DNA from: a virus
Direction: 5' to 3' (one strand)
Length of the DNA stretch: 64,000 nt
Virus record (IMG/VR): IMGVR_UViG_3300046171_000182
Location: 1-64,000 of that record
Notes under the pieces: model-generated
Databases searched by the model: none
Told to the model about the DNA's origin: nothing
Seen by the model: the letters and a program-made list of their open reading frames with translations, nothing else
In this document: positions 1 to 64,000 of the stretch, in pieces
Layout of the letters: each line of letters begins with the position of its first letter
How positions within the stretch are numbered: position 1 is the first letter of the stretch
Position numbers and translations under genes: made by a program

Positions 1-663
1 GAAACACCGTATACGCAAGATCCTTCATTTGGTCCGCTAGCTCTTCGAAATAGAAATGTGTTTAGTGTTCCAAAAGTTATTGCTGCAGATTATATTGAAA
101 CAACAAATCTTCCATCCGGAGAAAAGTCAGCCACAATTAAAGTCGACTTAACAACTAATTCATCTTACGTATCTCCGGTTATTGATATGCAAAGAGCAGC
201 GTTATGGTTGACACATAATAGAATTGATAATGCTGATTCTGCTGGATCTGGTCTAACTAATATTAATACTCCATTTAACTTTATCCCTGAGACAGACAAG
301 ACTGGTGGAACAATTATAGCTAAACACGTAACAAGACCTGTTACTTTATCTGAAGCTGCGGTTGGTTTAAAAATTATTCTTGGCGCAAATAGACCTTCTG
401 TTGCAGATTTTGAAGTATATTATAAAGCAATTAGTGATGATGCTAGATTTGAAGATGCGTCTTGGATAGAAGTAGCAAAAGAAAAAAATATTCCATCAGA
501 TGAAAATCCATCAATATTTAGAGATTATGAATATATTGTTGGTGGGCCCGGCGGACTTTCTGTTCCATTTAACCGTTTTATTATTAAGATCGTAATGAAA
601 ACATTTAACAATGCTAAAGTTCCAACATTTAAAGATTTGAGAGTTATAGCATTGGCGGTATAG
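1..663 (+). CDS. Virion structural protein, C-terminal part (5' truncated by window)
   Basis: The frame is open from base 1 and runs to a TAG at 661-663, so only the C-terminal 220 residues are present. A GTG at 58 is an internal valine, not a convincing start, because codons 1-19 upstream already read as normal protein (ETPYTQDPSFG). The content is beta-rich and acidic without transmembrane segments. It lies directly upstream of other small tail genes in a T4-like late region, so a baseplate-wedge or tail structural role is likely by context. I do not recognise a specific T4 gene product. Confidence 0.6.
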   Translation, partial: ETPYTQDPSFGPLALRNRNVFSVPKVIAADYIETTNLPSGEKSATIKVDLTTNSSYVSPVIDMQRAALWLTHNRIDNADSAGSGLTNINTPFNFIPETDKTGGTIIAKHVTRPVTLSEAAVGLKIILGANRPSVADFEVYYKAISDDARFEDASWIEVAKEKNIPSDENPSIFRDYEYIVGGPGGLSVPFNRFIIKIVMKTFNNAKVPTFKDLRVIALAV

Positions 664-894
664 ATGGATAAATATCAGAAAGTTCAAGGAACGGATTCTC
701 TTTTTAGAGATCCTCATAATGGTGCAATATTAAATGTGAATGTAGATGAAATTAAAAGAGCAAAGATTTTAAAGGCTGAAAGAAAAAAGAAAGCCCTTGA
801 GTTTGAAGCCGTAAAAGAAGACGTAGAAACGATGAAACAAGATATGGCAGATATTAAAGGGTTACTTCAAAGATTGGTAGAAAAAAATGGCTAG
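664..894 (+). CDS. Small coiled-coil protein, unknown function
   Basis: This 76-residue protein starts at the ATG immediately after the upstream stop (TAGATG). Its C-terminal half is a charged helix (KAERKKKALEFEAVKED, then MKQDMADIKGLLQRL) with heptad-like spacing, so a short coiled coil or oligomerisation helix is likely. It overlaps the next gene by 8 bases. Position among tail genes suggests a minor structural or assembly role; no family was recognised. Confidence 0.6.
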   Translation: MDKYQKVQGTDSLFRDPHNGAILNVNVDEIKRAKILKAERKKKALEFEAVKEDVETMKQDMADIKGLLQRLVEKNG

Positions 895-1285
895 AACACT
901 TGTAGATCTAAATGACCTCGTAAGTACGTGGAAAGATAAAACTAACGAGATCAGTTACAAAATTGGTGATCTTGTCAATCTTACTACAACTGGTGATTCT
1001 GATTTAGTACAGGCAATTAATGAAATAGATTCTGACCTTAGTTCAATACAAGCTCAGGTCAATACTTTTGTATTTTTAGATTCTGCTCAGGTGGTAAATA
1101 TTATTACTGCGCCTGCCAATAATATTTTTCCAATCACCGCAACTGATTTAGAAGACTCTTCTGTAACTGAAGCTAAAATAGCAGATAACTCTGTTAGTAG
1201 TGCAAAATTAAAAAATCTACAAACATTAGTCATTTATGATTCTGCCGGAACAACGTTAAAAACCTTATATACAGCAGGAACGTAA
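887..1285 (+). CDS. Tail fibre-like structural protein, small
   Basis: The 132-residue product starts at an ATG that overlaps the previous gene's end. It contains a helical N-terminus and then a segment typical of phage fibre proteins, 'DLEDSSVTEAKIADNSVSSAKLKNLQTL', a VT-x-AKIAD-x-SV-x-SAKL pattern often found at trimeric fibre junctions. This supports a role in a fibre or in attaching a fibre to the baseplate. The exact T4 counterpart is unclear. Confidence 0.55.
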   Translation: MARTLVDLNDLVSTWKDKTNEISYKIGDLVNLTTTGDSDLVQAINEIDSDLSSIQAQVNTFVFLDSAQVVNIITAPANNIFPITATDLEDSSVTEAKIADNSVSSAKLKNLQTLVIYDSAGTTLKTLYTAGT

Positions 1286-1286
1286 C

Positions 1287-2336
1287 ATGGCAATCGTGAG
1301 GCCAATGAAAAGAGTTGGCTCTGATCTAAGAGCCATGACTTCAGCAGAAGTAACTCAAATCATCGATGAATGTATAAGATTATACGGTAATAATCCTGGA
1401 ATTAGTTTAACTGTTACTGCAGGATCTGCAGTCGGAGCATACGAAGCCAAACTTGGTGCGATTGTTGATCGACGTTTACCTGCAGGTCCAGCCAATGTAT
1501 CATCCAGTCCAAATCCTAGTCCAGGTTCAGCCCCGGCTTTTGTCGAAGTAAATTATATTAATACTTTACAAAGATATGAATACGGATCTACTGATTTTCC
1601 ATATAAAAAACGTAGTACTAGTTCTTATCAAGACTATTCTTATCCGTTATTTTATTACGACACGCCACCATACAATGGAACAAATCCTCCGTTTACGCCG
1701 TATCTTAGAGCAATGAGTTGGGTAGATATGTATGATACGTTTATTAAACAAGCTCTTATACGATTAGCTACTGGCACTACAACTCCGGCAGAAAATGCAG
1801 GAACCTATTTTACTTCTACTGCTACTTCAGAGACAGATGCAACTTTAGTTTCTTCTACCCCTATTGCAAAAGATACAATATCTGATGTGTCTGAATTTGT
1901 AACAGGTGGTTTACCAGAAGTTTTAGATCAGCCTGACGCGGCTGAGACTAGTTGGTATTTACATCGTGTTGATGCAGCAGCTGAAGGACCAGTTCCTTTA
2001 CCTGCTACAATATTTGGTAGTAACGATGATTTTAAAACATTAGATAAACCTAAATTTAGAGACATGCTTTTAGATCTAATGCAATACTGGTCATATGATC
2101 CGGCTAACTCTACTAATACATCAATACGATATCAATACGGCACTAGTGCTTATCTCACTGGTCAGGGTATGAATCAAAGAGGATCTGGTATAACAGATAC
2201 ATACACAACAACGTATTATGAAAGAACTGGACAAAACGTGCCTGATCCAAATGCGACTGAATATTATTCTCAACAAGTTCCAGGTGGAACTGCGACAGTG
2301 CAAAGTACAAATTATTTAGGAATAGGATTATTCTGA
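1287..2336 (+). CDS. Virion structural protein (baseplate/tail), unassigned
   Basis: This 349-residue protein begins two bases after the preceding stop. It has an ordered N-terminus (residues 1-60, 'MKRVGSDLRAMTSAEVTQII'), a Pro/Tyr-rich middle (about 80-145) and a Tyr/Thr/Gly-rich C-terminus, composition usual for tail peripheral proteins. Length is close to T4 gp8 or gp9-type baseplate proteins, but I could not align diagnostic motifs, so the assignment is by context only. Confidence 0.55.
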   Translation: MAIVRPMKRVGSDLRAMTSAEVTQIIDECIRLYGNNPGISLTVTAGSAVGAYEAKLGAIVDRRLPAGPANVSSSPNPSPGSAPAFVEVNYINTLQRYEYGSTDFPYKKRSTSSYQDYSYPLFYYDTPPYNGTNPPFTPYLRAMSWVDMYDTFIKQALIRLATGTTTPAENAGTYFTSTATSETDATLVSSTPIAKDTISDVSEFVTGGLPEVLDQPDAAETSWYLHRVDAAAEGPVPLPATIFGSNDDFKTLDKPKFRDMLLDLMQYWSYDPANSTNTSIRYQYGTSAYLTGQGMNQRGSGITDTYTTTYYERTGQNVPDPNATEYYSQQVPGGTATVQSTNYLGIGLF

Positions 2337-2349
2337 TGAAAGGTATATT

Positions 2350-3060
2350 ATGGCAAGATTTTCAAATAAGATTGAAAGTTTAAAATACGCCGATAGAGAA
2401 CACAAAACTATAGAAATTCTTTATAAAAATGGCGAATCGATAAATTCATATTACATAGAAGTAGACTATAATAATCAAGATTTTTTAGATCTCTTGAAAG
2501 AATATTCTATTGAAGATATAGAAGATCAAACAAAAGCGTATTATGATAATATTAATACTCGAAAGCAAGTTGTAGTTCAATCGTGGATTGAACAGGCTCA
2601 GGCTGTTTTAGACAAACAAGATAAAGAAAGATATGAGTTATTTGAAAAATATAAAAAAGAACAATTAAGAATATTAGAGGCTGAAGTCGAAAATCGTTTA
2701 CTCGATGCTGATAAGTATAAAGAAAAGCAACAAGAGTATCTTGATCAACAAGCAGAGCAAAGATTTAAAGAAGCTGAGCTTTATGTAGAGACTAGAGAAA
2801 AACAGGTTAAATCAGATTTATTAAGTAAATTCCGGCAGCCAATTTCTTCGTCGGCTCAGTATACTCCAGAAAAAGTTGTGAAATATATGATAGATAATTT
2901 TGAAGATGAAGACACTGTGTTCAAAACTAAATTAGAAATTTTTAATTTGTCTGAAGTTAAAAATAGTAAAGACCGTGAAATGAAAATGAAAGTACGTAAA
3001 GCAAAAACCGTACCTGAAATATTTGCAGCATATTATGACATACAACATAGTAACAGTTAA
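2350..3060 (+). CDS. Coiled-coil protein in the tail gene cluster
   Basis: The start ATG at 2350 follows a GAAAGG ribosome-binding site. The 236-residue product has a small N-terminal domain (about 1-70) and then a very long charged helix from about residue 75 to 165, rich in K, E, Q and R, which should form a coiled coil. The C-terminal 50 residues are basic. It could be a structural rod, a fibre chaperone or a scaffold; no family was recognised. Its end overlaps the next gene. Confidence 0.55.
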   Translation: MARFSNKIESLKYADREHKTIEILYKNGESINSYYIEVDYNNQDFLDLLKEYSIEDIEDQTKAYYDNINTRKQVVVQSWIEQAQAVLDKQDKERYELFEKYKKEQLRILEAEVENRLLDADKYKEKQQEYLDQQAEQRFKEAELYVETREKQVKSDLLSKFRQPISSSAQYTPEKVVKYMIDNFEDEDTVFKTKLEIFNLSEVKNSKDREMKMKVRKAKTVPEIFAAYYDIQHSNS

Positions 3061-3742
3061 ATTTGGAAACAAATATACATCTGATTTTGTTAACAAACTA
3101 TATAGGGACATTAGCTATTTTTCTAGAGGATATTATACTTCTGGCAGGTTTAAATTTTACTGCTACACCGATAATCCGGAAGGATTAATGCTTGGCATTA
3201 ACGTTATTCCTGCAAAAACAGATCCAACATTAAAAGGCGTATGGAATAAGCTACGCCTCTTTGATCCTTCTATGCCATACGTAAGAGAAGGACTTTATAA
3301 TATTTACTTGGATTTAGATACATTTATACAAGATTGTATCTTTACACGTTTCAGTCACTTTGGTGAAAAGGACTGGAGTACACTTCACGTGTGCGGCGCG
3401 CCGTGGAAAAACGATAAGAAGAGATATGGTAGACTATCTAGTTATGATGTAACTATACATAGTTCTGTGATGTCGTGGAATGCTTTAAGTCAATTTGAGA
3501 TATGGAATCATTTTCAGCAATCAGCGGTTTACGTGATTATTATATGAGAAAATACTCAGGTGGCATGGATAGATTCTTGGCTCATGAAGACATAAACATG
3601 AAAACATTCAAGCGTGATTTTGTAAGATCTATGAAATACTGATAAAAATATAAAAGATGCAGCCATTGTATCGTTTGAGGAACTAGATGTACGACTCGGA
3701 GATCTTATACCGAACTATAAAATTAAGCGAGAAAGTGTATAA
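3035..3742 (+). CDS. Glycosyltransferase-like protein, disrupted by two compensating single-base indels
   Basis: Starting at ATG 3035, the protein reads as a GT-A-type glycosyltransferase: an N-terminal 'IVTVKFGNKY', and a DxD metal/sugar-nucleotide motif in 'YNIYLDLDTF'. The frame ends prematurely at 3547. However, the shifted frame from about 3532 continues as family-like sequence (RDYYMRKYSGGMDRFLAHE) and stops at 3642. The original frame resumes near 3638 with KNIKDAAIVSFEELDV and ends at TAA 3740-3742. One missing base near 3532 and one extra near 3640 restore a protein of about 235 residues. The enzyme may glycosylate virion proteins or host surface sugars. It overlaps the next start, as is usual here. 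Confidence 0.6.
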
Positions 3743-4310
3743 CGAATCTATGTATGGGGTAGATGATCTCTATCGCATAAAAGATTTATCTCACTCTATG
3801 GATTATAATCATTGGGTTGGAAAAGAACATCTTGCAAAAAAGTTTTATAACTTATATAATCATGACGCCGGTAAATTATTAGTACTCGGCGGGTGGTACG
3901 GCATGATGGCTTATCAATTACGTAAGCAATGGCCGCAAAACCAAATGAATATAGAATCTACTGATATGGATCCTATGTGTGAAGAGTTTGGATACGAATT
4001 ATTTGGTGATGAAGACATTGCATTCTCCACCCTCAACATAAGTGACTCTTTTATTATAACACAATATACAGGGATTGTAAACACCTCTTGTGAGCATATG
4101 GAGCAAAAAGATTTAATTAATATAGTTAAATCAAAAGACCCTAATTGTTGGGTTGCTTTCCAGTCAAATAACTATACTGACTTAGATTCTCATATTAACT
4201 GTTATCCTACAGCTGAGATGTTTGCAGAAAGTTTAGGTCTTGATTGGGTTGCTGATGTTGATACTTTAGATCTTAGCGATTTTAAAAGGTTTACTGTCAT
4301 TGGAAAATAA
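3687..4310 (+). CDS. SAM-dependent methyltransferase-like protein
   Basis: The 207-residue product has a nucleotide-binding Rossmann signature of class I methyltransferases: a first strand and glycine loop 'GKLLVLGGWYGMMAYQL' near residues 62-78, an acidic residue at the end of strand 2 (ESTDMDP), and a later 'NTSCEHM' strand-4 loop. The acceptor is unknown. Sandwiched between two glycosyltransferase-like genes with overlaps on both sides, it probably modifies a sugar or the same glycan. Confidence 0.6.
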   Translation: MYDSEILYRTIKLSEKVYNESMYGVDDLYRIKDLSHSMDYNHWVGKEHLAKKFYNLYNHDAGKLLVLGGWYGMMAYQLRKQWPQNQMNIESTDMDPMCEEFGYELFGDEDIAFSTLNISDSFIITQYTGIVNTSCEHMEQKDLINIVKSKDPNCWVAFQSNNYTDLDSHINCYPTAEMFAESLGLDWVADVDTLDLSDFKRFTVIGK

Positions 4311-5193
4311 AATAGTATTCAGTATTTTTATTGATATTCCTGAAGATCGTTTAGATAATCCTGGATGGTATGATCAAGGCAAACAAGTTACAACCAATAA
4401 GAGTAAAGTAACTAAACTTGCTTTACTTAATAATGCTGAACTTGTAACTGAACGGCAAAAACAATATGCAAACGATATAGGTGCTGACTATATACTATTT
4501 CAGTATGATAGTACATATAAAAAGTTCTTCGATGATATAAAAAATAGGTTTACAGAGATCTCAGAATATGATATAGTAAACTTTTATAAGCATCGAGTAA
4601 TGAGGGACTTAGCCGATGAATATAATTACGTATGTTATCTCGATTTTGATGTTGTACCAAATACTACTGACTGTATATTTCAAGTACATAATGTAGATAA
4701 AATGTTAGCGGTTGCTGAATCTAATAGATTGGCAATACGTGGTAAAGTTATGAAGGCAGAAGATTACAACCTTTGCATACGTAATCCTGCCACAAAATAT
4801 TGGAATACTCATGCTCTTCTTATGGAAGAAGGATATGATCCTGAGAATGATGTATTTAATACCGGAATTATGGCGGCATCATCAGAAGTAATCAAACGAC
4901 TAGATTATTTTCGTGACTTTGAACATATTATAAAACTTATGAGTGAAGTAAAACATGATGAGTTTTCAATGTATCCAAAAAATATTCAACGTGTATTTAA
5001 TTATGATAACGAAACCGTCTTTTCATACTGGGTCAAAGCTCGAGAAATTCAAATACAATATATGGCAAAAGAATGGCATTGGCTAGTAGATGAATTAATA
5101 ACTGAACCAAAACATATAGATCCTAAAGCAAAAATATATCACTTCATAAACAAGAAAATGGAGTGGATAGAAGATATAAATAAGAACAAATAA
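4300..5193 (+). CDS. Glycosyltransferase-like protein (DxD motif)
   Basis: The start is a TTG at 4300 that overlaps the methyltransferase gene; an AAAAGG ribosome-binding site lies about 9 bases upstream and no ATG is available nearby. The 297-residue protein shows a classic GT-A DxD motif in 'YVCYLDFDVVPN' (about residues 111-122) and a later 'NDVFNTGIMAAS' typical of the acceptor-side loop. It is likely to transfer a sugar from a nucleotide donor. Its target is not visible from the sequence. Confidence 0.65.
   Translation: MENKIVFSIFIDIPEDRLDNPGWYDQGKQVTTNKSKVTKLALLNNAELVTERQKQYANDIGADYILFQYDSTYKKFFDDIKNRFTEISEYDIVNFYKHRVMRDLADEYNYVCYLDFDVVPNTTDCIFQVHNVDKMLAVAESNRLAIRGKVMKAEDYNLCIRNPATKYWNTHALLMEEGYDPENDVFNTGIMAASSEVIKRLDYFRDFEHIIKLMSEVKHDEFSMYPKNIQRVFNYDNETVFSYWVKAREIQIQYMAKEWHWLVDELITEPKHIDPKAKIYHFINKKMEWIEDINKNK
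5175..5182 (+). promoter_or_regulatory. T4-type late promoter box TATAAATA
   Basis: An exact TATAAATA octamer, the T4 late promoter -10 element recognised by gp55-programmed RNA polymerase, lies inside the last codons of the glycosyltransferase gene and 25 bases before the ATG at 5208. It fits late expression of the fibre genes that follow. Confidence 0.7.
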
Positions 5194-5207
5194 CCTAGAG
5201 TGTTCAA

Positions 5208-5559
5208 ATGGCCCAGTATGAAGAATTAACAATAGATAAAGGTACTGACGTTACTCTCCAATTAGAATTGGAAGATACTAACGGCAATGCGAAAAAATCT
5301 TACAAATCACACGGTTGCAGGTAAAGTTAAGAAAACTTACAATACGCCTGATGGCGAAGCGACTGCATTTACTGCCGAGGTAAAAGCTCCTGCTGCAGAC
5401 GGGGTTGTAAACCTTTCATTATCAAACACTCAGACAGGCGCCTTTAAAGCCGGGCGTTACGTATATGATGTAGAAATTTCTTTCGTAGATAGCGATGCAC
5501 AAACAGTGATAGAAAGAGTTCTTGAAGGCACAATCACAGTCACACCATCCGTGACATAG
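5208..5559 (+). CDS. Small beta-sandwich structural protein (BppU-like), frameshifted
   Basis: Translation from ATG 5208 gives 'MAQYEELTIDKGTDVTLQL', then breaks at 'NGNAK': the in-frame continuation hits a stop about 12 codons later. A +1 shift at the A6 run 5292-5297 gives a smooth continuation (NLTNHTVAGKVKKTY) to TAG 5557-5559. The combined 116-residue protein has the 'GTD..L.L.L.D..G....L..' start and 'GRYVYDVEI...GTITVTPSVT' end of BppU/Ig-like phage baseplate or fibre-attachment domains. Five A's instead of six would restore the frame, so a homopolymer error is the simplest explanation. Confidence 0.65.
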
Positions 5560-5575
5560 CTTTAAGGAATTCCAC

Positions 5576-8500
5576 ATGAAGGTTGTTGTTGGTCAAAACA
5601 CGATCGTTAAAAAAATTACTGTTGGAACTCCACTGCGGGTGGGATCGGCAGCAAACGGTAGTTTAACTGGACTCGATGATGTTAACGGTTCCGTTAATCT
5701 CGCCAACGGTACAATTTTACAATATGACAGTAATTCAGGAAAATTTATTCATGTAAGTGCAGCTGATATAACAGGCAGCGGTCTTAATGTTAATGATGCA
5801 GGTGGATTAGGTTCACTTGTATATGATTCAGCAAATTCAATTATACAATACACTGGACCATCTGCTGATAGTGTTCAGTCACTATTCAATGCTACATATG
5901 ATTCAAGTGCTTTAGGTTCTCTATTATATTCTAATGGAACAATTAATCTCAATGGTCCAACAGCTGCTCAGATACGGGCTCTGTTTAGCGCTGGTAATGA
6001 TTTACAATATAATCAAGCAACAGGTGAATTCTCTGTAACAATTCCTCCAGGTGGTGGAGCAATTGGTGACGGAGGTCAAGCATTAAGTGTTAACACATCT
6101 GGCGATTATGGTTCATTATCATACGATGGTGCTAATGCTGTACTAACGCATGTGGGAACAAATGATTCAGATATTCGTGGATCAATTTCAGTTGGTGGTG
6201 ATCTTTCTTACGATCAATCAACTGGTACAATAACATATAATAAAAGAACAGATGCCGATATTAGATCACTTTTTAGTGGTGGTGGAGATCTAACATATAA
6301 TAGTACAACTGGTAATTTTAGTATTACAACCGGAGCACATTATCAAGATTCTGATGCTCGTCAGGTTTTCTCTGTTAATTTTATTGGTGATACTGCTTTC
6401 GATAGTAGCCCATATGGCGGTGCTTCATATAATTCTGCAACTGGCGTACTTACGATTAATGGTACAACAGATTCTAATATACGTAATTCTATAAGCCTTC
6501 AAGATTCTGGTGGCTTAGGGTCATTAACATACGATCCTAAAGAAGGTAAATTTGTATATAAAGGGCCTGAGCTTGCCGATATATCTTCTCTGCTCTCAGT
6601 TAATGAAGGTCCGACTTCATTAGGCGATCTATCTCTTGATTCTGCAACTGGAGCGATTAGATTTCAATTAGATGAAGATAGTATTAGAAGTTTAATAACT
6701 CTTGTATCTGATAATGAAGGTGGTACACATTTATCATACGACCATTCAACTGGTGTAATTACTTACAGAGGTCCAAGTACTTTAGAAGTACGCGATCTGA
6801 TATCTGTTGATTCAACAGCTAATACTGGCGATGGTTCACTTACATATCATGAATCATCTGGCGTGTTTACATATATTGGCCCAAGTCCTGCCGAAGTAAG
6901 AGCCCACTTCGAAGGTGGACTTGGAATTGATTATAACGAAGCTACCGGTACATTTAGACTAGATAGTACTGCAAATATTGTAACCGGTAGTATTGTTACA
7001 GGCAATTTAAGAGTAACAGATTCAGCTACGATTGAAGATGCCACAATAAATCAAACGTTAAACGTTGAAAATATTAATTCATTAGATCCTAATGGTGATA
7101 TTAATATTACTGCAGGTGATGATATTGACATCACTGCGCCAGATAAAATAAAATTAAATACTCCGCTTTTAATAACCTCATCTAAAACCCTTAACATTAG
7201 AGATTATGATAGTGATGCAGCTTCTCTTAACGGTAGTGGGATTGTTATTGGCGGTGGATCTAACCAAAAAAGTATTTTCTATCAGCAAAGTACTGAGCAG
7301 TTTGTAATAGGCGCAAATACAGGATTAGATATTACCGGACCTTTAACTGGTACTACTATTGATTCGTTAAATAAGCGTATAGACGAGTTACCTGATTCTG
7401 CTCAGATGAAAGGCATTCTATCTGCCGGTCCTGGTTTATCTTATGATAATGTCAATGGTATATACAGAATTACATCTTCAGGCGTCGTTGCTGGAACTTA
7501 CGGCGATGCAACTAATGTTCCAAGATTTGCTGTAGACTCATTAGGACAAATTGATAGTATTGGGTTAATTCCAATATCAACAGTTAATAACTTTCAGTTT
7601 GACTCTACAAGTGGTAATCTCAAGATTACAACTGCTACCGATAGTTATAATGTTGGCTTTACATTAGATCCATATTCAACAGTAAACCTAGTTGAAGATC
7701 CTAATGCTACTCCTAATACAGGAACAATGTATTATACAGATGCAAGAGTTGATTCAAACTTAGCATCAAGTAGATCAAGTCCAATTGTTCGTACTGGTGA
7801 CATTACCGGTGTAACATTAAATGCGACCGGGCCTACATCAGCTGGCGATAACGCTGCAATAGGTTACACATCATCTGGTGGTTTGATACTTACTGGTCAA
7901 GGTAGTGGTTACGATGTAACAATTAAGAATGATGCTGACAGTGATGTACTACGAGTTCCAACAGGATCAAAAGAAGTACAGCTAACAGGATTCTTATCAG
8001 GTCCACAAGAGTTTATAATCGATCCAGCAGCAGTTGGTGATAACACTGGTACTGTTAAGATCCTTGGTAACCTTCAAGTTGAAGGTACTCAAACGATTAT
8101 TAACTCTACAACAATAACTCTTAATGATAAGAACATTGTTATTGCTGATAGTGCTGCTGACTCTTCTGCGCTAGATGGATCTGGGATTACTTTCGGTGGT
8201 ACTAATGTTGTAGACAATCCGTCATTCCAGTACTCTCATGCCGACGAAAGATTTGTATTTAATAGAGATATTCAGGCTAATAGATTCTATGGTGCCTTCT
8301 CTGGACAAATTACATCTATTGGAAATCATACTACTGCGGATTTAGCAGAAGATTCATTTGCCACAGTATCAAGTGGTACAATGTACTTCACTCAAGCAAG
8401 AGCTCGTTCCTCAATCAACTTTGTTGATGCGGGTGGTGATGGATCTTTTGTTTACGATTCTGCAAGTGGAACAATGACATACACTGGACCAAGTCCAGTA

Positions 8501-9088
8501 GAAACTAGAGCACACTTCCAAGTCAATGATACTGGTGGAGACGGTTCATTAGGTTATGATTCCGCAAGTGGTAAGTTCACATATGTTGGTCCATCTCCTG
8601 CAGAAACTAGAGCACATCTAAATGTTCTTGATGCTGGTGGCGACGGCAGTTTCACATATGATTCTGCAACTGGTAAGTTTACTTACACAGGTCCTTCGCC
8701 GGCTGAAGCAAGAGCACACTTTCAAGTAAACGATACCGGTGGGGATGGATCTCTTGGATATGATTCTGCAACTGGTAAGATAACATACACAGGACCTTCT
8801 GAAGCTGAGTGGTATCAACATTTTGTAGATAACGCAGATAGCTTTGGTGATATGATTTGGGATTCAAGTTATGGAACCAAAGGTGGTCTGTCATTACATC
8901 AACGTCACATAATAAAACATCAAGAGGCGTTTGCTGACTCATTTATTAATTCGCAAGAATACTTCTTGTACTATAGTGGCACATTAGGTGGATTAAGAAA
9001 GGTTAGTGCAGATACACTCTCCGCAAGAATTGGCGGTGCTGGTGGTGGCGGAGCTGGCGGCGGACTGTTAAGTTATGTCAATCTCTAA
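5576..9088 (+). CDS. Long tail fibre protein with many degenerate repeats
   Basis: The 1170-residue protein has a good ribosome-binding site (TAAGGAATT) before ATG 5576. It is built largely of repeats of about 30-37 residues following the pattern 'GGxGSLxYDSATGxFTYxGPS.AE.RAHF', degenerate in the N-terminal 460 residues and nearly identical in residues 950-1084. A non-repetitive middle (about 460-945) contains segments like 'DSATIEDATINQTLNV' and 'NLQVEGTQTIINSTTITL', a trimeric fibre-type beta motif. The tail ends in a Gly-rich linker. No enzymatic domain is visible. It is expected to be a host-recognition fibre shaft expressed late. Confidence 0.75.
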   Translation: MKVVVGQNTIVKKITVGTPLRVGSAANGSLTGLDDVNGSVNLANGTILQYDSNSGKFIHVSAADITGSGLNVNDAGGLGSLVYDSANSIIQYTGPSADSVQSLFNATYDSSALGSLLYSNGTINLNGPTAAQIRALFSAGNDLQYNQATGEFSVTIPPGGGAIGDGGQALSVNTSGDYGSLSYDGANAVLTHVGTNDSDIRGSISVGGDLSYDQSTGTITYNKRTDADIRSLFSGGGDLTYNSTTGNFSITTGAHYQDSDARQVFSVNFIGDTAFDSSPYGGASYNSATGVLTINGTTDSNIRNSISLQDSGGLGSLTYDPKEGKFVYKGPELADISSLLSVNEGPTSLGDLSLDSATGAIRFQLDEDSIRSLITLVSDNEGGTHLSYDHSTGVITYRGPSTLEVRDLISVDSTANTGDGSLTYHESSGVFTYIGPSPAEVRAHFEGGLGIDYNEATGTFRLDSTANIVTGSIVTGNLRVTDSATIEDATINQTLNVENINSLDPNGDINITAGDDIDITAPDKIKLNTPLLITSSKTLNIRDYDSDAASLNGSGIVIGGGSNQKSIFYQQSTEQFVIGANTGLDITGPLTGTTIDSLNKRIDELPDSAQMKGILSAGPGLSYDNVNGIYRITSSGVVAGTYGDATNVPRFAVDSLGQIDSIGLIPISTVNNFQFDSTSGNLKITTATDSYNVGFTLDPYSTVNLVEDPNATPNTGTMYYTDARVDSNLASSRSSPIVRTGDITGVTLNATGPTSAGDNAAIGYTSSGGLILTGQGSGYDVTIKNDADSDVLRVPTGSKEVQLTGFLSGPQEFIIDPAAVGDNTGTVKILGNLQVEGTQTIINSTTITLNDKNIVIADSAADSSALDGSGITFGGTNVVDNPSFQYSHADERFVFNRDIQANRFYGAFSGQITSIGNHTTADLAEDSFATVSSGTMYFTQARARSSINFVDAGGDGSFVYDSASGTMTYTGPSPVETRAHFQVNDTGGDGSLGYDSASGKFTYVGPSPAETRAHLNVLDAGGDGSFTYDSATGKFTYTGPSPAEARAHFQVNDTGGDGSLGYDSATGKITYTGPSEAEWYQHFVDNADSFGDMIWDSSYGTKGGLSLHQRHIIKHQEAFADSFINSQEYFLYYSGTLGGLRKVSADTLSARIGGAGGGGAGGGLLSYVNL
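8420..8827 (+). repeat. Four tandem 34-residue (about 102 bp) coding repeats
   Basis: Within the fibre gene, four copies of 'D.GGDGS..YDSA.GK.TY.GPS.AE.RAHF' follow each other at intervals of 99-102 bases, beginning at about 8423, 8522, 8624 and 8726. Copies 2 and 4 (VNDTGGDGSLGYDS) are more alike than 1 and 3, implying duplication of a two-repeat block. Such repeats can change fibre length by recombination. Confidence 0.75.
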
Positions 9089-9099
9089 GTAACAAAACA

Positions 9100-9107
9100 T
9101 ATAAATA
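9100..9107 (+). promoter_or_regulatory. T4-type late promoter box TATAAATA
   Basis: An exact TATAAATA lies in the gap after the long fibre gene and 30 bases before the next ATG at 9138. It would drive the two small genes and probably the large fibre gene downstream. Confidence 0.75.
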
Positions 9108-9137
9108 AAGAATAACTAATTTAAAAAGATATAGAAC

Positions 9138-9476
9138 ATGGCAGCAACATTTCATACTAGCTTTCAACATAATGTGGGTAAAACTACACATACCTTGTAT
9201 ACGGCTCCAACAGGATTGACAGGACGTCATCTTGTTGTTAGTTGTGTTGCTACAAATATATTTGGTTCCGCTTTACCAATAACCGTAAAGTTAGTTAGAG
9301 GAGCAACCGAAGTATTCTTAGCTTATAATAAAAGAATTTTAGCTAATGATACTGTAGATCTTCTTATAAATAACTCTAAGATCATGATAGAGGAATATGA
9401 TGAAATTCACACATCGGCTCCCGCTGACAATGCTTTCAGTATAATCATGACAATGGTAGAGGAAGTTGAAACATGA
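9138..9476 (+). CDS. Small virion structural protein, unknown
   Basis: The 112-residue protein, following a late promoter, is beta-rich with no charge clusters or membrane segments (VGKTTHTLYTAPTGLTGRH..). A similar opening, 'TLYTAP.G....', recurs at the N-terminus of the 14002 fibre protein as 'LVYTVPAGKSLVGSLF', suggesting a shared small beta domain used in tail-tip proteins. It overlaps the next gene by 4 bases (ATGA). Confidence 0.55.
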   Translation: MAATFHTSFQHNVGKTTHTLYTAPTGLTGRHLVVSCVATNIFGSALPITVKLVRGATEVFLAYNKRILANDTVDLLINNSKIMIEEYDEIHTSAPADNAFSIIMTMVEEVET

Positions 9477-9751
9477 GTGGTAGCGATAACGGTGTTTATG
9501 GACATGATAATCAAGGTGGTATCTATGAAGGTACCGCGTATCATGATAAAACATTCTACGGTTTTAAACTAAGTCCAGAAACTGGAGATTGTACTGTAGA
9601 TGTTATTCGAAGCGATGATAGCGATGCTATCATTCTACCTCAACCAGATAATATTGGCGGCGACGATTATAAAGCGCATCTCTTTAGCATGGATGCAATA
9701 GATTTTGAATTTAACCATAGTACTGGCCATTTAAAGATGAAATTTCTCTAA
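9473..9751 (+). CDS. Small acidic structural protein, unknown
   Basis: This 92-residue protein starts at an ATG overlapping the upstream TGA. It is acidic and Gly/Asp-rich at the N-terminus, with a predicted beta-rich remainder (KLSPETGDCTVDVIRSDDSD). It lies between fibre genes and is probably a minor fibre or attachment protein. No family was recognised. Confidence 0.5.
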   Translation: MSGSDNGVYGHDNQGGIYEGTAYHDKTFYGFKLSPETGDCTVDVIRSDDSDAIILPQPDNIGGDDYKAHLFSMDAIDFEFNHSTGHLKMKFL

Positions 9752-9783
9752 TAAATAGCAGTATAGTAATATAGGATCGACAG

Positions 9784-11598
9784 ATGGCAACTATTATAGA
9801 CCTCGGTAAGTTAAGATTTCATTTTGCAGGTGAGTGGAATTCCGGCACCACATATGAAATTAACGACATCGTAAAGTACGGTGGTAACGTATACGTTTAT
9901 AGTAACATAGCAAGGACAAATGGTAACTTACCAACCGACCCTGAATATTGGGCATTGATGGTTGAAGGGTTTAAGTTTAGATCAGACTGGGATGGTGCAA
10001 CACAATATCGTGTTGGTGATGGTATTGCGCATGGTGGTGTTATATACATTGCTGTTGCAGATTCGCAAAACCAAGTTCCACCTAACGCAACATATTGGAG
10101 TCAGTTTGCTGATGGTATCCAATGGGAAGGTGAGTGGGCTAATACTAGTGTTTATCAAGCAAGTGATGTTGTAAAGTACGGCGCTCAAGCATATATCGCT
10201 AAACAAGATGTCCCGGTTGGAACCGATCCTACCAACGCTACATATTGGGAAACATTTGTAAGTGGTATCAGTGCTGAAGGCGTATGGAATGTCGGTACAG
10301 ATTATGTCCCTGGAGACTTAGTTGCATACGGTGCAAACATATATCGTTGTATCGCTAACACTACAGCTAACATTCCAACCAATACCACCTACTTTGAATT
10401 ATTTCAAACCGGGAATGACTTTCAGGGTGTCTGGTCAGCAGCTACTAGCTATCTAATTGGACAAACTGTTCGTTACGGTGGTAATGTATATAAAGCTAAA
10501 CAAGATAATCTTGCTTCTACTCCAGACACCTTTACCAATGCTTGGGAAATCTTTACAACTGGAGTAAACAACAGAGGTAATTGGACATCTACTACTCAGT
10601 ATCATATAAATGACGTTGTTGCTCATGGTGGTAACACATACATTTCTCTTATCTCTCACACAGCTGGTGTGTTTGACACAGACTTAGCAGCTGGTAAATG
10701 GCAAAAATTTAATAGTGGTGTACGCTATATGGGTGCCTGGACTTCAGGTACTCAATATTTAAAAGATGACATTGTTAGTGAAAGTGTTAGTACGTACATT
10801 GCAAATCAAGATCACACTGCAGGCGCAGACTTCTTTATTGATTTTAATACGAATAATTATTGGAATAACTTTGTGGTTGGTGCTAGCTATGTGCTTCCAG
10901 CAACAGCAGGAAATGCAGGTAAATATCTACAAACACCAGATGGAACAAACTATAGTTGGCAGTTTGCAGGTGCTAATGATAAAATCTTTTATGTGGCAGA
11001 AGATCCAACAAGTTCTGCAGATGATTCAGATCACGGTGCAACAGTAGACTTTGCTTTTGCAAGTGTAAGATTTGCTTGTGATTACATCAACTCAGATCTC
11101 GCAAACAGAACGCCTGCTACTATCTTTATTAAAGACGGTGTATATAACGAACAACTTCCAATCCATATTCCGGCCGAGGTAACTATTGTAGGTGACGGAC
11201 AACGTAACTGTGTTATTCAACCAGATACAACTACAGACATTGGTTTTGGTGCTGGTATATCTGGTGATGGTACAACACCAAATAACGAACAAACAATGTT
11301 CTTTGTGAACAGTGGTACAATGATTCTAGGTTTAAACTTAAAAGGTTTAACAGGATTTTCTTTAGGATCAACAACACCTACAGATCCTAACGATGCAACT
11401 ATCAAAGGTGTCTACTTTAGATTAGAACCAGGTGCTACGATTCTTAAATCACCATATATCAAAGAATCAAGCGCGTTCTCTTCAGGCGGTGTTGGCGCAA
11501 TTGTTGACGGTTCCTGTTGTCAACAGCGGTCTTCCTGGTTCAATGGTTTTCCATACATACACGCAAGTGCACGATGGAGGTATTGGTTTCTGGATTAA
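9784..11598 (+). CDS. Giant tail fibre/adhesin, N-terminal part (frameshifted gene, continues at 11516-13981)
   Basis: From ATG 9784 the product begins with seven modules of about 50 residues following 'W.s.t.Y..gDiV.yGg.vY.a......t..YW..f..G' (residues about 9-375). These resemble the carbohydrate-binding CBM5/12-type fold used in phage adhesins. Next comes a linker 'GKYLQTPDGTNYSWQ' and the start of a beta-helix-like region ('ATIFIKDGVYNEQLPIHIP'). At 11512-11515 one extra base (TTCCTG for expected TTCTG or similar) throws the frame; the last residues from about 'CCQQRSSWF' on are out-of-frame. With the base removed, it joins the second half to make a protein of about 1398 residues. Confidence 0.7.
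   Translation: MATIIDLGKLRFHFAGEWNSGTTYEINDIVKYGGNVYVYSNIARTNGNLPTDPEYWALMVEGFKFRSDWDGATQYRVGDGIAHGGVIYIAVADSQNQVPPNATYWSQFADGIQWEGEWANTSVYQASDVVKYGAQAYIAKQDVPVGTDPTNATYWETFVSGISAEGVWNVGTDYVPGDLVAYGANIYRCIANTTANIPTNTTYFELFQTGNDFQGVWSAATSYLIGQTVRYGGNVYKAKQDNLASTPDTFTNAWEIFTTGVNNRGNWTSTTQYHINDVVAHGGNTYISLISHTAGVFDTDLAAGKWQKFNSGVRYMGAWTSGTQYLKDDIVSESVSTYIANQDHTAGADFFIDFNTNNYWNNFVVGASYVLPATAGNAGKYLQTPDGTNYSWQFAGANDKIFYVAEDPTSSADDSDHGATVDFAFASVRFACDYINSDLANRTPATIFIKDGVYNEQLPIHIPAEVTIVGDGQRNCVIQPDTTTDIGFGAGISGDGTTPNNEQTMFFVNSGTMILGLNLKGLTGFSLGSTTPTDPNDATIKGVYFRLEPGATILKSPYIKESSAFSSGGVGAIVDGSCCQQRSSWFNGFPYIHASARWRYWFLD
9811..10890 (+). repeat. Seven coding modules of about 50 residues (CBM5/12-like)
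   Basis: The encoded modules each open with a Trp (GEWNSGTTY, SDWDGATQY, GEWANTSVY, GVWNVGTDY, GVWSAATSY, GNWTSTTQY, GAWTSGTQY) and close with 'YW..f..G'. DNA-level identity is moderate, so these are diverged repeats rather than a recent expansion. They probably bind surface glycan in a row. Confidence 0.7.
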
Positions 11599-13981
11599 AG
11601 ATAACGGTCTTGCTGAGATTGTATCTTGCTTTACTTACTATTGTGATATGGGATTTGTATCAAGTGGTGGTGGTAAAATTCGTGCGCTAAACTGTAACAA
11701 CAGTTACGGAACGTATGGTACTATCAGTACAGGTTACGATAGTGACGAACTTCCAGTAAATGGTTACATGTATGGTGATACACTAACATATGATCCTTCA
11801 TCGCTAACATCTTCTGACGGATTTACGGTTGGTGATACTATTACAGGTCCGGCAAAGACTGGTAGTAGAGTTGTAACAGATATGAGTATTGCTACTCAAG
11901 CTGTTATTACTACTAAGTTAGATGCTACCGTATCAGCTGTCACACAAGCAAGCCCAGGACAAGTTACAACTTCAGCTGCTCATGGATTTGAAACCGGTCA
12001 AAGTATTAAGTTTACCGGTGTGGGTGGTATGACAGAATTAAATGGTAATAGTTATACTATTACCGTAGTAGATACAACAAACTTTACAATTGGTGCTGAT
12101 ACCACAGGATTTGCATCTTTCACATCAGGTGGTACAGCCACTCTCGGTGGAGCTCACGGTCTATCAGACGGTGATATGATTTCATTTAGTAATGTTGGTG
12201 AAACAGCATGGCAAACACTTCTAGGTGATTATGCAGCTGCCGATAAACGAGCTTGGTATGCAGATATACAAGATAGTAACTCGTTTAAGCTAGCTTCAAA
12301 CTATGACTTAACTAACTATTTTGATACGAGATCAGAAGCTGGTTGGGGTTTTGTCATTGTAAACTTCACAGATGCTACACGATCTAATCCAGTTCGAGTA
12401 ACCGCACCAAGTCATGGATTTTCTTCAGGCGATCAAATGACTGAAGTCAAAGATGTTGTAGGTATGACCGAACTAAACGGTAATAACTATTATGTTAGCG
12501 TAATTAATGCAAACACAATAGATCTTTACTCAGACGCTGGATTAACAACTGCTGTTAATGGTGTTGGCTATAATTCTTACACATCTGGTGGTAATGGTAC
12601 AAGAACACTAACAGGTACATCACTAACTGCGTGTGATTTTAGAGTTGATGATGCTTTAGTTGCAACAGTTAAAAACATTCAGACAAACCTAGTAACTAAC
12701 CACAGACTAATTATATCAGATCAAAAACGAGGTCTATCAGGACAAACAATTAAAGTCAATGTTGGTCCCCCAGAATATTTGGGAACAGGGAACAGATTCT
12801 ACTTTAACGGTCAAATTAATCTAGCGTTTAATGGCTATGATGAACGTCAATATATCTTTGAGCAGAACGATGCATCAAATGTTGGGCATCCAATGTATCT
12901 TGCTGATACCGCAAACTCAACTGGCGGCGCTAATGCATGGTCAACTGGTGTAAGTTATTATTTAGATGGACAGCCAGTAGCTGACTTAGCAGCTTATGTT
13001 TCAGGATTTGCAGCAGCTACTGCTAGAGAAGTAAGATTCAAGATTGCTGCAGGACAAAGTGGATCATTACCATCAGTCTATATGTGCTGCCATACTCATG
13101 CAAATATGGGTGATGGACAGTTATATATAAATGCAGCAAGTGCAACTGAAAAAGAAAGATTTATTGGTAACCATCCAGTATTCTATCCATTCTCCGTCGG
13201 AGATTCGATTGATGCTCAAGATGCTCAGGGTGCAGTTCTTGCTGGAAATGGAAACTTAGGTCAATTCGGTTTCTCACTTTCTTTAGGGGGATTAAAAGAA
13301 GAGCCAAGAGCAGGTGGTAGTATCCAGTTTACTACTGGACCATCATATGACAGTGATAACTCAACTTATCTAAGTAATCCAAGATTAGGTGAAGATGATC
13401 GTAGTTATATTATCACATCAGTAAGTGGATATGACTCAAGTAATGATCCGAGAGTTGGTGGTACAGCCACTCTAACACTGAGCCAAGAAAAATTAAATAC
13501 TGACCCAGCATATTATGGTCAGCACTTTAACATTAGATATAACTACTCACAAGTTCGTATGACAGGTCACGACTTCTTGAGTATTGGTACAGGTGGTAAA
13601 TCAACTACTAACTATCCAGGTGAACCAACTCAAGCAGCTGCACAAGGTAACGAAGTTACAGAGACACTTCCAGGTCGTGTTTATTATGCAAGTACAGACC
13701 AAGATGGTAACTTTAGAGTTGGTAACTTCTTTAGAATTGATCAGGCAACTGGTCGAGCTACATTGGATGCAAGTGCATTTGATCTCTCTGGTTTGACATC
13801 ATTGAGACTTGGTTCAATTGGTGCTCAGTTAGGTGAAAATATTAATGAGTTTAGTGCTGATGGCACTCTATCCGGAAACAGCAACACGGCTGTTCCAACA
13901 GAACAAGCAGTTAAGACATATGTAGATAATAGACCCGCGGCCATCTCGGCGTCTAAAGTTACCTTTATAGGAACATTTTAA
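11432..13981 (+). CDS. Giant tail fibre/adhesin, C-terminal part (same gene as 9784, after frameshift)
   Basis: The frame is open from 11432, but genuine coding in this frame begins at about 11516, where 'VVNSGLPGSMVFHTY' follows on from 'GVGAIVDGS' of the preceding frame. The region encodes a right-handed beta-helix-like segment, two copies of a beta domain with 'HGF..GQ.I.F..V.GMTELNGN.Y.I.V.....F' (about 12000 and 12420), and a C-terminal phage fibre end 'TAVPTEQAVKTYVDNR', a pattern common at fibre C-termini. There is no independent ribosome-binding site, so this is not a separate gene. Confidence 0.7.
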   Translation: MLRFLNHHISKNQARSLQAVLAQLLTVPVVNSGLPGSMVFHTYTQVHDGGIGFWIKDNGLAEIVSCFTYYCDMGFVSSGGGKIRALNCNNSYGTYGTISTGYDSDELPVNGYMYGDTLTYDPSSLTSSDGFTVGDTITGPAKTGSRVVTDMSIATQAVITTKLDATVSAVTQASPGQVTTSAAHGFETGQSIKFTGVGGMTELNGNSYTITVVDTTNFTIGADTTGFASFTSGGTATLGGAHGLSDGDMISFSNVGETAWQTLLGDYAAADKRAWYADIQDSNSFKLASNYDLTNYFDTRSEAGWGFVIVNFTDATRSNPVRVTAPSHGFSSGDQMTEVKDVVGMTELNGNNYYVSVINANTIDLYSDAGLTTAVNGVGYNSYTSGGNGTRTLTGTSLTACDFRVDDALVATVKNIQTNLVTNHRLIISDQKRGLSGQTIKVNVGPPEYLGTGNRFYFNGQINLAFNGYDERQYIFEQNDASNVGHPMYLADTANSTGGANAWSTGVSYYLDGQPVADLAAYVSGFAAATAREVRFKIAAGQSGSLPSVYMCCHTHANMGDGQLYINAASATEKERFIGNHPVFYPFSVGDSIDAQDAQGAVLAGNGNLGQFGFSLSLGGLKEEPRAGGSIQFTTGPSYDSDNSTYLSNPRLGEDDRSYIITSVSGYDSSNDPRVGGTATLTLSQEKLNTDPAYYGQHFNIRYNYSQVRMTGHDFLSIGTGGKSTTNYPGEPTQAAAQGNEVTETLPGRVYYASTDQDGNFRVGNFFRIDQATGRATLDASAFDLSGLTSLRLGSIGAQLGENINEFSADGTLSGNSNTAVPTEQAVKTYVDNRPAAISASKVTFIGTF

Positions 13982-14001
13982 TAATTTAAGGAAAATTAAA
14001 A

Positions 14002-15525
14002 ATGACACAATCTCGACTTGCGTCTGCTAAAATTACTAAGAACACAAACCAATTAGTGTATACTGTTCCTGCAGGTAAATCTTTAGTAGGCTCTCTTTTT
14101 ATAAGAAATTTTAATGCTGATGGAAATGCAGCAACCATAGATATCGCAACTACACAAGGTACTCTTGGCGCAGACTTCCAAGAAGCTATTTTGACTAGTA
14201 ATACAACTAATTTCACTAATAATGCTACTGTTCCTATAGGTCAAGATATTCAAGGCGCGCCTTTAGCTCAAGGTGGTAGACTTACCGGTGATTTTAGAGC
14301 TAACTATAGTTATGGTAATCAGTATGCTCATTATAATGAAGCTACTGATACCTGCACGTTTAACGTATATAACGACCAACATGGTAGCGGTCAATATATT
14401 ACGAACAACCAGTATATGGAAGGTAATTATCAGATTTCAGGGTTTTATGGAACAACTGATTATATGATGATTCAGGAAAATAGGCGTGTAAGAAAATTTA
14501 GCGCTCCCCCCTGGACTTTTAGCACCAGTGGGAATTTTTCTAGTTCTAGTAGTCCTTATCTTTCAGGTGGATGGGATGGTAATGATCTAGACTATTATCA
14601 ATATGGCGGTCAAGGTTATAAAGACGGTTATATGTCTATGAATGATAATGGTTACATTACTTACTTGTATAATATTGATCAAAGTACATCGTTTAGTAGT
14701 GGTAGTAAAGTAAATGAAACAAATACTTCTCAATCTTTTTATTGGCAAGAAAACCAGCTTGGAGGAAAGGTTACTAAAGGTTCACTTTCTATAATTCCAA
14801 CAGCAAAAAGAACTAGTTCCCAAGGATTGTGGTTTGTTGTGCACGGAAATTACAACAGTAATGGTAGTATGTGTATGCAATGGATTCCTTTCTATGACTC
14901 TTCTGGAAATATTAGAACAAATTCTAGTAGCAGAGCTGGTTGGTATGGACAAGTTAATGCTTTGGCAACAACGGATAATGAATCCGAGTGGTATTGGATA
15001 CGTCCTGTAGGTGACTACGTTTATTGCGCTTCAGCATCTCAAGATGTATTTAGAGCGCCTCTTTCTTCTGGTCTAGAGTGGCAAAATCAATCTAATTGGT
15101 CTAAAGTTACTTCTAGTGTAGTACCTTCTGGAAAAACTATTAACGAACACTTTCCGTTTATAGAAACTCCTGAAGGCATTGGTTATGGTGCTTGCACAGA
15201 TGGAAGCATTATTACTAGTTTAGATGATGGTGCAACTTGGTCTCAAGTGGATGTTGCAACAATGACAGGGATTACTACAACAGCAGGTGCCCAAGCAGCC
15301 GGTAAAGATTCGAAAGGTGCATCTGCAATTTACTCAGCTGATGGAAAATATGAGACGTCTAAAGCTATTAGAGGAAAATTAGAAGATGCTGTTGAAGTTG
15401 ATATGAATCTTGCTGCTTCAGGACATTTAGAGCATAGAGGACTAATACTTAATGCAGGTGACAAAGTTTATGTTCAATCATCCGAAGATGGTGTAGTAGC
15501 TCAACTTTATGGATATGAGGAGTAA
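14002..15525 (+). CDS. Tail fibre or tail-tip protein with BNR-like segment
   Basis: The ATG at 14002 is preceded by TAAGGAAAATT. The 507-residue protein has an N-terminal beta domain (about 1-75, 'KITKNTNQLVYTVPAGKSL'), a long Tyr/Asn/Ser/Gly-rich central region, and a C-terminal 'SIITSLDDGATWSQVD', which matches an Asp-box/BNR turn (S-x-D-x-G-x-T-W) found in beta-propeller sialidase-like adhesins. A single Asp box does not prove hydrolase activity. It is immediately followed by the glycine-rich adhesin, so it may form the fibre tip assembly. Confidence 0.6.
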   Translation: MTQSRLASAKITKNTNQLVYTVPAGKSLVGSLFIRNFNADGNAATIDIATTQGTLGADFQEAILTSNTTNFTNNATVPIGQDIQGAPLAQGGRLTGDFRANYSYGNQYAHYNEATDTCTFNVYNDQHGSGQYITNNQYMEGNYQISGFYGTTDYMMIQENRRVRKFSAPPWTFSTSGNFSSSSSPYLSGGWDGNDLDYYQYGGQGYKDGYMSMNDNGYITYLYNIDQSTSFSSGSKVNETNTSQSFYWQENQLGGKVTKGSLSIIPTAKRTSSQGLWFVVHGNYNSNGSMCMQWIPFYDSSGNIRTNSSSRAGWYGQVNALATTDNESEWYWIRPVGDYVYCASASQDVFRAPLSSGLEWQNQSNWSKVTSSVVPSGKTINEHFPFIETPEGIGYGACTDGSIITSLDDGATWSQVDVATMTGITTTAGAQAAGKDSKGASAIYSADGKYETSKAIRGKLEDAVEVDMNLAASGHLEHRGLILNAGDKVYVQSSEDGVVAQLYGYEE

Positions 15526-15530
15526 AATAA

Positions 15531-16385
15531 ATGAGTAGATATATAACAGGAACCGGCGGCGGTGGTACCGGTGGCGGTGGTGCCGGCGGAACTGTTCGTC
15601 AAGAACGATTCCTTACATCAGGAACTTTTACTGTTCCTTCAGGAGTAACTTCTGCTGAAGTTTTAGTTGTTGGAGGCGGCGGCGGCGGTGGTCGTGGATC
15701 TTCTTGGCAGATATCCTGCCCAGGTGGCGGTGGTCAAGGTGGTCAAGTTAAAATCGAAGTAGTTAATTTAACAGGAATATCGTCATGCGCGGTCATTGTT
15801 GGTTCAGGCGGTAGTCGCGCAAACGGCTCATCTAGTGATTCATATAATGGTCAACCTGGTGGTAGATCTTCTTTTAGTTACGGTGGCTCTTCAGTTGAAT
15901 GTGTAGGTGGTCGTCAAGGTGTCTGTGGTGGTGTTGGTGGACAAGGTGGACCACATTGGCAAGGAAATTATAACAACAGTCAATCTCCAGATGGTGATAA
16001 CTATGGAGAGTACAACGAAGCTTGGCATAATAGTAATGGCCATACTCGTGGTGCTGGTGGTCATGGTCGAAACAGTAGTGGTCATGGACACAATGCTAGA
16101 CAAGACGGAATGAATGGCATGGCTGGTTATGGCGGCGGCGGTGGCGGTGGCTACTACGATACTAACAACTATAATGGTTTTGGCGGCGGTGGTGCTGATG
16201 GAGGCGGTATTTCTACCAACTATGACTGGTGGCACGGTCAACCTGGAGCTAATAACACTAGCCAAGCTTATTTCAAAACAGGGCAACCCAACACAGGTGG
16301 CGGTGGTGCGGGAGGCAATTACCCAAATAATGAATATGGCGGCCATGGCGGTTCTGGTATCGTTATTGTCACTTATTCGGTTTAA
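15531..16385 (+). CDS. Glycine-rich tail-tip adhesin
   Basis: The 284-residue protein starts with a polyglycine stretch, then 'TFTVPSGVTSAEVLVVGG' followed by repeated Gly tracts (GGGGG, YGGGGGGGYY, GGGGADGGG). The 'sGtf.vP.gvt...v.vvGgGGgG' opening is the hallmark of phage glycine-rich adhesin domains. It is functionally analogous to gp38-type adhesins of T2/S16, where polyglycine-II helices support variable receptor-binding loops. Gly codons are mostly GGY, so the segment is much more GC-rich than its surroundings. It should be the receptor-binding tip. Confidence 0.7.
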   Translation: MSRYITGTGGGGTGGGGAGGTVRQERFLTSGTFTVPSGVTSAEVLVVGGGGGGGRGSSWQISCPGGGGQGGQVKIEVVNLTGISSCAVIVGSGGSRANGSSSDSYNGQPGGRSSFSYGGSSVECVGGRQGVCGGVGGQGGPHWQGNYNNSQSPDGDNYGEYNEAWHNSNGHTRGAGGHGRNSSGHGHNARQDGMNGMAGYGGGGGGGYYDTNNYNGFGGGGADGGGISTNYDWWHGQPGANNTSQAYFKTGQPNTGGGGAGGNYPNNEYGGHGGSGIVIVTYSV

Positions 16386-16396
16386 GGAGATACATA

Positions 16397-16888
16397 ATGG
16401 CAAATTTTAATATAATCCAACCTAAAGTAGCAGCTGATTCAGATGAAAGCTACAATCAACATATCATAAATGTAATTGTAGCTGATGATATGGCAGCTGC
16501 AGAATCTGTTACTGATACAGAAGTAAATTTAATTGTAGAAAAAACAGGAGAAGAAGGTATTGGATGGATATATAATCCTGATAATAGCTCAACTCCCTTT
16601 TCCGCGCCTGGAGTTGAAGTACCTGAAGGATTTGATCAAGCAGCTGCAAAAACACGTTTAAAACTAAATGTAAAACGAGAAGCAGCAATACGTATTGAAG
16701 CTCTTGCTTGGAAAATTGAAAGAGCAAGCGAGCAAGACGCAATTAATGGTACTACTACAATTAACGATGTTTATGCAGAAAGAGAAGCTATTCGAGTTAA
16801 AAGCAATGAAATTGAAACTGCTATAGATGCTGAAACAGATGATTTAACGATATACACTATGGGTACCGTAGTTAAGTTTGACGAATAA
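16397..16888 (+). CDS. Putative tail fibre assembly/chaperone-like protein
   Basis: ATG 16397 follows a TAAGGAGATAC ribosome-binding site. The 163-residue protein has a small N-terminal domain (about 1-75, with 'GIGWIYNPDNSSTPFSAPG') and a long helical C-terminus (KREAAIRIEALAWKIERA, about 95-145). This architecture, placed directly after an adhesin, resembles tail-fibre assembly proteins of other phages, but I cannot align it with a named family. Confidence 0.5.
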   Translation: MANFNIIQPKVAADSDESYNQHIINVIVADDMAAAESVTDTEVNLIVEKTGEEGIGWIYNPDNSSTPFSAPGVEVPEGFDQAAAKTRLKLNVKREAAIRIEALAWKIERASEQDAINGTTTINDVYAEREAIRVKSNEIETAIDAETDDLTIYTMGTVVKFDE

Positions 16889-16933
16889 AATAGATGATGC
16901 GGCGGCAGCTGCAGGTAGTTATGAGTAAATATT

Positions 16934-17464
16934 ATGGCACTTAGAGATCATATAAAAGAAAATCATGATCTTGCAGAAAATCACCCCTTTGTAAAACTTT
17001 TGTTTTCGGGGGGTGTTTCCTCAAAAATTTATGCTGAGTATTTGTTTAATCAATACTTAATGTATAATGTGTTAGAAAAAATTGCTTTAGAACAAGGCTT
17101 GTTAGAAGGTGTAGAAGACGTAATAAGAGCAAAATTAATATTAGAAGACTTTATAGAATTAAAAGAAACAGATATTAAAGTTCATGATTGTTCGTTAGAC
17201 TACATTAAATATATACAAACAAAAGTATCTAAAGACAATTTAATGGCACACATTTATGTGCGGCACTTTGGCGATTTATTTGGTGGACAAATGATGAAAA
17301 AAGTTGTTGTAGGCTCCGGTAAGATGTATGATTTTAAAAATAGATCAGAACTTATTCAAGAGCTAAGAAGTCGATTAGATGATGGTTTAGCAGACGAAGC
17401 TAATACAGTTATGCTTTGGGCAATTGAATTATTTCACGCTTTGGAAAAACGATTTGATCTTTGA
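16934..17464 (+). CDS. ho1: Heme oxygenase (biliverdin-forming)
   Basis: The 176-residue protein matches heme oxygenase: 'HDLAENHPFVK' near residues 11-21 aligns with the proximal-histidine segment (H-x-x-AEN-x-x-F) giving His11 as heme ligand, and 'HFGDLFGGQ' at 111-119 is the distal-helix GDLSGGQ-type signature. The enzyme opens heme to biliverdin IXalpha, CO and iron using reduced ferredoxin. It is slightly shorter than bacterial HOs (about 200-240). The downstream bilin reductase overlaps it, so biliverdin is presumably passed on. This is an auxiliary metabolic gene; known phage homologues occur in cyanophages and in uncultured marine phages. Confidence 0.85.
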   Translation: MALRDHIKENHDLAENHPFVKLLFSGGVSSKIYAEYLFNQYLMYNVLEKIALEQGLLEGVEDVIRAKLILEDFIELKETDIKVHDCSLDYIKYIQTKVSKDNLMAHIYVRHFGDLFGGQMMKKVVVGSGKMYDFKNRSELIQELRSRLDDGLADEANTVMLWAIELFHALEKRFDL

Positions 17465-18104
17465 AAAACTTGTGAACACTAGTGAAAAAATGAGAGAGCT
17501 TTTAGAATCTCTTTCTACTACTAAACACACCCACGATTTCCCCTGGCCTGCAACTACATACTATTCTCCTGACATTTGGCGTAGGGCCGACTTAGATATT
17601 ATTGATGCACGAGAAGATCGCAAATTGTGGATGATGCATTTGTGTGTCTATCCACATGTTAACGATCCTGCGCCGATTTACGGTTTTGATATTATTGCAG
17701 GACCAAATAAAGTAACCGGAGCATTTCACGACTTTAGTCCTATCGATCCTAACAGTCACATATTATCACAATTCAAAGAGAATGTACACAGTTTTATTCC
17801 ATCAAAGAAAAGAGAACTACCTGACTGGGCAAAGGCTATATTCAGCGGTTCTATGGTTTCAGCTGGAAATGTTAGAGATCCTGACGAACTACAAGAACTA
17901 TTAGATCTTGCTGTCAATAATTTAGAATACTTTGTAAATAATATAGGTCTTAGCACTGACAACGACTATACAGATAAACATAATTGGTACGCAATCAATC
18001 AGAAGAAGAATCCACATACTCCAAGAGTAATGGAAAATATGGGTGTAGCTCCTGATGTGGTTAGGAAATATATAGACGAATGCTTATTTCCTGAGATAAG
18101 CTAA
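17454..18104 (+). CDS. pcyX: Ferredoxin-dependent bilin reductase, PcyX/PebS-like (phycoerythrobilin synthase)
   Basis: The sequence aligns with the PcyA family: 'MHLCVYPHVNDPAPIYGFDIIAGP' corresponds to PcyA around His88-Asp105 (His62 and Asp79 counting from TTG 17454, same 17-residue spacing), and near the end 'NPHTPRVMENMG' matches the K-N-x-x-T-R-R-V-L helix. PcyA Glu76, needed for exovinyl reduction to phycocyanobilin, is not conserved (a hydrophobic residue at that spacing), as expected for enzymes yielding phycoerythrobilin. TTG 17454 has GGA 8 bases upstream and overlaps ho1; ATG 17490 is the alternative, and TTG 17424 the longest. PcyX proteins were described from uncultured marine phages thought to infect alphaproteobacteria. 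It converges with the minus-strand carbamoyltransferase, ends overlapping by 21 bases. Confidence 0.8.
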   Translation: MIFEKLVNTSEKMRELLESLSTTKHTHDFPWPATTYYSPDIWRRADLDIIDAREDRKLWMMHLCVYPHVNDPAPIYGFDIIAGPNKVTGAFHDFSPIDPNSHILSQFKENVHSFIPSKKRELPDWAKAIFSGSMVSAGNVRDPDELQELLDLAVNNLEYFVNNIGLSTDNDYTDKHNWYAINQKKNPHTPRVMENMGVAPDVVRKYIDECLFPEIS

Positions 18105-18986
18105 CACTGCTCCTTCTGCTGATCCAGTGTCACTTGGGTTTGGCGGAATGTATAAGTTATCCCATGTTTTACCAACTAGCTTTGGCATTGACTTGTTAAA
18201 AGCAACGCCTCCGCTTATAACTAGATTTTTACTAGTTGTAATTTCCCTTGCATATCTTAATATGTAAGTTACGCATTGTTCAAATATTCCTCTTGTTGCA
18301 CTTGCTATTTCTTTATTGCCTTTACCCCACCACATTCCTCGTGCACCACGATGAAAGTTTATTTTAAATTTAGGCATAGGTTCCCATTTTTTTATTATAT
18401 CGATTTCAATATGGGTTCTTAGTAAAGAAAATGGTGTAAATGAATGTGACAGTTCTTCAAACTTTGCTTCATCTTGCTGCGGCTTTAATCCTACACGATC
18501 TGTCATAGCAGAATAAAATAATCCTAGGCTATGAGGATATTTTGAAGACTTTAGTTTTTTAAGTTTACCGTTTTCTGCTTTCCATATCGTAGTACAATCA
18601 AACTCTCCTATACTATCAAAGACAACTACTGTTGCATCTTTAAAACCGCTTTTATAAAAAGCCGCAGCATGAGATTCGTGATGACCGACATATTTCCATT
18701 TGCAGTTTATATTAAGATCTCGTAAGTATCTTTTAACGTTATTTCTTTTAAAAGGATTTTTTTGTCCTGCGAGAAATTGTCTAATTGCTTTTAAGTAAGG
18801 ATTTTCATACCAAATAACTAAATCCGGTTTCCCGCTTTTGTTAGCTTCCTCTATACATTCTAATGTATGTCTTGGGCCTTTACCTGAAATAGTATTTACA
18901 AGTTTAAATCTATTTCCTAAGTTATTATCTTTAAAGATAGCTACAGACCAATCATGCCCGTTCTTTGACATACCCCATATTGTCAT
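18084..18986 (-). CDS. Carbamoyltransferase (NodU/CmcH/TobZ family)
   Basis: The 300-residue minus-strand product has the family's ASKHA-type features: 'GHHESHAAAFYKSGF' near residues 101-115 (the HHxxHA metal/carbamoyl-phosphate motif), 'ATVVVFDSIGEFDCTTI' (phosphate-binding strand-loop), and a C-terminal 'NLVISGGVAFNKSMP' with 'PPNPSDTGSAEGA' matching the adenylate-binding end. Such enzymes carbamoylate a hydroxyl on a sugar or secondary metabolite. It lacks the extra C-terminal domain of TobZ/NodU, as phage versions often do. It overlaps the cupin gene (ATGA) and forms a two-gene minus-strand operon. Confidence 0.8.
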   Translation of the reverse strand: MTIWGMSKNGHDWSVAIFKDNNLGNRFKLVNTISGKGPRHTLECIEEANKSGKPDLVIWYENPYLKAIRQFLAGQKNPFKRNNVKRYLRDLNINCKWKYVGHHESHAAAFYKSGFKDATVVVFDSIGEFDCTTIWKAENGKLKKLKSSKYPHSLGLFYSAMTDRVGLKPQQDEAKFEELSHSFTPFSLLRTHIEIDIIKKWEPMPKFKINFHRGARGMWWGKGNKEIASATRGIFEQCVTYILRYAREITTSKNLVISGGVAFNKSMPKLVGKTWDNLYIPPNPSDTGSAEGAVLAYLRK

Positions 18987-19360
18987 GCTTTACGTTTCTT
19001 TTCTCTTTGAGAGTCGCCCATAGAGACTCTGTAATTATCTTCAACTGAATCTGGTGTAGATACTTCTAATAATGTACCCTCTTCAATACAAATGACTTGG
19101 TGAGGAACTAAAGGTTTGTTTCTGTGAACCCCACCTGCTTCTAATCTTTTACGTTCAACGGATGCATCTACTGTATTGATAACTAGCACATCAAACACGC
19201 CACTCATCACATACCAAGTCTTATCTTTGTCTTTATGAAAGTGCATAGAAAACTTTGCACCTTTATTAAACTGCAAAAACTTTCCACAGTACTTGTCATT
19301 GGTTGCCCAAATAAACTCATGGCCCCAACCTTTTTCTATAAATCCTTCAAGTTGTGTCAT
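18983..19360 (-). CDS. Cupin-domain protein (mannose-6-phosphate isomerase type II-like)
   Basis: The 125-residue protein is a single cupin: 'KGWGHEFIWATNDKYCGKFL' at the N-terminus, metal-site motif 1 'FSMHFHKDKDKTWYVMSG' with His/His/Glu-like positions, and motif 2 'KPLVPHQVICIEEG'. The 'E.GWGHE' opening resembles sugar-phosphate isomerase cupins. It sits upstream of and overlaps the carbamoyltransferase, so a joint role in sugar modification is likely. Catalysis is unproven. Confidence 0.7.
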   Translation of the reverse strand: MTQLEGFIEKGWGHEFIWATNDKYCGKFLQFNKGAKFSMHFHKDKDKTWYVMSGVFDVLVINTVDASVERKRLEAGGVHRNKPLVPHQVICIEEGTLLEVSTPDSVEDNYRVSMGDSQREKKRKA

Positions 19361-19418
19361 ATAGCTTCTTTCATTATTCTAATATACCATACTTCTTAAA
19401 TATTGTAAACCTTTATTA

Positions 19419-19426
19419 TATAAATA
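19419..19426 (+). promoter_or_regulatory. T4-type late promoter box TATAAATA
   Basis: The 93-base gap between the divergent cupin gene and gp13 contains an exact TATAAATA 27 bases before the gp13 ATG. It should start the late neck-terminase transcript. No corresponding box is seen on the minus strand for the cupin gene. Confidence 0.8.
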
Positions 19427-19453
19427 GATACAAATTCTTTAAAAGGACTTAAT

Positions 19454-20209
19454 ATGGCAGCTCCAGCATCAAGACAAGGATTCATCGATTATTGTCTTCG
19501 TAGACTTGGCGATCCAGTTATTGAAATAAACGTGGATGACGATCAGCTAGAAGAACGTGTAGACGATGCCCTGCAAGTGTATCAAGAATTTCATTCAGAT
19601 GCGACCATTAAAACTTATCTTAAGCATCAGGTAACTCAAACTGATGTAGATAATAGTTACATTCCTATATCATCTGATATTATATATGTATCTAGATTAT
19701 TACCTATTAATTCTTCATTTGGATCTTCACGTAATTTCTTTGATATAAAATATCAGCTGATGTTAAATGATATTGCTGATATGCAAAACTTTGCAGGTGA
19801 TTTAGCTTACTATGAACAACTGCAACAATATCTATCATTATTAGATATGAAACTAAACGGACATCCGCAAGTAGAATTTGCTAGACGACAAGATCGGCTT
19901 TATATACATGGCTCTTTTGCTGAAAAGGAAATAAAAGTAGGAGATTTTGTAGTTGCAGAGATATATCAAATAGTAGATCCGGATACTTTCACAAGCGTAT
20001 ATGATGATATGTGGTTAAAAGAATATGGAACTGCTCTTATTAAACAACAATGGGGTGCAAACCTAATTAAGTTTGAAGGAATGCAATTGCCAGGCGGTGT
20101 TACATTAAATGGTCGGCAAATATTTGAAGATGCATTAGGAGAAATAACACAACTCAGAGAACGAATTAGATTAGAACATGAACTTCCCCCTAACTTTTTT
20201 GTAGGTTAA
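19454..20209 (+). CDS. 13: Neck protein gp13
   Basis: The 251-residue protein begins 'RQGFIDYCLRRLGDPVIEIN' with 'LEERVDDALQVYQEFHSD', the conserved N-terminus of marine T4-like gp13. It ends with 'IFEDALGEITQLRERIRL'. gp13 sits with gp14 at the head-tail joint and closes the filled capsid. An AAAGGAC ribosome-binding site precedes ATG 19454, and gp14 follows after one base. Confidence 0.85.
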   Translation: MAAPASRQGFIDYCLRRLGDPVIEINVDDDQLEERVDDALQVYQEFHSDATIKTYLKHQVTQTDVDNSYIPISSDIIYVSRLLPINSSFGSSRNFFDIKYQLMLNDIADMQNFAGDLAYYEQLQQYLSLLDMKLNGHPQVEFARRQDRLYIHGSFAEKEIKVGDFVVAEIYQIVDPDTFTSVYDDMWLKEYGTALIKQQWGANLIKFEGMQLPGGVTLNGRQIFEDALGEITQLRERIRLEHELPPNFFVG

Positions 20210-20210
20210 T

Positions 20211-21083
20211 ATGGCGCGCAATATATACTTCTCTGATAAAGTTCGATCAGAACAAAATCTATATGAGAACATTATTATAGAATCGTTAAAGATGTTCGGA
20301 CAAGATGTCTATTATCTTCCGCGAACTATTGTAAATGAAAATAGGGTATTTGGAGAAGACGTTCCATCTAAATTTAGCAACTCTTACAAGATTGAGATGT
20401 ACATTGAAAACACAGAAGGATTTGAAGGAGAAGGAGATTTATTCTCTAAGTTCGGTGTTGAGATACGAGACGAAGCTACTTTTATCGTCGCTCGCAAACG
20501 TTGGAATACTACGGTTGGTCGCGTTGATAACCAAATAGAAGGCGCAAGACCAAGAGAGGGAGATCTAATATTCCTTCCATTGTCTAACTCTTTATTTGAA
20601 GTCATGCACGTTGAACACGAACAGCCATTCTATCAGCTATCTAATTTGCCAACATTTAAAATGCGTTGTCAGCTATTTGAATATAGCGATGAAGATTTAG
20701 ATACTGATATATCATCAATTGATAGCATAGAACAAAACAATGCTTACGAATTTGATATGGTGTTATCAGGAATATCTGGTGCCTTCGAAGTAGGTGAGCG
20801 GGTTGAGCAGACTTTATTAGATGGTACGATACTAAGCGCTGAAGTATCTAAATGGGTATCAGATATTAATACTCTTTCTGTCATACATCTAGGTGGAAAT
20901 GATGGTAAATTCCATTTGCCGTCAACAGGAAGAACATTTACTGGACAAGAATCAAATGCTAGTGGCACAGTTTCTTCTGTAGTAGAAGATAATCAGCTAA
21001 GCGCTAATGAACAAAATAACGATTTTGACGGATTAGATTTTATAGACTTTAGTGAAACAAATCCATTTGGAGATCCTGAATAA
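20211..21083 (+). CDS. 14: Neck protein gp14
   Basis: The 290-residue protein opens with 'YFSDKVRSEQNLYENIIIESL' and 'GQDVYYLPRTIVN', the conserved start of gp14. The C-terminus is acidic and ends 'FSETNPFGDPE', as in marine homologues. It partners gp13 in the neck. Its stop overlaps the gp15 ATG (TAATG). Confidence 0.85.
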   Translation: MARNIYFSDKVRSEQNLYENIIIESLKMFGQDVYYLPRTIVNENRVFGEDVPSKFSNSYKIEMYIENTEGFEGEGDLFSKFGVEIRDEATFIVARKRWNTTVGRVDNQIEGARPREGDLIFLPLSNSLFEVMHVEHEQPFYQLSNLPTFKMRCQLFEYSDEDLDTDISSIDSIEQNNAYEFDMVLSGISGAFEVGERVEQTLLDGTILSAEVSKWVSDINTLSVIHLGGNDGKFHLPSTGRTFTGQESNASGTVSSVVEDNQLSANEQNNDFDGLDFIDFSETNPFGDPE

Positions 21084-21868
21084 TGTTTGGCAATTATTAT
21101 TATCATCAACGTATACGTAAAGCGGTTGCCACATTCGGCGCTATGTTTAATGACATATATGTTCTTCGTAAAGATTCAGGCGGCGGAGTTATTAGTACGG
21201 TTAAAGTGCCATTATCCTATGGACCAAGATCTAAATTTTTAGATAGAATCAGAGAATTTCCTGATCTTCAAACCGATACTAAAGTTGCTATTAAATTACC
21301 TAGGCTTTCTTTTGAAATTACAAATATATCATATGATCCAGCAAGACAATTGCCAAAAGTAAATCAAACACTTCAGGCAGTACCGGGTTCTGTTTTAACT
21401 AGAAATAAAATACAACAAGGTGTTCCATATATTCTTAGCTTTCAGTTAAGTGCGTATGCTAAAAATCAAGATGATGCGTTGCAAATCGTAGAGCAGGTTA
21501 TACCATATTTTAATCCGCAATATACATTAACGATTCAGCCATTTGAAGATTTTGATACAATAAAGGAAGATGTTCCTATTATTTTAACTGGCGTAGTACT
21601 TAATGATGAATACGAAGGTAGTATGGAATCACGTCGTACCATTGTTTATACTATGGATTTTGACATGCATGTTATCTTCCACGGACCAGTAACAACTAGC
21701 GGTATTATACGTTCTGCTATTACAGACGTATTGAATCAAGGGGCTGGACTAAATGATTCAGACATTCCTTTAGAAAGAATAACAGTAACACCTAATCCGG
21801 CTAGTGCAAGTCCGGATAGTGACTTTGGATTTAACACAGATATATTAGGAATTGACAGTGCGTTATGA
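21083..21868 (+). CDS. 15: Tail sheath stabiliser/tail terminator gp15
   Basis: The 261-residue protein begins 'MFGNYYYHQRIRKAVATFGA' and contains 'DGNY/FND..V.R.' type elements (FNDIYVLRKDSGG) and 'VPLSYGPRSKFLDRI', all typical of T4 gp15, which caps the tail and binds the neck. It overlaps gp16 by 4 bases. Confidence 0.85.
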   Translation: MFGNYYYHQRIRKAVATFGAMFNDIYVLRKDSGGGVISTVKVPLSYGPRSKFLDRIREFPDLQTDTKVAIKLPRLSFEITNISYDPARQLPKVNQTLQAVPGSVLTRNKIQQGVPYILSFQLSAYAKNQDDALQIVEQVIPYFNPQYTLTIQPFEDFDTIKEDVPIILTGVVLNDEYEGSMESRRTIVYTMDFDMHVIFHGPVTTSGIIRSAITDVLNQGAGLNDSDIPLERITVTPNPASASPDSDFGFNTDILGIDSAL

Positions 21869-22203
21869 TGGATTCAAACACAGCTAATAATGACTTTGAG
21901 TATGCTCGACAGATATATCATGATCTGTTAGCAAAAGGATCTGAGTCAATGGAGGAGATGATGGAGGTTGCAAGAGCAACTGAACATCCTCGTGCCTTTG
22001 AAGTTTTATCTAATATGATGAAAAACATATCAGATATTAATGGCAATCTTATGGATATGCATAAGAAGAAAAAAGACTTTGAACAAAAAGAACAAAAGGC
22101 TTTGCCTCAAGGGCAAACAACCAATAACGTTTTTGTTGGATCTACCGCAGATTTACAGCGTATGCTACAAGATGAAATGATTGATGTTACTCCAAAAGAC
22201 TGA
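21865..22203 (+). CDS. 16: Small terminase subunit gp16
   Basis: The 112-residue protein is largely helical with 'FEYARQIYHDLLAKG' and 'ARATEHPRAFEVLSNMMKNI', the coiled-coil core of gp16, and ends with 'NNVFVGSTADLQRML' characteristic of the marine T4 group. It recognises and regulates packaging with gp17. Its 3' end overlaps gp17 by 20 bases. Confidence 0.85.
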   Translation: MMDSNTANNDFEYARQIYHDLLAKGSESMEEMMEVARATEHPRAFEVLSNMMKNISDINGNLMDMHKKKKDFEQKEQKALPQGQTTNNVFVGSTADLQRMLQDEMIDVTPKD

Positions 22204-23785
22204 CACATACTTAGGTAATCCTAATGTAAAACGAGACGGAATAGTTACTCAATGGACAAATGAAGAAGTTCTTGAGTACGCTCGTTGTATGAAAGATCCG
22301 GCATACTTTGCCACAACTTACTGTAAGATTATATCTCTTGACAAAGGATTAGTTCCATTTGAATTATATCCTTATCAAGAAAAAATGTTTAATGCGTTTG
22401 ATAAAAATCGTTTTAACATAGTATTAGCGTGCCGACAGTCTGGTAAATCTATATCTTCTGTTGCATATCTACTTTGGTATGCACTGTTTCATACAGAAAA
22501 AACTGTTGCGGTAATGGCCAATAAAGGTGCGACAGCTCGAGAAATGCTTGGGCGCATATCTCTTATGCTAGAAAATTTACCTTTCTTCTTACAGCCGGGC
22601 TGTAAGGCTTTGAACAAAGGTTCGATTGAGTTTTCAAATAATTCGCGGATTGTTGCAGCGGCAACGTCAGGTTCCTCGATTCGAGGTATGTCTGTGTCTT
22701 TATTGTATTTAGACGAGTTTGCGTTTGTGGAAAATGCTGCTGAGTTTTATACGTCGACATATCCGGTTATCTCATCTGGTACAAATACTAAAATCATTAT
22801 TACATCTACTGCGAATGGTATTGGTAACGTATTTCATAAAATTTGGGAAGGTGCTTCTCAAGGTATAAATGAGTTTAAACCTTTTCGCGTTGATTGGTGG
22901 GATGTGCCTGGACGTGACGAGAACTGGAAAATCCAGACAGTAGCAAATACGTCTCAGCTACAATTTGACCAAGAGTTTGGTAATACATTTTTCGGTACCG
23001 GTGATACATTAATTAGTGCCGAAACTTTGTTAAATCTTCGAGCAAAAAATCCTATCCGCTATTTAGAAGGCGGTGACCTTAAAATATACGAAGAGACTAA
23101 TAATGAGCATGAATATGTCATGCTGGTAGATGTTTCGAAAGGAAGAGGACAGGATTATTCTACATTTAATTTGATCGATATTAGCTCTAGACCCTTTAAA
23201 CAGGTTGCTGTTTATCGCAACAATCTTATCTCTCCATTACTCTTCCCTAATATTATATATAAGTGGGCGAATTCCTATAACAAAGCGTATGTAGTAATTG
23301 AGTCAAATGATCAAGGGTCTCTTGTGACAAATGGCCTTTACCATGATCTAGAATATGAGAATATGCACGTTGAGTCTGCTATTAAAGCAAATGCTCTTGG
23401 AATTGAAATGACTCGTAAAGTAAAAAGACTTGGTTGTTCGTCATTTAAAGATATATTAGAAAATAATAAACTAGAAATATGCGATGATGATACTATATTA
23501 GAAATATCTACATTTGTTGCAAAAGGTGTATCATATGAAGCGTCAACTGGTAATCATGATGACTTAGTTATGAATTTTGTTATGTTAGGATATTTTATCT
23601 CTACACAATATTTTTCTGATATGACAGATATAAATTTAAAAGAACTGATGTTTAAACACAAAATGAAAGAGATAGAAGACGATCTCCCTCCATTTGGTTA
23701 TATAGATGACGGTCTATCTTCAATTTCTAATGAAGAAGAGCGTGAAGGCAGGCAATGGGCTATAGAATATATGCCAGATATTTAA
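22184..23785 (+). CDS. 17: Large terminase subunit gp17 (packaging ATPase/nuclease)
   Basis: ATG 22184 is chosen over an adjacent TTG at 22181. The N-terminal ATPase has a Walker A-like 'LACRQSGKSISS' at residues 81-92 and Walker B 'SLLYLDEFAF' near 173-182, followed by the coupling 'TSTANGIG'. The C-terminal RNase H-fold nuclease shows 'VMLVDVSKGRGQDYST' (catalytic Asp) and 'VVIESNDQGSLV' plus 'HDDLVMNFVML'. The 533-residue length is close to marine gp17s. It translocates DNA into the prohead and cuts the concatemer. Confidence 0.95.
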   Translation: MLLQKTDTYLGNPNVKRDGIVTQWTNEEVLEYARCMKDPAYFATTYCKIISLDKGLVPFELYPYQEKMFNAFDKNRFNIVLACRQSGKSISSVAYLLWYALFHTEKTVAVMANKGATAREMLGRISLMLENLPFFLQPGCKALNKGSIEFSNNSRIVAAATSGSSIRGMSVSLLYLDEFAFVENAAEFYTSTYPVISSGTNTKIIITSTANGIGNVFHKIWEGASQGINEFKPFRVDWWDVPGRDENWKIQTVANTSQLQFDQEFGNTFFGTGDTLISAETLLNLRAKNPIRYLEGGDLKIYEETNNEHEYVMLVDVSKGRGQDYSTFNLIDISSRPFKQVAVYRNNLISPLLFPNIIYKWANSYNKAYVVIESNDQGSLVTNGLYHDLEYENMHVESAIKANALGIEMTRKVKRLGCSSFKDILENNKLEICDDDTILEISTFVAKGVSYEASTGNHDDLVMNFVMLGYFISTQYFSDMTDINLKELMFKHKMKEIEDDLPPFGYIDDGLSSISNEEEREGRQWAIEYMPDI

Positions 23786-23789
23786 ATAT

Positions 23790-23797
23790 TATAAATA
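23790..23797 (+). promoter_or_regulatory. T4-type late promoter box TATAAATA
   Basis: An exact TATAAATA lies 5 bases after the gp17 stop and 65 bases before the gp18 ATG, leaving a 5' leader with a strong GAGAGGAAAAA ribosome-binding site. It is suited to abundant sheath and tube production. Confidence 0.8.
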
Positions 23798-23862
23798 ACA
23801 GTAATTGATAAACTTCGTATTATGGACCCGCATATAATTTAAATTTTCGAGAGGAAAAAATC

Positions 23863-25599
23863 ATGGCATTTTCAGAATCTCCGGCAATTACGGTAAGAGA
23901 GGTCGACGCATCTGGTGTAGTGCCAGCAGTTTCTTCTTCTACTGGCGCACTTGTTGGTAATTTCAGATGGGGCCCTGTGGATCAAGCAACTCTTATTTCT
24001 AATGAAGCCGAGTTAGCTGGAACATTTGGGACGCCTACATCTGCAAATGCTGTTGACTATCATTCAGCAGCGTACTTTCTTAAGTACACAAATGCTCTTC
24101 AAGTAGTTCGAGTATTAGGCGATAGCGATGGCTTTAACGCTTATAACCACAACGAAGCAGTAAACGGAAAAAATGTTAGGATCAAAGACGCTGACGCGTG
24201 GGATAACTCCCTATCAGCATTTGATTCAGACCAACATACTTTTATAGCTAAATGGCCAGGCGAACTTGGCAACAGCTTAACAGTATCATTGTGCCCAAAT
24301 CAATCAGCTGATTCAGCTTATAATAACTGGACACATAAAGATAATTTTGATGCACCTCCAGGAACTTCAGGATATGCTGAAGGACTTAACGCGTCTAATG
24401 ACGAACTGCACGTTGCTATCGTCGATAAAGGCGGTAAGTTTACTGGAACAAAGGGAACTATTTTAGAAACATTTCCATTTGTATCGTTAGCATCTGACGC
24501 TAAAACATCAGACGGATCTACAAACTTTGTAAGAGACGTTGTCAATAGAAAATCAGAATATATCTGGATGGCCGGATTTGATTCTGATTATACAGTAGCA
24601 AATGCTGGAACAGCTACAGCTACTGGAAAAGATTATCAAATTTCTAATCCATTAATAGTTGCTAAAGACTATGACTTAGATTCAGGTGATGAGTCTACGA
24701 ATATGGACGTAGGAGATTACATTTCAGGCTTTGATAAATTTGAAGACAAAGATCAAATTCAAGTAGATCTTATGATTGCACCTCAAATGAATTCAAGAAC
24801 TGACACAACAACAATTGTTAATGACATGGTAAGCATTGCTCAAGGTCAGCGTAAAGACTGTGTTGTAGTTGCTTCACCTGCAAGAAGTGATATCGTAGGA
24901 GTTACGGCAACGGCTGCTAATACAAATGCAGTTACAACGGCCGCAACATTTACCTCATCATCATACTTAGTAGTTGACAATAACTTCCTTAAAGTCTATG
25001 ATAAATATAACGACGAGTTTATTTTTATTCCCGCTAACTCTTCAACCGCAGGTATCATGGCCGCAACCGATGTAACGGCTGCAACATGGTTCTCACCAGC
25101 TGGTCCACGACGTGGTCAGTATCTTGGTGTGACAGGTATTTCATACTCTCCAAACAAAGCACAGAGAGATGTACTATATCGTAACGGCGTAAACCCGATT
25201 GCGAATATTCCTGGTCAAGGGTTGTTGCTATTTGGTGATAAAACAAAACTCGCTAGACCATCCGCATTCGATCGTATTAACGTACGTCGTTTGTTCTTGA
25301 CTATCGAAAGAGCAATCGCGATTGCAGCTAGAAACGTAATGTTCGAATTCAATGATGAATTTACAAGAGCAGAATTCGTTGGAGTTGTAGAGCCATTCTT
25401 GAGAGACATCAAAGGTCGTCGTGGTATAACAGACTTCCGAGTGGTTTGTGACGAAACAAACAACACGGGTGCAGTTATAGATAGAAATGAATTTGTCGCT
25501 ACGGTCCTAGTCAAACCTGCACGTTCGATCAACTTTGTTACTCTTAACTTTGTTGCCGTACGTACCGGTGTTGATTTCGCAGAAATCGCAGGGGTGTAA
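23863..25599 (+). CDS. 18: Tail sheath protein gp18
   Basis: The 578-residue protein begins 'ESPAITVREVDASGVVPAVS', the N-terminal strand that links sheath subunits, with 'GALVGNFRWGPVDQ' following. Its C-terminal domain contains 'YLGVTGISYSPNKAQRDVLY', 'NPIANIPGQGLLLFGDKT' and 'INVRRLFLTIERAI', which are diagnostic of contractile sheath. It is shorter than T4 gp18 (659) through a smaller surface domain, as in marine relatives. Confidence 0.95.
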   Translation: MAFSESPAITVREVDASGVVPAVSSSTGALVGNFRWGPVDQATLISNEAELAGTFGTPTSANAVDYHSAAYFLKYTNALQVVRVLGDSDGFNAYNHNEAVNGKNVRIKDADAWDNSLSAFDSDQHTFIAKWPGELGNSLTVSLCPNQSADSAYNNWTHKDNFDAPPGTSGYAEGLNASNDELHVAIVDKGGKFTGTKGTILETFPFVSLASDAKTSDGSTNFVRDVVNRKSEYIWMAGFDSDYTVANAGTATATGKDYQISNPLIVAKDYDLDSGDESTNMDVGDYISGFDKFEDKDQIQVDLMIAPQMNSRTDTTTIVNDMVSIAQGQRKDCVVVASPARSDIVGVTATAANTNAVTTAATFTSSSYLVVDNNFLKVYDKYNDEFIFIPANSSTAGIMAATDVTAATWFSPAGPRRGQYLGVTGISYSPNKAQRDVLYRNGVNPIANIPGQGLLLFGDKTKLARPSAFDRINVRRLFLTIERAIAIAARNVMFEFNDEFTRAEFVGVVEPFLRDIKGRRGITDFRVVCDETNNTGAVIDRNEFVATVLVKPARSINFVTLNFVAVRTGVDFAEIAGV

Positions 25600-25610
25600 G
25601 GAGGTAAAAA

Positions 25611-26138
25611 ATGGCTATTTTAGGTGTAGACGATTTTAAAGCAAAACTGGCTGGTGGCGGTGCTCGCCCCAACCTATTTAAGGTAACATTAGGATTTCCA
25701 GCGTATGCTGAGGGTGATGTTGAATTAACATCATTCATGTGTAGAACAGGTCAACTTCCTGCTTCAACCGTACCAGCAATGCCTGTTGCATTCCGTGGTC
25801 GCCAGTTACAAATGGCAGGCGATCGTGTTTTCGAACCATGGACAACTACTATCATTAACGATACAAACTTCACGATTCGAAACTCAATGGAACGTTGGAT
25901 GAATGGTATTAACGCCCATTCACTTAATACTGGTTTAGTGAATCCGACAGATTATCAAGCAGACTTAACAGTTGATCAGCTAGATAAAGACGAGTCGATT
26001 CTTAAAACGTATAAATTTGTAGCTGCCTTCCCGACAGCAATTTCTCCAATTGATCTTGCATATGATGCCAATGATCAGATTGAAGAATTTACAGTAGAAT
26101 TTACGTATCAGTACTGGACGTCCAATACTACCACATAA
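25611..26138 (+). CDS. 19: Tail tube protein gp19
   Basis: The 175-residue protein follows gp18 with a GGAGG ribosome-binding site. It contains 'GARPNLFKVTLGFPAYAEGD', 'CRTGQLPASTVPAMPVAFRGR' features and 'NSMERWMNGINAHSLNTG', the tube-subunit signature. It forms the hexameric inner tail tube. A terminator follows. Confidence 0.95.
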   Translation: MAILGVDDFKAKLAGGGARPNLFKVTLGFPAYAEGDVELTSFMCRTGQLPASTVPAMPVAFRGRQLQMAGDRVFEPWTTTIINDTNFTIRNSMERWMNGINAHSLNTGLVNPTDYQADLTVDQLDKDESILKTYKFVAAFPTAISPIDLAYDANDQIEEFTVEFTYQYWTSNTTT

Positions 26139-26151
26139 TTGAAAATTAGAA

Positions 26152-26173
26152 AGAGGGGCAGCAATGCCCCTCT
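26152..26173 (+). terminator. Hairpin terminator after gp19
   Basis: AGAGGGGC and GCCCCTCT form a perfect 8-bp stem with a 6-base loop (AGCAAT). The downstream tract is only AT-rich (ATATTCTATT), so termination may be partial or the hairpin may protect the 3' end of the abundant gp18-gp19 transcript. Confidence 0.7.
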
Positions 26174-26193
26174 ATATTCTATTAGGATAAAAT

Positions 26194-27711
26194 ATGGCCG
26201 ACAATAATGCATTAAAAATATTTGGCTTCGAAATTCGAAGAGCAAATAAAAAAGAAGAAGACAAGAAGTTACAATCTATTGTACCTCGTCAAGATGACGA
26301 TGGTGCAGGATACGTTACTGCTTCTGGTTCTCATTATGGTCAGTATATTAATATTGATGGCGATGATTCTAAAGACAATCATCAAATGATAATGAAATAC
26401 CGTGGAGTATCAACACACCCAGAGGTTGATGCTGCTATAGAAGATATTATTAATGAATCTGTTTCTGCTTCAGAAGATGAGGCACCAGTCTCAATTATTC
26501 TTGATAAAGTTGAAGTATCAGATCAAATTAAAAAAGGAATTACAGAAGAGTTCAATAACGTCTTATCGATGTTGGACTTTACAAACAATGGCCACGACAT
26601 GTTTAAGCGTTGGTACATTGATGGCAGATTATATCATCACCTTGTTGTAAATGACTCTAATATTAAAGCAGGTATTCAGGAGATTCGTCCTATTGACTCT
26701 GCAAAGATTCGTAAAGTAAAACAAGTAAAGAAAAAGAAAGATCCAGTTACTGGAGCTAATCTAGTTGAATCGGTTGATGAATATTACATTTATCAAGAAA
26801 AACCTGGACAACAGTCATCAGGTATAAAACTATCGTTTGATTCAGTAAGTTATGTAACATCCGGACTTCTCTCAGCTGATAGAAAGAAAGTTGTATCGCA
26901 TTTACATAAAGCTCTGAAGCCAATTAACCAGCTTCGAATGATGGAAGACTCACTGGTTATCTACAGGCTTGCACGGGCGCCTGAGAGACGAATTTTCTAT
27001 ATTGACGTAGGTAACTTGCCTCGTGGTAAATCCGAGCAATATATGAAAGACATTATGGCTCGTTATCGTAATAAGCTTGTATATGATGCAGACACAGGAC
27101 AAATAAGAGATGATCGCAAACATATGTCGATGCTTGAAGATTTTTGGTTGCCCCGGCGAGAAGGTGGTCGAGGAACTGAGATCTCTACCTTACCAGGCGG
27201 CGAAAACCTGGGACAAATCGACGATATCATTTACTTCCAAAAGCGTTTGTACCGTTCTCTCAATGTACCTATAAACAGATTAGAGCAGGAAGCACAGTTT
27301 AGTTTAGGTCGATCTACAGAGATAAGTAGAGATGAATTAAAATTTCAGAAGTTTATTGATAGACTACGTAAACGTTTCTCAACGTTGTTCTTAGAAATTC
27401 TAAAGAAACAACTTGTAATGAAAGGTCTAATCACTGAAGAAGATTGGAATGAATGGAAGAATAATCTAGTTGTCGATTATAAAAGAGATAACCATTTTAC
27501 AGAGTTAAAAGATGCTGAACTATTAAGAGAAAGACTACAAACGCTAGACCAAGTAAGTCAATATGTGGGTGACTACTTCTCAAAAGAATGGGTCATGAAA
27601 AACGTATTGATGTTTAACGATGAAGATATTAAACAAGTTGCACAACAATCTGATGAAGAGCAACCAACTGATAATGAAACTGATCAACAAAATATTCCTG
27701 ATGAAGAATAG
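26194..27711 (+). CDS. 20: Portal vertex protein gp20
   Basis: The 505-residue protein has the gp20 landmarks 'MIMKYRGVSTHPEVDAAIEDI', 'IDGRLYHHLVVND', 'RMMEDSLVIYRLARAPERRI', 'FYIDVGNLPRGKSEQYM', 'DFWLPRREGGRGTEISTL' and 'RLYRSLNVPINRL'. The dodecameric portal nucleates prohead assembly and carries the DNA channel. The C-terminus is acidic and low complexity. Confidence 0.95.
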   Translation: MADNNALKIFGFEIRRANKKEEDKKLQSIVPRQDDDGAGYVTASGSHYGQYINIDGDDSKDNHQMIMKYRGVSTHPEVDAAIEDIINESVSASEDEAPVSIILDKVEVSDQIKKGITEEFNNVLSMLDFTNNGHDMFKRWYIDGRLYHHLVVNDSNIKAGIQEIRPIDSAKIRKVKQVKKKKDPVTGANLVESVDEYYIYQEKPGQQSSGIKLSFDSVSYVTSGLLSADRKKVVSHLHKALKPINQLRMMEDSLVIYRLARAPERRIFYIDVGNLPRGKSEQYMKDIMARYRNKLVYDADTGQIRDDRKHMSMLEDFWLPRREGGRGTEISTLPGGENLGQIDDIIYFQKRLYRSLNVPINRLEQEAQFSLGRSTEISRDELKFQKFIDRLRKRFSTLFLEILKKQLVMKGLITEEDWNEWKNNLVVDYKRDNHFTELKDAELLRERLQTLDQVSQYVGDYFSKEWVMKNVLMFNDEDIKQVAQQSDEEQPTDNETDQQNIPDEE

Positions 27712-27717
27712 TTTTGT

Positions 27718-27725
27718 TATAAATA
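27718..27725 (+). promoter_or_regulatory. T4-type late promoter box TATAAATA
   Basis: An exact TATAAATA begins 7 bases after the gp20 stop and 18 bases before the gp67 ATG, with GGAAACGGAG as ribosome-binding site in between. It would drive the prohead core-protease-scaffold-capsid block. Confidence 0.8.
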
Positions 27726-27743
27726 ATAGGAAACGGAGTTATT

Positions 27744-28052
27744 ATGGAAAACATTGAACAATTGATACAACAAGCGGCTGATAAAGATTACGCGTCGGCT
27801 AATACTACATTTGTAGATATTATGAATCAAAAGCTTGCTGATACTTTAGAACAAGAAAAAATTAGAGTATCTGGTCAAATATATAATAGAATGGAATCTG
27901 AAGAAGATGAAGAGCAACTAGAACTAGATTTGGAAGATGACGCCGATGAGTTAGTTGATGACGAAACTGATTCTGAGGTCGAAGAGGATGACGTAGATGT
28001 TGACGACGACGATGATACAGACGACTCCGATGAAGACACTGAAGAATCTTAG
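27744..28052 (+). CDS. 67: Prohead core protein gp67
   Basis: The 102-residue protein has a short helical N-terminus ('MENIEQLIQQAADKDYASAN', 'EQEKIRVSGQIYN') followed by an extremely acidic tail of Asp/Glu from about residue 50, the exact architecture of T4 gp67. In T4 it is a core component that is proteolysed by gp21. Position between gp20 and gp21 supports the call. Confidence 0.85.
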   Translation: MENIEQLIQQAADKDYASANTTFVDIMNQKLADTLEQEKIRVSGQIYNRMESEEDEEQLELDLEDDADELVDDETDSEVEEDDVDVDDDDDTDDSDEDTEES

Positions 28053-28230
28053 AGAAGCTGTAACAAAAGAACGAACGGTTTATAAAAGAAAATATATGGG
28101 CTTCAGACTAGAAATCATACAGAAGCATGATAAGTTTGAAGCATATGTAGACGGTGAAAAATTAGACACTTATGATACGAAGCAGCATGCACAAAAAATG
28201 ATCATGCAATTCGTTAGGGAAGTAGATTAA
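28030..28230 (+). CDS. 68: Prohead core protein gp68-like
   Basis: Start ATG 28030 gives a 66-residue basic protein 'MKTLKNLREAVTKERTVYK' then 'MGFRLEIIQKHDKFEAYVDG'. It overlaps the acidic end of gp67 in another frame and ends one base before gp21 (TAATGA). Location and charge match gp68 of marine T4-likes, which is far shorter than T4 gp68 (141). ATG 28096 is a possible shorter start. Confidence 0.6.
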   Translation: MKTLKNLREAVTKERTVYKRKYMGFRLEIIQKHDKFEAYVDGEKLDTYDTKQHAQKMIMQFVREVD

Positions 28231-28892
28231 TGAAGCTTATTGCTGAATACACAGAACAAAATATTCAATGCTTGGTAGAAGCCAAGGAGGACGGTAGTAA
28301 AAATTATACTATCGAAGGCGTATTTGCACAAGCTGAACAAAAGAATAGAAATGGTCGTATTTATCCAAAAATGATTATGGAAAATGCAGTAAAAAAATAC
28401 GCCAAAGAACAAGTTGCAACTAAACGGGCCGTGGGTGAATTGAATCATCCCGAAGGTCCTACTGTCAACTTGGACAAAGTTTCCCATCTCATAACTGAAC
28501 TCAAAGTTGAGGACAATAATGTGATGGGTAAGGCAACTATATTGGGCACTCCAATGGGTGAAGTCGTTAAAGGCTTACTTGAAGGTGGTGTACAGCTAGG
28601 TGTCTCAACTCGTGGTATGGGTAGCCTTGAGAGACGTGGCGATGCCATGTATGTCAAAGATGACTTTATGCTTAATACGATTGACATCGTACAAGATCCA
28701 TCAGCTCCCGGAGCTTTTGTTAATGGAATTATGGAAGGCGTTGACTGGGTCTGGAATAACGGCATCATTGAAGCTCAAGAAATTGAAAAAATGGAGACTG
28801 AAATTAAGAAGGCTCCACGCGCTGATCTCTACGGAGTTCAGACTCGTGAGTTTAAGAATTTCCTCTCGTTACTGAAAACTAAATCTTATTAA
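28230..28892 (+). CDS. 21: Prohead maturation protease gp21
   Basis: The 220-residue serine protease shows the herpes/T4-type catalytic elements: 'GELNHPEGP' (His73), 'GGVQLGVSTRGMG' (Ser126) and 'NTIDIVQDPSAPGA' (Asp152/156 region), along with the 'NRNGRIYPKMIME' motif. It cleaves the scaffold and capsid proteins after (L/I)-x-E. It follows gp68 with overlap and precedes gp22. Confidence 0.95.
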   Translation: MKLIAEYTEQNIQCLVEAKEDGSKNYTIEGVFAQAEQKNRNGRIYPKMIMENAVKKYAKEQVATKRAVGELNHPEGPTVNLDKVSHLITELKVEDNNVMGKATILGTPMGEVVKGLLEGGVQLGVSTRGMGSLERRGDAMYVKDDFMLNTIDIVQDPSAPGAFVNGIMEGVDWVWNNGIIEAQEIEKMETEIKKAPRADLYGVQTREFKNFLSLLKTKSY

Positions 28893-28902
28893 GGAGAACG
28901 AC

Positions 28903-29958
28903 ATGACTGATCAAGTCGAAAATCAGGAAGTTGAGCTCGAGGACGAGATCGAAATCGAAGAAGCTCACGATCCCAAAAATGCAGAGGCACAATCAGTCGC
29001 TTCTGTAAAGGGTGCCGAAGGAAAAGGCAAGACTGCAAAAGAGCCAGGTGGCAAAGGCGGTCCGGCTGCACCTATGGAAAAGTTGCCAGGAACTAAAGCT
29101 GGTATGATTAATGCAATGTATATGAAAGCAAGCAAAATGAAGAAAGAAGAGCTTGCCGGAATGTATGCTAAACTTATGGGCGAAACTGTTGCAGAAGAAG
29201 TAGAAGCTGGTGATCAACCAATCGTTGAATATCAAGCTGATTTTTCTTCAGATCTAGACGCATTAATCGAGTCTGAAGCTACTCTTTCCGAAGAGTTTAA
29301 AGCTAAAACAGCCGTAATTTTTGAAGCAGCTATCAAATCTAAACTATCGGAAGAAATCGATCGTTTAGAAGAAAACTATGCAACTGAACTCGAAGAAGAA
29401 GTATCAGCTACTAAAGCAGATATGGTCGAGAAAGTTGACAGCTACCTCAACTATGTTGTTGAGAATTGGATGGAAGAAAATAAACTTGCCGTAGAAACCG
29501 GTCTACGTACCGAGATTTCTGAGAAGTTTATGAGTTCATTGAAAGATCTGTTTACAGAATCTTACATTGATGTTCCAGAATCTAAAGTCGACCTAGTTGA
29601 CGAATTAGCCGCAGAGGTTGAGGAGCTAGAAGAAGCTCTAAATAACTCTATGGCAAAAGCCATCGAAACTGCTGAAGAATTAGAAGAAATGAAACGACAC
29701 GAAGTGATTCGTGAAGCTTCAAAAGATTTGGCAGAAACACAAGTTGAAAAACTTGCGAAGTTGGTCGGAGATATTACCTTTGAAGATGAGGATACTTTTG
29801 CAGAAAAAGTAAAAACAGTCAAAGAGTCATATTTCAAAAAAGAATCCGTTGAGTCTGTAATAGAAGACGCAGTTGAAGATGAAGATGGTAACATCGTCGA
29901 AGCAACTGGAACAATGGAACAATACCTCACCGCGATCCGCAAGTCGGCGCAAACATAA
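28903..29958 (+). CDS. 22: Prohead scaffold protein gp22
   Basis: The 351-residue product is highly charged and almost wholly helical, with repeated E/K-rich segments (for example 'EEIDRLEENYATELEEEV', 'AAEVEELEEALNNSMAKAI') as expected for the major prohead core protein, which is degraded by gp21 before packaging. A Gly/Lys/Pro-rich linker (about 38-65) separates a short acidic N-terminus. TAAGGAGAACG precedes the ATG. Confidence 0.9.
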   Translation: MTDQVENQEVELEDEIEIEEAHDPKNAEAQSVASVKGAEGKGKTAKEPGGKGGPAAPMEKLPGTKAGMINAMYMKASKMKKEELAGMYAKLMGETVAEEVEAGDQPIVEYQADFSSDLDALIESEATLSEEFKAKTAVIFEAAIKSKLSEEIDRLEENYATELEEEVSATKADMVEKVDSYLNYVVENWMEENKLAVETGLRTEISEKFMSSLKDLFTESYIDVPESKVDLVDELAAEVEELEEALNNSMAKAIETAEELEEMKRHEVIREASKDLAETQVEKLAKLVGDITFEDEDTFAEKVKTVKESYFKKESVESVIEDAVEDEDGNIVEATGTMEQYLTAIRKSAQT

Positions 29959-29976
29959 ATTTGGGAGTCCAAACAA

Positions 29977-31311
29977 ATGCAATCTTATGACAAATTAGTC
30001 GAAAAGTGGGCACCAGTACTTAATGAAGAATCTGCCGGTACTATTAAAGATGCTCATAGACGTAGCGTAACTGCTGCTATCTTAGAAAACCAAGAGGTCG
30101 CTCTTCGTGAAGAACGTGCTCAAAATTCCTATTTAACAGAAGCTGCACCAGCCGGTGCTAATACAGGTTCCATCGGAACATGGGATCCTGTATTGATCTC
30201 ACTCGTACGACGTGCGATGCCAAACCTAATGGCGTATGATGTTGCTGGCGTTCAGCCAATGTCAGGTCCAACTGGTCTCATCTTTGCGATGAAATCACGT
30301 TTTGAAGGTGGAGCAACAAACAAAGCAGAAGCTCTCTTTAACGAAGCTCCTACACGTCACTCAGGTACAAAAACATCCGCAGCTCCAGGTGCAGATGGTT
30401 CAGGTCTAAACGTAACAAATACTGGTGGCGGTGCTGCTGCTCTTACAATCGATTCCGATCGTGTAACAGATCTGAAAAACATGGGTATGACTACAGACTC
30501 TGCTGAAGCTCTTGGTGACTCAGCCTCAAATGCTTTCGAGCAAATGGGTTTCACCATTGAAAAATCAACAGTGACTGCGAAGTCACGTGCGTTGAAAGCG
30601 GAATATACTCTAGAACTTGCACAAGACTTGAAAGCGATTCATGGTCTTGACGCAGAAACAGAGTTGGCCAACATTCTTTCAACTGAAATCTTGGCTGAAA
30701 TCAACCGTGAAGTCATCCGAACAATCAACTCACAAGCGAAAACTGGTGCGCTACAAGCGTCAACAGCTGTAAACGGTATCTTTGACATGTCATCAGATGC
30801 TGATGGTCGTTGGTCAGTTGAAAAATTCAAAGGTCTAATCGTTCAAATCGAACGTGAAGCCAACGTAATTGCAAAAGAAACACGTAGAGGTAAAGGTAAC
30901 TTTATTATCTGTTCTTCAGACGTTGCTTCAGCTCTTACAGCTTCAGGCATGTTGGATTACTCTCCTGCACTATCAACTAACTTGAGCGTAGATGACACAG
31001 GCAACACATTTGCTGGTGTTCTTAACGGTCGCACACGAGTCTATATTGACCCATATGCAACTGTAGATTACGTAACTGTTGGTTATAAGGGTACAAACCC
31101 ATACGACGCAGGTATCTTCTATTGCCCATACGTACCACTAACTATGGTTCGTGCGGTAGGGGAAGAAAACTTCCAGCCAAAAATCGGTTTTAAAACACGA
31201 TACGGCATGGCATCAAACCCATTCGTAGGTGCAACACCTGCAAACGGTTTGGCTGCAGTCAAAACAAACCAATACTACAGAATTTTCCGTGTAGACAACA
31301 TTATGGCATAA
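29977..31311 (+). CDS. 23: Major capsid protein gp23
   Basis: The 444-residue HK97-fold capsid protein contains 'TGLIFAMKSRFEGG', 'MGFTIEKSTVTAKSRALKAE', 'YTLELAQDLKAIHGLDAE', 'EILAEINREVIRTIN' and the C-terminal 'GMASNPFVGATPANGL', all diagnostic. A likely gp21 cleavage site is L53-T54-E55|A56 ('YLTEAAP'), removing a 55-residue helical delta domain, compared with 65 in T4. Codon usage shifts to more GC-rich preferred codons, as for a very highly expressed gene. Confidence 0.97.
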   Translation: MQSYDKLVEKWAPVLNEESAGTIKDAHRRSVTAAILENQEVALREERAQNSYLTEAAPAGANTGSIGTWDPVLISLVRRAMPNLMAYDVAGVQPMSGPTGLIFAMKSRFEGGATNKAEALFNEAPTRHSGTKTSAAPGADGSGLNVTNTGGGAAALTIDSDRVTDLKNMGMTTDSAEALGDSASNAFEQMGFTIEKSTVTAKSRALKAEYTLELAQDLKAIHGLDAETELANILSTEILAEINREVIRTINSQAKTGALQASTAVNGIFDMSSDADGRWSVEKFKGLIVQIEREANVIAKETRRGKGNFIICSSDVASALTASGMLDYSPALSTNLSVDDTGNTFAGVLNGRTRVYIDPYATVDYVTVGYKGTNPYDAGIFYCPYVPLTMVRAVGEENFQPKIGFKTRYGMASNPFVGATPANGLAAVKTNQYYRIFRVDNIMA

Positions 31312-31334
31312 GCCAAACGGAAATACCTCCTTAA

Positions 31335-31359
31335 GGGTCGCTTCGGCGGCCCTTTTTTT
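31335..31359 (+). terminator. Strong intrinsic terminator after gp23
   Basis: GGGTCGC-TTCG-GCGGCCC forms a 7-bp stem (one G-T pair) closed by a UUCG tetraloop and followed by seven T's. It ends the capsid transcript. Confidence 0.9.
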
Positions 31360-31361
31360 AT

Positions 31362-31369
31362 TATAAATA
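31362..31369 (+). promoter_or_regulatory. T4-type late promoter box TATAAATA
   Basis: The octamer starts 2 bases after the T-tract of the gp23 terminator and lies 22 bases before the ATG at 31392. Terminator and promoter therefore abut, isolating the next gene's expression from gp23. Confidence 0.8.
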
Positions 31370-31391
31370 GTTACGTATAAAGGAAGATTAT

Positions 31392-31934
31392 ATGGCTATA
31401 TCGACAACAACTACAACTAGTGGTATTTTAGAATCTAGTATTACTGGCAACGTTAACTACTTACAGCCTACAGGTTTTAAGTTAGGAATAAATCGTAAAT
31501 ACTTTCCAAACATTGAATACTTTGCTCAGTCTGTACAACATCCGGATATGCAAGTAACTTCAATAGAAGTTCCTTATAAAAGAATAGGGTCGATTCCGTT
31601 AACCGGTGATAAATTAGTTTTTGGTGAAATGACCGCAATGATAATTATGGATGAAAATTTATCTGCATATACAGAAATGCATAACTGGCTAACGTCTTTT
31701 GTAGAAGCCCCTGATGTAAAAGCTTCTGAAGCTGCTAACGGTATTAAAGGTCCATCAACTGCAAATATAACTTTATCAATACTAACTAGCCATAATAACG
31801 TTGCGAAGAAGATAATATATAGAGATGCAGTACCAACTTTGTTAGGTGATATTGCATTTGAGGCAGCGGCTGGTGATGTACAATATATGACATTCCCTAT
31901 ATCGTTTAGATTCTCATACTTTGACATTGAATAA
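31392..31934 (+). CDS. Tail-tube-like / tail completion protein (gp3 position)
   Basis: The 180-residue protein has tube-fold-like sequence ('GFKLGINRKYFPNIEYFAQS', 'IPLTGDKLVFGEMTAMIIMDE', 'EMHNWLTSFV', 'MTFPISFRFSYFDIE'). In marine T4-like genomes the slot between gp23 and uvsY usually holds gp3, the tail completion protein, and T4 gp3 is similar in size (176). The tube-like fold would suit a tube-terminating ring. I call it gp3-like mainly by synteny. Confidence 0.6.
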   Translation: MAISTTTTTSGILESSITGNVNYLQPTGFKLGINRKYFPNIEYFAQSVQHPDMQVTSIEVPYKRIGSIPLTGDKLVFGEMTAMIIMDENLSAYTEMHNWLTSFVEAPDVKASEAANGIKGPSTANITLSILTSHNNVAKKIIYRDAVPTLLGDIAFEAAAGDVQYMTFPISFRFSYFDIE

Positions 31935-31948
31935 AATTAGGATATATT

Positions 31949-32392
31949 ATGGATTTAAAAATGATCCTCGACATGTGGTCGAGCGACTGTGCTATTGCAC
32001 AAACAAGTTTAGACGAATCATCTAGACAAACCCCAATGTTACACGCAAAATATTTAGAGCTTCTTTCTACAATGAAATTGAGGCTAAAGAAAGCTGAGCA
32101 ACAACAGAAAATATTACTTAAAGACAAATGGCTTTATTATAATGGAAAAATGGATCAGGATCAAATAATTGAAAAAGGGTGGAAGCCAGACCCTTTTGAT
32201 GGACTTAAAATTCTTAAAGGTGAAATGGATTACTACTACGATTCCGATCCAGAAATTCAGCAGTCTGTTGAGAAAATAGAGTATTTAAAAACTATAATAG
32301 ATACTTTAAATGAGATTATGAATAACGTAAATTGGAGACATCAGACTATCGGTAATATGATCAAATGGAGGATCTTCGAAAGTGGTGGCTAA
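31949..32392 (+). CDS. uvsY: Recombination mediator UvsY
   Basis: The 147-residue protein carries the core UvsY motif 'LKDKWLYYNGKM' (about residues 57-68) and 'GWKPDPFDGLKILKGEMD', followed by a helical 'EYLKTIIDTLNEIMNNV'. UvsY loads UvsX recombinase onto gp32-covered single strands. It overlaps a small downstream gene. Confidence 0.9.
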   Translation: MDLKMILDMWSSDCAIAQTSLDESSRQTPMLHAKYLELLSTMKLRLKKAEQQQKILLKDKWLYYNGKMDQDQIIEKGWKPDPFDGLKILKGEMDYYYDSDPEIQQSVEKIEYLKTIIDTLNEIMNNVNWRHQTIGNMIKWRIFESGG

Positions 32393-32552
32393 ATATAATA
32401 GAGAGTTTAAACTAAACCCTAAAGATATTGAAATAATTGAAAATGCGTTAATAAAATATCAAAGAGATGATGCTAAAGCGACTGAGATATTAGCAAAACT
32501 ATATCACCAAAAAGTATGGTACAGACCAGATGAGAATTTTGTAAGTGGCTAA
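32382..32552 (+). CDS. Small conserved-position protein between uvsY and uvsW
   Basis: A GTG start (32382 or the adjacent GTG 32385) inside the last codons of uvsY opens a 56-residue frame ending at TAA 32550-32552. The product is charged and helical ('PKDIEIIENALIKYQRDDAK', 'EILAKLYHQKVWYRPDENFV'). It overlaps uvsY by 11 bases and uvsW by 8, giving continuous translational coupling. Function is unknown. It is too short to be picked up easily, but coding quality and overlaps support it. Confidence 0.6.
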   Translation: MVAKYNREFKLNPKDIEIIENALIKYQRDDAKATEILAKLYHQKVWYRPDENFVSG

Positions 32553-34062
32553 CATTAAAATATGGAAGAAAAATGAAAGTATAGCTTTAGTTGATTGCGA
32601 TCCTGGTATTGCTCAAGGCTTAAGTGAGTATTTTTCTTTCTTTGTTCCTGGTTACAAGTACATGAAATTGTACAAACGTAAAATATGGGACGGCAAAATT
32701 AGATTATTTAATGTTAACTCCCATGAGTTACCAGCCGGATTATATCCTTTTGTAGAAGAGTTTTGTAAAAGAAATAATTATAGCTTACTTACTAAATCTT
32801 CTGATTATGGATCTTTATTAGATAAAGACGAACAAGATCCTAATCAAATTTATGAATATATAAAAGATTTAAATTTAACTAGCCGCGGGCAACCTATTGA
32901 GATTCGTGACTATCAGTTTGATGCCGTCATGAAAGCATTAAACTTAAATCGCTGTGTATTACTGTCTCCGACAGGATCCGGCAAGTCACTTATAATCTAT
33001 TGCTTATCTCAAATCTGGCTTAAATATTTAACAGATGGATTAAGATACCCTCATGCTGGTAAAGTATTAGTAGTAGTACCTACAACATCTCTCGTTGAAC
33101 AAATGCAAAAAGATTTTGTTGATTATGGTTTAGGTGAAAAAGCTATACATAAGATATATTCTGGCAAAGACAAAGATAATATAAATTCTGCTATTGTTAT
33201 ATCTACATGGCAATCAATATATAAGTTGCCAAAGGAATGGTTTGATCAGTTTGGTATGGTAATCGGCGATGAATGTCATGGGTTTAAATCAAAGTCATTA
33301 ACTGACATTATGAACAAATGTACCGAAGCAAAGTATAGAATTGGCACAACCGGTACTCTGGACAATGCACAAGTCCATCACCTCGTCCTACAAGGCTTGT
33401 TTGGAAAAATCCATAGGGTAACAACAACCAAAGCTCTGCAAGACAATAATACTCTTGCCAAACTCGATATAAATATAATTATGTTAAAATACAAAGAAGA
33501 GACACGTAAGTCTCTTGGGAAGATGACATATCAGGATGAAATTGATTGGATCGTTAGAAATAATTCTCGCAACTCTTTCATTCGCAATTTGGCTTTGGAT
33601 GCTGATGGCAATACTCTCGTCTTATTTAATTTTGTTGATAAGCATGGTAAACCTCTCTTTGATATGATTAATGACAAAGTTGAAGAAGGAAGAAAAGTAT
33701 TTTACGTATCAGGTGAAGTAGAAACGTCAGATAGAGAAGCTATAAGAGAGATTACGGAGAAACAAAAAAATGCTATCATTGTTGCAAGCTTGGGTACATT
33801 TAGTACAGGAATCAACATTAAAAATTTGCATAATATTGTTTTCGCCTCGCCGTCAAAATCGCAAATCAAAGTTCTTCAATCAATCGGCAGAGGACTCAGA
33901 AAAGCGGATGATGGCCGCCACACAAGACTATTCGATATCGCAGACGACTTACACACGAAAAGCAGGAAAAACTACGCGCTCCTCCACTCCGAGGAAAGAG
34001 TAAAAATATATAATAAAGAAAAATTTGATTATAAAATCATAGAGGTGCCAATTGGAAATTAG
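32545..34062 (+). CDS. uvsW: RNA-DNA and DNA helicase UvsW
   Basis: The start is GTG 32545 (GTG GCT AAC), overlapping the small gene upstream. The 505-residue SF2 helicase has an N-terminal 'MKLYKRKIWDGKIRLFN' domain, a Q-motif-like 'IEIRDYQFDAV', motif I 'LLSPTGSGKS' (about 147-156), motif II 'VIGDECHGF', motif III 'GTTGTL', and motif VI 'QSIGRGLRK'. In T4 it unwinds R-loops and recombination intermediates, shutting off origin replication late. Confidence 0.95.
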   Translation: MANIKIWKKNESIALVDCDPGIAQGLSEYFSFFVPGYKYMKLYKRKIWDGKIRLFNVNSHELPAGLYPFVEEFCKRNNYSLLTKSSDYGSLLDKDEQDPNQIYEYIKDLNLTSRGQPIEIRDYQFDAVMKALNLNRCVLLSPTGSGKSLIIYCLSQIWLKYLTDGLRYPHAGKVLVVVPTTSLVEQMQKDFVDYGLGEKAIHKIYSGKDKDNINSAIVISTWQSIYKLPKEWFDQFGMVIGDECHGFKSKSLTDIMNKCTEAKYRIGTTGTLDNAQVHHLVLQGLFGKIHRVTTTKALQDNNTLAKLDINIIMLKYKEETRKSLGKMTYQDEIDWIVRNNSRNSFIRNLALDADGNTLVLFNFVDKHGKPLFDMINDKVEEGRKVFYVSGEVETSDREAIREITEKQKNAIIVASLGTFSTGINIKNLHNIVFASPSKSQIKVLQSIGRGLRKADDGRHTRLFDIADDLHTKSRKNYALLHSEERVKIYNKEKFDYKIIEVPIGN

Positions 34063-34495
34063 ACAATTTAAATTAGCTAACAATGATGAAATCATGTGTG
34101 AAGTGGTTGAGTACCATGAAGAAGATGATGCAATCGTTATACGCAGAACCATGAAAATGGTACAGATGGACAATATGACAAACGGTACTCGTTATTACGC
34201 ATTCCGTCCGTTTATGATGTATCAGATGACAAAAGAAGCTTTTCAAATTATAAATTGCGGGCATATTATTTCAGAAGCAAATCCTAATCAAGATCTTATT
34301 TTAGAATATTTCAAAGCAATAGAAGTCGCGATGGAAGATGAAGTTGGCTCCGAAGAAAATATGGATGATATGAGAAGTAAGTATAATGAATTTGTAAAAA
34401 AACAACATGAAATGTTAATGTCTGATTTCGACGCAGATTCTGAATCAGGAAGTAACGTAATTAAGTTTACCGTTGATAAAAATAAGATGCATTAA
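34052..34495 (+). CDS. Sm-like-fold candidate protein, unknown function
   Basis: A TTG start at 34052 overlaps the uvsW stop. The N-terminal 45 residues ('IRQFKLANNDEIMCEVVEY', then 'DDAIVIRRTMKMVQM') have the strand pattern of an Sm/LSm-like barrel that opens with 'L.nGdei.ceV.e..dd.i.i..p', and the C-terminal 60 are acidic and disordered. A homologue often occupies this site in marine T4-likes. An RNA-binding role is conjecture. Confidence 0.6.
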   Translation: MEIRQFKLANNDEIMCEVVEYHEEDDAIVIRRTMKMVQMDNMTNGTRYYAFRPFMMYQMTKEAFQIINCGHIISEANPNQDLILEYFKAIEVAMEDEVGSEENMDDMRSKYNEFVKKQHEMLMSDFDADSESGSNVIKFTVDKNKMH

Positions 34496-34594
34496 TAAGA
34501 GGTATACTGTCCACCCTCAAGCTTACTCTTTTATTATACACCAGTTTTCTAGTATTGTACACAGTTAATTTAGCAAAAATAAATATTTTTTTAG

Positions 34595-34623
34595 TGTACA
34601 TCCGTGGCAAAACGTGATAGAAT
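34595..34623 (+). promoter_or_regulatory. Sigma70-like phage promoter (TGTACA-17-TAGAAT) before gp55
   Basis: The 150-base gap before gp55 holds TGTACA, a 17-base spacer ending ACGTGA, and TAGAAT, 23 bases before the gp55 ATG. The spacer core GCAAAAnGTGA is shared almost exactly with the promoter before gp43. The rest of this gap is AT-rich with no other clear element. Confidence 0.75.
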
Positions 34624-34645
34624 TATATTATATTAAGGATATATT

Positions 34646-35224
34646 ATGAAACCTAAAGATCGCCCTCATTACGTAAATAATGCACAATTTTCAGCAGCAG
34701 TAGTAGAATATGTGACGACAGTCCGTGAAGCAAAGGAAAAGGAAAGTAAGCTTCCTATTGTTCCTGACTATATTGCTACGTGCTTTCTTAAAATTGCAGA
34801 AGGACTTTCCCATAAATCTAATTTTATACGATATACGTATCGAGAAGAGATGGTTATGGACGCAGTCGAAAACTGTCTTAAAGCAATTGAAAACTATAAC
34901 CTAGAAGCAGCTACACGATCTGGTAAACCTAATGCATTTGCATACTTTACCCAGATTTCATGGTATGCATTCTTACGGCGTATTGCTAAAGAAAAGAAAC
35001 AACAAGATATTAAATTTAAATATATGTCGCAGTCAGGAGTAGAAGCTTTTTTACTAGACGAAACAGATAATAGCGTAGCAGCTCATTTTGTTGATACTCT
35101 GAAAGATAGAATAGAAAAAATAAAAGATTTCGATACTGAAGTAAAAGTATTTGCTAAAAAAGAAAAGAAACGAAAAAGGCCAATACAAAAAGTAGATTCG
35201 GATCTGACAGGCTTTTTTAAATGA
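34646..35224 (+). CDS. 55: Late sigma factor gp55
   Basis: The 192-residue protein matches gp55: 'IATCFLKIAEGLSHKSNFIR' and 'REEMVMDAVENCLKAIENY' (region 2-like), 'GKPNAFAYFTQISWYAFLRR' and 'IAKEKKQQDIKFKYM'. It ends 'DLTGFFK', matching the hydrophobic C-terminal clamp-binding tail. It directs RNA polymerase to TATAAATA boxes with help from gp45, and seven such boxes are visible in this window. Its stop overlaps the gp47 ATG. Confidence 0.9.
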   Translation: MKPKDRPHYVNNAQFSAAVVEYVTTVREAKEKESKLPIVPDYIATCFLKIAEGLSHKSNFIRYTYREEMVMDAVENCLKAIENYNLEAATRSGKPNAFAYFTQISWYAFLRRIAKEKKQQDIKFKYMSQSGVEAFLLDETDNSVAAHFVDTLKDRIEKIKDFDTEVKVFAKKEKKRKRPIQKVDSDLTGFFK

Positions 35225-36282
35225 AGGTAGCAATTATTAATGACACTCATTGTGGGATTCGCAATAGCTCTGACGTCTTTCTCGATAATGCAGAGAAATT
35301 TTATAATGATGTATTTTTTCCTACTCTTTTGGAACGGGGTATTAGCCATATTATCCATCTTGGCGATTACTTTGATCACCGGAAGTTTATCAATTTCCGT
35401 GCCCTTAACCGTAACCGGCATGTATTTCTTGAACGGCTTAGGAAAGAACGAATAACAATGGATATTATTTGTGGTAATCATGATACTTACTACAAAAATA
35501 CTAATGAGTTAAACTCACTCAAAGAATTACTAGGACATTATATGAATGAGGTTCATATTATACATGAGCCTACAGTTATGGAATACGGTTCTTTAAAGAT
35601 GGGTATGGTTCCATGGATATGTGACGAGAACCATGATAAGACTATGGAGTTTTTAAAGACTGCTAAGTGTGATTGGATCGGTGGTCATTTTGAGTTTGCA
35701 GGATTCAGCGTATTACGTGGCGTACTTGCTCCGCATGGATTAGATCACACACAATTATCACGATTTGAAAAAGTATTATCTGGTCATTATCATACAAAGT
35801 CTCAAAAAGATAATGTAACATATCTTGGCACGCAAATGGAATTCTCTTGGAATGATGCACACGATCCTAAGCATTTTCATATTCTCGATACAGAAACACG
35901 TGAGCTAGAAGCCATACAAAATAATAACACTTTATTTCAAAAAATAGTGTACAACGACGATGAAATAGATTATAATAAATATAACGTAACTGATTTAGAC
36001 GGTAAGTTTGTCAAGGTAGTTGTTGTCAATAAAAAAGATCTATTTACATTTGATAGATTTATTGACAGAATACAGAACAGAAAGATTCACGATCTTAAGA
36101 TTGCTGAAAACTTCGATGAGTTTTTAGGATCTAGCGTAGAGGATGAATCCGTTTCTATTGAAGAAACAACTGAACTATTAGATACGTATATTGAAGCAGT
36201 AGAAACTGATCTTGATAAAGGCAGGTTAAAACTTTCTATGCGTAATCTTATGACTGAAGCACAGGCTATCGAAACAGTATGA
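35221..36282 (+). CDS. 47: Recombination nuclease gp47 (Mre11/SbcD-like)
   Basis: The 353-residue calcineurin-fold phosphoesterase has 'IINDTHCGIRN' (D-x-H), 'IIHLGDYFDHRK' (GDxxD), 'IICGNHDTYY' (GNHD/E), 'WIGGHFEFAGF' and 'VLSGHYHTKS' (GHxH) motifs binding two metals. It pairs with gp46 to resect DNA ends for recombination-dependent replication. It overlaps gp46 by 4 bases. Confidence 0.95.
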   Translation: MKVAIINDTHCGIRNSSDVFLDNAEKFYNDVFFPTLLERGISHIIHLGDYFDHRKFINFRALNRNRHVFLERLRKERITMDIICGNHDTYYKNTNELNSLKELLGHYMNEVHIIHEPTVMEYGSLKMGMVPWICDENHDKTMEFLKTAKCDWIGGHFEFAGFSVLRGVLAPHGLDHTQLSRFEKVLSGHYHTKSQKDNVTYLGTQMEFSWNDAHDPKHFHILDTETRELEAIQNNNTLFQKIVYNDDEIDYNKYNVTDLDGKFVKVVVVNKKDLFTFDRFIDRIQNRKIHDLKIAENFDEFLGSSVEDESVSIEETTELLDTYIEAVETDLDKGRLKLSMRNLMTEAQAIETV

Positions 36283-38009
36283 TCGTATTTACATCGTTAA
36301 AGTTTAAGAATTTCCTATCTACTGGAAATGCTTGGACTGATATTAAACTAGATAAATCTAAGTCTACCTTGATTGTAGGCCAAAATGGTGCTGGTAAATC
36401 TACCATGCTAGATGCTATTGCATTTGGTTTGTTTGGTAAACCACACCGTAATATCAATAAACCTCAGCTAATTAATACTATCAACAATAAGAACTGTATC
36501 GTTGAAGTAACTTTTGTAATAGGTAAAGCAAAATATAAAATTATACGTGGCATAAAGCCAAACGTATTTGAGATTTGGAAGAATGGTGATATGATTAATC
36601 AATCATCTCATTCCAAAGAGTACCAGAAGATTCTCGAGCAAAACATCTTGAAGCTAAATCATAAAAGTTTTCATCAGATTGTCGTCTTGGGGTCCTCCTC
36701 CTTTGTTCCTTTCATGCAACTCCCTGCACAACATCGACGAGATGTGATCGAGGATCTTCTGGACATTAACGTATTCTCAAAAATGAATAGTCTTCTAAAA
36801 GAAAAGACTACTACTCTAAAAGACAAAATGAAAGATTTGTCCTTTAAGTTTGATGTTGAAACAAATAAAATTACTACGCAGAAAAAATATATCTCCGATA
36901 TTAAAGCATTAAATAATTCTGAAAAAGAAAAGAAAGATTCTCGCATTAAAGAATTAAATGCTGAGATTAAGGATCTACAAGATGAAAATGCAATTGCGTC
37001 ACAGGAAGTTGAAGAAAAGCAAAAACCACTTGAAGAAGAACTCAACAAGGTTCATGACAAAAGGCAATCTATTGTCCAATACCAAGCGCAGTTCAGACAG
37101 CAAATGTCCCAGGTTGTTAAAGACTCAAAATTCTATGAAGATAACGAGACGTGTCCAACATGCAGCCAAGATATTAGTAATGAACTCAGATCATCGAAGC
37201 TGGCTGATTCCAAAGCTAAAGCGAAAGAGCTTAAAGAAGCTATGGACCATGCCTTTGAAAAGTCGACTGATATTCAAACAAATATCGACCGGATCACGGA
37301 TGAACTCACTAGAGTGCGATCGAAGCAGTCAGACATTCATTCTAACAATCAAGCAATCACCAGGATCCAAAACGAAATACAAAATTTGGAGACAGAATTA
37401 AATCAAACAGGCGATCTTGAATCTGCAAAAGAAGAACTTGAGGCAATGCAAAATATTGCTAATGAGTTTAACATGTCTAAGTTTCAGTTAAATGATGAAT
37501 ACGCATATAATAATGTTATGTCAGAGATGCTGAAAGATACAGGCATTAAGACAAAGATCATTAAACAATACATACCTGTTATTAATAAATTAGTAAATCA
37601 ATATTTGCAGATATTAGATTTTTATGTGCATTTTGATTTAGATGAAAGCTTTACCGAAACGATTCGATCACGTCATAGAGATCAGTTTTCATACGATTCC
37701 TTTTCTGAAGGTGAAAAGCAACGTATTGACTTAGCTTTATTATTTACATGGCGGATGATTGCTAAAATGAAAAACTCAATATCAACAAATCTTCTCTTAC
37801 TTGATGAAACATTTGATTCAAGCTTAGATCACGATGGTGTTGAGAACCTAATGAAGATTCTACATTCTCTTGATGAGAATTCGAATACGTTTATTATATC
37901 GCACAAGGGTGATATTCTTGACGGTAAGTTTAAAGATAAGATAGAATTTGTAAAAGAAAAGAATTTTAGCAAAATAAAAGATTTACAAGTCCTAGAAGAT
38001 GTGGTATAA
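36279..38009 (+). CDS. 46: Recombination exonuclease subunit gp46 (Rad50/SbcC-like)
   Basis: The 576-residue SMC-like ATPase has Walker A 'VGQNGAGKST' at residues 33-42, a coiled coil interrupted by the zinc hook 'ETCPTCSQD' near residue 290, the signature 'DSFSEGEKQRIDLALLF' and Walker B 'LLLLDETFDSSLD'. It complexes with gp47. The gp45 promoter lies within its last codons. Confidence 0.95.
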   Translation: MIVFTSLKFKNFLSTGNAWTDIKLDKSKSTLIVGQNGAGKSTMLDAIAFGLFGKPHRNINKPQLINTINNKNCIVEVTFVIGKAKYKIIRGIKPNVFEIWKNGDMINQSSHSKEYQKILEQNILKLNHKSFHQIVVLGSSSFVPFMQLPAQHRRDVIEDLLDINVFSKMNSLLKEKTTTLKDKMKDLSFKFDVETNKITTQKKYISDIKALNNSEKEKKDSRIKELNAEIKDLQDENAIASQEVEEKQKPLEEELNKVHDKRQSIVQYQAQFRQQMSQVVKDSKFYEDNETCPTCSQDISNELRSSKLADSKAKAKELKEAMDHAFEKSTDIQTNIDRITDELTRVRSKQSDIHSNNQAITRIQNEIQNLETELNQTGDLESAKEELEAMQNIANEFNMSKFQLNDEYAYNNVMSEMLKDTGIKTKIIKQYIPVINKLVNQYLQILDFYVHFDLDESFTETIRSRHRDQFSYDSFSEGEKQRIDLALLFTWRMIAKMKNSISTNLLLLDETFDSSLDHDGVENLMKILHSLDENSNTFIISHKGDILDGKFKDKIEFVKEKNFSKIKDLQVLEDVV

Positions 38010-38010
38010 T
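37982..38010 (+). promoter_or_regulatory. Sigma70-like phage promoter (TTTACA-17-TATAAT) before gp45
   Basis: TTTACA, a 17-base spacer ending GATGTGG, and a perfect TATAAT that includes the gp46 stop region lie 24 bases before the gp45 ATG. It belongs to the promoter class described at 34595 and 45105. Confidence 0.75.
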
Positions 38011-38034
38011 AGATAGATAATCAAGGAGTATATA

Positions 38035-38709
38035 ATGGAACTGAAAGACGAAACACTTTCTGTATTGAAGAATTACGCATCAATAAATCCTAACATCGTA
38101 ATTCAACAAGGTAATACAATCAAAACAATGACTGAAGCACGTAATGTGTTATCTTCGGCCACACTTGGCGAAGACTTTCCACAAGAGTTTGGCATCTATG
38201 ATCTTAATGAGTTTCTTGGTGTTATTAATCTTGTCGGAGAACCAAGACTTAAATTTGAAAATGACTACGTAGTTGTTACAGATAGTAGCAATCGTTCTCG
38301 TGTCAAATACTTTTACTCTGATCCAGAGATGTTGACAACTCCCACTAAAGATGTGAAAATGCCACCGGCTGATGTGTCATTCATTTTAGATAACGATACA
38401 TTAGGTCGTATTAAAAGAGCAGCGTCAACACTTGGACATTCAGAACTTTCTATTACAGGAAATGACGGCGTACTAAGCCTATCAGTTGTTGATAGTCAAA
38501 ACGCTACATCGAATGCGTTCTCTATTGATGTGAGTGGAGATTTTGCTGGAGATAACTTTAACTTCGTGTTTAATATTGCAAATCTGAAAATGATCCCGGG
38601 CGATTACGAAGTTGGTATTTCATCTAAACTAATTTCACATTTTGTTAACAAAGAAATGGGCATTGAATATTGGATTGCCCTTGAAAAGACATCAACCTTC
38701 GGAGTATAA
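38035..38709 (+). CDS. 45: Sliding clamp gp45
   Basis: The 224-residue protein matches gp45: 'LSVLKNYASINPNIVIQQGN', 'LGEDFPQEFGIYDLNEFLGV', 'DSSNRSRVKYFYSDPEM' and C-terminal 'ISSKLISHFVNKEMGIEYW'. As a trimeric ring it tethers gp43 and activates gp55-dependent late transcription. AAGGAG lies upstream, and the next gene follows after one base. Confidence 0.95.
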   Translation: MELKDETLSVLKNYASINPNIVIQQGNTIKTMTEARNVLSSATLGEDFPQEFGIYDLNEFLGVINLVGEPRLKFENDYVVVTDSSNRSRVKYFYSDPEMLTTPTKDVKMPPADVSFILDNDTLGRIKRAASTLGHSELSITGNDGVLSLSVVDSQNATSNAFSIDVSGDFAGDNFNFVFNIANLKMIPGDYEVGISSKLISHFVNKEMGIEYWIALEKTSTFGV

Positions 38710-38710
38710 T

Positions 38711-38944
38711 ATGTCAGATAAAAAAGAAGAAACAACAGAAGCAGCTATCGATCCTCATGCTCCTATGTATGAAACATCAAATCGTGCTGCGCGCAGTATG
38801 ATTGCTGTTGTTGATACCATGTGTCAACGTGGCGGATTTAAAGGTGAAGAGCTTTCTACTATTGGTACGCTCCGCGATCAATGTGTACAATTAATTCAAA
38901 TGGCAGAGAACTATCAGCAGGAGCAAGCTCAAGCTGAAAAATAA
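38711..38944 (+). CDS. Small acidic protein between gp45 and gp44, unknown
   Basis: ATG 38711 gives a 77-residue protein: an acidic, disordered N-terminus ('MSDKKEETTEAAIDPHAP') and a helical body ('AARSMIAVVDTMCQRGGFKG', 'LRDQCVQLIQMAENYQQEQ'). A gene of this kind is common at this site in marine T4-likes. Role unknown; proximity suggests a replisome accessory. Confidence 0.65.
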   Translation: MSDKKEETTEAAIDPHAPMYETSNRAARSMIAVVDTMCQRGGFKGEELSTIGTLRDQCVQLIQMAENYQQEQAQAEK

Positions 38945-38973
38945 TGTACTTTCCTATTGAACTGTGTTATAAT
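38945..38973 (+). promoter_or_regulatory. Sigma70-like phage promoter (TGTACT-17-TATAAT) before gp44
   Basis: TGTACT, a 17-base spacer ending ACTGTGT and a perfect TATAAT fill the gap before gp44, 19 bases ahead of its ATG. The TGTG element before the -10 is shared with the other promoters of this class. Confidence 0.75.
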
Positions 38974-38992
38974 ATATTATGAAGGAAAGACT

Positions 38993-39931
38993 ATGTCAAA
39001 TGAATTTTTATGGGTCGAGAAATATCGACCAAAAGTAATTTCTGAAACAGTACTGCCTCCCCGATTAAAAGATGTGTTTCAGAAAATGGTGGATACTGGT
39101 GAATTGCCTAATATGCTTTTCACTGGTACTGCCGGTTTAGGCAAAACAACAGTTGCTAAAGCATTATGCGATGAACTAGGATTAGATTACATTGTAATTA
39201 ATGGTTCAGAAGAAGGCAACATTGATACGCTTCGTGGTAAAATAAAACAATTTGCGTCCTCTGTATCTTTACAGGGTGGCGTTAAAGTCGTTATATTAGA
39301 CGAAGCAGACTACTTAAATCCTCAATCTACTCAACCTGCTCTTCGCGGTTTTATTGAAGAGTTTAGTAATAATTGTAGATTCATTCTCACCTGCAATTTT
39401 AAGAATCGTATTATTGAGCCACTTCATTCTCGGTGTGGCGTTTATGAATTTAATACGACTAAAAAAGAAATGGCAGAGCTCGCCGCTGAGTTCTTTAAAC
39501 GGTTTATAAATATACTAAATCATGAAGGCGTAACGTTCGAGAAAAATGCCGCGGCAGATCTCGTTATGAAATACGCTCCAGATTGGAGGAGAGTATTAAA
39601 TGAAGGGCAAAGGGGTGGATTTAGTGATAGCGGCATTAATGGTAACAATAATAGTAATGGCATTGCTTCCATTAATGATCTCGCCAAGCACTTAAAAGAA
39701 AAAGACTTTAAGAAGATGAGGCATTGGGTCGCTAATAATATGGATGTCGACGCATCATCTATCTTTCGTGGATTATATGATAATATGGCAGAAGTAGTTG
39801 CCAGCAGATCGATACCACAACTCGTTCTTATATTAGCGGACTACCAATATAAACATGCCTTTGTGGCAGACCATGAGTTAAACGTTGTAGCTTGTATGAC
39901 GGAGATAATGGCAAACGTAGAATTTAAGTAA
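38993..39931 (+). CDS. 44: Clamp loader ATPase gp44
   Basis: ATG 38993 has GAAGGAAAG upstream and gives 312 residues starting 'MSNEFLWVEKYRPKVISE'. AAA+ motifs are Walker A 'TGTAGLGKTTVAKAL', Walker B 'VVILDEADYLNP', sensor 1 'FILTCNFKNRII' and the arginine finger in 'EPLHSRCGVYEF'. With gp62 it loads gp45. The adjacent gene overlaps its stop. Confidence 0.95.
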   Translation: MSNEFLWVEKYRPKVISETVLPPRLKDVFQKMVDTGELPNMLFTGTAGLGKTTVAKALCDELGLDYIVINGSEEGNIDTLRGKIKQFASSVSLQGGVKVVILDEADYLNPQSTQPALRGFIEEFSNNCRFILTCNFKNRIIEPLHSRCGVYEFNTTKKEMAELAAEFFKRFINILNHEGVTFEKNAAADLVMKYAPDWRRVLNEGQRGGFSDSGINGNNNSNGIASINDLAKHLKEKDFKKMRHWVANNMDVDASSIFRGLYDNMAEVVASRSIPQLVLILADYQYKHAFVADHELNVVACMTEIMANVEFK

Positions 39932-40134
39932 TGAAAGAATTTGTATTAGTAATTAGCATGTGGGGTAATAATGGCACCGCATGGGAATATATAGGTAATC
40001 AATATGTGATGAATGAAAAATTTACAGAAGCTCAATGCGAGATTCTAGTAGATAATTCTAATTGGAAAAAGCATATAATAAACGAATACTATAAATTACA
40101 ATTTAATTGTTTTCACGAGGACGACCATAACTAA
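39931..40134 (+). CDS. Small protein after gp44, unknown
   Basis: The 67-residue protein overlaps the gp44 stop (TAATG) and the next ATG. Sequence 'KEFVLVISMWGNNGTAWEYI' and 'EKFTEAQCEILVDNSNWKK' suggests a compact alpha/beta protein ending in an acidic/His tail. Similar short genes occur in marine T4-like phages; function is unknown. Confidence 0.6.
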   Translation: MKEFVLVISMWGNNGTAWEYIGNQYVMNEKFTEAQCEILVDNSNWKKHIINEYYKLQFNCFHEDDHN

Positions 40135-41174
40135 TGTTAGTATTATATACGCAACCTAGATGTCACTATTGTGAGATCATGAAAAGGATGCTGAGTAAAA
40201 TGGACGAGGTCGAAGGCTTTCAAACCTTAGACATTACTAAAGATCCTGAAGCTAGAGCCTTTCTAAAAAAGAAAGGTCACAAAACCGTTCCTATGCTTTA
40301 TTTGAAAGTGCCTGATCACGAGATATGGATTAATAAAGATATTGATACTAGAAAGCTAACCGGTGAAAACTTAGGTAAAAGAATAACAGATGCTATAGCA
40401 CAGACAAAAAAGGATAACTGTCTAGTATTTGATGTTGATGGTACGTTAACACCAAGTAGAGAAAAGATTGATCCTGCACATGCAGAAATAATAATGGATC
40501 TTGCTAGTAAGGTCGACGTTTACCTTATAACAGGATCAGACTTTCCAAAAACAAAAGAACAATTAGGCGACATTACTAAAGTTGTAAAAGGTTCCTATCA
40601 ATGTGCAGGCAATGAATTATGGGTAAATGATAAGTTAGTTCAATCTGTTCCTGAATTTAATATGTCTAAAGTAATGGTACAATGGTGTAAGCAAAAACTA
40701 GAAGAAAGTAGATTTCCACACAGAACCGGCAAGAAGCATATTGACCTTCGTCCAGGTATGATGAACTTTTCTATTCTAGGTAGAGGCTGTACTAAGGCTC
40801 AAAGAAAACAATACATTGATTATGACACAAAAAATAATGAGAGAGAAGTTTTAGCAAGCGAGTTTAATTCAATATTCCATACATACTCTGCTCAAATAGC
40901 TGGAGAAACAGGTATCGACGTGTGCGAACGAGGAAGAGATAAAGGACAGGTGTACAAACCGCTAGAAACATTGTATAATAGTATTATCTTCTTTGGCGAT
41001 GATACGCAAGAAGGTGGGAACGATTATCCGTTTGCCAAGCAAATAGAAGGATTCCCGCATCGATGTTTTCATGTCAGCGGACCGGAAGAAACATTTGAAT
41101 CTCTAGAAGGCATTAAAAGATTATTCATTGACTCTTGGCCTGGTCAAGACGGTGGAATAGAAGGACAGCTATGA
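40134..41174 (+). CDS. Glutaredoxin-phosphomannomutase (eukaryotic-type PMM) fusion
   Basis: Residues 1-90 form a glutaredoxin/thioredoxin-fold domain: 'MLVLYTQPRCHYCEIMKRML' with redox pair Cys10/Cys13 and the cis-proline loop 'KTVPML' (51-56). Residues about 94-330 are a HAD phosphatase-fold domain of the eukaryotic PMM1/PMM2 type: 'LVFDVDGTLTPSREKI' (Asp100 nucleophile, Asp102), 'LITGSDFPKTKEQLG', 'CAGNELWVND', 'HIDLRPGMMNFSILGRGCT', 'ERGRDKGQVY' and 'FFGDDTQEGGNDYPFA'. It would interconvert mannose-6-P and mannose-1-P. The frame is continuous, and it sits between gp44 and gp62 with overlaps. I know of no standard protein with this fusion. Confidence 0.8.
   Translation: MLVLYTQPRCHYCEIMKRMLSKMDEVEGFQTLDITKDPEARAFLKKKGHKTVPMLYLKVPDHEIWINKDIDTRKLTGENLGKRITDAIAQTKKDNCLVFDVDGTLTPSREKIDPAHAEIIMDLASKVDVYLITGSDFPKTKEQLGDITKVVKGSYQCAGNELWVNDKLVQSVPEFNMSKVMVQWCKQKLEESRFPHRTGKKHIDLRPGMMNFSILGRGCTKAQRKQYIDYDTKNNEREVLASEFNSIFHTYSAQIAGETGIDVCERGRDKGQVYKPLETLYNSIIFFGDDTQEGGNDYPFAKQIEGFPHRCFHVSGPEETFESLEGIKRLFIDSWPGQDGGIEGQL
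40951..40979 (+). promoter_or_regulatory. Internal sigma70-like promoter (TGTACA-17-TATAAT)
   Basis: Inside the PMM domain, TGTACA is followed after exactly 17 bases by TATAAT. It lacks the TGTG extension (spacer ends ACATTG) but matches both hexamers and could supply gp62-regA separately from the fusion gene, whose ATGs lie about 190 and 560 bases downstream. Confidence 0.5.
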
Positions 41175-41557
41175 ATCCATTTGATTATTTAAATTCTATT
41201 AACACTACAAAAAAAGATGTTATAATAGACGACATAACAGAAAAAGCGTACAACAGTTTTATGGTTAATCGCTCACTTTCTTACTTTAATGATACCGTCG
41301 TACTAGCTAATGAGATGAACCGCTACCACAACCTTGATAATAAACTACAATTCGACTTTCTTATAAATATGGTTAGAAAGCGTAAACGCTTTTCTAAATG
41401 GATAAAGCCTCAAATTGAGAGTGACGTCGAAGTGGTAAAAGAATATTATGGCTATAGCAATGAGAAAGCTCGTCAAGTATTGCCGCTTCTGTCACCCGAA
41501 CAAATAAATGGGTTAAAGAAGAAGGTGAATAAAGGTGGAAGAACAAGCACTAGTTGA
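41171..41557 (+). CDS. 62: Clamp loader small subunit gp62
   Basis: ATG 41171 overlaps the stop of the fusion gene. The 128-residue protein begins 'MNPFDYLNSINTTKKDVI' and contains 'FMVNRSLSYFNDTVVLANEM', 'LQFDFLINMVRKRKRFSKW' and 'VKEYYGYSNEKARQVL', the conserved core of gp62 in marine T4-likes (T4's is longer, 187). It completes the gp44-gp62 loader. Confidence 0.9.
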   Translation: MNPFDYLNSINTTKKDVIIDDITEKAYNSFMVNRSLSYFNDTVVLANEMNRYHNLDNKLQFDFLINMVRKRKRFSKWIKPQIESDVEVVKEYYGYSNEKARQVLPLLSPEQINGLKKKVNKGGRTSTS

Positions 41558-41945
41558 GTGGTCTCCAACTTCAATGTTGGAAATAACTCTAAGCGAACCA
41601 GATGATTTTCTAAAGGTTCGTGAAACACTGACACGAATAGGTGTCGCATCCCGAAAAGATAAAAAATTATTTCAGTCTTGCCATATATTACATAAGCAAG
41701 GCAGATATTTTATCGTACATTTTAAAGAACTATTCTTACTTGACGGTAAGAAAGCTAATCTAGAAGAAAACGACGTAGCTCGTAGAAATACTATTACTAC
41801 TTTGATGTCAGACTGGGGTTTAGTTGAAATTCAAAATAATGAAGAAGCTAAACCGCTAGCACCATTACGACAGATAAAGATTATTCCGTTTAAAGAGAAA
41901 GATCAATGGGAGCTTTGTCCTAAATATAATATCGGAAATAAGTAG
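41535..41945 (+). CDS. regA: Translational repressor RegA
   Basis: The protein matches T4 RegA through 'MLEITLSEPDDFLKVRETL', 'GVASRKDKKLFQSCHILHKQG', 'YFIVHFKELFLLDGKKANL', 'RNTITTLMSDWGLVEI' and 'LCPKYNIGNK'. It represses early mRNAs by binding at initiation sites. GTG 41535 has a GAAGG site upstream and gives 136 residues; ATG 41574 corresponds to the T4 start and lacks a clear site, so the longer form is annotated. It overlaps gp62 by 23 bases. Confidence 0.9.
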   Translation: MEEQALVEWSPTSMLEITLSEPDDFLKVRETLTRIGVASRKDKKLFQSCHILHKQGRYFIVHFKELFLLDGKKANLEENDVARRNTITTLMSDWGLVEIQNNEEAKPLAPLRQIKIIPFKEKDQWELCPKYNIGNK

Positions 41946-41948
41946 TAA

Positions 41949-42128
41949 ATGGCCGAAAACCTATATGTAACTCCTTGTGTTGGGATCTGTACTTTAGATC
42001 CTGACACTAGGATGTGCATTGCGTGCAAGCGTACTAGTGAAGAAATAACTTGCTGGATAAAATATACGCATGATGAACGCATGGCTATTATGAATAGACT
42101 AGGTTACGGAAAAAGACGTAAAAAATGA
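41949..42128 (+). CDS. DUF1289 family small Cys-rich protein
   Basis: A 59-residue frame from ATG 41949 to TGA 42126-42128 reads 'TPCVGICTLDPDTRMCIACK' then 'RTSEEITCWIKYTHDERMAI', an exact DUF1289 pattern (P-C-x-x-x-C, C-x-x-C, R-T-x-x-E-I-x-x-W). The four cysteines probably bind zinc or an iron-sulphur cluster. The family is common in proteobacteria. It follows regA after 3 bases and ends in a basic tail 'YGKRRKK'. Confidence 0.75.
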   Translation: MAENLYVTPCVGICTLDPDTRMCIACKRTSEEITCWIKYTHDERMAIMNRLGYGKRRKK

Positions 42129-42163
42129 ATAGCGGCTATGTACATTTGACATAGCAACCACTA

Positions 42164-42171
42164 TATAAATA
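42164..42171 (+). promoter_or_regulatory. T4-type late promoter box TATAAATA before hsp20
   Basis: An exact TATAAATA lies 58 bases before the Hsp20 ATG. A TTGACA hexamer at 42146-42151 also occurs upstream, within 'TGTACATTTGACA', so dual early and late transcription is possible, although the spacing from TTGACA to a -10 is not ideal. Confidence 0.7.
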
Positions 42172-42229
42172 CTACGGGTGCAGAATATTCTGGCCCATAC
42201 TAATCTTGCTTGATCAAAAGGAGATAACA

Positions 42230-42703
42230 ATGACAGGCGTACACACACTTTTCCCACGTTCATCTTTCGTAGGGTTTGACCATTTATTCAATGAACTTGA
42301 ATGGACAGCAAAACACTCGAACGATCATTATCCACCCCATAACATTATTAGAGCCACAGAAACAGATTATCTGATTGAATTGGCTATTGCTGGGTTTACA
42401 AAAGATGAAATAACTGTAGAAGTTAAAGATAGAACTTTGACTGTTACAGGGGAACATGTTTCTAAAGGTAGAGAGTTTATCCATCGTGGCATTTCGACAA
42501 AGAAATTTAAGCGTACTTTTAGGCTGTCCGAACACGTAAACGTAAACGGAGCAGATATTCAGGATGGCATCTTGGCAATTGAATTGCAATATGTTATTCC
42601 AGAAGAAATGCGTCCTCGTAAAATTAATATTGGAAAATTTAACGAGGTCGAACATGACACAAGCAATACTAACGGCACACAGCTACTCAACGAGGGCAGT
42701 TGA
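42230..42703 (+). CDS. hsp20: Small heat shock protein Hsp20
   Basis: ATG 42230 follows a strong AAAAGGAG site. The 157-residue protein has an N-terminal 'FDHLFNELEWTAKHSN', an alpha-crystallin domain ('NIIRATETDYLIELAIAGF', 'DEITVEVKDRTLTVTGE', 'FKRTFRLSEHVNVNGADIQ', 'GILAIELQYVIPEEMRPR') and an I-x-I-like tail. It prevents aggregation of unfolded proteins and resembles IbpA. Hsp20 is a signature gene of marine T4-like phages and may chaperone virion assembly. Confidence 0.9.
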   Translation: MTGVHTLFPRSSFVGFDHLFNELEWTAKHSNDHYPPHNIIRATETDYLIELAIAGFTKDEITVEVKDRTLTVTGEHVSKGREFIHRGISTKKFKRTFRLSEHVNVNGADIQDGILAIELQYVIPEEMRPRKINIGKFNEVEHDTSNTNGTQLLNEGS

Positions 42704-42908
42704 ACTAATCATGGACGCAATCAAAAGCGTCTACAACGCACGGATTGAGCGGAAAGCGATTCGGGAAACTGAAAAAGCTCTAAGCAGTCTATCTGATTAT
42801 GACTTAGCAGACATTGGCATTAGCCGCGGCGAGATCTATGAGATCGCTAGGTATAAATCGTCTATTGAACACGTCAAAGTAAATCAAAATTTGCAAGGAT
42901 GGGTTTAA
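42654..42908 (+). CDS. DUF1127-domain protein
   Basis: ATG 42654 gives 84 residues overlapping the end of hsp20. The segment 'ETEKALSSLSDYDLADIGIS' followed by 'RGEIYEIAR' is the DUF1127 (YjiS-like) motif L-x-x-L-s-d-x-x-L-x-D-I-G-l-x-R-x-x-I. The family is widespread in alphaproteobacteria, where small DUF1127 proteins affect phosphate and carbon metabolism and RNA interactions. Here it heads a block of host-like genes. Confidence 0.8.
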   Translation: MTQAILTAHSYSTRAVELIMDAIKSVYNARIERKAIRETEKALSSLSDYDLADIGISRGEIYEIARYKSSIEHVKVNQNLQGWV

Positions 42909-43081
42909 TGACAACAGCAGTAATGTCTACTATATTCTCGCCCTTATCGGGTTTGTGGTCCTCTATCGATCGTTTTACCCAAGTGGTGGGATATTCGAGA
43001 GCGGCAGCGGAACTCGCAAGGCTTGGGTATCAAGAGGAAGCGAAAGCGTGCATGATGCAGGTTACAAAATTGCGTAACTAA
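42908..43081 (+). CDS. Small host-like protein, partner of DUF1127 gene
   Basis: ATG 42908 overlaps the upstream stop (TAATG). The 57-residue product has a hydrophobic start and 'GYSRAAAELARLGYQEEAKA', a helical motif seen in small alphaproteobacterial proteins alongside DUF1127. Function is unknown. No transmembrane segment is clear. Confidence 0.55.
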   Translation: MTTAVMSTIFSPLSGLWSSIDRFTQVVGYSRAAAELARLGYQEEAKACMMQVTKLRN

Positions 43082-43109
43082 AATATATAGAACAATAGCC
43101 AGAGGTGAT

Positions 43110-43517
43110 ATGATAAAAAACATTGTAAATAAAATTCCAGAATTTTGTATGAGTCATTGGCTTTTTCGTATTCCATTGGCTATTGTTTTTCTACAGCAAG
43201 GCTTTACTAAATTGCCAGTAACAATAGAAGGTGCAGAAAGTTTTGACTTGCCTTACATTGTGTGGTGGTTTGTAGCATACGGTGAGATCGGTGCTGGTAT
43301 CGGCTTGCTTGTAGGCGGAGCCATTATATGGCAGAAGCTAAAAGAAATTAATGATATTATAACTCGGTTCAGCGGTATTACAATTTGTAGTATTATGACA
43401 GGAGTTATATGGGTAGGTCAACCAGAAAGTTTCTGGGATGTTATCTTATATGATAACTTCCATGTGTTTCTTTGGGTTGGCGGTTTATATTTTGCACTGA
43501 GAGGTAATAGAACATGA
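43110..43517 (+). CDS. DoxX-like integral membrane protein
   Basis: The 135-residue protein has four likely membrane helices: 'LFRIPLAIVFLQQGFTKL', 'IVWWFVAYGEIGAGIGLLVG', 'SGITICSIMTGVIWVG' and 'FHVFLWVGGLYFAL'. The 'R.pla..fl.qG..Kl' first helix and 'geigagigLl.G' second helix match the DoxX/DoxD-like quinol-associated superfamily. It may act in the cytoplasmic membrane in redox metabolism. It overlaps the next gene (ATGA). Confidence 0.6.
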   Translation: MIKNIVNKIPEFCMSHWLFRIPLAIVFLQQGFTKLPVTIEGAESFDLPYIVWWFVAYGEIGAGIGLLVGGAIIWQKLKEINDIITRFSGITICSIMTGVIWVGQPESFWDVILYDNFHVFLWVGGLYFALRGNRT

Positions 43518-43714
43518 GAGAGCAACTAATTAAGGCAGTTAGAATGCACGCAGAAGGTGAGCTAGAGCGGGCTAAAACTAATTTTGAGGTCTACTTAAAT
43601 CATCCTGTAGGCATTGGTGAACATAGCGATATTGTTGAAGCTATGCAGAAAGAGCTAAGTACTATGGGTCACGCATCCGAACGATTAGAAATGCTAGCTA
43701 AGCATTTTGAATAA
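43514..43714 (+). CDS. Small helical protein, unknown
   Basis: The 66-residue hydrophilic helical protein ('REQLIKAVRMHAEGELERAK', 'DIVEAMQKELSTMGHASERL') starts at an ATG overlapping the DoxX-like stop and its own stop overlaps the next ATG (TAATG). It is probably cytoplasmic. Family not recognised. Confidence 0.6.
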   Translation: MREQLIKAVRMHAEGELERAKTNFEVYLNHPVGIGEHSDIVEAMQKELSTMGHASERLEMLAKHFE

Positions 43715-43869
43715 TGAGCGAGAACTATTGTACTACTAAAGGGCTAGGATGGGCCTTTCTAATTATTATTATTGGAATGGTAGGTATGCCTATTCTTGGG
43801 TCAGCGATTGCTTATCCAGACAACTGTAAGCAGTCCATTCTTATTCCATGCATAGGACTAGGTGAATAA
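43714..43869 (+). CDS. Small single-pass membrane protein
   Basis: A 51-residue frame from ATG 43714 ends at TAA 43867-43869, directly abutting the next ATG. It contains one hydrophobic helix 'GWAFLIIIIGMVGMPILGSA' and four cysteines in total, two of them in the C-terminal part ('DNCKQSILIPCIG'). Overlapping starts and stops support translation. It may be a subunit or anchor within the membrane/redox cluster. Confidence 0.6.
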   Translation: MSENYCTTKGLGWAFLIIIIGMVGMPILGSAIAYPDNCKQSILIPCIGLGE

Positions 43870-44061
43870 ATGCACTTTACTATTATTAATAATAGCACTG
43901 GTGAAACATTTGACATGGAATTTGATTCTCATGAACAGAAAGAAAAGTGGCTTGATCTATCCAAGGGGTTTAAATGCCTTGGTGAAGTACAAGGTGACTA
44001 TCTTCCAACTCGTCACGTGAGAATGAGAAACAAAGAGGACCACGCAGGATGGGGGAGTTAG
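43870..44061 (+). CDS. Small soluble protein, unknown
   Basis: The 63-residue protein 'MHFTIINNSTGETFDMEFDS' is soluble and charged, ending in a basic His/Arg-rich tail ('TRHVRMRNKEDHAGWG'). It abuts the previous stop and overlaps the next gene by 13 bases. Family not recognised. Confidence 0.55.
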   Translation: MHFTIINNSTGETFDMEFDSHEQKEKWLDLSKGFKCLGEVQGDYLPTRHVRMRNKEDHAGWGS

Positions 44062-44267
44062 ACCCAAGAGCAGAAGCTCAAGAAGAAGCTGAAGTAACAT
44101 TTGACGCTTTTATGTTATGGACAAAAAGAGTTACAATGTATGCTGCAATATTTCTTGGTATTGTTGTGTTTGGTTGTAATGCAGGAGTAGAAACTGGTAA
44201 AAATAAGACTGGCTCTCAATATAACGGAGAACAGTACGACCCATATAATTTAAATAAGGATAAGTAA
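44049..44267 (+). CDS. Cytochrome c oxidase aa3 subunit IV-like small membrane protein
   Basis: The 72-residue protein has an acidic N-terminus, then 'EVTFDAFMLWTKRVTMYAAI' followed by a membrane helix 'FLGIVVFGC'. The T-(y/f)-x-x-F-(i/m)-x-x-(t/w)-(t/k)-(k/w) pattern just before a single helix is the signature of the bacterial aa3-type cytochrome oxidase subunit IV family (COX4_pro_2). The C-terminus is a polar tail. The similarity rests on about 30 residues, so it is suggestive only. It overlaps genes on both sides. Confidence 0.5.
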   Translation: MGELDPRAEAQEEAEVTFDAFMLWTKRVTMYAAIFLGIVVFGCNAGVETGKNKTGSQYNGEQYDPYNLNKDK

Positions 44268-44593
44268 TGAATGGAAGTATAAAAGCATTTCCTCCTATGG
44301 CTTTGTGGATAGTAGCCAAGGAAGGGTGGAAGAGTATAATGACTATAGAGCATTCGCCTCTTCGTAAACTACCACCTCAACTCGGATTAATGGTATTTTT
44401 GATTCTGTCAGTTATGTGGAGTGGCATCTTTGCTGCTCTTATAAGCAACCCATACATATTTGGTTGGACAGCTGGCGGACATGTACTAGTTGTTTCCGGA
44501 ATTTTTATAACAGCAATTGTTCATCAACAGGCTGATAAGTATCCCACGCACATGAAGTATAGTGGAAGAAGCGCTAATGGTGAACACGAATAA
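44267..44593 (+). CDS. Membrane protein with two transmembrane helices, unknown
   Basis: The 108-residue protein has an amphipathic N-terminus ('PMALWIVAKEGWKSIMTIEH') and two hydrophobic helices ('LGLMVFLILSVMWSGIFAAL', 'GGHVLVVSGIFITAIVH'). A Trp/Gly/His-rich loop and a His pair near the second helix might hold a cofactor, but no family was recognised. It lies between the oxidase-like and pseudoazurin genes in the same overlapping run. Confidence 0.55.
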   Translation: MNGSIKAFPPMALWIVAKEGWKSIMTIEHSPLRKLPPQLGLMVFLILSVMWSGIFAALISNPYIFGWTAGGHVLVVSGIFITAIVHQQADKYPTHMKYSGRSANGEHE

Positions 44594-44602
44594 GGATAAG
44601 AT

Positions 44603-45034
44603 ATGAATAAAGCTCTAATATTTACTATGGTACTTACCTTTTTGAGTACTATGATTATATCAGCTGCTAACGCAGGAGATATTACTATTGAAATGTTGAA
44701 CAAACGTGATGATGGACAAAAGATGGTTTACTCGGCAGATATTGCTAGAGTAGAAGTAGGTACTACAATAACATGGATTCCGACGTCAAAAGGACATAAC
44801 GTAGAATTTATTGCTGGACCTGATGAATGGGATATGCCGAAGAAATCAAAGAACAATAAAGAAGTTTCTATTACCTTTGATGTTCCAGGCGTTTATGTAT
44901 ATCAATGTACGCCGCACGCAACAATGGGCATGATTGCTTTAGTTGTAGTTGGTGATGGTGATAATGACGTATCTAAAGCAAAGGTACGAGGAAAGTCTAA
45001 AAGAAAGCTAAAGGAACTTTTAAAGGAGCTGTAA
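44603..45034 (+). CDS. Pseudoazurin (periplasmic blue copper protein)
   Basis: The 143-residue protein has a signal peptide (residues 1-24, cleavage after 'SAANA'). The cupredoxin domain matches pseudoazurin: 'ITIEMLNKRDDGQKMVYSAD', 'SKGHNVEF' and 'YQCTPHATMGMIALVVVGD'. Type 1 copper ligands are His65, Cys102, His105 and Met110, with the exact spacing of pseudoazurins (C-x2-H-x4-M). It shuttles single electrons in the periplasm, for example to nitrite/nitrous oxide reductases or oxidases. A Lys-rich tail follows. This is a probable auxiliary metabolic gene. Confidence 0.9.
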   Translation: MNKALIFTMVLTFLSTMIISAANAGDITIEMLNKRDDGQKMVYSADIARVEVGTTITWIPTSKGHNVEFIAGPDEWDMPKKSKNNKEVSITFDVPGVYVYQCTPHATMGMIALVVVGDGDNDVSKAKVRGKSKRKLKELLKEL

Positions 45035-45078
45035 TGCTTGATCCTGATCACTCATATCGAAAAAAAGTTGGAAAATAA
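45034..45078 (+). CDS. Possible 14-residue peptide
   Basis: An ATG overlaps the pseudoazurin stop (TAATG) with AAAGGAG upstream, giving 'MLDPDHSYRKKVGK' before a TAA just ahead of the terminator. Overlap and a strong ribosome site favour translation, but at this length chance cannot be excluded. Confidence 0.25.
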   Translation: MLDPDHSYRKKVGK

Positions 45079-45082
45079 AAAT

Positions 45083-45103
45083 GGCGCTTCGGCGCCTTTT
45101 TTT
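45083..45103 (+). terminator. Intrinsic terminator before gp43
   Basis: GGCGC-TTCG-GCGCC makes a 5-bp GC stem with a UUCG loop followed by seven T's; flanking A's can extend the stem. It ends the hsp20-pseudoazurin transcript. Confidence 0.9.
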
Positions 45104-45104
45104 G

Positions 45105-45133
45105 TTTACATTCCTCGCAAAATGTGATAGAAT
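45105..45133 (+). promoter_or_regulatory. Sigma70-like phage promoter (TTTACA-17-TAGAAT) before gp43
   Basis: TTTACA begins one base after the terminator's T-tract, with a 17-base spacer ending AATGTGA and TAGAAT. The gp43 TTG lies 24 bases further on. The spacer GCAAAATGTGA is nearly the same as that before gp55. Confidence 0.8.
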
Positions 45134-45157
45134 AAGTATATCGTTGGAGGTTTTTAT

Positions 45158-47668
45158 TTGTCATTCTATACATCAGTAAATCGCTATGGGAATCAGATCC
45201 TGTATTGCGGCTATAACGACAATGGCGTACGTGTCGAAAAGAAAATAAAGTTTGCGCCCACACTTTTTATTCCAAGTAAAAATAAAAATGCCGAGTGGCT
45301 TGCCCTCGATGGCACTCCAGTAGAACCCATGGGGTTTCCTACTATGAGAGATGCCAAGAATTTTATCGACCAATATAAAGACGTCGATCAGTTTAAAGTA
45401 TATGGTAATACAAACTACATTCAACAATGTATTACTGACATGTTTCCAAGTGAAATAAAGTTCCACACAAATCAAGTCAATATCGTTAATTTTGATATTG
45501 AGGTTATGTCTGATGACGGCTTTCCAAAACCAGAAGAAGCAATTCAGCCAATTATTTCTATTGCTCTAAAATCTAGTCAATCTTCAATCTATCACGTTTG
45601 GGGCTTAGGAGATTATGACTATGAAAAGTGTTCTATAGAAATGCATGGCGATCTTATTCAATATCGTAAGTTCGATACTGAAGAAGCTCTATTGGCCAGC
45701 TTCCATAAATATTGGTGTGATAACAGGCCGGACATTGTTACTGGTTGGAATAGTCGCTTCTTCGATATTCCTTATCTCATTAATCGTATTGCACGTATTG
45801 GATCCATGGAGGCCGTAAAAAGATTGTCGCCTTGGAATATGGTAAACGAACGTAATACAGAAATCACAGGCCGTACTCAGTATGGCTATGAAATTGTCGG
45901 CATACAGCAGGCCGACTATCTCGAACTATTTAAGAAATTTGGTTATTCATATGGCGCACAAGAATCATACAAGCTTGATCACATTGCTCACGTTGTTCTC
46001 GGTGAAAAGAAGTTATCTTACGAAGAACATGGCAATCTATATACCTTGTATAAAGAAGATCATCAAAAGTTTATAGACTATAACATCAAAGATGTTCAGC
46101 TCGTCAATCGAATCGAAGAAAAGATGGGCCTCATTGAGCTTGCTCAAACTATGGCGTATCGTGGCGGTGTTAATCTTTCTGATACCTTTGGCGTAACATC
46201 GATATGGGATTCTATTATCTATCGTGAGCTTAACAAGAAAAAGGTTGCGATACCGCCTAACAATGAAAAGATTAAAAACCCATATGCTGGCGGTTATGTG
46301 AAAGAACCTCAAGTCGGTCTACATGACTGGGTCGTATCCTTCGATCTTAATTCTCTGTATCCAAACCTAATTGTACAATACAATATGTCACCAGAGACGC
46401 TTATAGGTCAAACAGAGCGCTCCGGTGTTGATTATTATCTTGAGCTAGATGGCAAGGTTTCATCTCAGCATTCTGTAGCTGCTAATGGTTCGACATATCA
46501 TAAACAATTTCAAGGCATTTTGCCTAAGATTATTGAAGCATATTATGCTGAGCGTAGTCAGATCAAAAAAGAAATGCTTAGCGTTGAGCAAGAATATCAA
46601 AAGAATAAAACCGTTGAACTTGAACGTGAAATCAATCGATACAATAATCGTCAGATGTCTATTAAAATCTTGCTTAACTCTCTTTATGGCGCGCTAGGTA
46701 ATAAGTACTTTCGATATTTTGATATGCGTATGGCCGAAGGTATTACTTTGTCTGGCCAACTTTCTGTACTATGGGCTGAAAAAGCCGTTAATGAGGAGAT
46801 GAACAATGTACTCAAGACTGATAATGTTGACTATGTTATCGCTATTGATACTGATTCTTTGTATATTAACATGGGCGATCTCGTAGAACAATTTAAACCA
46901 AAAGATCCTGTTAAGTTTCTTGATCAGATTTGCTCAGATCATTTTGAAAAGGTGTTGAGTAAATCGTATGCAAAACTATTTGACAAGATGAATGCATATA
47001 AGCCCCGCATGGAGATGGGCAGAGAAGTTATTGCCGATCGTGGTATCTGGACTGCAAAGAAACGTTATATTCTAAATGTCCATAACTCAGAAGGCGTACA
47101 ATATGCTGAACCTAAACTTAAGATCATGGGCATTGAAGCTATTAAGTCTTCAACTCCAGAAGTAGTTCGTGATAAATTTAAGCAAGCGTTTAAGATTATT
47201 ATTAGTGGCTCTGAAGATAAAACACAAGAATTCATCACAAATTTCTATAATGAGTTTCGATCTCTTCCTCCTGAAAATATATCTTTTCCACGTGGTGCCC
47301 GGGAGGTAACTAAGTGGGCAACAAAAAAAGGTGAAAAAATCGCATATAAAAAGGGAACGCCTATTCACATCCGTGGCAGTTTGTTGTATAATGGTCTTAT
47401 TGATAAATATAATTTACATAAGAAATATGCCAAGATTCAGAATGGCGAGAAGATAAAGTTTTGTTATCTCAAGACTCCTAATCCGATTCATGAGAATGTC
47501 ATTGCTTTTCCAGATTATTTGCCAAAAGAATTTGGACTAGAGAAGTTTGTAGATTACGACTTACAGTTTTCTAAAACGTTTAGCGATCCGCTAAAACCTA
47601 TTCTAGATCCAACTGGTTGGTTTATTAATTATGATAACTCAAACACGTTGGAGGATTTCTTTGTATGA
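45158..47668 (+). CDS. 43: DNA polymerase gp43 (family B)
   Basis: The start is TTG 45158 with TTGGAGG 8 bases upstream; no nearby ATG fits. The 836-residue protein has the 3'-5' exonuclease motifs 'VNFDIEVMSDDGFPKPEEA' (Exo I), 'TGWNSRFFDIPYLINR' (Exo II) and a later 'YNIKDVQLV' (Exo III), and polymerase motifs A 'VVSFDLNSLYPNLI', B 'NRQMSIKILLNSLYGALGN' and C 'VIAIDTDSLYINMG'. The C-terminus 'NTLEDFFV' is the clamp-binding tail. It replicates the phage genome with gp45. Confidence 0.97.
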   Translation: MSFYTSVNRYGNQILYCGYNDNGVRVEKKIKFAPTLFIPSKNKNAEWLALDGTPVEPMGFPTMRDAKNFIDQYKDVDQFKVYGNTNYIQQCITDMFPSEIKFHTNQVNIVNFDIEVMSDDGFPKPEEAIQPIISIALKSSQSSIYHVWGLGDYDYEKCSIEMHGDLIQYRKFDTEEALLASFHKYWCDNRPDIVTGWNSRFFDIPYLINRIARIGSMEAVKRLSPWNMVNERNTEITGRTQYGYEIVGIQQADYLELFKKFGYSYGAQESYKLDHIAHVVLGEKKLSYEEHGNLYTLYKEDHQKFIDYNIKDVQLVNRIEEKMGLIELAQTMAYRGGVNLSDTFGVTSIWDSIIYRELNKKKVAIPPNNEKIKNPYAGGYVKEPQVGLHDWVVSFDLNSLYPNLIVQYNMSPETLIGQTERSGVDYYLELDGKVSSQHSVAANGSTYHKQFQGILPKIIEAYYAERSQIKKEMLSVEQEYQKNKTVELEREINRYNNRQMSIKILLNSLYGALGNKYFRYFDMRMAEGITLSGQLSVLWAEKAVNEEMNNVLKTDNVDYVIAIDTDSLYINMGDLVEQFKPKDPVKFLDQICSDHFEKVLSKSYAKLFDKMNAYKPRMEMGREVIADRGIWTAKKRYILNVHNSEGVQYAEPKLKIMGIEAIKSSTPEVVRDKFKQAFKIIISGSEDKTQEFITNFYNEFRSLPPENISFPRGAREVTKWATKKGEKIAYKKGTPIHIRGSLLYNGLIDKYNLHKKYAKIQNGEKIKFCYLKTPNPIHENVIAFPDYLPKEFGLEKFVDYDLQFSKTFSDPLKPILDPTGWFINYDNSNTLEDFFV

Positions 47669-47874
47669 CAAACTGGCTAAAAAGACTTTTGTATGACAAG
47701 TACGAAGTCACAATATGGTTTACAGAAGATGGCAAGAAAACTAAAAGTTTCTTTGAATTAACTGAACTAAATAAGATTGACCAAACATCTTTGCGCGGTA
47801 GAGATATGGATGGTCGTAAAATTAATATCAAGACTACCGAGAAATTTGATTATCAAGTGAGGAAAATATACTGA
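47665..47874 (+). CDS. Small protein after gp43, unknown
   Basis: The 69-residue protein overlaps the gp43 stop (ATGA) and its stop overlaps the next ATG. 'YEVTIWFTEDGKKTKSFFEL' and 'RGRDMDGRKINIKTTEKFDY' suggest a small beta-barrel-like fold. A homologue commonly follows gp43 in marine T4-likes. Function is unknown. Confidence 0.6.
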   Translation: MTNWLKRLLYDKYEVTIWFTEDGKKTKSFFELTELNKIDQTSLRGRDMDGRKINIKTTEKFDYQVRKIY

Positions 47875-48320
47875 TGAGTGATTGGGCTAATGACATTTAT
47901 ATGATGCATAATAAATTTGGCGTCAAAGAATGGTTCGAAAAAAATAAAGATGATAAAGATCTAATGCAGAAATATATTATGTTTCGTATGCTTATGATCG
48001 GTGAAGAATATCAAGAAACTTTATCTGCTATTAATAACTCTGATGCTGAAGAAGTGGTTGATGGTTTGATTGACATGTGCGTCTTTGCTATCGGTACTCT
48101 TGATGTTATGGGAGTAGATGCTAATAAAGCATGGGACAAAGTCTATGAAGCTAATATGGCTAAACAGCCTGGTGTAAAACCGGGTCGACCTAACCGATTT
48201 GGTCTACCAGATCTGCTAAAGCCTAGTAGATGGCAACCACCTGAGCATAAAGGTAACCACGGCGATTTGAATCTAGCTATAGGCACACCGCCGGTAATCG
48301 CTGTCGATGACGGCTGGTAA
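47874..48320 (+). CDS. MazG-like nucleotide pyrophosphohydrolase
   Basis: The 148-residue all-helical protein has the all-alpha NTP-PPase metal motif E-E-x-x-E...D: 'GEEYQETLSAINNSDAEEVV' and 'DGLIDMCVFAIGTLDVMGVD', then 'AWDKVYEANMAKQPGVKPG'. It may hydrolyse dNTPs or (p)ppGpp-like nucleotides, reshaping host nucleotide pools. The C-terminus is Pro/Gly-rich and ends 'DDGW', as does an unrelated small protein at 50073. Confidence 0.75.
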   Translation: MSDWANDIYMMHNKFGVKEWFEKNKDDKDLMQKYIMFRMLMIGEEYQETLSAINNSDAEEVVDGLIDMCVFAIGTLDVMGVDANKAWDKVYEANMAKQPGVKPGRPNRFGLPDLLKPSRWQPPEHKGNHGDLNLAIGTPPVIAVDDGW

Positions 48321-48324
48321 TACC

Positions 48325-49254
48325 ATGGCGATTTCGCTAACGCTCTTTAAGAGCGTCTTTGATAATAAGACGCATCGTAGAATGGACTTCGAGAACTGGC
48401 AACAGCTCTCGGAGCTCTTCTATAAACTGTCTAAACAACCTTTGAAAGGAAAGAAAGATGCGCAACTTATATCACCAGCTGTATATGTTCCTGATACAAC
48501 TAGGGCCAACAAGAATGTGGATGCTTGGGCAGGTTGGGCTGCTATTGATGTTGACGATCACGCTTTTAAAGGCAAACTAGAAGATGAACTTAATGAGCGC
48601 TTTGGTAATTACACATATGTGTGTTATAGTACCGCTAGTAGCACTCATGAATTTCCAAAGTTTCGTGTGGTTTTCCCACTTAAAAGTTCGGTTGAGCAAG
48701 ATAAGATCAAGCACTTCTGGTATGCGCTCAACTCAGAGCTTGGTAATATGGCAGATAAACAGACTAAAGACTTATCTCGTATGTATTATATTCCTGCAAC
48801 TTACGATAACGCTTATAACTTCATCTTCTCTAATGATAATGGCGAATATGTTGATCCAGCCAAACTCATGGGAAAATATGAGTACGCACAAAAATCAAGC
48901 AAAAACTTTATCGACAGACTCCCTGAAGCTTTACAAAAACAAGTTCTTGAACACAAAAAATCAAAACTAGATAATACAAATATAGTATGGACAAGCTATC
49001 GCGATTGTCCTTTCTGGCCAAAGAAATTGGCTAGCGAATACCAGATTATATCTAATACGGGTTGGTATCATAAAATGTACCAGATAATGGTTGCGGTTGC
49101 GGCAAGAGCTGTTGAACGGCAGTATCCAATCACATCACATGAGATAACTAATCTATGTCGAGAGTTTGATATGGGAACCGGTAACTGGTATGAGAATCGT
49201 CCTATGGACGTAGAAGCAGATAGGGCACTAGAATATGTTTACAAAAATATCTAA
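48325..49254 (+). CDS. Primase-like protein (AEP/VirE-type replication domain candidate)
   Basis: ATG 48325 gives 309 residues. The N-terminal half has 'WAGWAAIDVDDH' (a D-x-D metal motif), 'YVCYSTASSTHEFPKFRVVF' (the S/T-H-rich strand then P-(K/R)-x-R-(V/L)-(V/I)-x-P typical of primase-polymerase folds) and 'DLSRMYYIPATY'. The C-terminal part is helical and could bind DNA. This pattern is shared by plasmid and phage AEP-type replication proteins. No helicase domain is fused. Whether it replaces or supplements a gp61 primase is unknown because gp61 is not in this window. Confidence 0.55.
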   Translation: MAISLTLFKSVFDNKTHRRMDFENWQQLSELFYKLSKQPLKGKKDAQLISPAVYVPDTTRANKNVDAWAGWAAIDVDDHAFKGKLEDELNERFGNYTYVCYSTASSTHEFPKFRVVFPLKSSVEQDKIKHFWYALNSELGNMADKQTKDLSRMYYIPATYDNAYNFIFSNDNGEYVDPAKLMGKYEYAQKSSKNFIDRLPEALQKQVLEHKKSKLDNTNIVWTSYRDCPFWPKKLASEYQIISNTGWYHKMYQIMVAVAARAVERQYPITSHEITNLCREFDMGTGNWYENRPMDVEADRALEYVYKNI

Positions 49255-49720
49255 ATTTAACGCAAAAGATATTGATCCAGTATCTTTAAGAAATAGAGCT
49301 AAAAATGAGGCTAACGCAATTTGGAATAATCCCAAATCAAGGCGAGGTAGGACTTATAAAAAACTATTAGCCGATTGTATGCTAGGACAGGCTGCTGAAA
49401 TTAATTTATTGAATTGCGGTTATAAAGATAATACTACAAAATATATGGACGTAAAAGAGCCTGATGAAACTACTGTTGAGGTCAAAGTAATTACAAATAA
49501 GAATTTAAGATATGTAGAAGCTTCGGTAAACAATACGTTAGACAGATGCGCAAAACAAAAATTAGCATCGCTGAGTTCACAAGTATATGAATTTGCAAAA
49601 AAGATTTATATGTACACGTGCGATGAAAAAACACCAGACTATAATCTTATTGGTATATACGAATGGAATGATTCTAAAAAACAATTTATTGGTGTACAAA
49701 AATCTAATGATGTGTTATAA
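49235..49720 (+). CDS. Putative PD-(D/E)xK nuclease-like protein
   Basis: The 161-residue protein starts in the tail of the primase-like gene. It contains 'LGQAAEINLLNCGY' followed by 'YMDVKEPDETTVEVKVIT', where a D...E-x-K arrangement (D of YMDVK, E-V-K) resembles the restriction endonuclease-fold active site. The rest is mixed alpha/beta with a Lys-rich N-terminus. Activity is unproven. Confidence 0.45.
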   Translation: MFTKISKFNAKDIDPVSLRNRAKNEANAIWNNPKSRRGRTYKKLLADCMLGQAAEINLLNCGYKDNTTKYMDVKEPDETTVEVKVITNKNLRYVEASVNNTLDRCAKQKLASLSSQVYEFAKKIYMYTCDEKTPDYNLIGIYEWNDSKKQFIGVQKSNDVL

Positions 49721-49721
49721 T
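49693..49721 (+). promoter_or_regulatory. Sigma70-like phage promoter (TGTACA-17-TATAAT)
   Basis: TGTACA, a 17-base spacer ending GATGTGT and TATAAT, including the stop codon of the preceding gene, lie 20 bases before ATG 49742. Both hexamers and the TGTG extension match the class. Confidence 0.75.
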
Positions 49722-49741
49722 AGAGTGAGAAAGGATATGTT

Positions 49742-50086
49742 ATGAAAGAATCACTAAAAGTCCTGCAAGAATGTGCAGAAATTCAAGCAAGAAAATCTAA
49801 CGACTATCAGAACGAAAACTCACGTATTCGTCAAGCTGATTATTATCCACGTGGCGTCATGTCAATTATGGAATTGATTAACACAAAGACTATTCGTCTA
49901 TGGTCTGTACTTGAAGCTATGGAGAATGATCCTAACTATGAGCCTAACTTTGAAGGCGTTGAAGACTCCCTCAAAGATTTAATTAACTATTCTTCGTTTG
50001 CTGTCGCATACGCTCGTGGTAAGATTGACGGTCAAGACCCTAATCGCGATTTCTTAAACAGGACCAGAAAAAATGACAAAGTATGA
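49742..50086 (+). CDS. DUF1599 / nucleotide-modification-associated domain protein
   Basis: The 114-residue protein matches DUF1599: 'QARKSNDYQNENSRIRQADY', 'MELINTKTIRLWSVLEAM', 'VEDSLKDLINYSSFAVAYAR' and 'GKIDGQD'. The family is linked by genome context to phage nucleotide or base modification, which fits nearby candidates at 52-57 kb. Its start follows a strong promoter. Confidence 0.75.
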   Translation: MKESLKVLQECAEIQARKSNDYQNENSRIRQADYYPRGVMSIMELINTKTIRLWSVLEAMENDPNYEPNFEGVEDSLKDLINYSSFAVAYARGKIDGQDPNRDFLNRTRKNDKV

Positions 50087-50276
50087 AGAGATAGATTTAT
50101 TAAAAAGAAATATTCATGATTTGCAAAGACAATTGCAGGATGCTTATATTAGAATCAAAGAACTAAATAATGAGATTCCTGATGGAACTGGCCATGGTCC
50201 AGCTATTATAGATGACGGGTGGGCAGACGAAACTGATATTCAAATCATGTCTACTAGTAGAGGACACAACCAATAA
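50073..50276 (+). CDS. Small coiled-coil protein, unknown
   Basis: The 67-residue protein has a helical, coiled-coil N-terminus ('EIDLLKRNIHDLQRQLQDAY', 'IRIKELNNEI') and an acidic tail 'AIIDDGWADETD'. It overlaps the DUF1599 gene by 14 bases and its stop overlaps kdsA's ATG. Confidence 0.6.
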   Translation: MTKYEEIDLLKRNIHDLQRQLQDAYIRIKELNNEIPDGTGHGPAIIDDGWADETDIQIMSTSRGHNQ

Positions 50277-51058
50277 TGTTAAGAGTTATTGCTGGACCAT
50301 GTCAACACGAATCGCTAGAGCAGTCAATGGAGATTGCCAAGCATTGTAAAGATGTATGCGATAAGTATGATATTGAATACGTCTTTAAAGCTAGTTTTGA
50401 TAAGGCAAATAGAACATCTCTTAATGGTGAACGAGGACTAGGTCTGGTGCCAACAGCATATAGTTTTATAGATATTAAACAAGAGATTCCTGGCTTAAAA
50501 ACATTAACAGATGTTCATAGTGTTGAACAAATCAGAACGATTAGAAATCAGTTTAATTCTTGTATTGATGTATTACAGATACCAGCATTCTTATGTAGAC
50601 AAACTGATATAATTAGAGAAGCTTGTCGTACAGATAAGATAGTTAATATTAAGAAAGGCCAGTTCTTGGCACCTTGGGATGTAGCTGGCATTCTAAGTAA
50701 AACAAAAGATGCTAAAGAAGTCTGGATAACAGAAAGAGGATCGAGTTTTGGTTATAATAATCTTGTTGTTGATTTTAATGGTTTGCAGTACATGCTTGAT
50801 AACTATAGCGTTCCGATTGTATTTGATGCAACACACTCGTGCCAGAAACCTGGTGGAAGCGGTGAAAGTTCAGGTGGCAATCGTGCTTGGGTCCCAGGGC
50901 TTACTCGTGCTGCTTCTGCTATGGGTGTATCTAACTTCTTCTTAGAAGTACATCCAGATCCAGATAACGCACCATCCGATGGACCAAATATGTTAAAACT
51001 AGAAGACTTCGATAGAGTTATAGAAAAAATAGTGGAGTGTAATTATGATCGCGGGTAA
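50276..51058 (+). CDS. kdsA: 3-deoxy-8-phosphooctulonate synthase (KDO-8-P synthase)
   Basis: The 260-residue TIM-barrel protein matches KdsA: 'VIAGPCQHESLEQSMEIA', 'YVFKASFDKANRTSLNGERG', 'TLTDVHSVEQ', 'VLQIPAFLCRQTDII', 'VNIKKGQFLAPWD', 'ITERGSSFGYNNLVVD' and 'PIVFDATHSCQKPGG'. It condenses arabinose-5-P with phosphoenolpyruvate to KDO-8-P for lipopolysaccharide or capsule. Near-full family length (about 275-280). It may support sugar supply for surface remodelling during infection, together with the nucleotidyltransferase at 51978. Confidence 0.9.
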   Translation: MLRVIAGPCQHESLEQSMEIAKHCKDVCDKYDIEYVFKASFDKANRTSLNGERGLGLVPTAYSFIDIKQEIPGLKTLTDVHSVEQIRTIRNQFNSCIDVLQIPAFLCRQTDIIREACRTDKIVNIKKGQFLAPWDVAGILSKTKDAKEVWITERGSSFGYNNLVVDFNGLQYMLDNYSVPIVFDATHSCQKPGGSGESSGGNRAWVPGLTRAASAMGVSNFFLEVHPDPDNAPSDGPNMLKLEDFDRVIEKIVECNYDRG

Positions 51059-51386
51059 AGTTTGGGGTAATACGGAGCTGATAGAAGCAAACGGCGCTCT
51101 AGAGTTTCATAGAATTGAAATGAATAAAGGCGGTGTTTGTTCTAAGCACCTGCATGAGTTTAAATGGAATGGATTCTATGTTGAGTCTGGTCGTATGCTT
51201 ATTCGCGTATGGCAAAAAGATTATGATTTAGTAGACGAAACAATATTAGACCCAGGTGATTATACTAAAGTTAAACCTGGCGTCTATCATCAATTTGAAT
51301 GTTTAGAATCTGGAGTCGCTTTTGAATTGTATTGGGCAGAATTTAATCATAACGACATTAAGAGAGAAACTGTTGGTCATGCATGA
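51045..51386 (+). CDS. Cupin-domain protein
   Basis: The 113-residue protein overlaps kdsA by 14 bases. It shows cupin motif 1 'GVCSKHLHEFKWNGFYVESG' (metal ligands His/His/Glu-like) and motif 2 'VKPGVYHQFECLESG'. It starts 'KVWGNTELIEANGALEFHRI'. It may be a sugar-phosphate isomerase; the KdsA substrate arabinose-5-P requires an isomerase, which makes such a role attractive but unproven. Confidence 0.7.
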   Translation: MIAGKVWGNTELIEANGALEFHRIEMNKGGVCSKHLHEFKWNGFYVESGRMLIRVWQKDYDLVDETILDPGDYTKVKPGVYHQFECLESGVAFELYWAEFNHNDIKRETVGHA

Positions 51387-51964
51387 AAGTAAGTGATGCT
51401 GCAACTCACGTAAAATATTATGCTAGTCATCAAATGATGATTACAAAATTGCAAACCTTTAATGATATAACATATACTGCCGGAGCAGAACAAAGTTTAA
51501 GGATATTGCAATTAAATATGGAAAGGCTTAATTGGTTCCTTGGAGATGTAAGAATACCTAAATTTAATTATACTGTCGACTTTGATAAAAATCAAATAAC
51601 TACTTATTCTGAATACATGTTTGGTACTCAAATACACCCAAGAATTGCATATGAAAATAAAGATGTTATTTATGATAGTATGGTAAACAGCGATCAAACA
51701 TGGTTTTATCAAGAAGGAATAAATACGAAACTAGTCGATTGGCCTCTGCACAAACGTTCTATGTTAATGAGAACTAAAAAAAGTAAAAATTATGGTTTTA
51801 AAGATTACTCATTAGAAAATTTTATTATAAGAGGAACTAAACCATTAGGAAAAGATGAACCACCTTGGAATATTGCATATGTAGATTTAGAAGCTTTTTG
51901 TGAATGTACAAATGATGATCGCAAAAAAGCATTTAAATTTTATGAAGGGGCTATAATTTTATGA
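51383..51964 (+). CDS. Hypothetical protein in the sugar cluster
   Basis: The 193-residue protein overlaps the cupin stop (ATGA). It is soluble, Tyr/Lys-rich, and without recognisable motifs ('HVKYYASHQMMITKLQTFND', 'DYSLENFIIRGTKPLGKDEP'). Its stop lies in the second copy of a 19-20 bp tandem duplication, so the C-terminal 'FYEGAIIL' may be a recent alteration. Confidence 0.55.
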   Translation: MKVSDAATHVKYYASHQMMITKLQTFNDITYTAGAEQSLRILQLNMERLNWFLGDVRIPKFNYTVDFDKNQITTYSEYMFGTQIHPRIAYENKDVIYDSMVNSDQTWFYQEGINTKLVDWPLHKRSMLMRTKKSKNYGFKDYSLENFIIRGTKPLGKDEPPWNIAYVDLEAFCECTNDDRKKAFKFYEGAIIL

Positions 51965-51974
51965 AGGGGGCTAT
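51936..51974 (+). repeat. Tandem 19/20-bp duplication
   Basis: AATTTTATGAAGGGGCTAT (51936-51954) is directly followed by the same sequence with one extra G (51955-51974). The duplication contains the stop of the upstream gene and the ribosome-binding site of the next gene. Confidence 0.85.
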
Positions 51975-51977
51975 AAC

Positions 51978-52400
51978 ATGAAAGTAGGATTTACAGCTTC
52001 AACTTTTGATTTACTTCATGCAGGACATGTGGCAATGTTGCGTGAGGCAAAATCAGTTTGTGATTATTTAATTTGTGGTTTGCAGGTAGATCCTACATTG
52101 GATAGACCTAGAAAGAATCGACCTGTTCAATCAATTGTAGAACGACAAGCACAATTAGCCGCAATAAAATATGTCGATGAAGTAATTATTTATTGTACAG
52201 AAGAAGAATTATGTGATATAATAAACATGTATCCAATTGACGTAAGGATATTGGGTGAAGAGTATAGAGACAAAGATTTTACTGGTAAGGATGAATGTCG
52301 CAAACGTGGCATTCAACTTTACTTTAATAAACGAGACCATAGGTTCTCGACGTCTGATTTAAGGAAAAGAGTACAGTATGCAAATGACAGCAGTCCGTGA
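51978..52400 (+). CDS. Cytidylyltransferase-like nucleotidyltransferase (TagD/RfaE family)
   Basis: The 140-residue protein has the HIGH-type motif 'STFDLLHAGHVAMLREAK' (HAGH, about residues 15-18), 'RPVQSIVERQAQLAAIKYVD' with the conserved R-x-x-x-(x)-A, and the C-terminal 'RFSTSDLRKRV' (I/R-S-T-S/T-x-L/I-x-x-R). Such enzymes activate a phospho-sugar or glycerol-3-P with CTP or ATP. Next to kdsA, it probably activates a sugar for glycan synthesis. AAGGGGGC precedes ATG 51978. Confidence 0.85.
   Translation: MKVGFTASTFDLLHAGHVAMLREAKSVCDYLICGLQVDPTLDRPRKNRPVQSIVERQAQLAAIKYVDEVIIYCTEEELCDIINMYPIDVRILGEEYRDKDFTGKDECRKRGIQLYFNKRDHRFSTSDLRKRVQYANDSSP
52194..52223 (+). promoter_or_regulatory. Candidate internal promoter (TGTACA-18-TATAAT)
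   Basis: TGTACA and TATAAT with the ATGTGA extension occur within the nucleotidyltransferase gene, but the spacer is 18 bases instead of 17. It lies about 155 bases before the ThyA-fold gene and may drive it. Confidence 0.4.
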
Positions 52401-53061
52401 TATTCGTCAATATTTTATTGATGAACTAAAAGACGAAGCTTTTACAATTGATAAGACCGGCGCTAAGACAATAGAAATGCTTGGCGCATCTTTCATTGCT
52501 GATGAGGCAGCCATATTTGGAACAGTTAGTTATGATTATGTTCAAGAAGAATTAGACTGGTATGATAGCCAGTCTACAAACATTAACGACATTCGTGATA
52601 ATCCACCAAAAGCCTGGGAGTATGCTGCAAATACTCATGGTGAAATTAATTCTAATTACGGACATCTTATTTTTTCAGACAAATATTATAACCAATATGG
52701 CTGCGTGCTGGATGAATTACTAGAAAATCCTGACGGTCGACGTGCTTCCATGATTTACAATAGACCGTCTATTTGGATGGAGTATAATGAAAATGGAAAA
52801 TCGGATTTTATTTGTACTAACAGCGTCACTTACTATATTCGTGATAGTATTCTACATTCTGTAGTTCAGATGCGTTCTAATGATGTGGTGTTTGGATATA
52901 AGAATGATTACGCGTGGCAACGTGAGGTAATGAAAAGATTAGTCAGAGATTATAATGCTCTAAGTACTTACGATACAGGTAATATAATTGAAGAAGGTCA
53001 CATTACTTGGCAAGTACAAAACTTGCACGTCTATGAAAAGCACTTTAACCTTGTCAAGTAA
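52378..53061 (+). CDS. Thymidylate synthase-fold protein (dUMP/dCMP hydroxymethylase candidate)
   Basis: The 227-residue protein has ThyA-fold features: 'SNYGHLIFSDKYYNQYGCVL', paired arginines in 'DGRRASMIYNRPSIW' (about 121-122), a nucleophile candidate Cys146 in 'DFICTNSVTYYIRD', and 'VQMRSNDVVFGYKNDYAWQ', parallel to the R-S-x-D-x-x-x-G substrate-binding motif. It is shorter than ThyA (about 264). Because ThyX at 62336 already makes dTMP, a hydroxymethylase role making modified pyrimidine is attractive. It overlaps the dCMP deaminase gene. Confidence 0.65.
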   Translation: MQMTAVRDIRQYFIDELKDEAFTIDKTGAKTIEMLGASFIADEAAIFGTVSYDYVQEELDWYDSQSTNINDIRDNPPKAWEYAANTHGEINSNYGHLIFSDKYYNQYGCVLDELLENPDGRRASMIYNRPSIWMEYNENGKSDFICTNSVTYYIRDSILHSVVQMRSNDVVFGYKNDYAWQREVMKRLVRDYNALSTYDTGNIIEEGHITWQVQNLHVYEKHFNLVK

Positions 53062-53506
53062 GTGGGATCACCGCTATTTAGAGTTAGCGCGCGCGGTTGG
53101 TACCTGGTCTAAGGATCCTTCCACAAGAATAGGAGCTATTGCTGTTGGAATTAAAGGACAGGTATTGGCTCAGGGATATAACGGATTGCCTAGAGGAGTT
53201 TCTGATTCTGATGAAAGATACCAGGATCGAGAGACTAAATACAAATACATTGTTCATGCAGAACAAAATTTAATTTATAATGCAACATGGAATGGTGTCT
53301 CCTTAGATCAATCTACTTTATATGTGACTGGGCTTCCTGTTTGTTCTGAGTGTGCTAAAGGCGTTATTCAAGTTGGAATAAAGAGAGTAGTTATGCCAGC
53401 TAGTGAAGACATAAGGGGATGGGGTGATAAGGCACGTTGGAACGATTCGTGGGAATTGTCTGCTTCTATGTTTAAGGAAGCCAACGTGTTATACGAGTTT
53501 ATATAA
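53033..53506 (+). CDS. cd: dCMP deaminase
   Basis: ATG 53033 gives 157 residues. The zinc deaminase motifs are 'YIVHAEQNLIYNA' (H-A-E, catalytic Glu) and 'GLPVCSECAKGVI' (C-x-x-C), with 'ARAVGTWSKDPSTRIGAI' and 'NGLPRGVSDSDERY' at the N-terminus typical of dCMP deaminases. It converts dCMP to dUMP, feeding ThyX and possibly the ThyA-fold enzyme it overlaps. Confidence 0.9.
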   Translation: MKSTLTLSSKWDHRYLELARAVGTWSKDPSTRIGAIAVGIKGQVLAQGYNGLPRGVSDSDERYQDRETKYKYIVHAEQNLIYNATWNGVSLDQSTLYVTGLPVCSECAKGVIQVGIKRVVMPASEDIRGWGDKARWNDSWELSASMFKEANVLYEFI

Positions 53507-54069
53507 TGGATATGGGATTCAACTCGAGTGTGGAGTTTGTCAAGCTACCAGTAGGATTTAACTTTTGGACTTTTGATAATATACTGTCAGGAGATTTGCC
53601 AAATCAGTTACTGGAAGACAGCAATCAATTCAACTTTTTTAAATTAGATCAGCGCAGGACATCAAGACCTGACCGTATCTATATGCATGAGTATAATATC
53701 GATAGTTTTAAAACTATCGTGGATTTATTAACCAGTAATGGCACCAAAAAGTATTTTAGTGATATTACAGGTATTGATTACACTCGACAACAGGCTAGAA
53801 TTGAACTATGCAAAGACGCAACTGGAAGTTGGTTAGAGCAACATTGCGATGATCCAGCAAAAACTATGACTTGCCAGATATATCTGAGCAACGCCCCTTC
53901 AAGCACAAAAATTGGAACCTTTGGAAGCAAAGCAAAATTTAATTGTGGTTGGGTCTTTTCCAATACTGGGACTGAACCGCATGGATTACCTCCATTGACA
54001 TTTGATAGAACCAGTATTATCTTAAATTATGTAAGTGAAAACTGGCGTGATAGAGAAGTTTTAATATGA
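53506..54069 (+). CDS. 2-oxoglutarate/Fe(II)-dependent oxygenase-like protein
   Basis: The 187-residue protein contains the facial triad pattern 'SWLEQHCDDPAKTMTCQIYL' (H-x-D) and 'GTEPHGLPPLTFDRTSIILN' (distal His, then Arg for 2-oxoglutarate). This is the double-stranded beta-helix core of prolyl-hydroxylase-like oxygenases often seen in marine T4-likes. The substrate (protein, nucleotide or DNA base) is unknown. It overlaps the deaminase stop by one base. Confidence 0.7.
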   Translation: MDMGFNSSVEFVKLPVGFNFWTFDNILSGDLPNQLLEDSNQFNFFKLDQRRTSRPDRIYMHEYNIDSFKTIVDLLTSNGTKKYFSDITGIDYTRQQARIELCKDATGSWLEQHCDDPAKTMTCQIYLSNAPSSTKIGTFGSKAKFNCGWVFSNTGTEPHGLPPLTFDRTSIILNYVSENWRDREVLI

Positions 54070-54078
54070 GTTTATATA

Positions 54079-54174
54079 ATGGATGATGAAGTATTATTGC
54101 TACTAGCTTTGATGACAGTTATCTTTGGCGGTACGTTAATTATTAATTGGATATTTTGGGGAATAGCCGGATGA
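54079..54174 (+). CDS. 31-residue single-pass membrane peptide
   Basis: ATG 54079 to TGA 54172-54174 encodes 'MDDEVLLLLALMTVIFGG' followed by 'TLIINWIFWGIAG', a single hydrophobic helix. Its stop overlaps the next ATG (ATGA at 54171), which supports translation. Its start sits in a 17-bp sequence also found at the start of the oxygenase gene. Confidence 0.5.
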   Translation: MDDEVLLLLALMTVIFGGTLIINWIFWGIAG

Positions 54175-55127
54175 ACGTAATTACAAATCCTATATCAAAT
54201 ATTCCGAAGAATGAGAAGTCGCACGTTCATGGTTGGTCGCAGTTGTGGCGTGATCAACTTGGTGCCTTTATTGATCACAAATGTACTCCACGAATAACAA
54301 AAGCAGATGTTGTTTATATAGATCATGGTGCTAACTTTGGCGGTAGTTTAAATTTATTTGGCGGAGCTAATAAAGAAGTTTATGATAGAATCAATCTTGT
54401 AATGTCATGCGAAAACATTGTCTCGTTAGATTGGGATATGCCTGATTATGGGGCAATGTTAAAGAAAAGACTTTCAGCTGAGACAACCTATAAAGATATT
54501 ACAGAAAAGTGGTGTGATTCTATTTCTAAACGAATTAAAAGTATTACGTCTCTTAAGCAGAAAGATTTAAAAACAGATGGTGTTATTTTTGGAGACTCAC
54601 ATACTATCGCTTTTAGTGATGCAGGGGATCGCGTGTATAGGACTGACGGTAAGACTCTTTTTGGTAGTATACGTAAGGGACTTCGACAAGACATACAAGA
54701 ACCATTGGGCCGACTTACCATATCTCTTGGCTCTATTGACATTAGGCATCACATTCTGCGTCACCCTGGCTTTTCTCTTAAATATAACATCAAAGAATAT
54801 GTAAGAGAAGGTAATCAGATGGCTGACGATGTATGGTTTGCTGCTCCGGTTCCTGTAGAGTTTGAAGGAAGACGTATACCTAAATCAGGATTCTACAAGA
54901 AGACTCCATTCTATGGCTCATGGAAAGAGCGTTGGGATCTTACAAACGAATTTATTGAAATGCTTTACGAAGAATCTAAAGGTAAAGTTGTTATGCCGCC
55001 AAAAGAATGGTATACAATGGATCCTGAAAAATACGCAAATACTTATATGGAACACGGTTCTAGTTTTCATATAGCGCCACCATATTATAGACGCAACGAT
55101 TGGGGAGTATCACCTCTTGGCACATAA
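54171..55127 (+). CDS. SGNH/GDSL-like protein, unknown
   Basis: ATG 54171 overlaps the small membrane gene; an upstream in-frame TTG is less likely. The 318-residue protein has 'GVIFGDSHTIAFSDAG' (a G-D-S-H block I-like motif) and 'GRLTISLGSIDIRHHIL', which resemble SGNH hydrolase blocks. An N-terminal 'DVVYIDHGANFGGSLNLFGG' could be another nucleotide or sugar-binding loop. Hydrolase activity is unproven. It lies in the candidate base-modification run. Confidence 0.45.
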   Translation: MNVITNPISNIPKNEKSHVHGWSQLWRDQLGAFIDHKCTPRITKADVVYIDHGANFGGSLNLFGGANKEVYDRINLVMSCENIVSLDWDMPDYGAMLKKRLSAETTYKDITEKWCDSISKRIKSITSLKQKDLKTDGVIFGDSHTIAFSDAGDRVYRTDGKTLFGSIRKGLRQDIQEPLGRLTISLGSIDIRHHILRHPGFSLKYNIKEYVREGNQMADDVWFAAPVPVEFEGRRIPKSGFYKKTPFYGSWKERWDLTNEFIEMLYEESKGKVVMPPKEWYTMDPEKYANTYMEHGSSFHIAPPYYRRNDWGVSPLGT

Positions 55128-56001
55128 CAATCATGTCATAGACGGAATCAATAAAGATATTAATCCATTTTATGGAGATCCAAAAGAGTATTATTTAGAA
55201 CTAGCAAAAGATTGGGAGGATCCATATGGAATACCTAATATTACTGAGCATAGCGGGATTCGTGTTGTTCGCGACGATTCTCTTGTTGGTAGTAAGGTTA
55301 GGGGCGGCGATTGCCTCATTAGTAGTTTGGGCTCTCACATTGACACTATCGTTTATGTTCAACCTCGCACTGGTCTTGCCGGTGTTAGTATACTTGACGT
55401 CGCCAAACGACATGGAAAAGATGTCATGCTCTTCATGCCCTCAAGTAAACGCATCAGCGATCACCAAGCCTGCTGTATTGAACGGGGAGCACGTACTAGT
55501 TTTCATAGAATAGCAGCTATGCCTAATTTAAATCTAATTGCAAAGAAATGGGCAGATGAAAGAAAGAATGCTTTCTTTGTACCGTTAGGCTTAAAACATG
55601 AAATGGTAACAGCAGGCATTGTAAAGGCTGCTTCTAAGATAAGAGAACCTGAAGAAGTATACACTGCCACGTCCACGGGCGTGCTCACACGGGGGCTGCA
55701 GATTGCTTGGCCTAATGCCAAGTTTACTTCCGTCTGCGTGTCTCGTAATATGAAAGCTGGTGAATTAGGTATTGCAGAAGCCGTATCAGAGCCATTGGCG
55801 TTTACGGCTTCAGAGAAAAAAGACAATCTTCCGCCATTCCCGACTATAGATACCTACGATGGTAAGGTATGGAAATATATTCCAAAGAATACAGGACGTG
55901 ATATTTTATTCTGGAACGTAGGCAAAGAACCGATATTGCAAAATTCAGGTTTACCGGATACCATAGATTCATATAGAGATTGGGAAAAGAATGTGGCTTA
56001 A
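55117..56001 (+). CDS. PLP-dependent enzyme-like protein (tryptophan synthase beta fold)
   Basis: TTG 55117 with GGGGAG upstream starts a 294-residue protein; no ATG fits. The segment 'IRVVRDDSLVGSKVRGGDCL' matches the fold-type II PLP lysine region (D-D-x-x-x-G-x-K-x-R-G), giving a likely Schiff-base lysine. Later 'RISDHQACCIERGA' and 'YTATSTGVLTRGLQIAWPN' fit the substrate and phosphate loops. Substrate is unknown. It overlaps the next gene by 11 bases and may supply or process an amino-acid moiety. Confidence 0.55.
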   Translation: MAHNNHVIDGINKDINPFYGDPKEYYLELAKDWEDPYGIPNITEHSGIRVVRDDSLVGSKVRGGDCLISSLGSHIDTIVYVQPRTGLAGVSILDVAKRHGKDVMLFMPSSKRISDHQACCIERGARTSFHRIAAMPNLNLIAKKWADERKNAFFVPLGLKHEMVTAGIVKAASKIREPEEVYTATSTGVLTRGLQIAWPNAKFTSVCVSRNMKAGELGIAEAVSEPLAFTASEKKDNLPPFPTIDTYDGKVWKYIPKNTGRDILFWNVGKEPILQNSGLPDTIDSYRDWEKNVA

Positions 56002-57007
56002 CGAAGAAGCAATTGATGTTCTCGTAAATTATTATTATCCGAAGGCCGGATGGTTGCAAGACAATGTAAACTGGGGACCTTTAGATTATGAAGGTCCTGA
56101 AGCAAATGAAATTGTTAATGATCCGCTTCTGCAAAAGATTGACATCTATGATTGTAAAACAAGAAACGCTGCAGGCTTCTCAAACGTATTACAAGATCTG
56201 AGGTTCGGATCTAAAACTCCTAAATGGAGATGGCAGAAAGAAGATAGACGTAAGATCTCAGCATCTAATGATAATATTAGTTGGTCAATTGAAACGTGGC
56301 TATACACATTTCTCTGTCATCGAATTACTGGGTCAGGTGCTTCATTTGAAAACGATCATGGTTATCGTAATAATATAATTCAGCATTGGGGTAAGCACAG
56401 AGACATTAAAGATATGGCAGAGGATTTGGTAGAGACTAAAGCCTCTGGAAAACCAATGTTTACATCTATCGGCAATCAACCTCCGGCTCCTAAGAAAGGA
56501 GTTAGTAATGTTGACTTTATGGTAAATGAATTGCCAGAAGTTATCAATAGATTTACAGATTTTCTTCTCTTAAAAAGAAGAGGCCACAAAGAAATTGTAG
56601 ATCATCTAAATGAACATAATAAAAAAGCAGGTCATCGTAAATTTAATTTTCAGTATGCTGCTTTCTCTATGGATTGCTCTGACTATTTTCCTGAACACGC
56701 TGATGTGGATTCTCATACATATTTAGGAAACAACGCAGTACGATGTATGAAAAAATTATCTAAAGGTTGGAAAGATGACGACTTTATGGATCTACTAAGA
56801 GAAAAAACTGGCGGTAAACCAAAAGACCTCGAAGATGTTATGTGTGATTTTGTTCGGTTTGGACAGAATTATGTGCCACGAGGTAATGGAACATTCGATC
56901 ATATTCCTTCAACATTAGCTAATGCATCTGGATGGGAATCTGGATGGGAACAAAGACAAGGCCATCCGCCTATAAAAGGTTTACAATTAGATGAATTTAT
57001 GGTATAA
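55991..57007 (+). CDS. aGPT-PPlase / amino-acid:DNA transferase-like protein (DNA hypermodification candidate)
   Basis: The 338-residue helical protein has a distinctive 'WLYTFLCHRITGSGASFEND' with 'GYRNNIIQHWGK' and later 'NRFTDFLLLKRRG', 'FQYAAFSMDCSDYFPEHADV' and 'CDFVRFGQNYVPRG'. These recall the alpha-glutamyl/putrescinyl thymine pyrophosphorylase superfamily (glycosylase-like fold) that attaches amino-containing groups to activated 5-hydroxymethyluracil in DNA. The match is from remembered motifs. It is flanked by PLP and SGNH-like genes and nucleotide enzymes. Confidence 0.55.
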   Translation: MWLNEEAIDVLVNYYYPKAGWLQDNVNWGPLDYEGPEANEIVNDPLLQKIDIYDCKTRNAAGFSNVLQDLRFGSKTPKWRWQKEDRRKISASNDNISWSIETWLYTFLCHRITGSGASFENDHGYRNNIIQHWGKHRDIKDMAEDLVETKASGKPMFTSIGNQPPAPKKGVSNVDFMVNELPEVINRFTDFLLLKRRGHKEIVDHLNEHNKKAGHRKFNFQYAAFSMDCSDYFPEHADVDSHTYLGNNAVRCMKKLSKGWKDDDFMDLLREKTGGKPKDLEDVMCDFVRFGQNYVPRGNGTFDHIPSTLANASGWESGWEQRQGHPPIKGLQLDEFMV

Positions 57008-57008
57008 T
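56980..57008 (+). promoter_or_regulatory. Sigma70-like phage promoter (TTTACA-17-TATAAT)
   Basis: TTTACA, a 17-base spacer ending TTATGG, and TATAAT overlap the end of the preceding gene, placing the -10 only 5 bases before ATG 57014. If used, the transcript would be leaderless or start inside the first codons, so ATG 57014 may not be its target. Confidence 0.6.
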
Positions 57009-57013
57009 AACAT

Positions 57014-57865
57014 ATGTTAAAAATTACAATTATAGGCCACGGTTTTGTTGGTAAAGCAATCGACTACGCATTTCAAGATGATGTAGAAAAACAAATTATA
57101 GATCCTAAGTATGACGTTCATTTACACGATGTAAGATTATCTTCTGATGTAACGTTTGTTTGCGTTCCAACGCCAATGCATAAAGATGGCCAATGCGATG
57201 TAAGTATTCTTCGAGATGTTTTACATAAAATTGCTCAACGAAGAAGTGGACTCATAGTTGTCAAATCTACAGTACCGCCTGATCAAATAGAAAATTTATT
57301 TCGTGGTTCTGCTAAACATAGAATGGTTTATAATCCAGAATTCTTGACAGAAAAAAATGCAAATGAAGATATTATAAATCCGTTCGTACATATTTTTGGT
57401 GGCGAGAACGAGGCTACTAAAAAGCTGGAAAGTTTTTATAAAGAATATAGTATATGTAAGCCATGTCCAATATCACATATGTCAGCAACAGATGCTAGCT
57501 TTGTAAAGTATGGAATCAATACTTTCCTAGCAACTAAGCTAACATTCTTTAATGAACTTTATGATACAATAAAAGACTTTGGAGGTAATTATGGTCGTAT
57601 CGCAAACGCAATTGGTACTGATCCAAGAATTGGGCACTCCCATACTCGTGTCCCTGGTTTTGACGGCAAGCGTGGTTTTGGCGGTGCTTGTTTTCCAAAA
57701 GATGTTTCCGCCTTCGTAAACTTTACAACTCATACTCCTTTACTAGAATATGTTATGAATCGTAACAATCAATATCGATCCGAGTATGAAAAAGACGAAA
57801 GAGAAATAGCACAGAACATAGAGTATAATATGACTGGTGAAATAGCACACGTGAATGAACGATGA
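57014..57865 (+). CDS. UDP-glucose/GDP-mannose dehydrogenase family protein
   Basis: The 283-residue protein has an NAD-binding 'ITIIGHGFVGKAI', 'DVTFVCVPTPMHKDGQCD', 'VVKSTVPPDQ', 'MVYNPEFLTEKNANEDI' and the catalytic-Cys motif 'GFGGACFPKDVSAF'. UDP-glucose 6-dehydrogenase oxidises UDP-glucose to UDP-glucuronate. At 283 residues it lacks the C-terminal UDP-binding domain of host enzymes (about 390-440), as in phage versions. It overlaps the epimerase. Confidence 0.85.
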   Translation: MLKITIIGHGFVGKAIDYAFQDDVEKQIIDPKYDVHLHDVRLSSDVTFVCVPTPMHKDGQCDVSILRDVLHKIAQRRSGLIVVKSTVPPDQIENLFRGSAKHRMVYNPEFLTEKNANEDIINPFVHIFGGENEATKKLESFYKEYSICKPCPISHMSATDASFVKYGINTFLATKLTFFNELYDTIKDFGGNYGRIANAIGTDPRIGHSHTRVPGFDGKRGFGGACFPKDVSAFVNFTTHTPLLEYVMNRNNQYRSEYEKDEREIAQNIEYNMTGEIAHVNER

Positions 57866-58794
57866 AAATATTCATAACAGGAATATCAGGGTTTATCGGA
57901 TTCCATTTAGCTAGAGAGCTTAAAGCTTACGGCCATGATATCTTGGGTTGTGATAATTACAACGGCATGTATAATCCATCTCTAAAAATATCTCGATACA
58001 GGATTCTAGAGATGTCAGAGATTCCTGTTAAAAATGCTGATATATGCTCGTTGACTCAATCAGAGGTTGAAGACTGCGATGTTATTGTACACTTAGCGGC
58101 GTGGGCTGGTGTTAGACATTCATTGGAAATGCAAAATGTTTATACAAAAAATAATATAATTGGTACACAAAACATTATAGATATTGCTGAGACGCTAAAC
58201 ATTCCTGTGGTTTATGCTTCTTCATCAAGTGTGTACGCTGGTCAAAATCCACCATTCATGGAAGATATGAATTTTACACATCATCTAAATCCTTATGCTT
58301 GGAGTAAATATGTTAATGAATGTCAATTCAAACACAGTAATGTACCTTCGTCAATCGGCTTTAGATTTTTTACAGTGTATGGTCCTTATGGACGGCCTGA
58401 CATGGCACTTCATGGATTTACGAACAAGATTATAAAAGATGAACCAATAGAAGTTTTTGGTCACGGTGATATGTCACGTGATTTTACATATGTACAAGAC
58501 ATCGTAAATGGTGTACAATTGTTAATAGATAAAGTTTCTAAAATAGATGATCATCAAATCTATAATATTGGTAGTGGCGAATCAGTTCCGCTTATGAGTT
58601 TTGTAAGACTCATAGAAGAAAATCTAGATCGCAAAGCAAAGATTAATTATGTTGATATACATCCAGCGGATATTCGACATACTTTAGCTGATATAACAGA
58701 AATAAAAAGATTAGGCTATCGGCCGATGACTTCTATAGAAACCGGTATTCGCAGCTTTATCAGTTGGTATAAAGATTATTATAAAAAAAATTAG
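57862..58794 (+). CDS. NAD-dependent epimerase (UDP-glucuronate 4-epimerase-like)
   Basis: The 310-residue SDR protein has 'IFITGISGFIGFHLARELKA' (G-x-x-G-F-I-G), 'DVIVHLAAWAGVRHSLE', catalytic 'YASSSSVYAG' and Y-x-x-x-K in 'NPYAWSKYVNE', and 'FRFFTVYGPYGRPDMAL', all typical of UDP-glucuronate 4-epimerases. With the upstream dehydrogenase it would make UDP-galacturonate from UDP-glucose for surface glycan synthesis. Confidence 0.85.
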   Translation: MKIFITGISGFIGFHLARELKAYGHDILGCDNYNGMYNPSLKISRYRILEMSEIPVKNADICSLTQSEVEDCDVIVHLAAWAGVRHSLEMQNVYTKNNIIGTQNIIDIAETLNIPVVYASSSSVYAGQNPPFMEDMNFTHHLNPYAWSKYVNECQFKHSNVPSSIGFRFFTVYGPYGRPDMALHGFTNKIIKDEPIEVFGHGDMSRDFTYVQDIVNGVQLLIDKVSKIDDHQIYNIGSGESVPLMSFVRLIEENLDRKAKINYVDIHPADIRHTLADITEIKRLGYRPMTSIETGIRSFISWYKDYYKKN

Positions 58795-58803
58795 GAGACG
58801 CAT

Positions 58804-59850
58804 ATGTCAGTAATGGACAAACTCAAAAAGAACTCTAAGTTAAAAAACACGGAGGTTCTTTCTGAGTCAAAATTCTTTAATGAAAAAGATATGACTCCGA
58901 CCGATTCGCCAATGATTAACGTGGCGTTATCGGGATCGGTAGATGGAGGTTTAGCCTCTGGCCTTACTGTTCTTGCAGGCCCGTCAAAACATTTTAAGAC
59001 TTCCTTTGCTTTGATTATGGCTGCAGCCTATTTGAAAAAGCATAAAGACGCTGTTATGCTATTTTATGATTCAGAGTTTGGCTCTCCTCAGGCATACTTC
59101 GAGCAATTTGAAGTTGATACTTCTCGAGTTCTTCATACACCAATTACAAATGTAGAAGAACTAAAATTTGATATGATTGGTCAATTGGAAGCGTTAGACC
59201 GAGGTGATAAAGTAATTGTTGTTATTGATTCTATCGGTAACCTTGCTTCAAAGAAAGAGATGGAAGACGCTCTAAATGAAAAATCAGTTGCTGATATGTC
59301 AAGAGCGAAGGCACTAAAAGGTCTATTCCGTATGGCAACACCTTATCTTGCCATGAAGAATATTCCTATGCTAGCAGTCAATCACACATATCAAGAGATC
59401 GGTTTGTTCCCTAAAGCTATCGTCTCTGGCGGTACTGGCATTTATTATTCAGCTGATAATATCTGGATCCTTGGTCGCCAGCAGGATAAGAAAGGTACAG
59501 AGATCCAAGGGTATCATTTTGTAATCAATGTAGAGAAATCACGTTATGTTAAAGAAAAGTCTAAGATTCCTATTACTGTTTCCTGGGACGGTGGTGTTCG
59601 CGGTTACTCTGGGCTTCTTGACGTGGCTCTTGCTGGTGGGTACGTCACTAAGCCTTCAAATGGCTGGTATGCAACGGTTGATATGGAAAGTGGTGAAGTT
59701 GGCCCAAAGGTGCGGCATGATACAACTTTAGAAAAAGAGTTTTGGGATCCTATTTTTGCTGAGACTAATTTTAAAGAGTTTATTAAAAAACAATATACGA
59801 TTGGGCACAGAGAACAAGTATCTATGGATGAGATTGTAGAGGAAGCATGA
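58804..59850 (+). CDS. uvsX: Recombinase UvsX (RecA-like)
   Basis: The 348-residue protein has Walker A-like 'VLAGPSKHFKTSFALIMA' (T4 UvsX: G-x-S-K-x-F-K-T), Walker B 'DKVIVVIDSIGNLASKKE', and 'MLAVNHTYQEIGLFPKAI' with 'VSGGTGIYYSADNIWILG'. It performs strand exchange, loaded by UvsY. TTAGGAGACGC precedes the ATG. Confidence 0.95.
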   Translation: MSVMDKLKKNSKLKNTEVLSESKFFNEKDMTPTDSPMINVALSGSVDGGLASGLTVLAGPSKHFKTSFALIMAAAYLKKHKDAVMLFYDSEFGSPQAYFEQFEVDTSRVLHTPITNVEELKFDMIGQLEALDRGDKVIVVIDSIGNLASKKEMEDALNEKSVADMSRAKALKGLFRMATPYLAMKNIPMLAVNHTYQEIGLFPKAIVSGGTGIYYSADNIWILGRQQDKKGTEIQGYHFVINVEKSRYVKEKSKIPITVSWDGGVRGYSGLLDVALAGGYVTKPSNGWYATVDMESGEVGPKVRHDTTLEKEFWDPIFAETNFKEFIKKQYTIGHREQVSMDEIVEEA

Positions 59851-60152
59851 TAGATGTAAATAAACTTTCTGAGGGTATTGACTATAAGTTAATACCTGCT
59901 CCGGATAACGAACAAGCTTGGAACATAAGGGTCTTAACTGGTCCTTATATTGAGACAGTTGTACAGTTTGGCGCCATTTCTATTAATGGTCCAGAAGAAG
60001 CAATTAATTTTAATTTTACTATTATTGAAAGTCCTGATGATTTATTAACGGTTGAAGATAAGCACTTTCAAGAGTTTTGTGGATTAGTCTTACATGATGT
60101 CATTGAAATGGCTATAAGTAAAGACGAATTAATCATGAAAGATAAAAAATGA
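59847..60152 (+). CDS. Conserved-position protein after uvsX, unknown
   Basis: The 101-residue protein overlaps the uvsX stop (ATGA) and the next gene (ATGA). Sequence 'LSEGIDYKLIPAPDNEQAWN' and 'AINFNFTIIESPDDLLTVED' resembles a small beta-sheet protein that frequently follows uvsX in marine T4-like phages. Function is unknown. Confidence 0.65.
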   Translation: MIDVNKLSEGIDYKLIPAPDNEQAWNIRVLTGPYIETVVQFGAISINGPEEAINFNFTIIESPDDLLTVEDKHFQEFCGLVLHDVIEMAISKDELIMKDKK

Positions 60153-60571
60153 GAATATTAATTATGGGTTTGCCTGGATCTGGTAAAACTCATTTAGCTG
60201 TAAGATTACAGGGCCTTTTAAAAAATTGTGCATGGTACAATGCTGATGCTATTCGTAAGATGGCTGACGATTGGGACTTTACCGAATCAGGTAGACATAG
60301 ACAAGCAGAACGAATGAATACACTAGCCAACTTTGAAGGTGTTCGAGGTCGTACAGTCATATGTGACTTTGTATGTCCAACAATTGAAACTAGAAAATTG
60401 TTTGATCATGATATTATGATTTGGATGAATACTATAGAGCAAGGCAGATTTAAAGACACAAATAAGCTGTTTCAAAATCCTGATAATGCTACATATACGG
60501 TTAAGGGATTTCAGTCAGACGAAGAAATACAAAATTTTGCAATACAATTAGGGAGTGCATATGGCATTTGA
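60149..60571 (+). CDS. P-loop kinase (adenylylsulfate kinase-like)
   Basis: The 140-residue protein has Walker A 'IMGLPGSGKTHLAVRLQGLL' (about residues 5-24) and APS-kinase-like 'CAWYNADAIRKMADDWDFTE', 'SGRHRQAERM' and 'VICDFVCPTIETRKLF'. It phosphorylates a hydroxyl using ATP. Annotated phage relatives are called APS kinases, but phosphorylation of hydroxymethyl-pyrimidine in DNA is a possible alternative given the context. Confidence 0.7.
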   Translation: MRILIMGLPGSGKTHLAVRLQGLLKNCAWYNADAIRKMADDWDFTESGRHRQAERMNTLANFEGVRGRTVICDFVCPTIETRKLFDHDIMIWMNTIEQGRFKDTNKLFQNPDNATYTVKGFQSDEEIQNFAIQLGSAYGI

Positions 60572-60975
60572 TTGGAAAAAACCAACGGCGCAAATGCTGG
60601 GGCGATGGCAACCATGGCATAAAGGCCATACCACATTATTCAAGAAAGCATTAGAACAAACTGGCCAAGTTGCTATTATGGTTCGTGATGTTGGTGGAAT
60701 TATTGGTCAAGATGCTGGCGGTGGTCGTACCGCAAAGCAAGATGATAACCCATTTGATTTTAATTTTGTTTCTGCACAAATTATTCTTAATTTGCAAAAT
60801 GAAGGATTTACAATAAACGATGAGTATGTTATAATGGAAGGTACCAAACATTGTTGACATTAGTTATGGTCGTGGTGTTGGGTATACATTTACAGAGCAC
60901 GATCTTGGAGAAGAGATTCATAAGATTAGTGCTACCAATATCCGTAAAAACATGCGAGAAAGTGGAATGCTTTGA
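60561..60975 (+). CDS. Nicotinamide/phospho-nucleotidyltransferase-like protein, frameshifted
   Basis: ATG 60561 gives 'MLGRWQPWHKGHTTLFKKAL' with the HxGH motif (HKGH), then 'QVAIMVRDVGGIIGQDAGGG' and stops at 60855-60857. A one-base insertion near 60838-60840 (GAAGGTACC for expected GAAGTACC) explains it: removal gives 'NIVDISYGRGVGYTFTEHDL' and 'HKISATNIRKNM', ending at TGA 60973-60975. The I-S-A-T-x-I-R motif is the second nucleotidyltransferase signature, so the downstream part is essential. The predicted whole protein has about 137 residues. Confidence 0.7.
60807..60835 (+). promoter_or_regulatory. Sigma70-like phage promoter (TTTACA-17-TATAAT) upstream of gp41
   Basis: TTTACA, a 17-base spacer ending GTATGT and TATAAT lie within the nucleotidyltransferase gene, about 137 bases before the gp41 start. 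Both hexamers are strong matches to the class. Confidence 0.65.
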
Positions 60976-62339
60976 ACACAAACATTGAACAGACTATATT
61001 GCGAAACCTTCTGGTGGATGATAAATTCATGCGGAAGGTTTTGCCTTTTATAAAGAATGAATATTTTGAAGGTGTCTATCGCCAACTGTTTAAACAAGTC
61101 GGACTATATGTTCAGAAATATAATAAACTACCAACACAAGAATCTTTTAAAATTGAATTAGATGATGCTGATAATTTTAACGATGAGCAATATCGCCATG
61201 CCGTAGAAATCCTACCTGAGATATTTAAGACAGAAGAAATTGATAATGAATGGCTGATTGACAAGACTGAGAAGTGGTGTCAAGATAGAGCATTACATAA
61301 TGCTGTAATGGAATCTATCAGTATTATAGATGGTAAACATCAAAGTCTTTCAAAGAATGCGTTACCAGAGATCCTCTCTGATGCTCTGGCAGTCAACTTT
61401 GACGCAAATATCGGTCATGACTATCTTGGTAACTTTAATGCTCGATATGAGTTTTATCATAAAGAGGAAGAACGTGTAGCATTTGATTTAGAATATTTTA
61501 ATAAAATTACAAAAGGCGGTTTGCCAAATAAGACTTTAAACATTTGCCTTGCCGGTACGGGTGTCGGTAAATCGTTGTTTATGTGTCACCAAGCTTCGGC
61601 TGCTCTTACAGATCAAAAGAATGTTCTTTACATTACAATGGAAATGGCAGAAGAACGTATCGCAGAGCGTATTGATGCCAACCTTCTTAATATTCCAATC
61701 GATCAACTAGATAAACTTTCAAGAGATATGTTCTCGCAGAAAGTATCTCAGCTTGCTAAACAAACAAACGGTCGATTAATTGTAAAAGAATATCCTACTG
61801 GCTCTGCACACTCTGGTCACTTCCGTGCATTACTTAACGAACTAAAACTAAAAAAGAAATTTGTGCCAGATATTATCTTCATTGATTATCTTAATATCTG
61901 TGCATCTTCACGTATGAAAGCAATGGGAGGATCAATCAATTCCTATACGTACATTAAAGCAATTGCTGAAGAGCTACGTGGTCTTGCGGTCGAGTTTGAC
62001 GTACCGGTCGTCTCTGCAACGCAAACGACTCGTAGTGGTTATTCTAACTCAGATATTGGGCTTGAAGATACGTCCGAGTCTTTTGGATTACCCGCAACCG
62101 CCGACTTAATGTTTGCACTTATCTCTTCTGAAGAGCTTGAGAAAGAAGGCAAGATTATGGTCAAGCAATTAAAGAATAGATATAACGATCCAACTTATAA
62201 AAAGAAATTTGTAGTAGGCGTCGATAGATCTAAGATGAGATTGTACGACGTTGATGAAACTAGTCAGACTCTTAGTGATGATACTCCGGTCTTTGATCGG
62301 GCAGAAATGAACAAGCGATTTGAGGACTTTAAACTTTGA
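60972..62339 (+). CDS. 41: Replicative DNA helicase gp41 (DnaB-like)
   Basis: The start is TTG 60972, overlapping the corrected end of the nucleotidyltransferase. The 455-residue protein has an N-terminal helical domain, then 'LNICLAGTGVGKSLFMCHQA' (Walker A), 'VLYITMEMAEERIAERIDAN', 'DIIFIDYLNICASSR' (Walker B) and 'VVSATQTTRSGYSNSDIGLE' motifs of DnaB-family ring helicases. The C-terminus 'AEMNKRFEDFKL' is acidic. Confidence 0.95.
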   Translation: MNTNIEQTILRNLLVDDKFMRKVLPFIKNEYFEGVYRQLFKQVGLYVQKYNKLPTQESFKIELDDADNFNDEQYRHAVEILPEIFKTEEIDNEWLIDKTEKWCQDRALHNAVMESISIIDGKHQSLSKNALPEILSDALAVNFDANIGHDYLGNFNARYEFYHKEEERVAFDLEYFNKITKGGLPNKTLNICLAGTGVGKSLFMCHQASAALTDQKNVLYITMEMAEERIAERIDANLLNIPIDQLDKLSRDMFSQKVSQLAKQTNGRLIVKEYPTGSAHSGHFRALLNELKLKKKFVPDIIFIDYLNICASSRMKAMGGSINSYTYIKAIAEELRGLAVEFDVPVVSATQTTRSGYSNSDIGLEDTSESFGLPATADLMFALISSEELEKEGKIMVKQLKNRYNDPTYKKKFVVGVDRSKMRLYDVDETSQTLSDDTPVFDRAEMNKRFEDFKL

Positions 62340-62989
62340 AGGTAAGATTAATTGGTTACACTCAACCACCAGAAGATATCGTCGGTCTCGACGATCTACA
62401 AGACATCGTCGCGTATTGTGCCCGTGTCTCCAACCCATCCAACCAAATCAACTCAGAGACATCGGGAAAACTCCTCGACTACCTCATCAAGCACAAACAC
62501 TGGTCACCGTTCGAAATGTGCTCGGCCACGCTCGAAGTCGAAACGACAAGAGATATTGCGAGACAGTTCCTCAGGCACAGGTCGTTTTCCTTTCAAGAGT
62601 TTAGCCAGCGTTATGCTGATATTCGTTCTTTTAATAATTCTTTTGTGATACGTGAGGCAAGACTTCAAGACGAAAAGAATCGGCAAAATAGCGTAGCTAA
62701 TACAGATAAGAAGCTTTCTATGGAATGGGACGCTAAACAAAATAAAGTAATAAAAGAAGCTAAAGCTGCTTATAATTGGGCAATAGAAAATGGAATCGCA
62801 AAAGAACAAGCAAGAGCAGTGTTGCCAGAAGGTAACACCGTTAGTAAGCTCTATGTTAATGGCACCATTCGTAGCTGGATACATTATATCGAGCTCCGTT
62901 CTGCAAATGGGACACAACTTGAACATATGGAATTGGCAAGAGAAGTCGGACAAACAATAGCAAAGATTTTTCCATATTTTGCAGAGTGA
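62336..62989 (+). CDS. thyX: Flavin-dependent thymidylate synthase ThyX
   Basis: TTG 62336 overlaps the gp41 stop. The 217-residue protein contains the ThyX motif 'RHRSFSFQEFSQRY' at residues 80-93 (R-H-R-x7-S/Q-R-Y), 'HWSPFEMCSATLEVE' and the C-terminal 'IRSWIHYIELRSANGTQLEH'. It makes dTMP from dUMP using methylene-THF and FAD. The 5' third has unusually GC-rich codons compared with the rest of the gene. Confidence 0.95.
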   Translation: MKVRLIGYTQPPEDIVGLDDLQDIVAYCARVSNPSNQINSETSGKLLDYLIKHKHWSPFEMCSATLEVETTRDIARQFLRHRSFSFQEFSQRYADIRSFNNSFVIREARLQDEKNRQNSVANTDKKLSMEWDAKQNKVIKEAKAAYNWAIENGIAKEQARAVLPEGNTVSKLYVNGTIRSWIHYIELRSANGTQLEHMELAREVGQTIAKIFPYFAE

Positions 62990-63027
62990 CAATTATGTTA
63001 CACATAACCGCTGAGACAAAATAACTG

Positions 63028-63056
63028 TGTACATTTGTTTTTTTATGTGGTAAGAT
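63028..63056 (+). promoter_or_regulatory. Sigma70-like phage promoter (TGTACA-17-TAAGAT)
   Basis: In the 95-base gap after thyX, TGTACA, a 17-base T-rich spacer ending ATGTGG, and TAAGAT lie 28 bases before ATG 63085. It belongs to the class with the TGTG extension. Confidence 0.65.
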
Positions 63057-63084
63057 AGTATCATATAAAAAATGAGGCAGTACA

Positions 63085-63573
63085 ATGAAAAAGTTAATAT
63101 CAGCAGTATTAATCAATACCGTTATAGCAACATCAGTTGCGTACGCAGGTATTGACGTTGTTAAGAAGAAGCAACAAGCAGAGAACCTAGAATGTTTGGC
63201 TTTAAATATTTACTTTGAGACTTCAGCTCGCAGTTTAGCAGATTCTATGGCTGTAACAGATGTTGTTTTAAATAGAGTTGAGAGTACACGTTATCCGGAT
63301 AATATTTGTGACGTTGTACAGCAAGGATATAAAAAAGGTAGTCGCTATTGTCAGTTTAGCTGGTATTGTGACGGCAAATCAGACACACCTCATAATGATG
63401 AGGTATGGGAAAAGTCACGTAAGTTTGCACGTGATATGTTATTCATACGCCAGTTTCGTGGTATTACTGAAGGCGCAACACATTATCATGCGACGTATAG
63501 TAAACCATTCTGGTCAAAGAAACTTAACCGTATTGCTCGTATCGGAGCACACATTTTTTACTGGGAGAAGTAA
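63085..63573 (+). CDS. SleB-like cell wall hydrolase with signal peptide
   Basis: The 162-residue protein has a signal peptide (residues about 1-21, ending 'SVAYA') and a SleB/Hydrolase_2 domain: 'ECLALNIYFETSARS' (catalytic Glu), 'DVVLNRVESTRYPDNICDVV', 'QFSWYCDGKSDTP' and 'GATHYHATYSKPFW'. These enzymes act on peptidoglycan as lytic transglycosylase or amidase. Its export signal suggests action in the periplasm late in infection or in remodelling; it might be a lysis gene. Confidence 0.85.
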   Translation: MKKLISAVLINTVIATSVAYAGIDVVKKKQQAENLECLALNIYFETSARSLADSMAVTDVVLNRVESTRYPDNICDVVQQGYKKGSRYCQFSWYCDGKSDTPHNDEVWEKSRKFARDMLFIRQFRGITEGATHYHATYSKPFWSKKLNRIARIGAHIFYWEK

Positions 63574-63962
63574 TGAAAGATATGACTATGGCAGCTGACA
63601 CTCTAACTATGAATAGCGGAATGGACGGAATGGATACTATTGTTACAATAGATGATATTACATTTGGTGAAACAACATTAAATCACGTTGATTATAAGTT
63701 CGGTGAGAATAAATACTTACGAGAGCTAAAGGAGTATATTGATTCAACTTATCAAGGACACTATGCTACAAATAAATTTCAGTCGACTGAAGTTATTATT
63801 GCTAGAGGTCATGGTACAGGTTTCTGTATGGGCAATGTTGATAAGTATGCTAATCGCTACGGTAAAAAAGGTACTAGGGAGGATGCACGTAAGGATCTTC
63901 TAAAAGTTATCCATTACGCATTATTACAATTACATGTACACGATAGTGAAGAGGAAGAATAG
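63573..63962 (+). CDS. DUF3310 (SaV-like) protein
   Basis: The 129-residue protein has 'GHYATNKFQSTEVIIARGHG' and 'CMGNVDKYANRYGKKGTRED', the DUF3310 pattern H-Y-x5-Q-x-x-E-(V/I)...G-N-x-x-K-Y-x-x-R-x-x-x-K-(x)n-D. It has a Met/Asp-rich N-terminal extension. The family is common in phages and of unknown biochemistry (sometimes called nucleotide kinase). It overlaps the previous stop (TAATG). Confidence 0.8.
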   Translation: MKDMTMAADTLTMNSGMDGMDTIVTIDDITFGETTLNHVDYKFGENKYLRELKEYIDSTYQGHYATNKFQSTEVIIARGHGTGFCMGNVDKYANRYGKKGTREDARKDLLKVIHYALLQLHVHDSEEEE

Positions 63963-64000
63963 ATACGTAGCATATGACGATAAAGGTTATGTGATAATTA
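63946..64000 (+). CDS. Start of next gene (partial, low confidence)
   Basis: A GTG at 63946 opens a frame running off the window end (MKRKNRYVAYDDKGYVII), which reads as plausible protein and overlaps the DUF3310 stop, as neighbours do. No clear ribosome-binding site is visible, so the start is tentative. Confidence 0.3.
   Translation, partial: MKRKNRYVAYDDKGYVII

Follow-up and report, generated by a model that had tools for sequence, protein, structure and literature searches.

The overlapping genes for a heme oxygenase (HO) and a ferredoxin-dependent bilin reductase (FDBR) described here raised two questions: which kind of reductase accompanies the HO, and what a bilin would be for in the infected cell. 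The second question, which a sequence-only reading of this DNA had put forward, is a real one, but it had already been posed in print; the available part of Wegner et al. 2024 (PMC11480375) called the purpose of the phage pair still enigmatic. We analyzed the pair in the window (the whole 64,000-nucleotide stretch of DNA under study), which is contained in a marine T4-like virus record of 135 kb (G000), and in relatives from 48 viral loci and from loci L055-L058 in bacterial MAGs.

Both open reading frames were present and Pfam-supported, and they overlapped as the sequence-only reading had stated (Table 1). The HO matched PF01126 (E=1.5e-15) and PDB entry 1we1, which is Synechocystis HO-1 (E=4e-10). 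It carried the proximal His at His11 and, with G113-D114 and G117-G118, the GDxxGGQ motif. The proximal His was found in 30 of 31 aligned rows, and the remaining row, L005, ended with its contig. The reductase matched PF05996 (E=2.5e-10) and was the sole match to this family across the 135,206 bases of the record. Its mechanical open reading frame opened at TTG 17424; the start is likely TTG 17454, because the conserved protein starts one codon before IFEKL and relatives (L003 and L006) have ATG at that position.

Table 1. Features of the HO-reductase locus and its surroundings (positions in the window)
Feature	Position	Strand	Remarks
Adhesin/tail-fiber-like gene	11432-13981	+	Travels with HO type A
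Adhesin/tail-fiber-like gene	14002-15525	+	Travels with HO type A
Adhesin/tail-fiber-like gene, Gly-rich	15531-16385	+	PF21722
Adhesin/tail-fiber-like gene	16397-16888	+	Travels with HO type A
Heme oxygenase, 176 aa, type A	16934..17464	+	Proximal His11, GDLFGGQ distal-helix motif
HO/PcyX overlap, 11 bp	17454..17464	+	Seam where HO types are exchanged
PcyX-type ferredoxin-dependent bilin reductase, 216 aa	17454..18104	+	PF05996, 5OWG, tree, residues, model
Carbamoyltransferase N-domain protein	18084..18986	-	PF02543, E=1e-20
Cupin/sugar-isomerase-like protein	18983..19360	-	Cupin_2, E=1e-4 (below cut-off); phrog_7851, E=7e-39
TATAAATA, T4-late-promoter-like	19419..19426	+	28 bp before neck gene; none near HO start
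Head-tail adaptor, gp13-like neck protein	19454..20209	+	phrog_211, E=3e-40; first gene of conserved structural module

The reductase had been called PcyX/PebS-type, and only the PcyX part of that label stood when residues and phylogeny were examined. The closest solved relative was 5OWG (PcyX_EBK42635; E=2e-54), whereas cyanobacterial PcyA matched at only 1e-8. As shown by a residue alignment, the positions of PcyA His88 and Asp105 were kept in 24 of 24 PcyX rows, as had been claimed. The position of PcyA Glu76 was Asp in all 24 rows (Asp48 in the window protein), so the reported loss of Glu76 was correct and is more exactly a change to a PcyX-specific Asp. The position of PcyA Asp220 was Pro, again in 24 of 24 rows. 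In the 5OWG chain, the Asp at position 63 corresponded to Asp55 because chain position 236 is entry residue 228 (an 8-residue construct offset), and the available part of Wegner et al. 2024 (PMC11480375) describes Asp55 as a PcyX-specific residue that is absent from a phage enzyme making PCB instead. Cyanophage PebS and PcyA are likewise phage-borne FDBR family members, but PebS had Asn at the His88 position (both rows) and cyanophage PcyA retained Glu76 (all three rows).

The phylogeny that had been proposed as a check was run with PcyA, PebS, and PcyX rows, and it placed the reductase within the FDBR family in the PcyX clade. Specifically, in a tree of 32 rows, which had a partial row for 5OWG and none for CB_2 PcyA or the alphaproteobacterial PcyA of the AX clade, the window reductase fell inside a 24-row PcyX clade (93/94) together with 5OWG and Pelagibacter phage Mosig. 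The 16-row clade that contained 5OWG and Mosig had support of 97/97, and the window PcyX belonged to a distinct subclade of 10 T4-like rows (100/100). PcyA formed a separate clade of four rows (one cyanobacterial and three cyanophage; 96/93), and the two PebS rows formed their own clade (99/94). An AlphaFold2 model of the reductase (17 rows; pLDDT 90) superposed on 5OWG with an rmsd of 1.3 A over 169 residues (Z 22.2). PcyA chains gave a higher Z (24.2) with a larger rmsd (2.3 A), and the 5OWG chain has only 181 modelled residues. Two other identities were considered and rejected: PebS, on the basis of His62 at the His88 position and a tree placement apart from PebS, and PcyA, on the basis of Asp48 in place of Glu76 and a position outside the four-row PcyA clade. 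By residues and tree, the window reductase is a PcyX and not a PebS.

Both genes were under purifying selection, with dN/dS values of 0.056-0.147 in 10 of 10 PcyX pairs and 0.076-0.136 in 3 of 3 HO pairs. Of 49 loci, 43 had HO ahead of PcyX, and the six others were contigs that opened inside PcyX. In L022, HO was about 0.6 kb upstream of PcyX, with no overlap. Family, fold, active-site residues, clade, purifying selection, and the operon overlap together indicated that the pair is a functional two-gene bilin cassette with the enzymatic identity HO plus PcyX, to which we assign a probability of roughly 0.88. This identification was weakened by the identity of the window PcyX to its Mosig and podovirus-like relatives, which was only 44-50%. 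The HO would open host heme to yield biliverdin IXalpha, Fe2+, and CO, and PcyX, with host ferredoxin, would convert biliverdin via 15,16-dihydrobiliverdin to phycoerythrobilin (PEB) in two two-electron steps. The enzyme pair required for the previously proposed route from heme to biliverdin and then to PEB was therefore identified, and we infer both PEB as the probable product and host ferredoxin as the donor. A host electron donor was assumed because no Fer2 ferredoxin was found in record G000.

That HO and PcyX occur as a pair, that PcyX makes PEB, and that a SAR11 phage carries both genes were known already, and the window is a further member. Published accounts, in their available parts, include PMC11480375, PMC10151467, PMC13197396, PMC13193486, PMC13198022, and PMC7892664. 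The cassette described from uncultured phages of the ocean (Ledermann 2016, 2018, via the available parts of PMC13197396, PMC13193486, and PMC11480375) shares with the window the HO-PcyX gene pair, the PcyX residues, the 5OWG fold, and an occurrence outside cyanophages; the window PcyX differs in belonging to a separate subclade and is 44% identical to Mosig PcyX. Like the window, Mosig itself (EXVC030M; MT647606) is T4-like and has overlapping HO and PcyX genes (HO identity, 34%). By kinship to Mosig, the window phage may likewise infect Pelagibacter (SAR11). In Mosig, the pair directly precedes the neck gene, whereas two minus-strand genes lie in between in the window. In addition, 2OG-Fe(II) oxygenases precede the Mosig pair and Mosig has its own Fer2 ferredoxin, unlike the window's record. 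The Mosig gene annotated "ferrochelatase" had no Pfam match. In the case of the three-gene hemO-pcyA/X-valaS cassette (Wegner et al. 2024, PMC11480375, in its available part), the HO-PcyX pair resides in myophage contigs, as in the window, but the window's record has no AlaS. The full triplet was found in the T4-like locus L017, where a 5-aminolevulinate synthase gene (10646-11851; TIGR01821, 551 bits) directly follows PcyX on the other strand.

The genomic setting was largely as the sequence-only reading had described it. The phage was T4-like (Kyanoviridae-type), with a T4-type terminase that was 72% identical to that of Phage C48C1 and 44-47% identical to those of the listed cyanophages, and with a phrog_211 neck gene. 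Photosystem genes had been reported as absent, and no match to the reaction-centre protein family PF00124 was found in record G000. The pair did sit between adhesin-like genes and the neck gene, which follows the two minus-strand genes and is 40% identical to the neck gene after Mosig PcyX. No DNA-level relative of the 10-30 kb part of the window was found among named phages. The TATAAATA motif, which we take to be T4-late-promoter-like, occurred 11 times in the window versus 9.8 expected, a count that was not above chance, and all 11 sites were on the plus strand (5175, 9100, 9365, 19419, 23790, 27718, 31362, 33468, 39505, 41362, and 42164). Several of these sites were 25-75 bp ahead of structural genes, as late promoters would be. 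A promoter scan around the cassette gave no signal above that of shuffled sequence.

Comparison of the T4-like loci indicated that HO and PcyX have had separate histories. PcyX was 68-100% identical among 19 T4-like rows, whereas HO fell into three types, A, B, and C, with only 35-45% identity between types. Identity inside the types was 96-98% for A (the window, L007, and L014), 57-100% for B, and 42-70% for C, which includes one cut row. L007 and L008, for example, had PcyX proteins that were 98% identical and HO proteins that were 42% identical, and the values for L002 and L006 were 99% and 41%. In a tree of HO, type A was outside a group of B, C, Mosig, and MAG-contig rows, with modest support (85/90).

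The change occurred at the seam between the two genes. In the window-L004, window-L006, and L002-L006 comparisons, nucleotide identity was about 0.5-0.7 ahead of the PcyX start and 0.83-1.0 from there on, and in L007-L008 the jump was within 30 bases before that start. For the 11 loci with 4 kb upstream (L005, L010, and the duplicates L003 and L012 were left out), upstream DNA in common was 0.26-1.00 for same-type pairs and 0-0.41 for different-type pairs, and 7 of 20000 label shuffles reached the observed contrast. The adhesin block at 11432..16888 was common to L007 in full and to L014 in part; where HO was of type B or C, the only matches within the block were partial ones to 11432-13981. 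In type-A pairs (n=3), dS was 0.09-0.22 for HO versus 0.44-0.75 for PcyX. The neck and tail genes downstream of PcyX kept PcyX-like identity. Together, the upstream sharing, the identity jump, the dS contrast, and the downstream identity identify HO as the moving part, which by these comparisons appears to travel with the adhesin/surface block, and PcyX as the fixed part, which appears to stay with the structural block. PcyX would thus anchor one end of the structural module, and HO, the final gene in the adhesin/surface block, would be swapped with that block.

Such swapping probably reflects hitch-hiking, in which adhesin blocks recombine with a breakpoint where the conserved PcyX begins, carrying HO along without selection on HO itself. 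The tracking of upstream DNA by HO type, the step from about 50% to 83-100% identity, and an HO dS below the PcyX dS in the same three pairs all fit this explanation. It leaves unexplained, however, why three old HO lineages have all been kept functional, and loci of types B and C share 22-41% of their upstream DNA across types.

The pair was also found in other kinds of phages. A second group of 23 loci (L022-L042, L044, and L046) had PcyX proteins with 44-50% identity and a GC content of 0.46-0.55, and none of these loci matched T4-like neck genes. Three loci sampled from this group (L035, L039, and L040) carried an internal virion protein of phrog_511 and tail-fiber families; the nearest named relatives of the phrog_511-type protein were from Vibrio phages, the best having podovirus locus tags. 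A tyrosine integrase gene was present downstream of HO-PcyX in the podovirus-like contigs L024, L027, L031, and L035, which are possibly temperate carriers of the pair. The integrase gene in L035 (17118-18197; phrog_1, E=3e-53) lies a few kb after the pair. L039, L040, and L042 gave no match to the integrase query, despite equally long downstream sequence.

In the MAG loci L055-L058, hsp20-like and clpS-like genes were followed by HO and PcyX, and Pfam searches of L057 and L058 revealed a nitrilase-like (carbon-nitrogen hydrolase) gene between HO and PcyX. The Hsp20-ClpS-HO-PcyX order spans 4352-8681 in L057. Because its 335 kb contig also carries a terminase, we interpret L057 as a jumbo phage that ended up in a bacterial bin; by gene order, L055, L056, and L058 may be jumbo phages as well. 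Searches elsewhere yielded little: the Mosig PcyX query had no match on plasmids, and among 385 genomes from the class to which G027 belongs, three had FDBR matches, namely G027 (its own cassette contig), G321 (two distant FDBRs), and G380 (a match below the cut-off). Two single-cell-associated sequences, Marine virus AG-345-D19 (MH319721) and AG-345-P14 (MH319765), had HO matches of 32% and 26%, respectively, and no PcyX match.

On balance, we lean toward HO-PcyX being a transferable cassette of three phage kinds, namely T4-like phages, integrase-bearing podovirus-like phages that are potentially prophage-borne, and a 335 kb jumbo-phage-like kind with hsp20-clpS. HO would be exchangeable within the T4-like host-recognition block, PcyX would be fixed, and one reductase would work with three HO lineages that are 35-45% identical. 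A near-constant PcyX alongside three HO lineages argues for shared, diffusible biliverdin rather than for a complex in which HO and PcyX bind each other specifically.

As for what the bilin is for, our tentative choice is that the pair turns over heme and iron during infection, although we hold it at somewhat below even odds. HO would free iron, PcyX would act as a biliverdin sink that pulls the reaction, and the pigment itself would need no target. Members of two 2OG-Fe(II) oxygenase families were found in 10 of 25 cassette records, and four such oxygenases are annotated less than 4 kb upstream of the Mosig HO. In five of the 10 records with matches (the longer ones), with the two families merged by hand and Mosig supplying nine of the 14 matches, 9 of 14 were within 5 kb of the cassette versus 1.6 expected, and 5 of 14 were within 3 kb versus 0.97. 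Because of this sampling, the hand-merging, and the share from Mosig, the neighbors are only suggestive of an iron link. The iron purpose was weakened further because neither family had a match in G000, 15 of the 25 cassette records had none, and tail-fiber neighborhoods may gather 2OG-Fe(II) genes anyway. Moreover, iron could be freed by HO without any PcyX, and yet it is PcyX that is conserved more strongly. The only such enzymes in G000 were of the Asp/Arg hydroxylase and TauD types, far off at 65.8-68.8 kb. A stretch of L050 (1792-6422; 65.8-70.4 kb of the record) encodes an Asp/Arg hydroxylase, two TauD dioxygenases, a methyltransferase, an FMN reductase, and a peroxiredoxin, a gene run that resembles a cluster near the Mosig tail-fiber genes.

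An unlikely alternative to iron turnover is that the pair destroys host heme, either to disable host respiration or as a source of antioxidant bilins, and that the release of iron is incidental. The position of the cassette beside hsp20 and clpS (stress and proteolysis) in L055-L058 and its presence in integrase-bearing phages would suit this purpose, but the 5-aminolevulinate synthase gene beside PcyX in L017 would raise heme supply, which fits heme destruction poorly. Less likely still is that PEB loads onto a photoreceptor or a bilin-binding globin of the host and so alters host behavior during infection. SAR11 is not known to have phytochromes, PEB is not known to yield a photoactive phytochrome, and no GAF or phycobilisome-type protein was found in any of the 10 phage records searched, including G000. 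The points on the side of the chromophore or signal reading were the higher conservation of PcyX relative to HO, the joint presence of both genes in 43 of 43 loci reaching upstream of PcyX, and the PCB product of a related enzyme from a freshwater phage, which loads a phytochrome (PMC11480375, in its available part).

We found no account in print of HO exchange with the adhesin block, nor of the pair in podovirus-like or jumbo phages such as the 335 kb terminase contig, and these points appear to be new here; Ledermann 2016/2018 might contain part of either. The cassette would give these phages a light-harvesting pigment for which their hosts supposedly have no need. The swapping of HO with the adhesin block provides matched natural pairs that have a different HO and a common PcyX, and the integrase-bearing carriers may exist as lysogens, in which the effect of the pair would be measurable outside lysis.

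Follow-up and report, generated by a model that had tools for sequence, protein, structure and literature searches.

Why would a T4-like phage carry a compact cassette of small membrane proteins and a blue copper protein between hsp20 and the gp43 polymerase gene? Phage genes for electron transport are best known from cyanophages, where photosynthesis is kept running. The cassette studied here lies in a 64,000-nt stretch of DNA (the window) and comprises nine plus-strand ORFs (42654-45034) separated by short gaps or overlapping by 1-4 bases or slightly more. A sequence-only reading had placed these nine genes between hsp20 and a terminator; the positions agree with the ORF calls and both flanks are confirmed. 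Upstream is hsp20 (42230..42703, +; PF00011, E 1.4e-16), a T4-like core gene outside the module, and downstream is an intrinsic terminator (45083..45096, +; stem-loop GGCGC-TTCG-GCGCC followed by a T7 tract, folding z -3.25). A T4-type late-promoter-like sequence, TATAAATA (42164..42171, +), lies 5' of hsp20 and the cassette. This call is weak because the total number of copies is near chance (11 on the plus strand for 5.6 expected, none on the minus strand for 4.1 expected), and only the strand bias and the position (five further dereplicated loci have copies 41-68 bases before hsp20) are suggestive. No RNA family was found in the cassette region with Rfam, and no tRNA in the window. The cassette is an auxiliary metabolic gene module: within a phage genome it is flanked by phage genes, and it evolves under purifying selection (omega 0.02-0.18 wherever computable, seven cassette genes tested).

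The last gene, g9 (44603..45034, +), encodes a pseudoazurin, a periplasmic type-1 copper electron carrier (PF00127, Copper-bind, 9e-16; TIGR02375, 3e-28). As first read, all four copper ligands of the His-Cys-His-Met site are present (H65, C102, H105 and M110); they are invariant in 29 relatives, and the hydrophobic N-terminus with an ANA cleavage-like site predicts export. The protein scores below the TIGR02375 equivalog cutoff (97.9 versus 109.85 bits), yet no other family fits it nearly as well and the solved structures nearest to it are those of pseudoazurins, so it is regarded as a divergent pseudoazurin-like cupredoxin. It thus shares fold family, signal peptide and copper ligands with the pseudoazurins, and differs by its sub-cutoff score and by falling in a mostly phage group. 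The closest chromosomal kin, 63-65% identical, are from marine Rhodobacteraceae, with which g9 groups at an SH-aLRT of only 88. At none of the chromosomal pseudoazurins examined were g3, g5, g7 or g8 found alongside.

The identity of the membrane components points in the same respiratory direction. The direct match of g7 (44049..44267, +) to COX4_pro_2, the family of aa3 oxidase subunit IV, is weak (9.7e-4; 19.7 bits for a Pfam gathering cutoff of 22), and the protein has an extra C-terminal tail. Three further tests uphold the match: COX4_pro_2 is matched by 19 of 23 g7 relatives (best 1.1e-5); a g7 profile matched a single gene in 190 alphaproteobacterial genomes (G036:C1:513314), which itself belongs to COX4_pro_2; and profile-profile comparison gives a probability of 96.5%. 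The protein is therefore probably homologous to bona fide COX4_pro_2 proteins, and the early call of a subunit IV-like protein holds in spite of the low score.

The DoxX-like assignment of g3 (43110..43517, +) is likewise borne out, with a score of 31.8 bits against a PF07681 gathering cutoff of 23.6 (E 2.3e-7). Its AF2 model is a four-helix membrane bundle (pLDDT 81.7, pTM 0.73). Nothing significant was retrieved by a fold search with this model, a MauE-domain protein reaching a TM of 0.64 but an E of 1.3, and searches of solved structures with g7, g8 and DoxX profiles gave no meaningful match. Cellular DoxX relatives adjoin sdhC in five of the ten Rhodobacterales genomes having a match. The gene g8 (44267..44593, +) specifies a two-helix membrane protein with a near-invariant C-terminal GEHE; its structure model was too poor to be used (pLDDT 66). 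Relatives of g8 occur in 17 of 240 alphaproteobacterial genomes, and a cytochrome c gene adjoins them in five loci. The 51-aa g5 (43714..43869, +) is a single-helix membrane protein with a NYCTTKGLGWAFL motif that recurs adjoining g7 or g8, and the 63-aa g6 (43870..44061, +; omega ~0.11), which recurs in the module, is a soluble protein with a LPTRHxRMxNKEEFAGWGS tail. None of g8, g5 and g6 has a functional annotation.

The DUF1127 protein g1 (42654..42908, +; PF06568, E 9.6e-9) is a probable post-transcriptional regulator; its gene and g2 recur near g9 in varying arrangements. The 57-aa g2 (42908..43081, +; omega ~0.13) has no match in Pfam and possesses a GYSRAAAELxRxGY motif conserved in relatives. 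The nine genes had been taken as one system. This stands for the set as a whole and fails for g4 (43514..43714, +), a general T4-like phage protein (phrog_1811, E 2e-27) that is probably a passenger rather than a module member.

Small AT-rich ORFs are common in phages, and the window copy occupies a single slot beside the polymerase gene. The cassette could then be a collection of unrelated morons gathered at an insertion-prone position. The distribution of the genes makes this very hard to believe. The IMG/VR contigs with pseudoazurin, DoxX, g7 or g8 number from 245 to at least 544 per gene (364 for DoxX, at least 467 for g8 and at least 544 for g7). Two or more of g3, g5, g7, g8 and g9 are clustered in 83 dereplicated loci, in 46 gene orders (dereplication clusters were formed over all seeds, so that per-seed counts are indicative only). 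As far as the stretches show, 76 of these 83 clusters lie outside the hsp20-pol slot, and no co-occurrence was observed in 80 control loci seeded with portal genes. Together with the purifying selection, these counts led us to set the random-moron reading aside: the gene set is conserved in relatives far above the control, and the pseudoazurin does not stand alone among otherwise unrelated genes. In loci with full flanks, DoxX is located at most 2 kb from a pseudoazurin gene in 20 of 21 cases. About 30 DoxX-bearing clusters are without a carrier in the stretch covered, in some instances because contigs end.

A more precise functional context is provided by a 134-kb phage contig (L282, IMGVR_UViG_3300027859_000890), which also has phage tail-fibre, clamp-loader and thymidylate-synthase genes. 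There, coxB (TIGR02866, 184.5 bits, cutoff 147.7), ctaG (PF04442, 1.5e-56) and coxA (TIGR02891, 694.9 bits, cutoff 670.8) lie immediately upstream of g8-g6-g7-DoxX, and a pseudoazurin gene is found 0.9 kb beyond. The CuA motif CSELCGKNH and the coxA motifs GHPEVY, HHMY and HFHY are intact, and a contig from a second metagenome contains a 100% identical coxA. The order coxB-ctaG-coxA recalls the alphaproteobacterial aa3 operon, to whose subunit IV (COX4_pro_2) g7 is related; the module phages differ in mostly being without the catalytic subunits. This position directly behind oxidase genes suggests that the viruses influence the respiration of infected bacteria. The resemblance first described as quinol/oxidase should accordingly read cytochrome c oxidase (aa3) accessory, the oxidase part being retained and the quinol part dropped. 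Module and coxA occur together in this one lineage only. Other coxA contigs (L532-L535) were considered as support for the module and rejected, g3, g5, g7, g8 and g9 being absent within the stretches covered.

In the 135-kb record of the window phage, which may be incomplete, neither coxA nor a gene for a class I cytochrome c or an alternative oxidase occurs. A phage-encoded oxidase with both coxA and coxB alongside the module is present in L282 and absent from the window record; the window phage therefore carries the accessory part only. Since most module phages are in this situation, and many small membrane proteins of phages act as inhibitors, the module could be imagined as a throttle: the membrane proteins would inhibit or divert the host oxidase while the carrier drained electrons, switching respiration down or blocking rival phages. 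This seems unlikely given L282, where coxA, coxB and ctaG, which encodes an assembly factor, are intact and share one run of genes, an arrangement that fits the construction of an oxidase. Moreover, two unrelated carriers keep their conserved metal ligands, and the pseudoazurin is under purifying selection.

The second of these carriers is a class I cytochrome c, which replaces pseudoazurin in four lineages, adjoining DoxX (L309, L312) or g8 (L211, L216) where pseudoazurin is absent; the two were never found together. This exchange also bears on a role in copper handling, in which DoxX, g8, g5 and pseudoazurin would deliver copper or aid oxidase assembly, electron transfer being secondary. Although pseudoazurin binds copper, and ctaG, encoding the CuB chaperone, is located between coxB and coxA in L282, the substitution of a haem protein without copper argues that the slot serves electron transfer. 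We consider the copper role slightly less likely still than inhibition.

A further candidate partner is suggested by the known role of pseudoazurin in denitrification. In some SAR11, pseudoazurin is encoded between nirK and cbb3 genes (PMC12816887), and nirK and norB are on record from viruses (PMC8115048), so that the carrier might feed a host nitrite or nitrous oxide reductase at low oxygen. No NirK-type multicopper oxidase was detected in 16 module-bearing records, however, and the associated genes are those of the aa3 cytochrome c oxidase, which leaves this donor role improbable.

Taken with the oxidase genes upstream, the cytochrome c swap and the respiratory neighbours of the cellular relatives, the sequence relationships indicate that the cassette likely serves as an accessory, brought in by the phage, to the cytochrome c oxidase branch of the respiratory chain in the host, and would augment or re-route electron flow into that oxidase during infection. 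They support the original proposal of a coherent auxiliary system acting on host respiratory electron flow. An alternative-oxidase-like gene adjoining pseudoazurin in two loci (L079 and L080) is in favour of this reading too. Re-routing of electrons had been proposed specifically; independent evidence ties the set to cytochrome c oxidase, where electrons may be boosted, re-routed or throttled. In such an accessory module, the pseudoazurin would be exported, take up copper and deliver electrons to CuA in an aa3 oxidase. That oxidase would be the host's for the window phage, because its record has no coxA, and the phage's own in the coxA-encoding lineage. The g7 protein may behave like subunit IV, and g8, g5 and g6 may be small proteins that assist the oxidase or its assembly. 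DoxX might have its place at the quinone end or in assembly, and host RNAs could be tuned by DUF1127 and g2. The outcome would be respiration and ATP supply sustained or redirected as host gene expression collapses. More tentatively, and with somewhat less than even confidence, marine alphaproteobacterial phages may carry a modular viral respiratory branch, with a swappable periplasmic carrier, dedicated membrane subunits (so far mainly phage) and, in some lineages, the oxidase itself, the infected cell then respiring with a cytochrome c oxidase that is viral in part.

Further support for the accessory-module reading comes from genes for 5-aminolevulinate synthase, among the tetrapyrrole genes described in phages (PMC11480375), which are located 0.8-5.7 kb from the module in seven dereplicated loci. 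Two others of that group, hemO and FDBR, are present in the window phage itself. The available text of that article already suggests that such genes support haem-containing respiratory enzymes; it covers the haem side only, with azurin unmentioned.

The closest parallel is the cyanophage set (petE plastocyanin, PTOX and others), in which T4-like marine phages likewise combine a small blue copper carrier of the periplasm or lumen with parts of an electron transport chain. Unlike that set, the module has pseudoazurin or cytochrome c as carrier, respiratory partners and alphaproteobacterial cellular relatives. Searches of isolate phages returned no cytochrome c of the module type and, for pseudoazurin, nothing except weak petE matches, phage petE being the nearest isolate match to the pseudoazurin of a relative (best E 1e-3). 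Among 50,697 phage records, neither DoxX nor g7 had a match. Neither these records nor the literature searched yielded a module of this kind, in agreement with the initial view that the system is new among described phages. If the proposal is true, phages of heterotrophs have a respiratory equivalent of wide occurrence, through which ocean viruses affect how much oxygen infected cells consume and how much energy they gain, and several unnamed gene families gain testable functions. Among isolates, a tested module gene was found only in records of the OM43 methylophage Melnitz (EXVC039M), whose g8 homologue (2.8e-37) has a GGEHE tail and stands alone, DoxX, g7 and pseudoazurin being absent alongside; this cultured phage provides one experimental handle.

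The virus record that holds the window (135,206 bases) was assigned to a T4-like phage on the basis of PHROGs matches to portal, clamp loader, gp41 helicase and gp43 polymerase, the last of which shares 56.5% identity with its Phage C48C1 counterpart and about 49% with the polymerases of cyanomyophages. Nine genes (g1 to g9 in order) form a plus-strand cassette at 42654-45034, between hsp20 and gp43, with overlaps and short gaps and a strong intrinsic terminator that closes it. In Phage C48C1, the slot between hsp20 and gp43 is filled by an ORF of 105 bases together with a single hypothetical gene of 801 bases. A TATAAATA element located 5' of hsp20, which recurs at a distance of 41-68 bases from this gene in five further loci, hints at late expression, but its total frequency is near chance. 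Also upstream of hsp20 are a DUF1289 protein with conserved cysteines (41949-42128; PF06945, 9e-16) and a single ORF fusing a glutaredoxin domain to a phosphomannomutase/HAD domain (40134-41174; PF00462, 1.6e-10; PF03332, 9.7e-26). Outside the window, at 73550-73707 of the record (9550-9707 of locus L442), lies a pair of tRNA genes for Arg(TCT) and Met(CAT).

The product of the final gene, g9, is pseudoazurin-like and carries a signal peptide; its copper ligands (H65, C102, H105 and M110) are unchanged across 29 relatives. The g3 product is a four-helix membrane protein of the DoxX family. That of g7 resembles subunit IV of aa3 oxidase: its single-sequence score is under the Pfam cutoff, but 19 of 23 relatives match the COX4_pro_2 family, a COX4_pro_2 gene is the sole cellular match of the g7 profile, and profile-profile comparison with this family gave 96.5%. 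The g8 protein has two helices and a GEHE end and that of g5 a single helix; family-profile searches assigned no named family to g8, g5, g6 or g2. Finally, g4 is a general T4-like gene and probably a passenger, and g1 encodes a DUF1127 protein. DUF1127 proteins are small regulators. For CcaF1 of Rhodobacter, a protein that a literature search for DUF1127 brought up, RNA binding and promotion of photosynthetic complexes are reported (PMC10253847).

These genes recur together. IMG/VR scans, in which many contigs are fragments, identified pseudoazurin in 245 contigs, DoxX in 364, g8 in at least 467 and g7 in 544. Two or more of g3, g5, g7, g8 and g9 occur in one run in 83 dereplicated clusters, which show 46 different gene orders and of which 76 were not seen in the hsp20-pol slot. 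Among full-flank loci, 20 of 21 DoxX genes near pseudoazurin lie within 2 kb of it (probability about 4e-12 under a uniform spread over 8.5 kb, the loci not being fully independent). A portal-seeded control of close relatives (80 loci, 742 kb) contained none of g1, g2, g3, g5, g6, g7, g8 and g9. Wherever computable (seven genes tested), dN/dS was 0.02 to 0.18. A small protein family with a hydrophobic start and two conserved cysteines (locus L039, 7526-7762, and relatives) adjoins the module in 45 loci. Another family, often located within a few kb of it (L039, 8527-9357, and relatives; 35 loci), has no Pfam match and is probably a porin-like outer-membrane protein.

The electron carrier of the module is exchanged between pseudoazurin and class I cytochrome c. 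In place of a missing pseudoazurin, a class I cytochrome c that has a signal peptide and CxxCH is the immediate neighbour of DoxX in L309 and L312 and of g8 in L211 and L216; no DoxX-bearing cluster contains both carriers, and whole-record searches of L309, L318, L313, L211, L216 and L217 were consistent with the exchange. Among Rhodobacterales, five genomes (L434, L437, L439, L440, L441) have a cellular relative of DoxX adjoining sdhC, and cellular g8 kin adjoin cytochrome c in L249, L253, L255, L261 and L262. In the marine Rhodobacteraceae genome MED-G08, 7.8 kb separates a pseudoazurin from a phage-like DoxX (1.4e-67).

The strongest tie to respiration is the contig IMGVR_UViG_3300027859_000890 (134,166 bases; L282), with the order coxB, ctaG, coxA, g8, g6, g7, DoxX, four small genes and pseudoazurin. 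Its coxA and coxB exceed the NCBIfam cutoffs set for subunits I and II of cytochrome c oxidase, and the CuA, GHPEVY, HHMY and HFHY motifs are intact. Cellular stretches can occur in IMG/VR contigs, and two checks addressed this. The contig has phage genes for tail fibre, clamp loader and thymidylate synthase, and in a second metagenome the identical coxA (100%) was found on a contig where its neighbours are the same up to DoxX, at which point the stretch read ends. Oxidase genes occur together with the module in this one lineage; the window phage record has no coxA. Another viral contig (IMGVR_UViG_3300048036_000455, L532) carries 5-aminolevulinate-synthase-like, alternative oxidase, coxB, coxA, ctaG and succinate dehydrogenase iron-sulfur subunit genes in one 14-kb stretch (20-13915). 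A third (IMGVR_UViG_3300008963_000727, 194 kb, L533) has coxA preceded by a DUF2244 gene (7536-9560) and, farther along, a haem oxygenase; g3, g5, g7, g8 and g9 are all missing within reach, the only module-like gene being a g2-like one about 4.4 kb upstream.

The sequence-only reading had proposed an auxiliary system re-routing electrons of the host respiratory chain. The phage probably supplies the periplasm with an electron carrier and the membrane with accessory subunits, electrons then passing to a cytochrome c oxidase of the aa3 type, which would be the host's own in the window phage and partly viral in the L282 lineage. The DUF1127 protein may retune host RNAs. Such a system could sustain respiration during host shut-off; its chief rival is that the module throttles host respiration instead.

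The nearest concept is the cyanophage electron-transport gene set, and the closest isolate match to the pseudoazurin of a relative is a cyanophage plastocyanin. Isolate phages gave no match to DoxX, g7 or the phage cytochrome c and a single one to g8, in the OM43 phage Melnitz. Viral nirK and norB are reported in PMC8115048. In the open-access literature, no paper was found that links pseudoazurin, phage DoxX or viral cupredoxins to auxiliary metabolic genes. On this coverage of the open-access literature, novelty of the module is probable.

Alternative oxidase and tetrapyrrole genes are further neighbours. An alternative-oxidase-like gene adjoins pseudoazurin in L079 and L080, as judged by match to the L532 alternative oxidase (PF01786, 3.6e-68), and 5-aminolevulinate synthase lies 0.8-5.7 kb from the module in seven dereplicated loci. 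The window carries adjacent haem oxygenase (16934-17464) and ferredoxin-dependent bilin reductase (17424-18104) genes; PMC11480375 reports such a pair with viral 5-aminolevulinate synthase and raises support of the host oxidase through haem for viral tetrapyrrole genes. In Phage C48C1 (L082), the L532 alternative oxidase finds a match (4.4e-74) in a gene annotated as hypothetical (3291-3842). Next to the bilin reductase, a NolO-like carbamoyltransferase gene (18084-18986; phrog_1601, 2.3e-24) lies on the minus strand, the rest of the window being mostly plus.

Follow-up and report, generated by a model that had tools for sequence, protein, structure and literature searches.

The closest described system is the glucosylation of hydroxymethyl-cytosine (hmC) in phage T4, which has the gene order 43-imm-42-bgt-segA-uvsX. 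The virus studied here is a T4-like phage with a full record of 135 kb, of which we analyzed a stretch of 64,000 nt (the window); no Rfam or tRNA features were found. It encodes the same gp42 enzyme as T4 and has the same slot between gp42 and uvsX, which in sister loci is filled by a homolog of the T4 alpha-glucosyltransferase. Unlike in T4, the glucosyltransferase is missing and genes for SGNH, PLP and HhH-fold proteins are present instead.

The second point of comparison is the hypermodification of thymidine in the Pseudomonas phages M6 and PaMx11 and the Salmonella phage ViI. The steps in M6 and ViI have reportedly been assigned to a transferase, a kinase and a PLP enzyme by Lee et al. (2018/2022). 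The locus resembles these systems in its PLP enzyme, which belongs to the M6 gp52 family, and in the modeled fold of the protein g55991, which is similar to PaMx11 gp46 and to models named ADDT. It differs in that the base appears to be cytosine, no 5-hmdU kinase was found, an extra SGNH protein is encoded and g55991 falls outside the curated profiles.

Other decorations of cytosine are known. Synechococcus phage S-B43 makes 5-carboxymethylcytosine-glycine via CmoA/CmoX/CmoY and so shows a phage joining an amino acid to cytosine substituted at position 5 (PMC12783734); we propose a comparable product here. In S-B43, however, DNA cytosine is acted on by a carboxymethyltransferase that uses Cx-SAM and by a ligase that uses ATP, and the described pathway contains no gp42, SGNH, PLP or HhH genes (PMC12783734). 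The MetaGPA study (eLife 2021) described 5-carbamoyloxymethylcytosine and a cassette of environmental phages whose ThyA-family enzyme mostly has Asp177 (PMC8670742). A phage cassette, a ThyA-family enzyme and the decoration of hmC, proposed in our case, are common to both systems, but a carbamoyltransferase is used there and none was seen at this locus. In the arabinosyl-cytosine system of RB69/Mosigvirus, a T4-like phage also carries genes for a non-glucose decoration between 43 and uvsX (PMC13390438). RB69, however, makes 5-hydroxy-dCMP, and its 5-hodCMP synthase ORF048c is 24.5% identical to the window enzyme, against 51% for the T4 enzyme. Petrov et al. (2010) reported that phages such as 44RR, 31 and RB69 have gp42 without a glucosyltransferase and asked about another modification of hmC (PMC2993671). 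The genes described below are concrete candidates for such a modification. We rate it slightly better than even that they form an hmC decoration cassette, which stands in for the T4 glucosyltransferase and adds an amino-containing, likely amino-acid-derived, group; no description of such a decoration of hmC was found in the literature.

The gp42-type enzyme and the starting base

The gene at 52378..53061 (+ strand) is predicted, from its homology to gp42 of T4 and of Citrobacter phage Moon, to encode a gp42-type dCMP 5-hydroxymethylase of the ThyA superfamily. Moon gp42 is the best phage match (55% identity); the identity to T4 gp42 is 50.9% in the alignment, and the T4 enzyme 1b49 matches residues 5-226 with 6e-72. 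An earlier note on this DNA, made from the letters alone, had read the ORF as a ThyA-fold dUMP hydroxymethylase. The fold is borne out by a match to PF00303 (4.7e-14), but the identity to T4 gp42 and an Asp in place of the ThyA Asn indicate a dCMP-type enzyme. This Asp occupies the position of Asn177 in E. coli ThyA (YKND opposite FRND of T4), where the sequences of 6l18 and 6a9a have Asn, and the residue at this position has a role in dCMP selectivity (PMC8670742). The catalytic Cys is also kept (ICTN opposite MCTN of 1b49). These comparisons strongly support the prediction that the window gp42 converts dCMP to 5-hydroxymethyl-dCMP. The starting base of the locus would then be hmC and not thymidine, because the ThyA-fold gene is a T4-type dCMP hydroxymethylase. 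The same assignment explains why a ThyA-fold gene coexists with the ORF at 62336-62989, which is present and had been read as ThyX; T4 too has a separate thymidylate synthase. The genes listed in the earlier note are real and most of its fold calls stand, while its call of the base was wrong.

A dCMP deaminase gene (53033..53506, +) overlaps gp42, as had been noticed before, and matches PF00383 (5e-18) and phrog_174; its likely start was moved by inspection from 52988 to 53033. It occurs in most gp42 loci, whichever cassette they have. The following ORF (53506..54069, +) is 2OG-Fe(II)-oxygenase-like by motif only. It gave no significant family match in profile searches and has no relative in the gp42 loci or phages searched. 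Not being linked to the cassette, it no longer counts as a member of the proposed pathway. The same applies to a DUF1599 gene and to a P-loop kinase at 60149, which are unlinked and also present in relatives with a glucosyltransferase. The idea that this kinase is a 5-hmdU kinase was dropped; it is APS-kinase-like, accompanies an NMNAT-like gene and occurs in loci with the alpha-glucosyltransferase.

Three genes in the glucosyltransferase slot

The SGNH, PLP and g55991 genes are located between gp42 and a uvsX-like gene (58804..59850, +), that is in the slot of the T4 beta-glucosyltransferase. The uvsX-like gene marks the downstream edge of this slot by T4 gene order and is conserved downstream in relatives.

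The first gene (54171..55127, +) encodes an SGNH/GDSL-fold protein with an N-terminal domain of ~130 aa. Its ORF (g54147) is listed from 54147; the start at 54171 was set by comparison with relatives. The AF2 model (pLDDT 89.8) agrees with the SGNH-like fold proposed earlier, with GDSL/SGNH matches at Z 10-12; residues ~135-321 match SGNH hydrolases with a best Z of 11.9 over 161 residues. The motifs GDSH, with the nucleophile Ser in the GDS block, and G-x-I-D-x-RHH are invariant. The canonical Asp-x-x-His of block V was not found as such: His308 is kept and the DxxH acid is not. Inspection revealed a conserved Glu six residues before His308.

The second gene (55117..56001, +) encodes a PLP fold type II enzyme, again as read before, which is homologous to M6 gp52. 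It matches phrog_7093 with 3.8e-34, its residues 45-270 covering positions 15-279 of the 279 in the profile. M6 gp52 falls in the same family (530 bits against phrog_7093); hhalign gave E 7e-9 over 219 columns, and the homology to M6 gp52 extends across most of the protein. The Schiff-base Lys (Lys60) and an STGV loop are invariant.

The third gene, g55991 (55991..57007, +), encodes a probable HhH-glycosylase-fold protein, which we consider a candidate amino-acid:DNA transferase from its AF2 model and from its pairing with the SGNH gene. The model is all-helical and of moderate confidence (pLDDT 65.8). Against the BFVD viral models it matches ADDT with E 4e-10 and aGPT-PPlase1 with 1.6e-3; the named viral-model matches are DNA-modification transferases. 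The 5-PmdU glycinyltransferase gp46 of PaMx11 (8z2n) is matched with Z 8.6 and an rmsd of 4.1 over 202 residues, and AGOG glycosylases score as high (Z 9.8). The likeness to aGPT-PPlase and amino-acid:DNA transferases claimed earlier is thus present in the fold of this moderate-confidence model, but not as a match to a curated profile. Searches of g55991 against Pfam (ADDT, HMUDK_hel), PHROGs, NCBIfam, PF18723 and PF18724 gave no match. Neither g55991 nor its relatives scored above the cut-off for Pfam ADDT PF18724, for which the control ViI Vi01_199 gave 3.2e-58; a PF18724 match at 39449 (E 0.0125) was taken as chance. Comparison by hhalign with the families of M6 gp55, M6 gp51 and ViI 199 was not significant (best E 0.03, one pair). 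The attempt to identify g55991 as aGPT-PPlase/ADDT from sequence alone hence failed. A search for distant relatives in cultured phages with a divergent member returned only chance matches to portal proteins. The 5HMUDK-type search proposed in the earlier note also left the kinase without a candidate: no 5-hmdU DNA kinase (PF18748) was found in the 135 kb record or in four other cassette records, any of which may be incomplete; the ViI control was found.

Exchange with the alpha-glucosyltransferase in related loci

We compared 62 relative loci anchored on gp42. The pair of SGNH gene and g55991, the core of the cassette, is present in 25 of them, and a T4-type DNA alpha-glucosyltransferase (AGT, PF11440) occupies the same slot in 23; none of the 62 has both. 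Treating the loci as independent, although they are not, gives a probability of 1e-7 for this exclusion. On the gp42 tree, cassette and AGT changed places at least eight times; in one case a cassette locus (L267) stands beside three AGT loci (L263, L265 and L270), and the terminal branches of this tree measure no more than about 0.015 there. AGT was absent from the whole record of the window and from the four other cassette records, with T4 and one AGT record as positive controls. The two genes of the pair are linked to gp42 in several gene orders and are apart only at contig ends. The PLP gene is an optional member, missing from 10 of the 25 cassette loci. The linkage of the pair and its exchange with AGT exceed chance. 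A gene set thus replaces the glucosyltransferase at one locus over and over, and the question of its function is testable on cultured phages.

Among these is Aeromonas phage 44RR, in which our searches also found gp42 and no glucosyltransferase. The window SGNH protein is a relative of the N-terminus of 44RR ORF233c; in both 44RR and 31 the SGNH protein forms a fusion with a domain that weakly resembles HMUDK_hel, the helical domain of 5-hmdU kinase.

A proposed pathway and its alternatives

In the pathway that we favor, gp42 would make 5-hydroxymethyl-dCMP from dCMP, and the product would enter the phage DNA; homology supports this step strongly. As its fold suggests, g55991 may flip the base and couple its 5-methylene carbon to an amine (most likely that of an amino acid). 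The SGNH protein could provide activation or acyl chemistry, the role of the DNA kinase in thymidine pathways; that kinase step is missing here, because the cassette records have no 5-hmdU-DNA-kinase homolog. Where present, the PLP enzyme might then shorten the amino acid to an aminoalkyl group; decarboxylation, the reaction proposed for its M6 relative gp52, is the probable route. The modified hmC would protect the DNA against restriction, like glucosyl-hmC. A DNA-hypermodification locus, as claimed earlier, is supported, together with its SGNH, PLP and amino-acid-transferase-like enzymes, and an amino-containing group is the best reading; its placement on hydroxymethyl-uracil does not hold, since gp42 points to hmC. 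If true, the amino-acid chemistry of thymidine hypermodification is joined to hmC, and activation proceeds in another way than by the known kinases. A more specific version, which we put forward tentatively, is kinase-independent: SGNH activates or acylates the hmC hydroxyl, the HhH transferase swaps in an amino acid and PLP optionally trims it, the set being freely exchanged with AGT in marine T4-like phages and providing the hmC decoration of 44RR and 31.

It is rather unlikely, in our estimate, that the cassette instead glycosylates or acylates hmC, with nucleotide sugar from a UDP-glucose dehydrogenase-like protein (Ugd; 57014..57865, +; PF03721/PF00984, phrog_9148) and an epimerase (57862..58794, +; PF01370), SGNH acylating the sugar or hydroxyl and g55991 being an accessory DNA-binding protein. 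Both sugar genes adjoin the cassette, and the neighbors of the SGNH gene in Aeromonas phage 25 are different ones, resembling UDP-galactopyranose mutase and glycosyltransferases. The SGNH N-terminal domain also shares a short motif (LNLFGG/INFFGG) with the T4 beta-glucosyltransferase, which is not significant, and a beta-GT-like domain was rejected. However, no AGT, BGT or phrog_14998 homolog was found in the record, Ugd and epimerase are absent from many cassette loci and occur in AGT loci as well, and glycosylation offers no evident role for a PLP enzyme of the M6 gp52 family.

That g55991 is an AGOG-like DNA glycosylase directed against host or unmodified DNA, the slot containing counter-host factors, is improbable. 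The model finds its best PDB matches in AGOG 8-oxoguanine glycosylases (Z 9.8), but its named viral matches, the adjoining hypermodification-family PLP enzyme and the repeated exchange with AGT, never together with it, are more in keeping with a replacement for glucosylation. Sugar-nucleotide genes abound in the region (KdsA, Ugd, epimerase, cytidylyltransferase) and probably serve small-molecule or envelope metabolism. We give equally little credit to the view that the three slot genes do the same, have nothing to do with DNA and leave the phage with plain hmC; the sugar genes do not follow the cassette in their distribution, and the pair is strictly linked to gp42 and excludes AGT. Thymidine hypermodification, in which the ThyA-fold enzyme yields hydroxymethyl-dUMP and hydroxymethyl-uracil is then modified by the remaining genes, is very improbable: the PLP and transferase-like folds are akin to the M6/ViI pathways, but the enzyme resembles T4 gp42, has Asp where the substrate is selected and shares only 24% identity with the ThyA-like protein of ViI, no 5-hmdU kinase was found in the cassette records searched, and sister loci with gp42 about 70% identical to that of the window have the hmC-type AGT.

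Matches to MukB and S100 were judged to be chance. Single-sequence searches of the 135 kb record found no homologs of T4 gp56, gp1, alc, denA, denB, arn, agt or bgt; the dCTPase function may fall to a MazG-like gene.

The modified base

The IMG/VR virus record that contains the window comprises 135,206 bases. Its replication genes follow the order 43 ... 42 ... uvsX ... 41, as in T4, and its DNA polymerase is nearest to that of Phage C48C1 (56%), followed by those of cyanophages. The ORFs that an earlier note combined into a thymidine hypermodification locus (52378-57007) were all recovered; the base assigned to them must be revised. The ThyA-fold ORF (52378..53061, +) is a homolog of T4 gene 42; its top match is in Citrobacter phage Moon (55%), and the T4 dCMP hydroxymethylase of known structure matches at E 6e-72. 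This gp42 contains the dCMP-selecting Asp and is 50.9% identical to the T4 protein; the RB69 homolog (24.5%) and the ThyA-like protein of ViI (24.0%), a phage with thymidine hypermodification, are much more distant. The sequence thus indicates that the modified base at this locus is cytosine. The coexistence of ThyX with the ThyA-fold ORF, which had been taken as a clue to thymidine, is not surprising, since gp42 acts on the cytosine side and T4 likewise encodes a separate thymidylate synthase.

A KDO-8-phosphate synthase gene (exceeding an NCBIfam cut-off) and cupin- and cytidylyltransferase-like genes adjoin gp42 (50276-52400); they co-occur with any cassette type. A 161-aa ORF (49235-49720), present in many related loci, had no match in a family search; by inspection it has an E...D...ExK-like pattern and is perhaps a PD-(D/E)xK nuclease.

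Exchange in the slot between gp42 and uvsX

In T4 the interval between gene 42 and uvsX holds the beta-glucosyltransferase gene, plus segA. The same slot in the window contains a dCMP deaminase (dCD), a 2OG-like ORF, the SGNH-fold gene g54147 (54171..55127, +), a PLP enzyme gene (55117..56001, +), g55991 (55991..57007, +), Ugd and an epimerase. Across the ca. 80 IMG/VR loci found with g55991 as query, gp42, g54147, PLP and g55991 are constant, while the remaining slot neighbours vary. The gene order also differs (42-dCD-g54147-PLP-g55991 and 42-g55991-PLP-g54147), and an additional group of loci retains gp42, g54147 and g55991 but lacks the PLP gene.

As a control for bias we used gp42 as the anchor and considered the 62 loci in which the sequence continues for at least 4 kb past the downstream end of gp42. 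The g54147/g55991 pair occurred with PLP in 15 loci and without it in 10; the gene of DNA alpha-glucosyltransferase (AGT) was present in 23, a phrog_14998 gene in 8 and none of these in 6. One AGT gene was checked against Pfam (PF11440, E 1.4e-27) and the others were called by similarity to it. Loci that appeared to have only one member of the pair were truncated by a contig end. Pair and AGT occurred together in 0/62 loci, for which the chance is 1e-7 assuming independence; the loci are, however, related, and we therefore built a gp42 tree. This quick tree, with several open forks, requires at least 17 changes across all cassette states and 8 between pair and AGT, and it includes swaps among near-identical gp42s (L267 versus L263, L265 and L270). 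Furthermore, AGT was not found in the whole window record or in four other cassette records, with T4 and an AGT-type record as positive controls. The mutual exclusion, the swaps and the absence of AGT from cassette records together indicate that the slot is an exchangeable position for decoration of 5-hydroxymethyl-cytosine (hmC), in which the SGNH/PLP/g55991 set takes the place of glucosylation.

The cassette proteins and a proposed pathway

The g54147 model (AF2, pLDDT 89.8) has an SGNH hydrolase/acyltransferase fold in residues 135-321 (Z to 11.9); GDSH and the C-terminal His are retained and the DxxH acid is missing. In the domain ahead of this fold (residues 1-134; 54171-54572) a short motif, LNLFGG, resembles INFFGG of the T4 beta-glucosyltransferase N-terminus; the resemblance is not significant. 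Relatives of the protein occur in 43 phage records, mostly from Aeromonas. In 44RR, 31 and their kin (19 records) it makes up the N-terminal portion of a ca. 795-aa protein. The C-terminal portion of that protein has weak matches to the helical domain of 5-hmdU kinases (PF18723, E 0.0036 and 4e-4) and to the gp55 family of M6, another phage with thymidine hypermodification (E 0.0013). AGT was found in neither 44RR nor phage 25, both of which encode gp42; a 2010 survey left other modifications in gp42 phages without glucosyltransferases as an open question (PMC2993671). Since the SGNH gene of phage 25 adjoins a gene that by inspection is UDP-galactopyranose-mutase-like and a glycosyltransferase-like gene, the protein may have a role beyond amino-acid chemistry.

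The PLP protein has phrog_7093 as its top family (E 3.8e-34). The same family scores 530 bits with M6 gp52, a PLP enzyme of a known thymidine pathway, and a comparison of the window's PLP family with gp52 gave an hhalign E of 7e-9 over 219 columns. The SK lysine and an STGV loop are invariant. The closest relatives in cultured phages (Erythrobacter phage R6L gp1 and L114:7986-8696) are annotated as DNA modification methylase, and the Microcystis one of the two adjoins two genes annotated ParB/sulfiredoxin.

Sequence-profile searches gave no significant match for g55991. Its model is mostly helical and of moderate quality (pLDDT 65.8, pTM 0.67). The best matches among viral models include one named amino acid:DNA transferase (28% identity), then a second ADDT, aGPT-PPlase1 and, weakly, HMUDK_hel. 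Its PDB matches were HhH glycosylases, with AGOG at Z 9.8, and 8z2n, the 5-PmdU glycinyltransferase of PaMx11, at Z 8.6 (rmsd 4.1 over 202 residues). Judged from the model, g55991 is a putative HhH-type, amino-acid:DNA-transferase-like protein.

The analysis establishes a precursor enzyme of hmC type, recognized by homology, the gene linkage, the exchange with AGT, the PLP homology and the SGNH fold. In the pathway proposed on hmC, g55991 would join an amine to hmC, the SGNH protein would supply activation or acyl chemistry and the PLP enzyme may trim the product. The known kinase step, PF18748, was not found in the window record or in four further records that carry the cassette, although the ViI control was detected. 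The P-loop kinase at 60149, counted as a member in the earlier note, is rejected as the activation kinase; it resembles APS kinases and is accompanied by an NMNAT-like gene, in AGT loci as well.

Amino-acid hypermodification in M6 and ViI acts on hmU, whereas the base predicted here is hmC. Glucosylation of hmC is already known from T4, as are hmC carbamoylation (PMC8670742), arabinosyl-cytosine (PMC13390438) and glycine on carboxymethyl-C (PMC12783734) from other work. In the searchable literature, in which subscription journals are poorly covered, we found no account of hmC modification by an SGNH/PLP/HhH set.

Other slot contents

The slot next to gp42 can also hold a third type of cassette, with the phrog_14998 GT-like gene (L283:7241-9366, L083:5791-7972), accompanied in L283 by UDP-galactopyranose mutase. 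A homologous GT-like gene adjoins the mutase-like gene in Aeromonas phage 25. The phrog_14998 gene is a candidate hmC galactofuranosyl transferase. Two slots that lack AGT and phrog_14998 as well as the SGNH pair (L302:2459-3955, L306:9616-10713) encode NTP-transferase and kinase- or HAD-like proteins, possibly for further sugar decorations. In or next to the slot, the AGT locus L257 has a C5-cytosine-methylase-like ORF (12802-13986), and the sister loci L248 (9105-10922) and L274 (4437-6380) have radical SAM ORFs.
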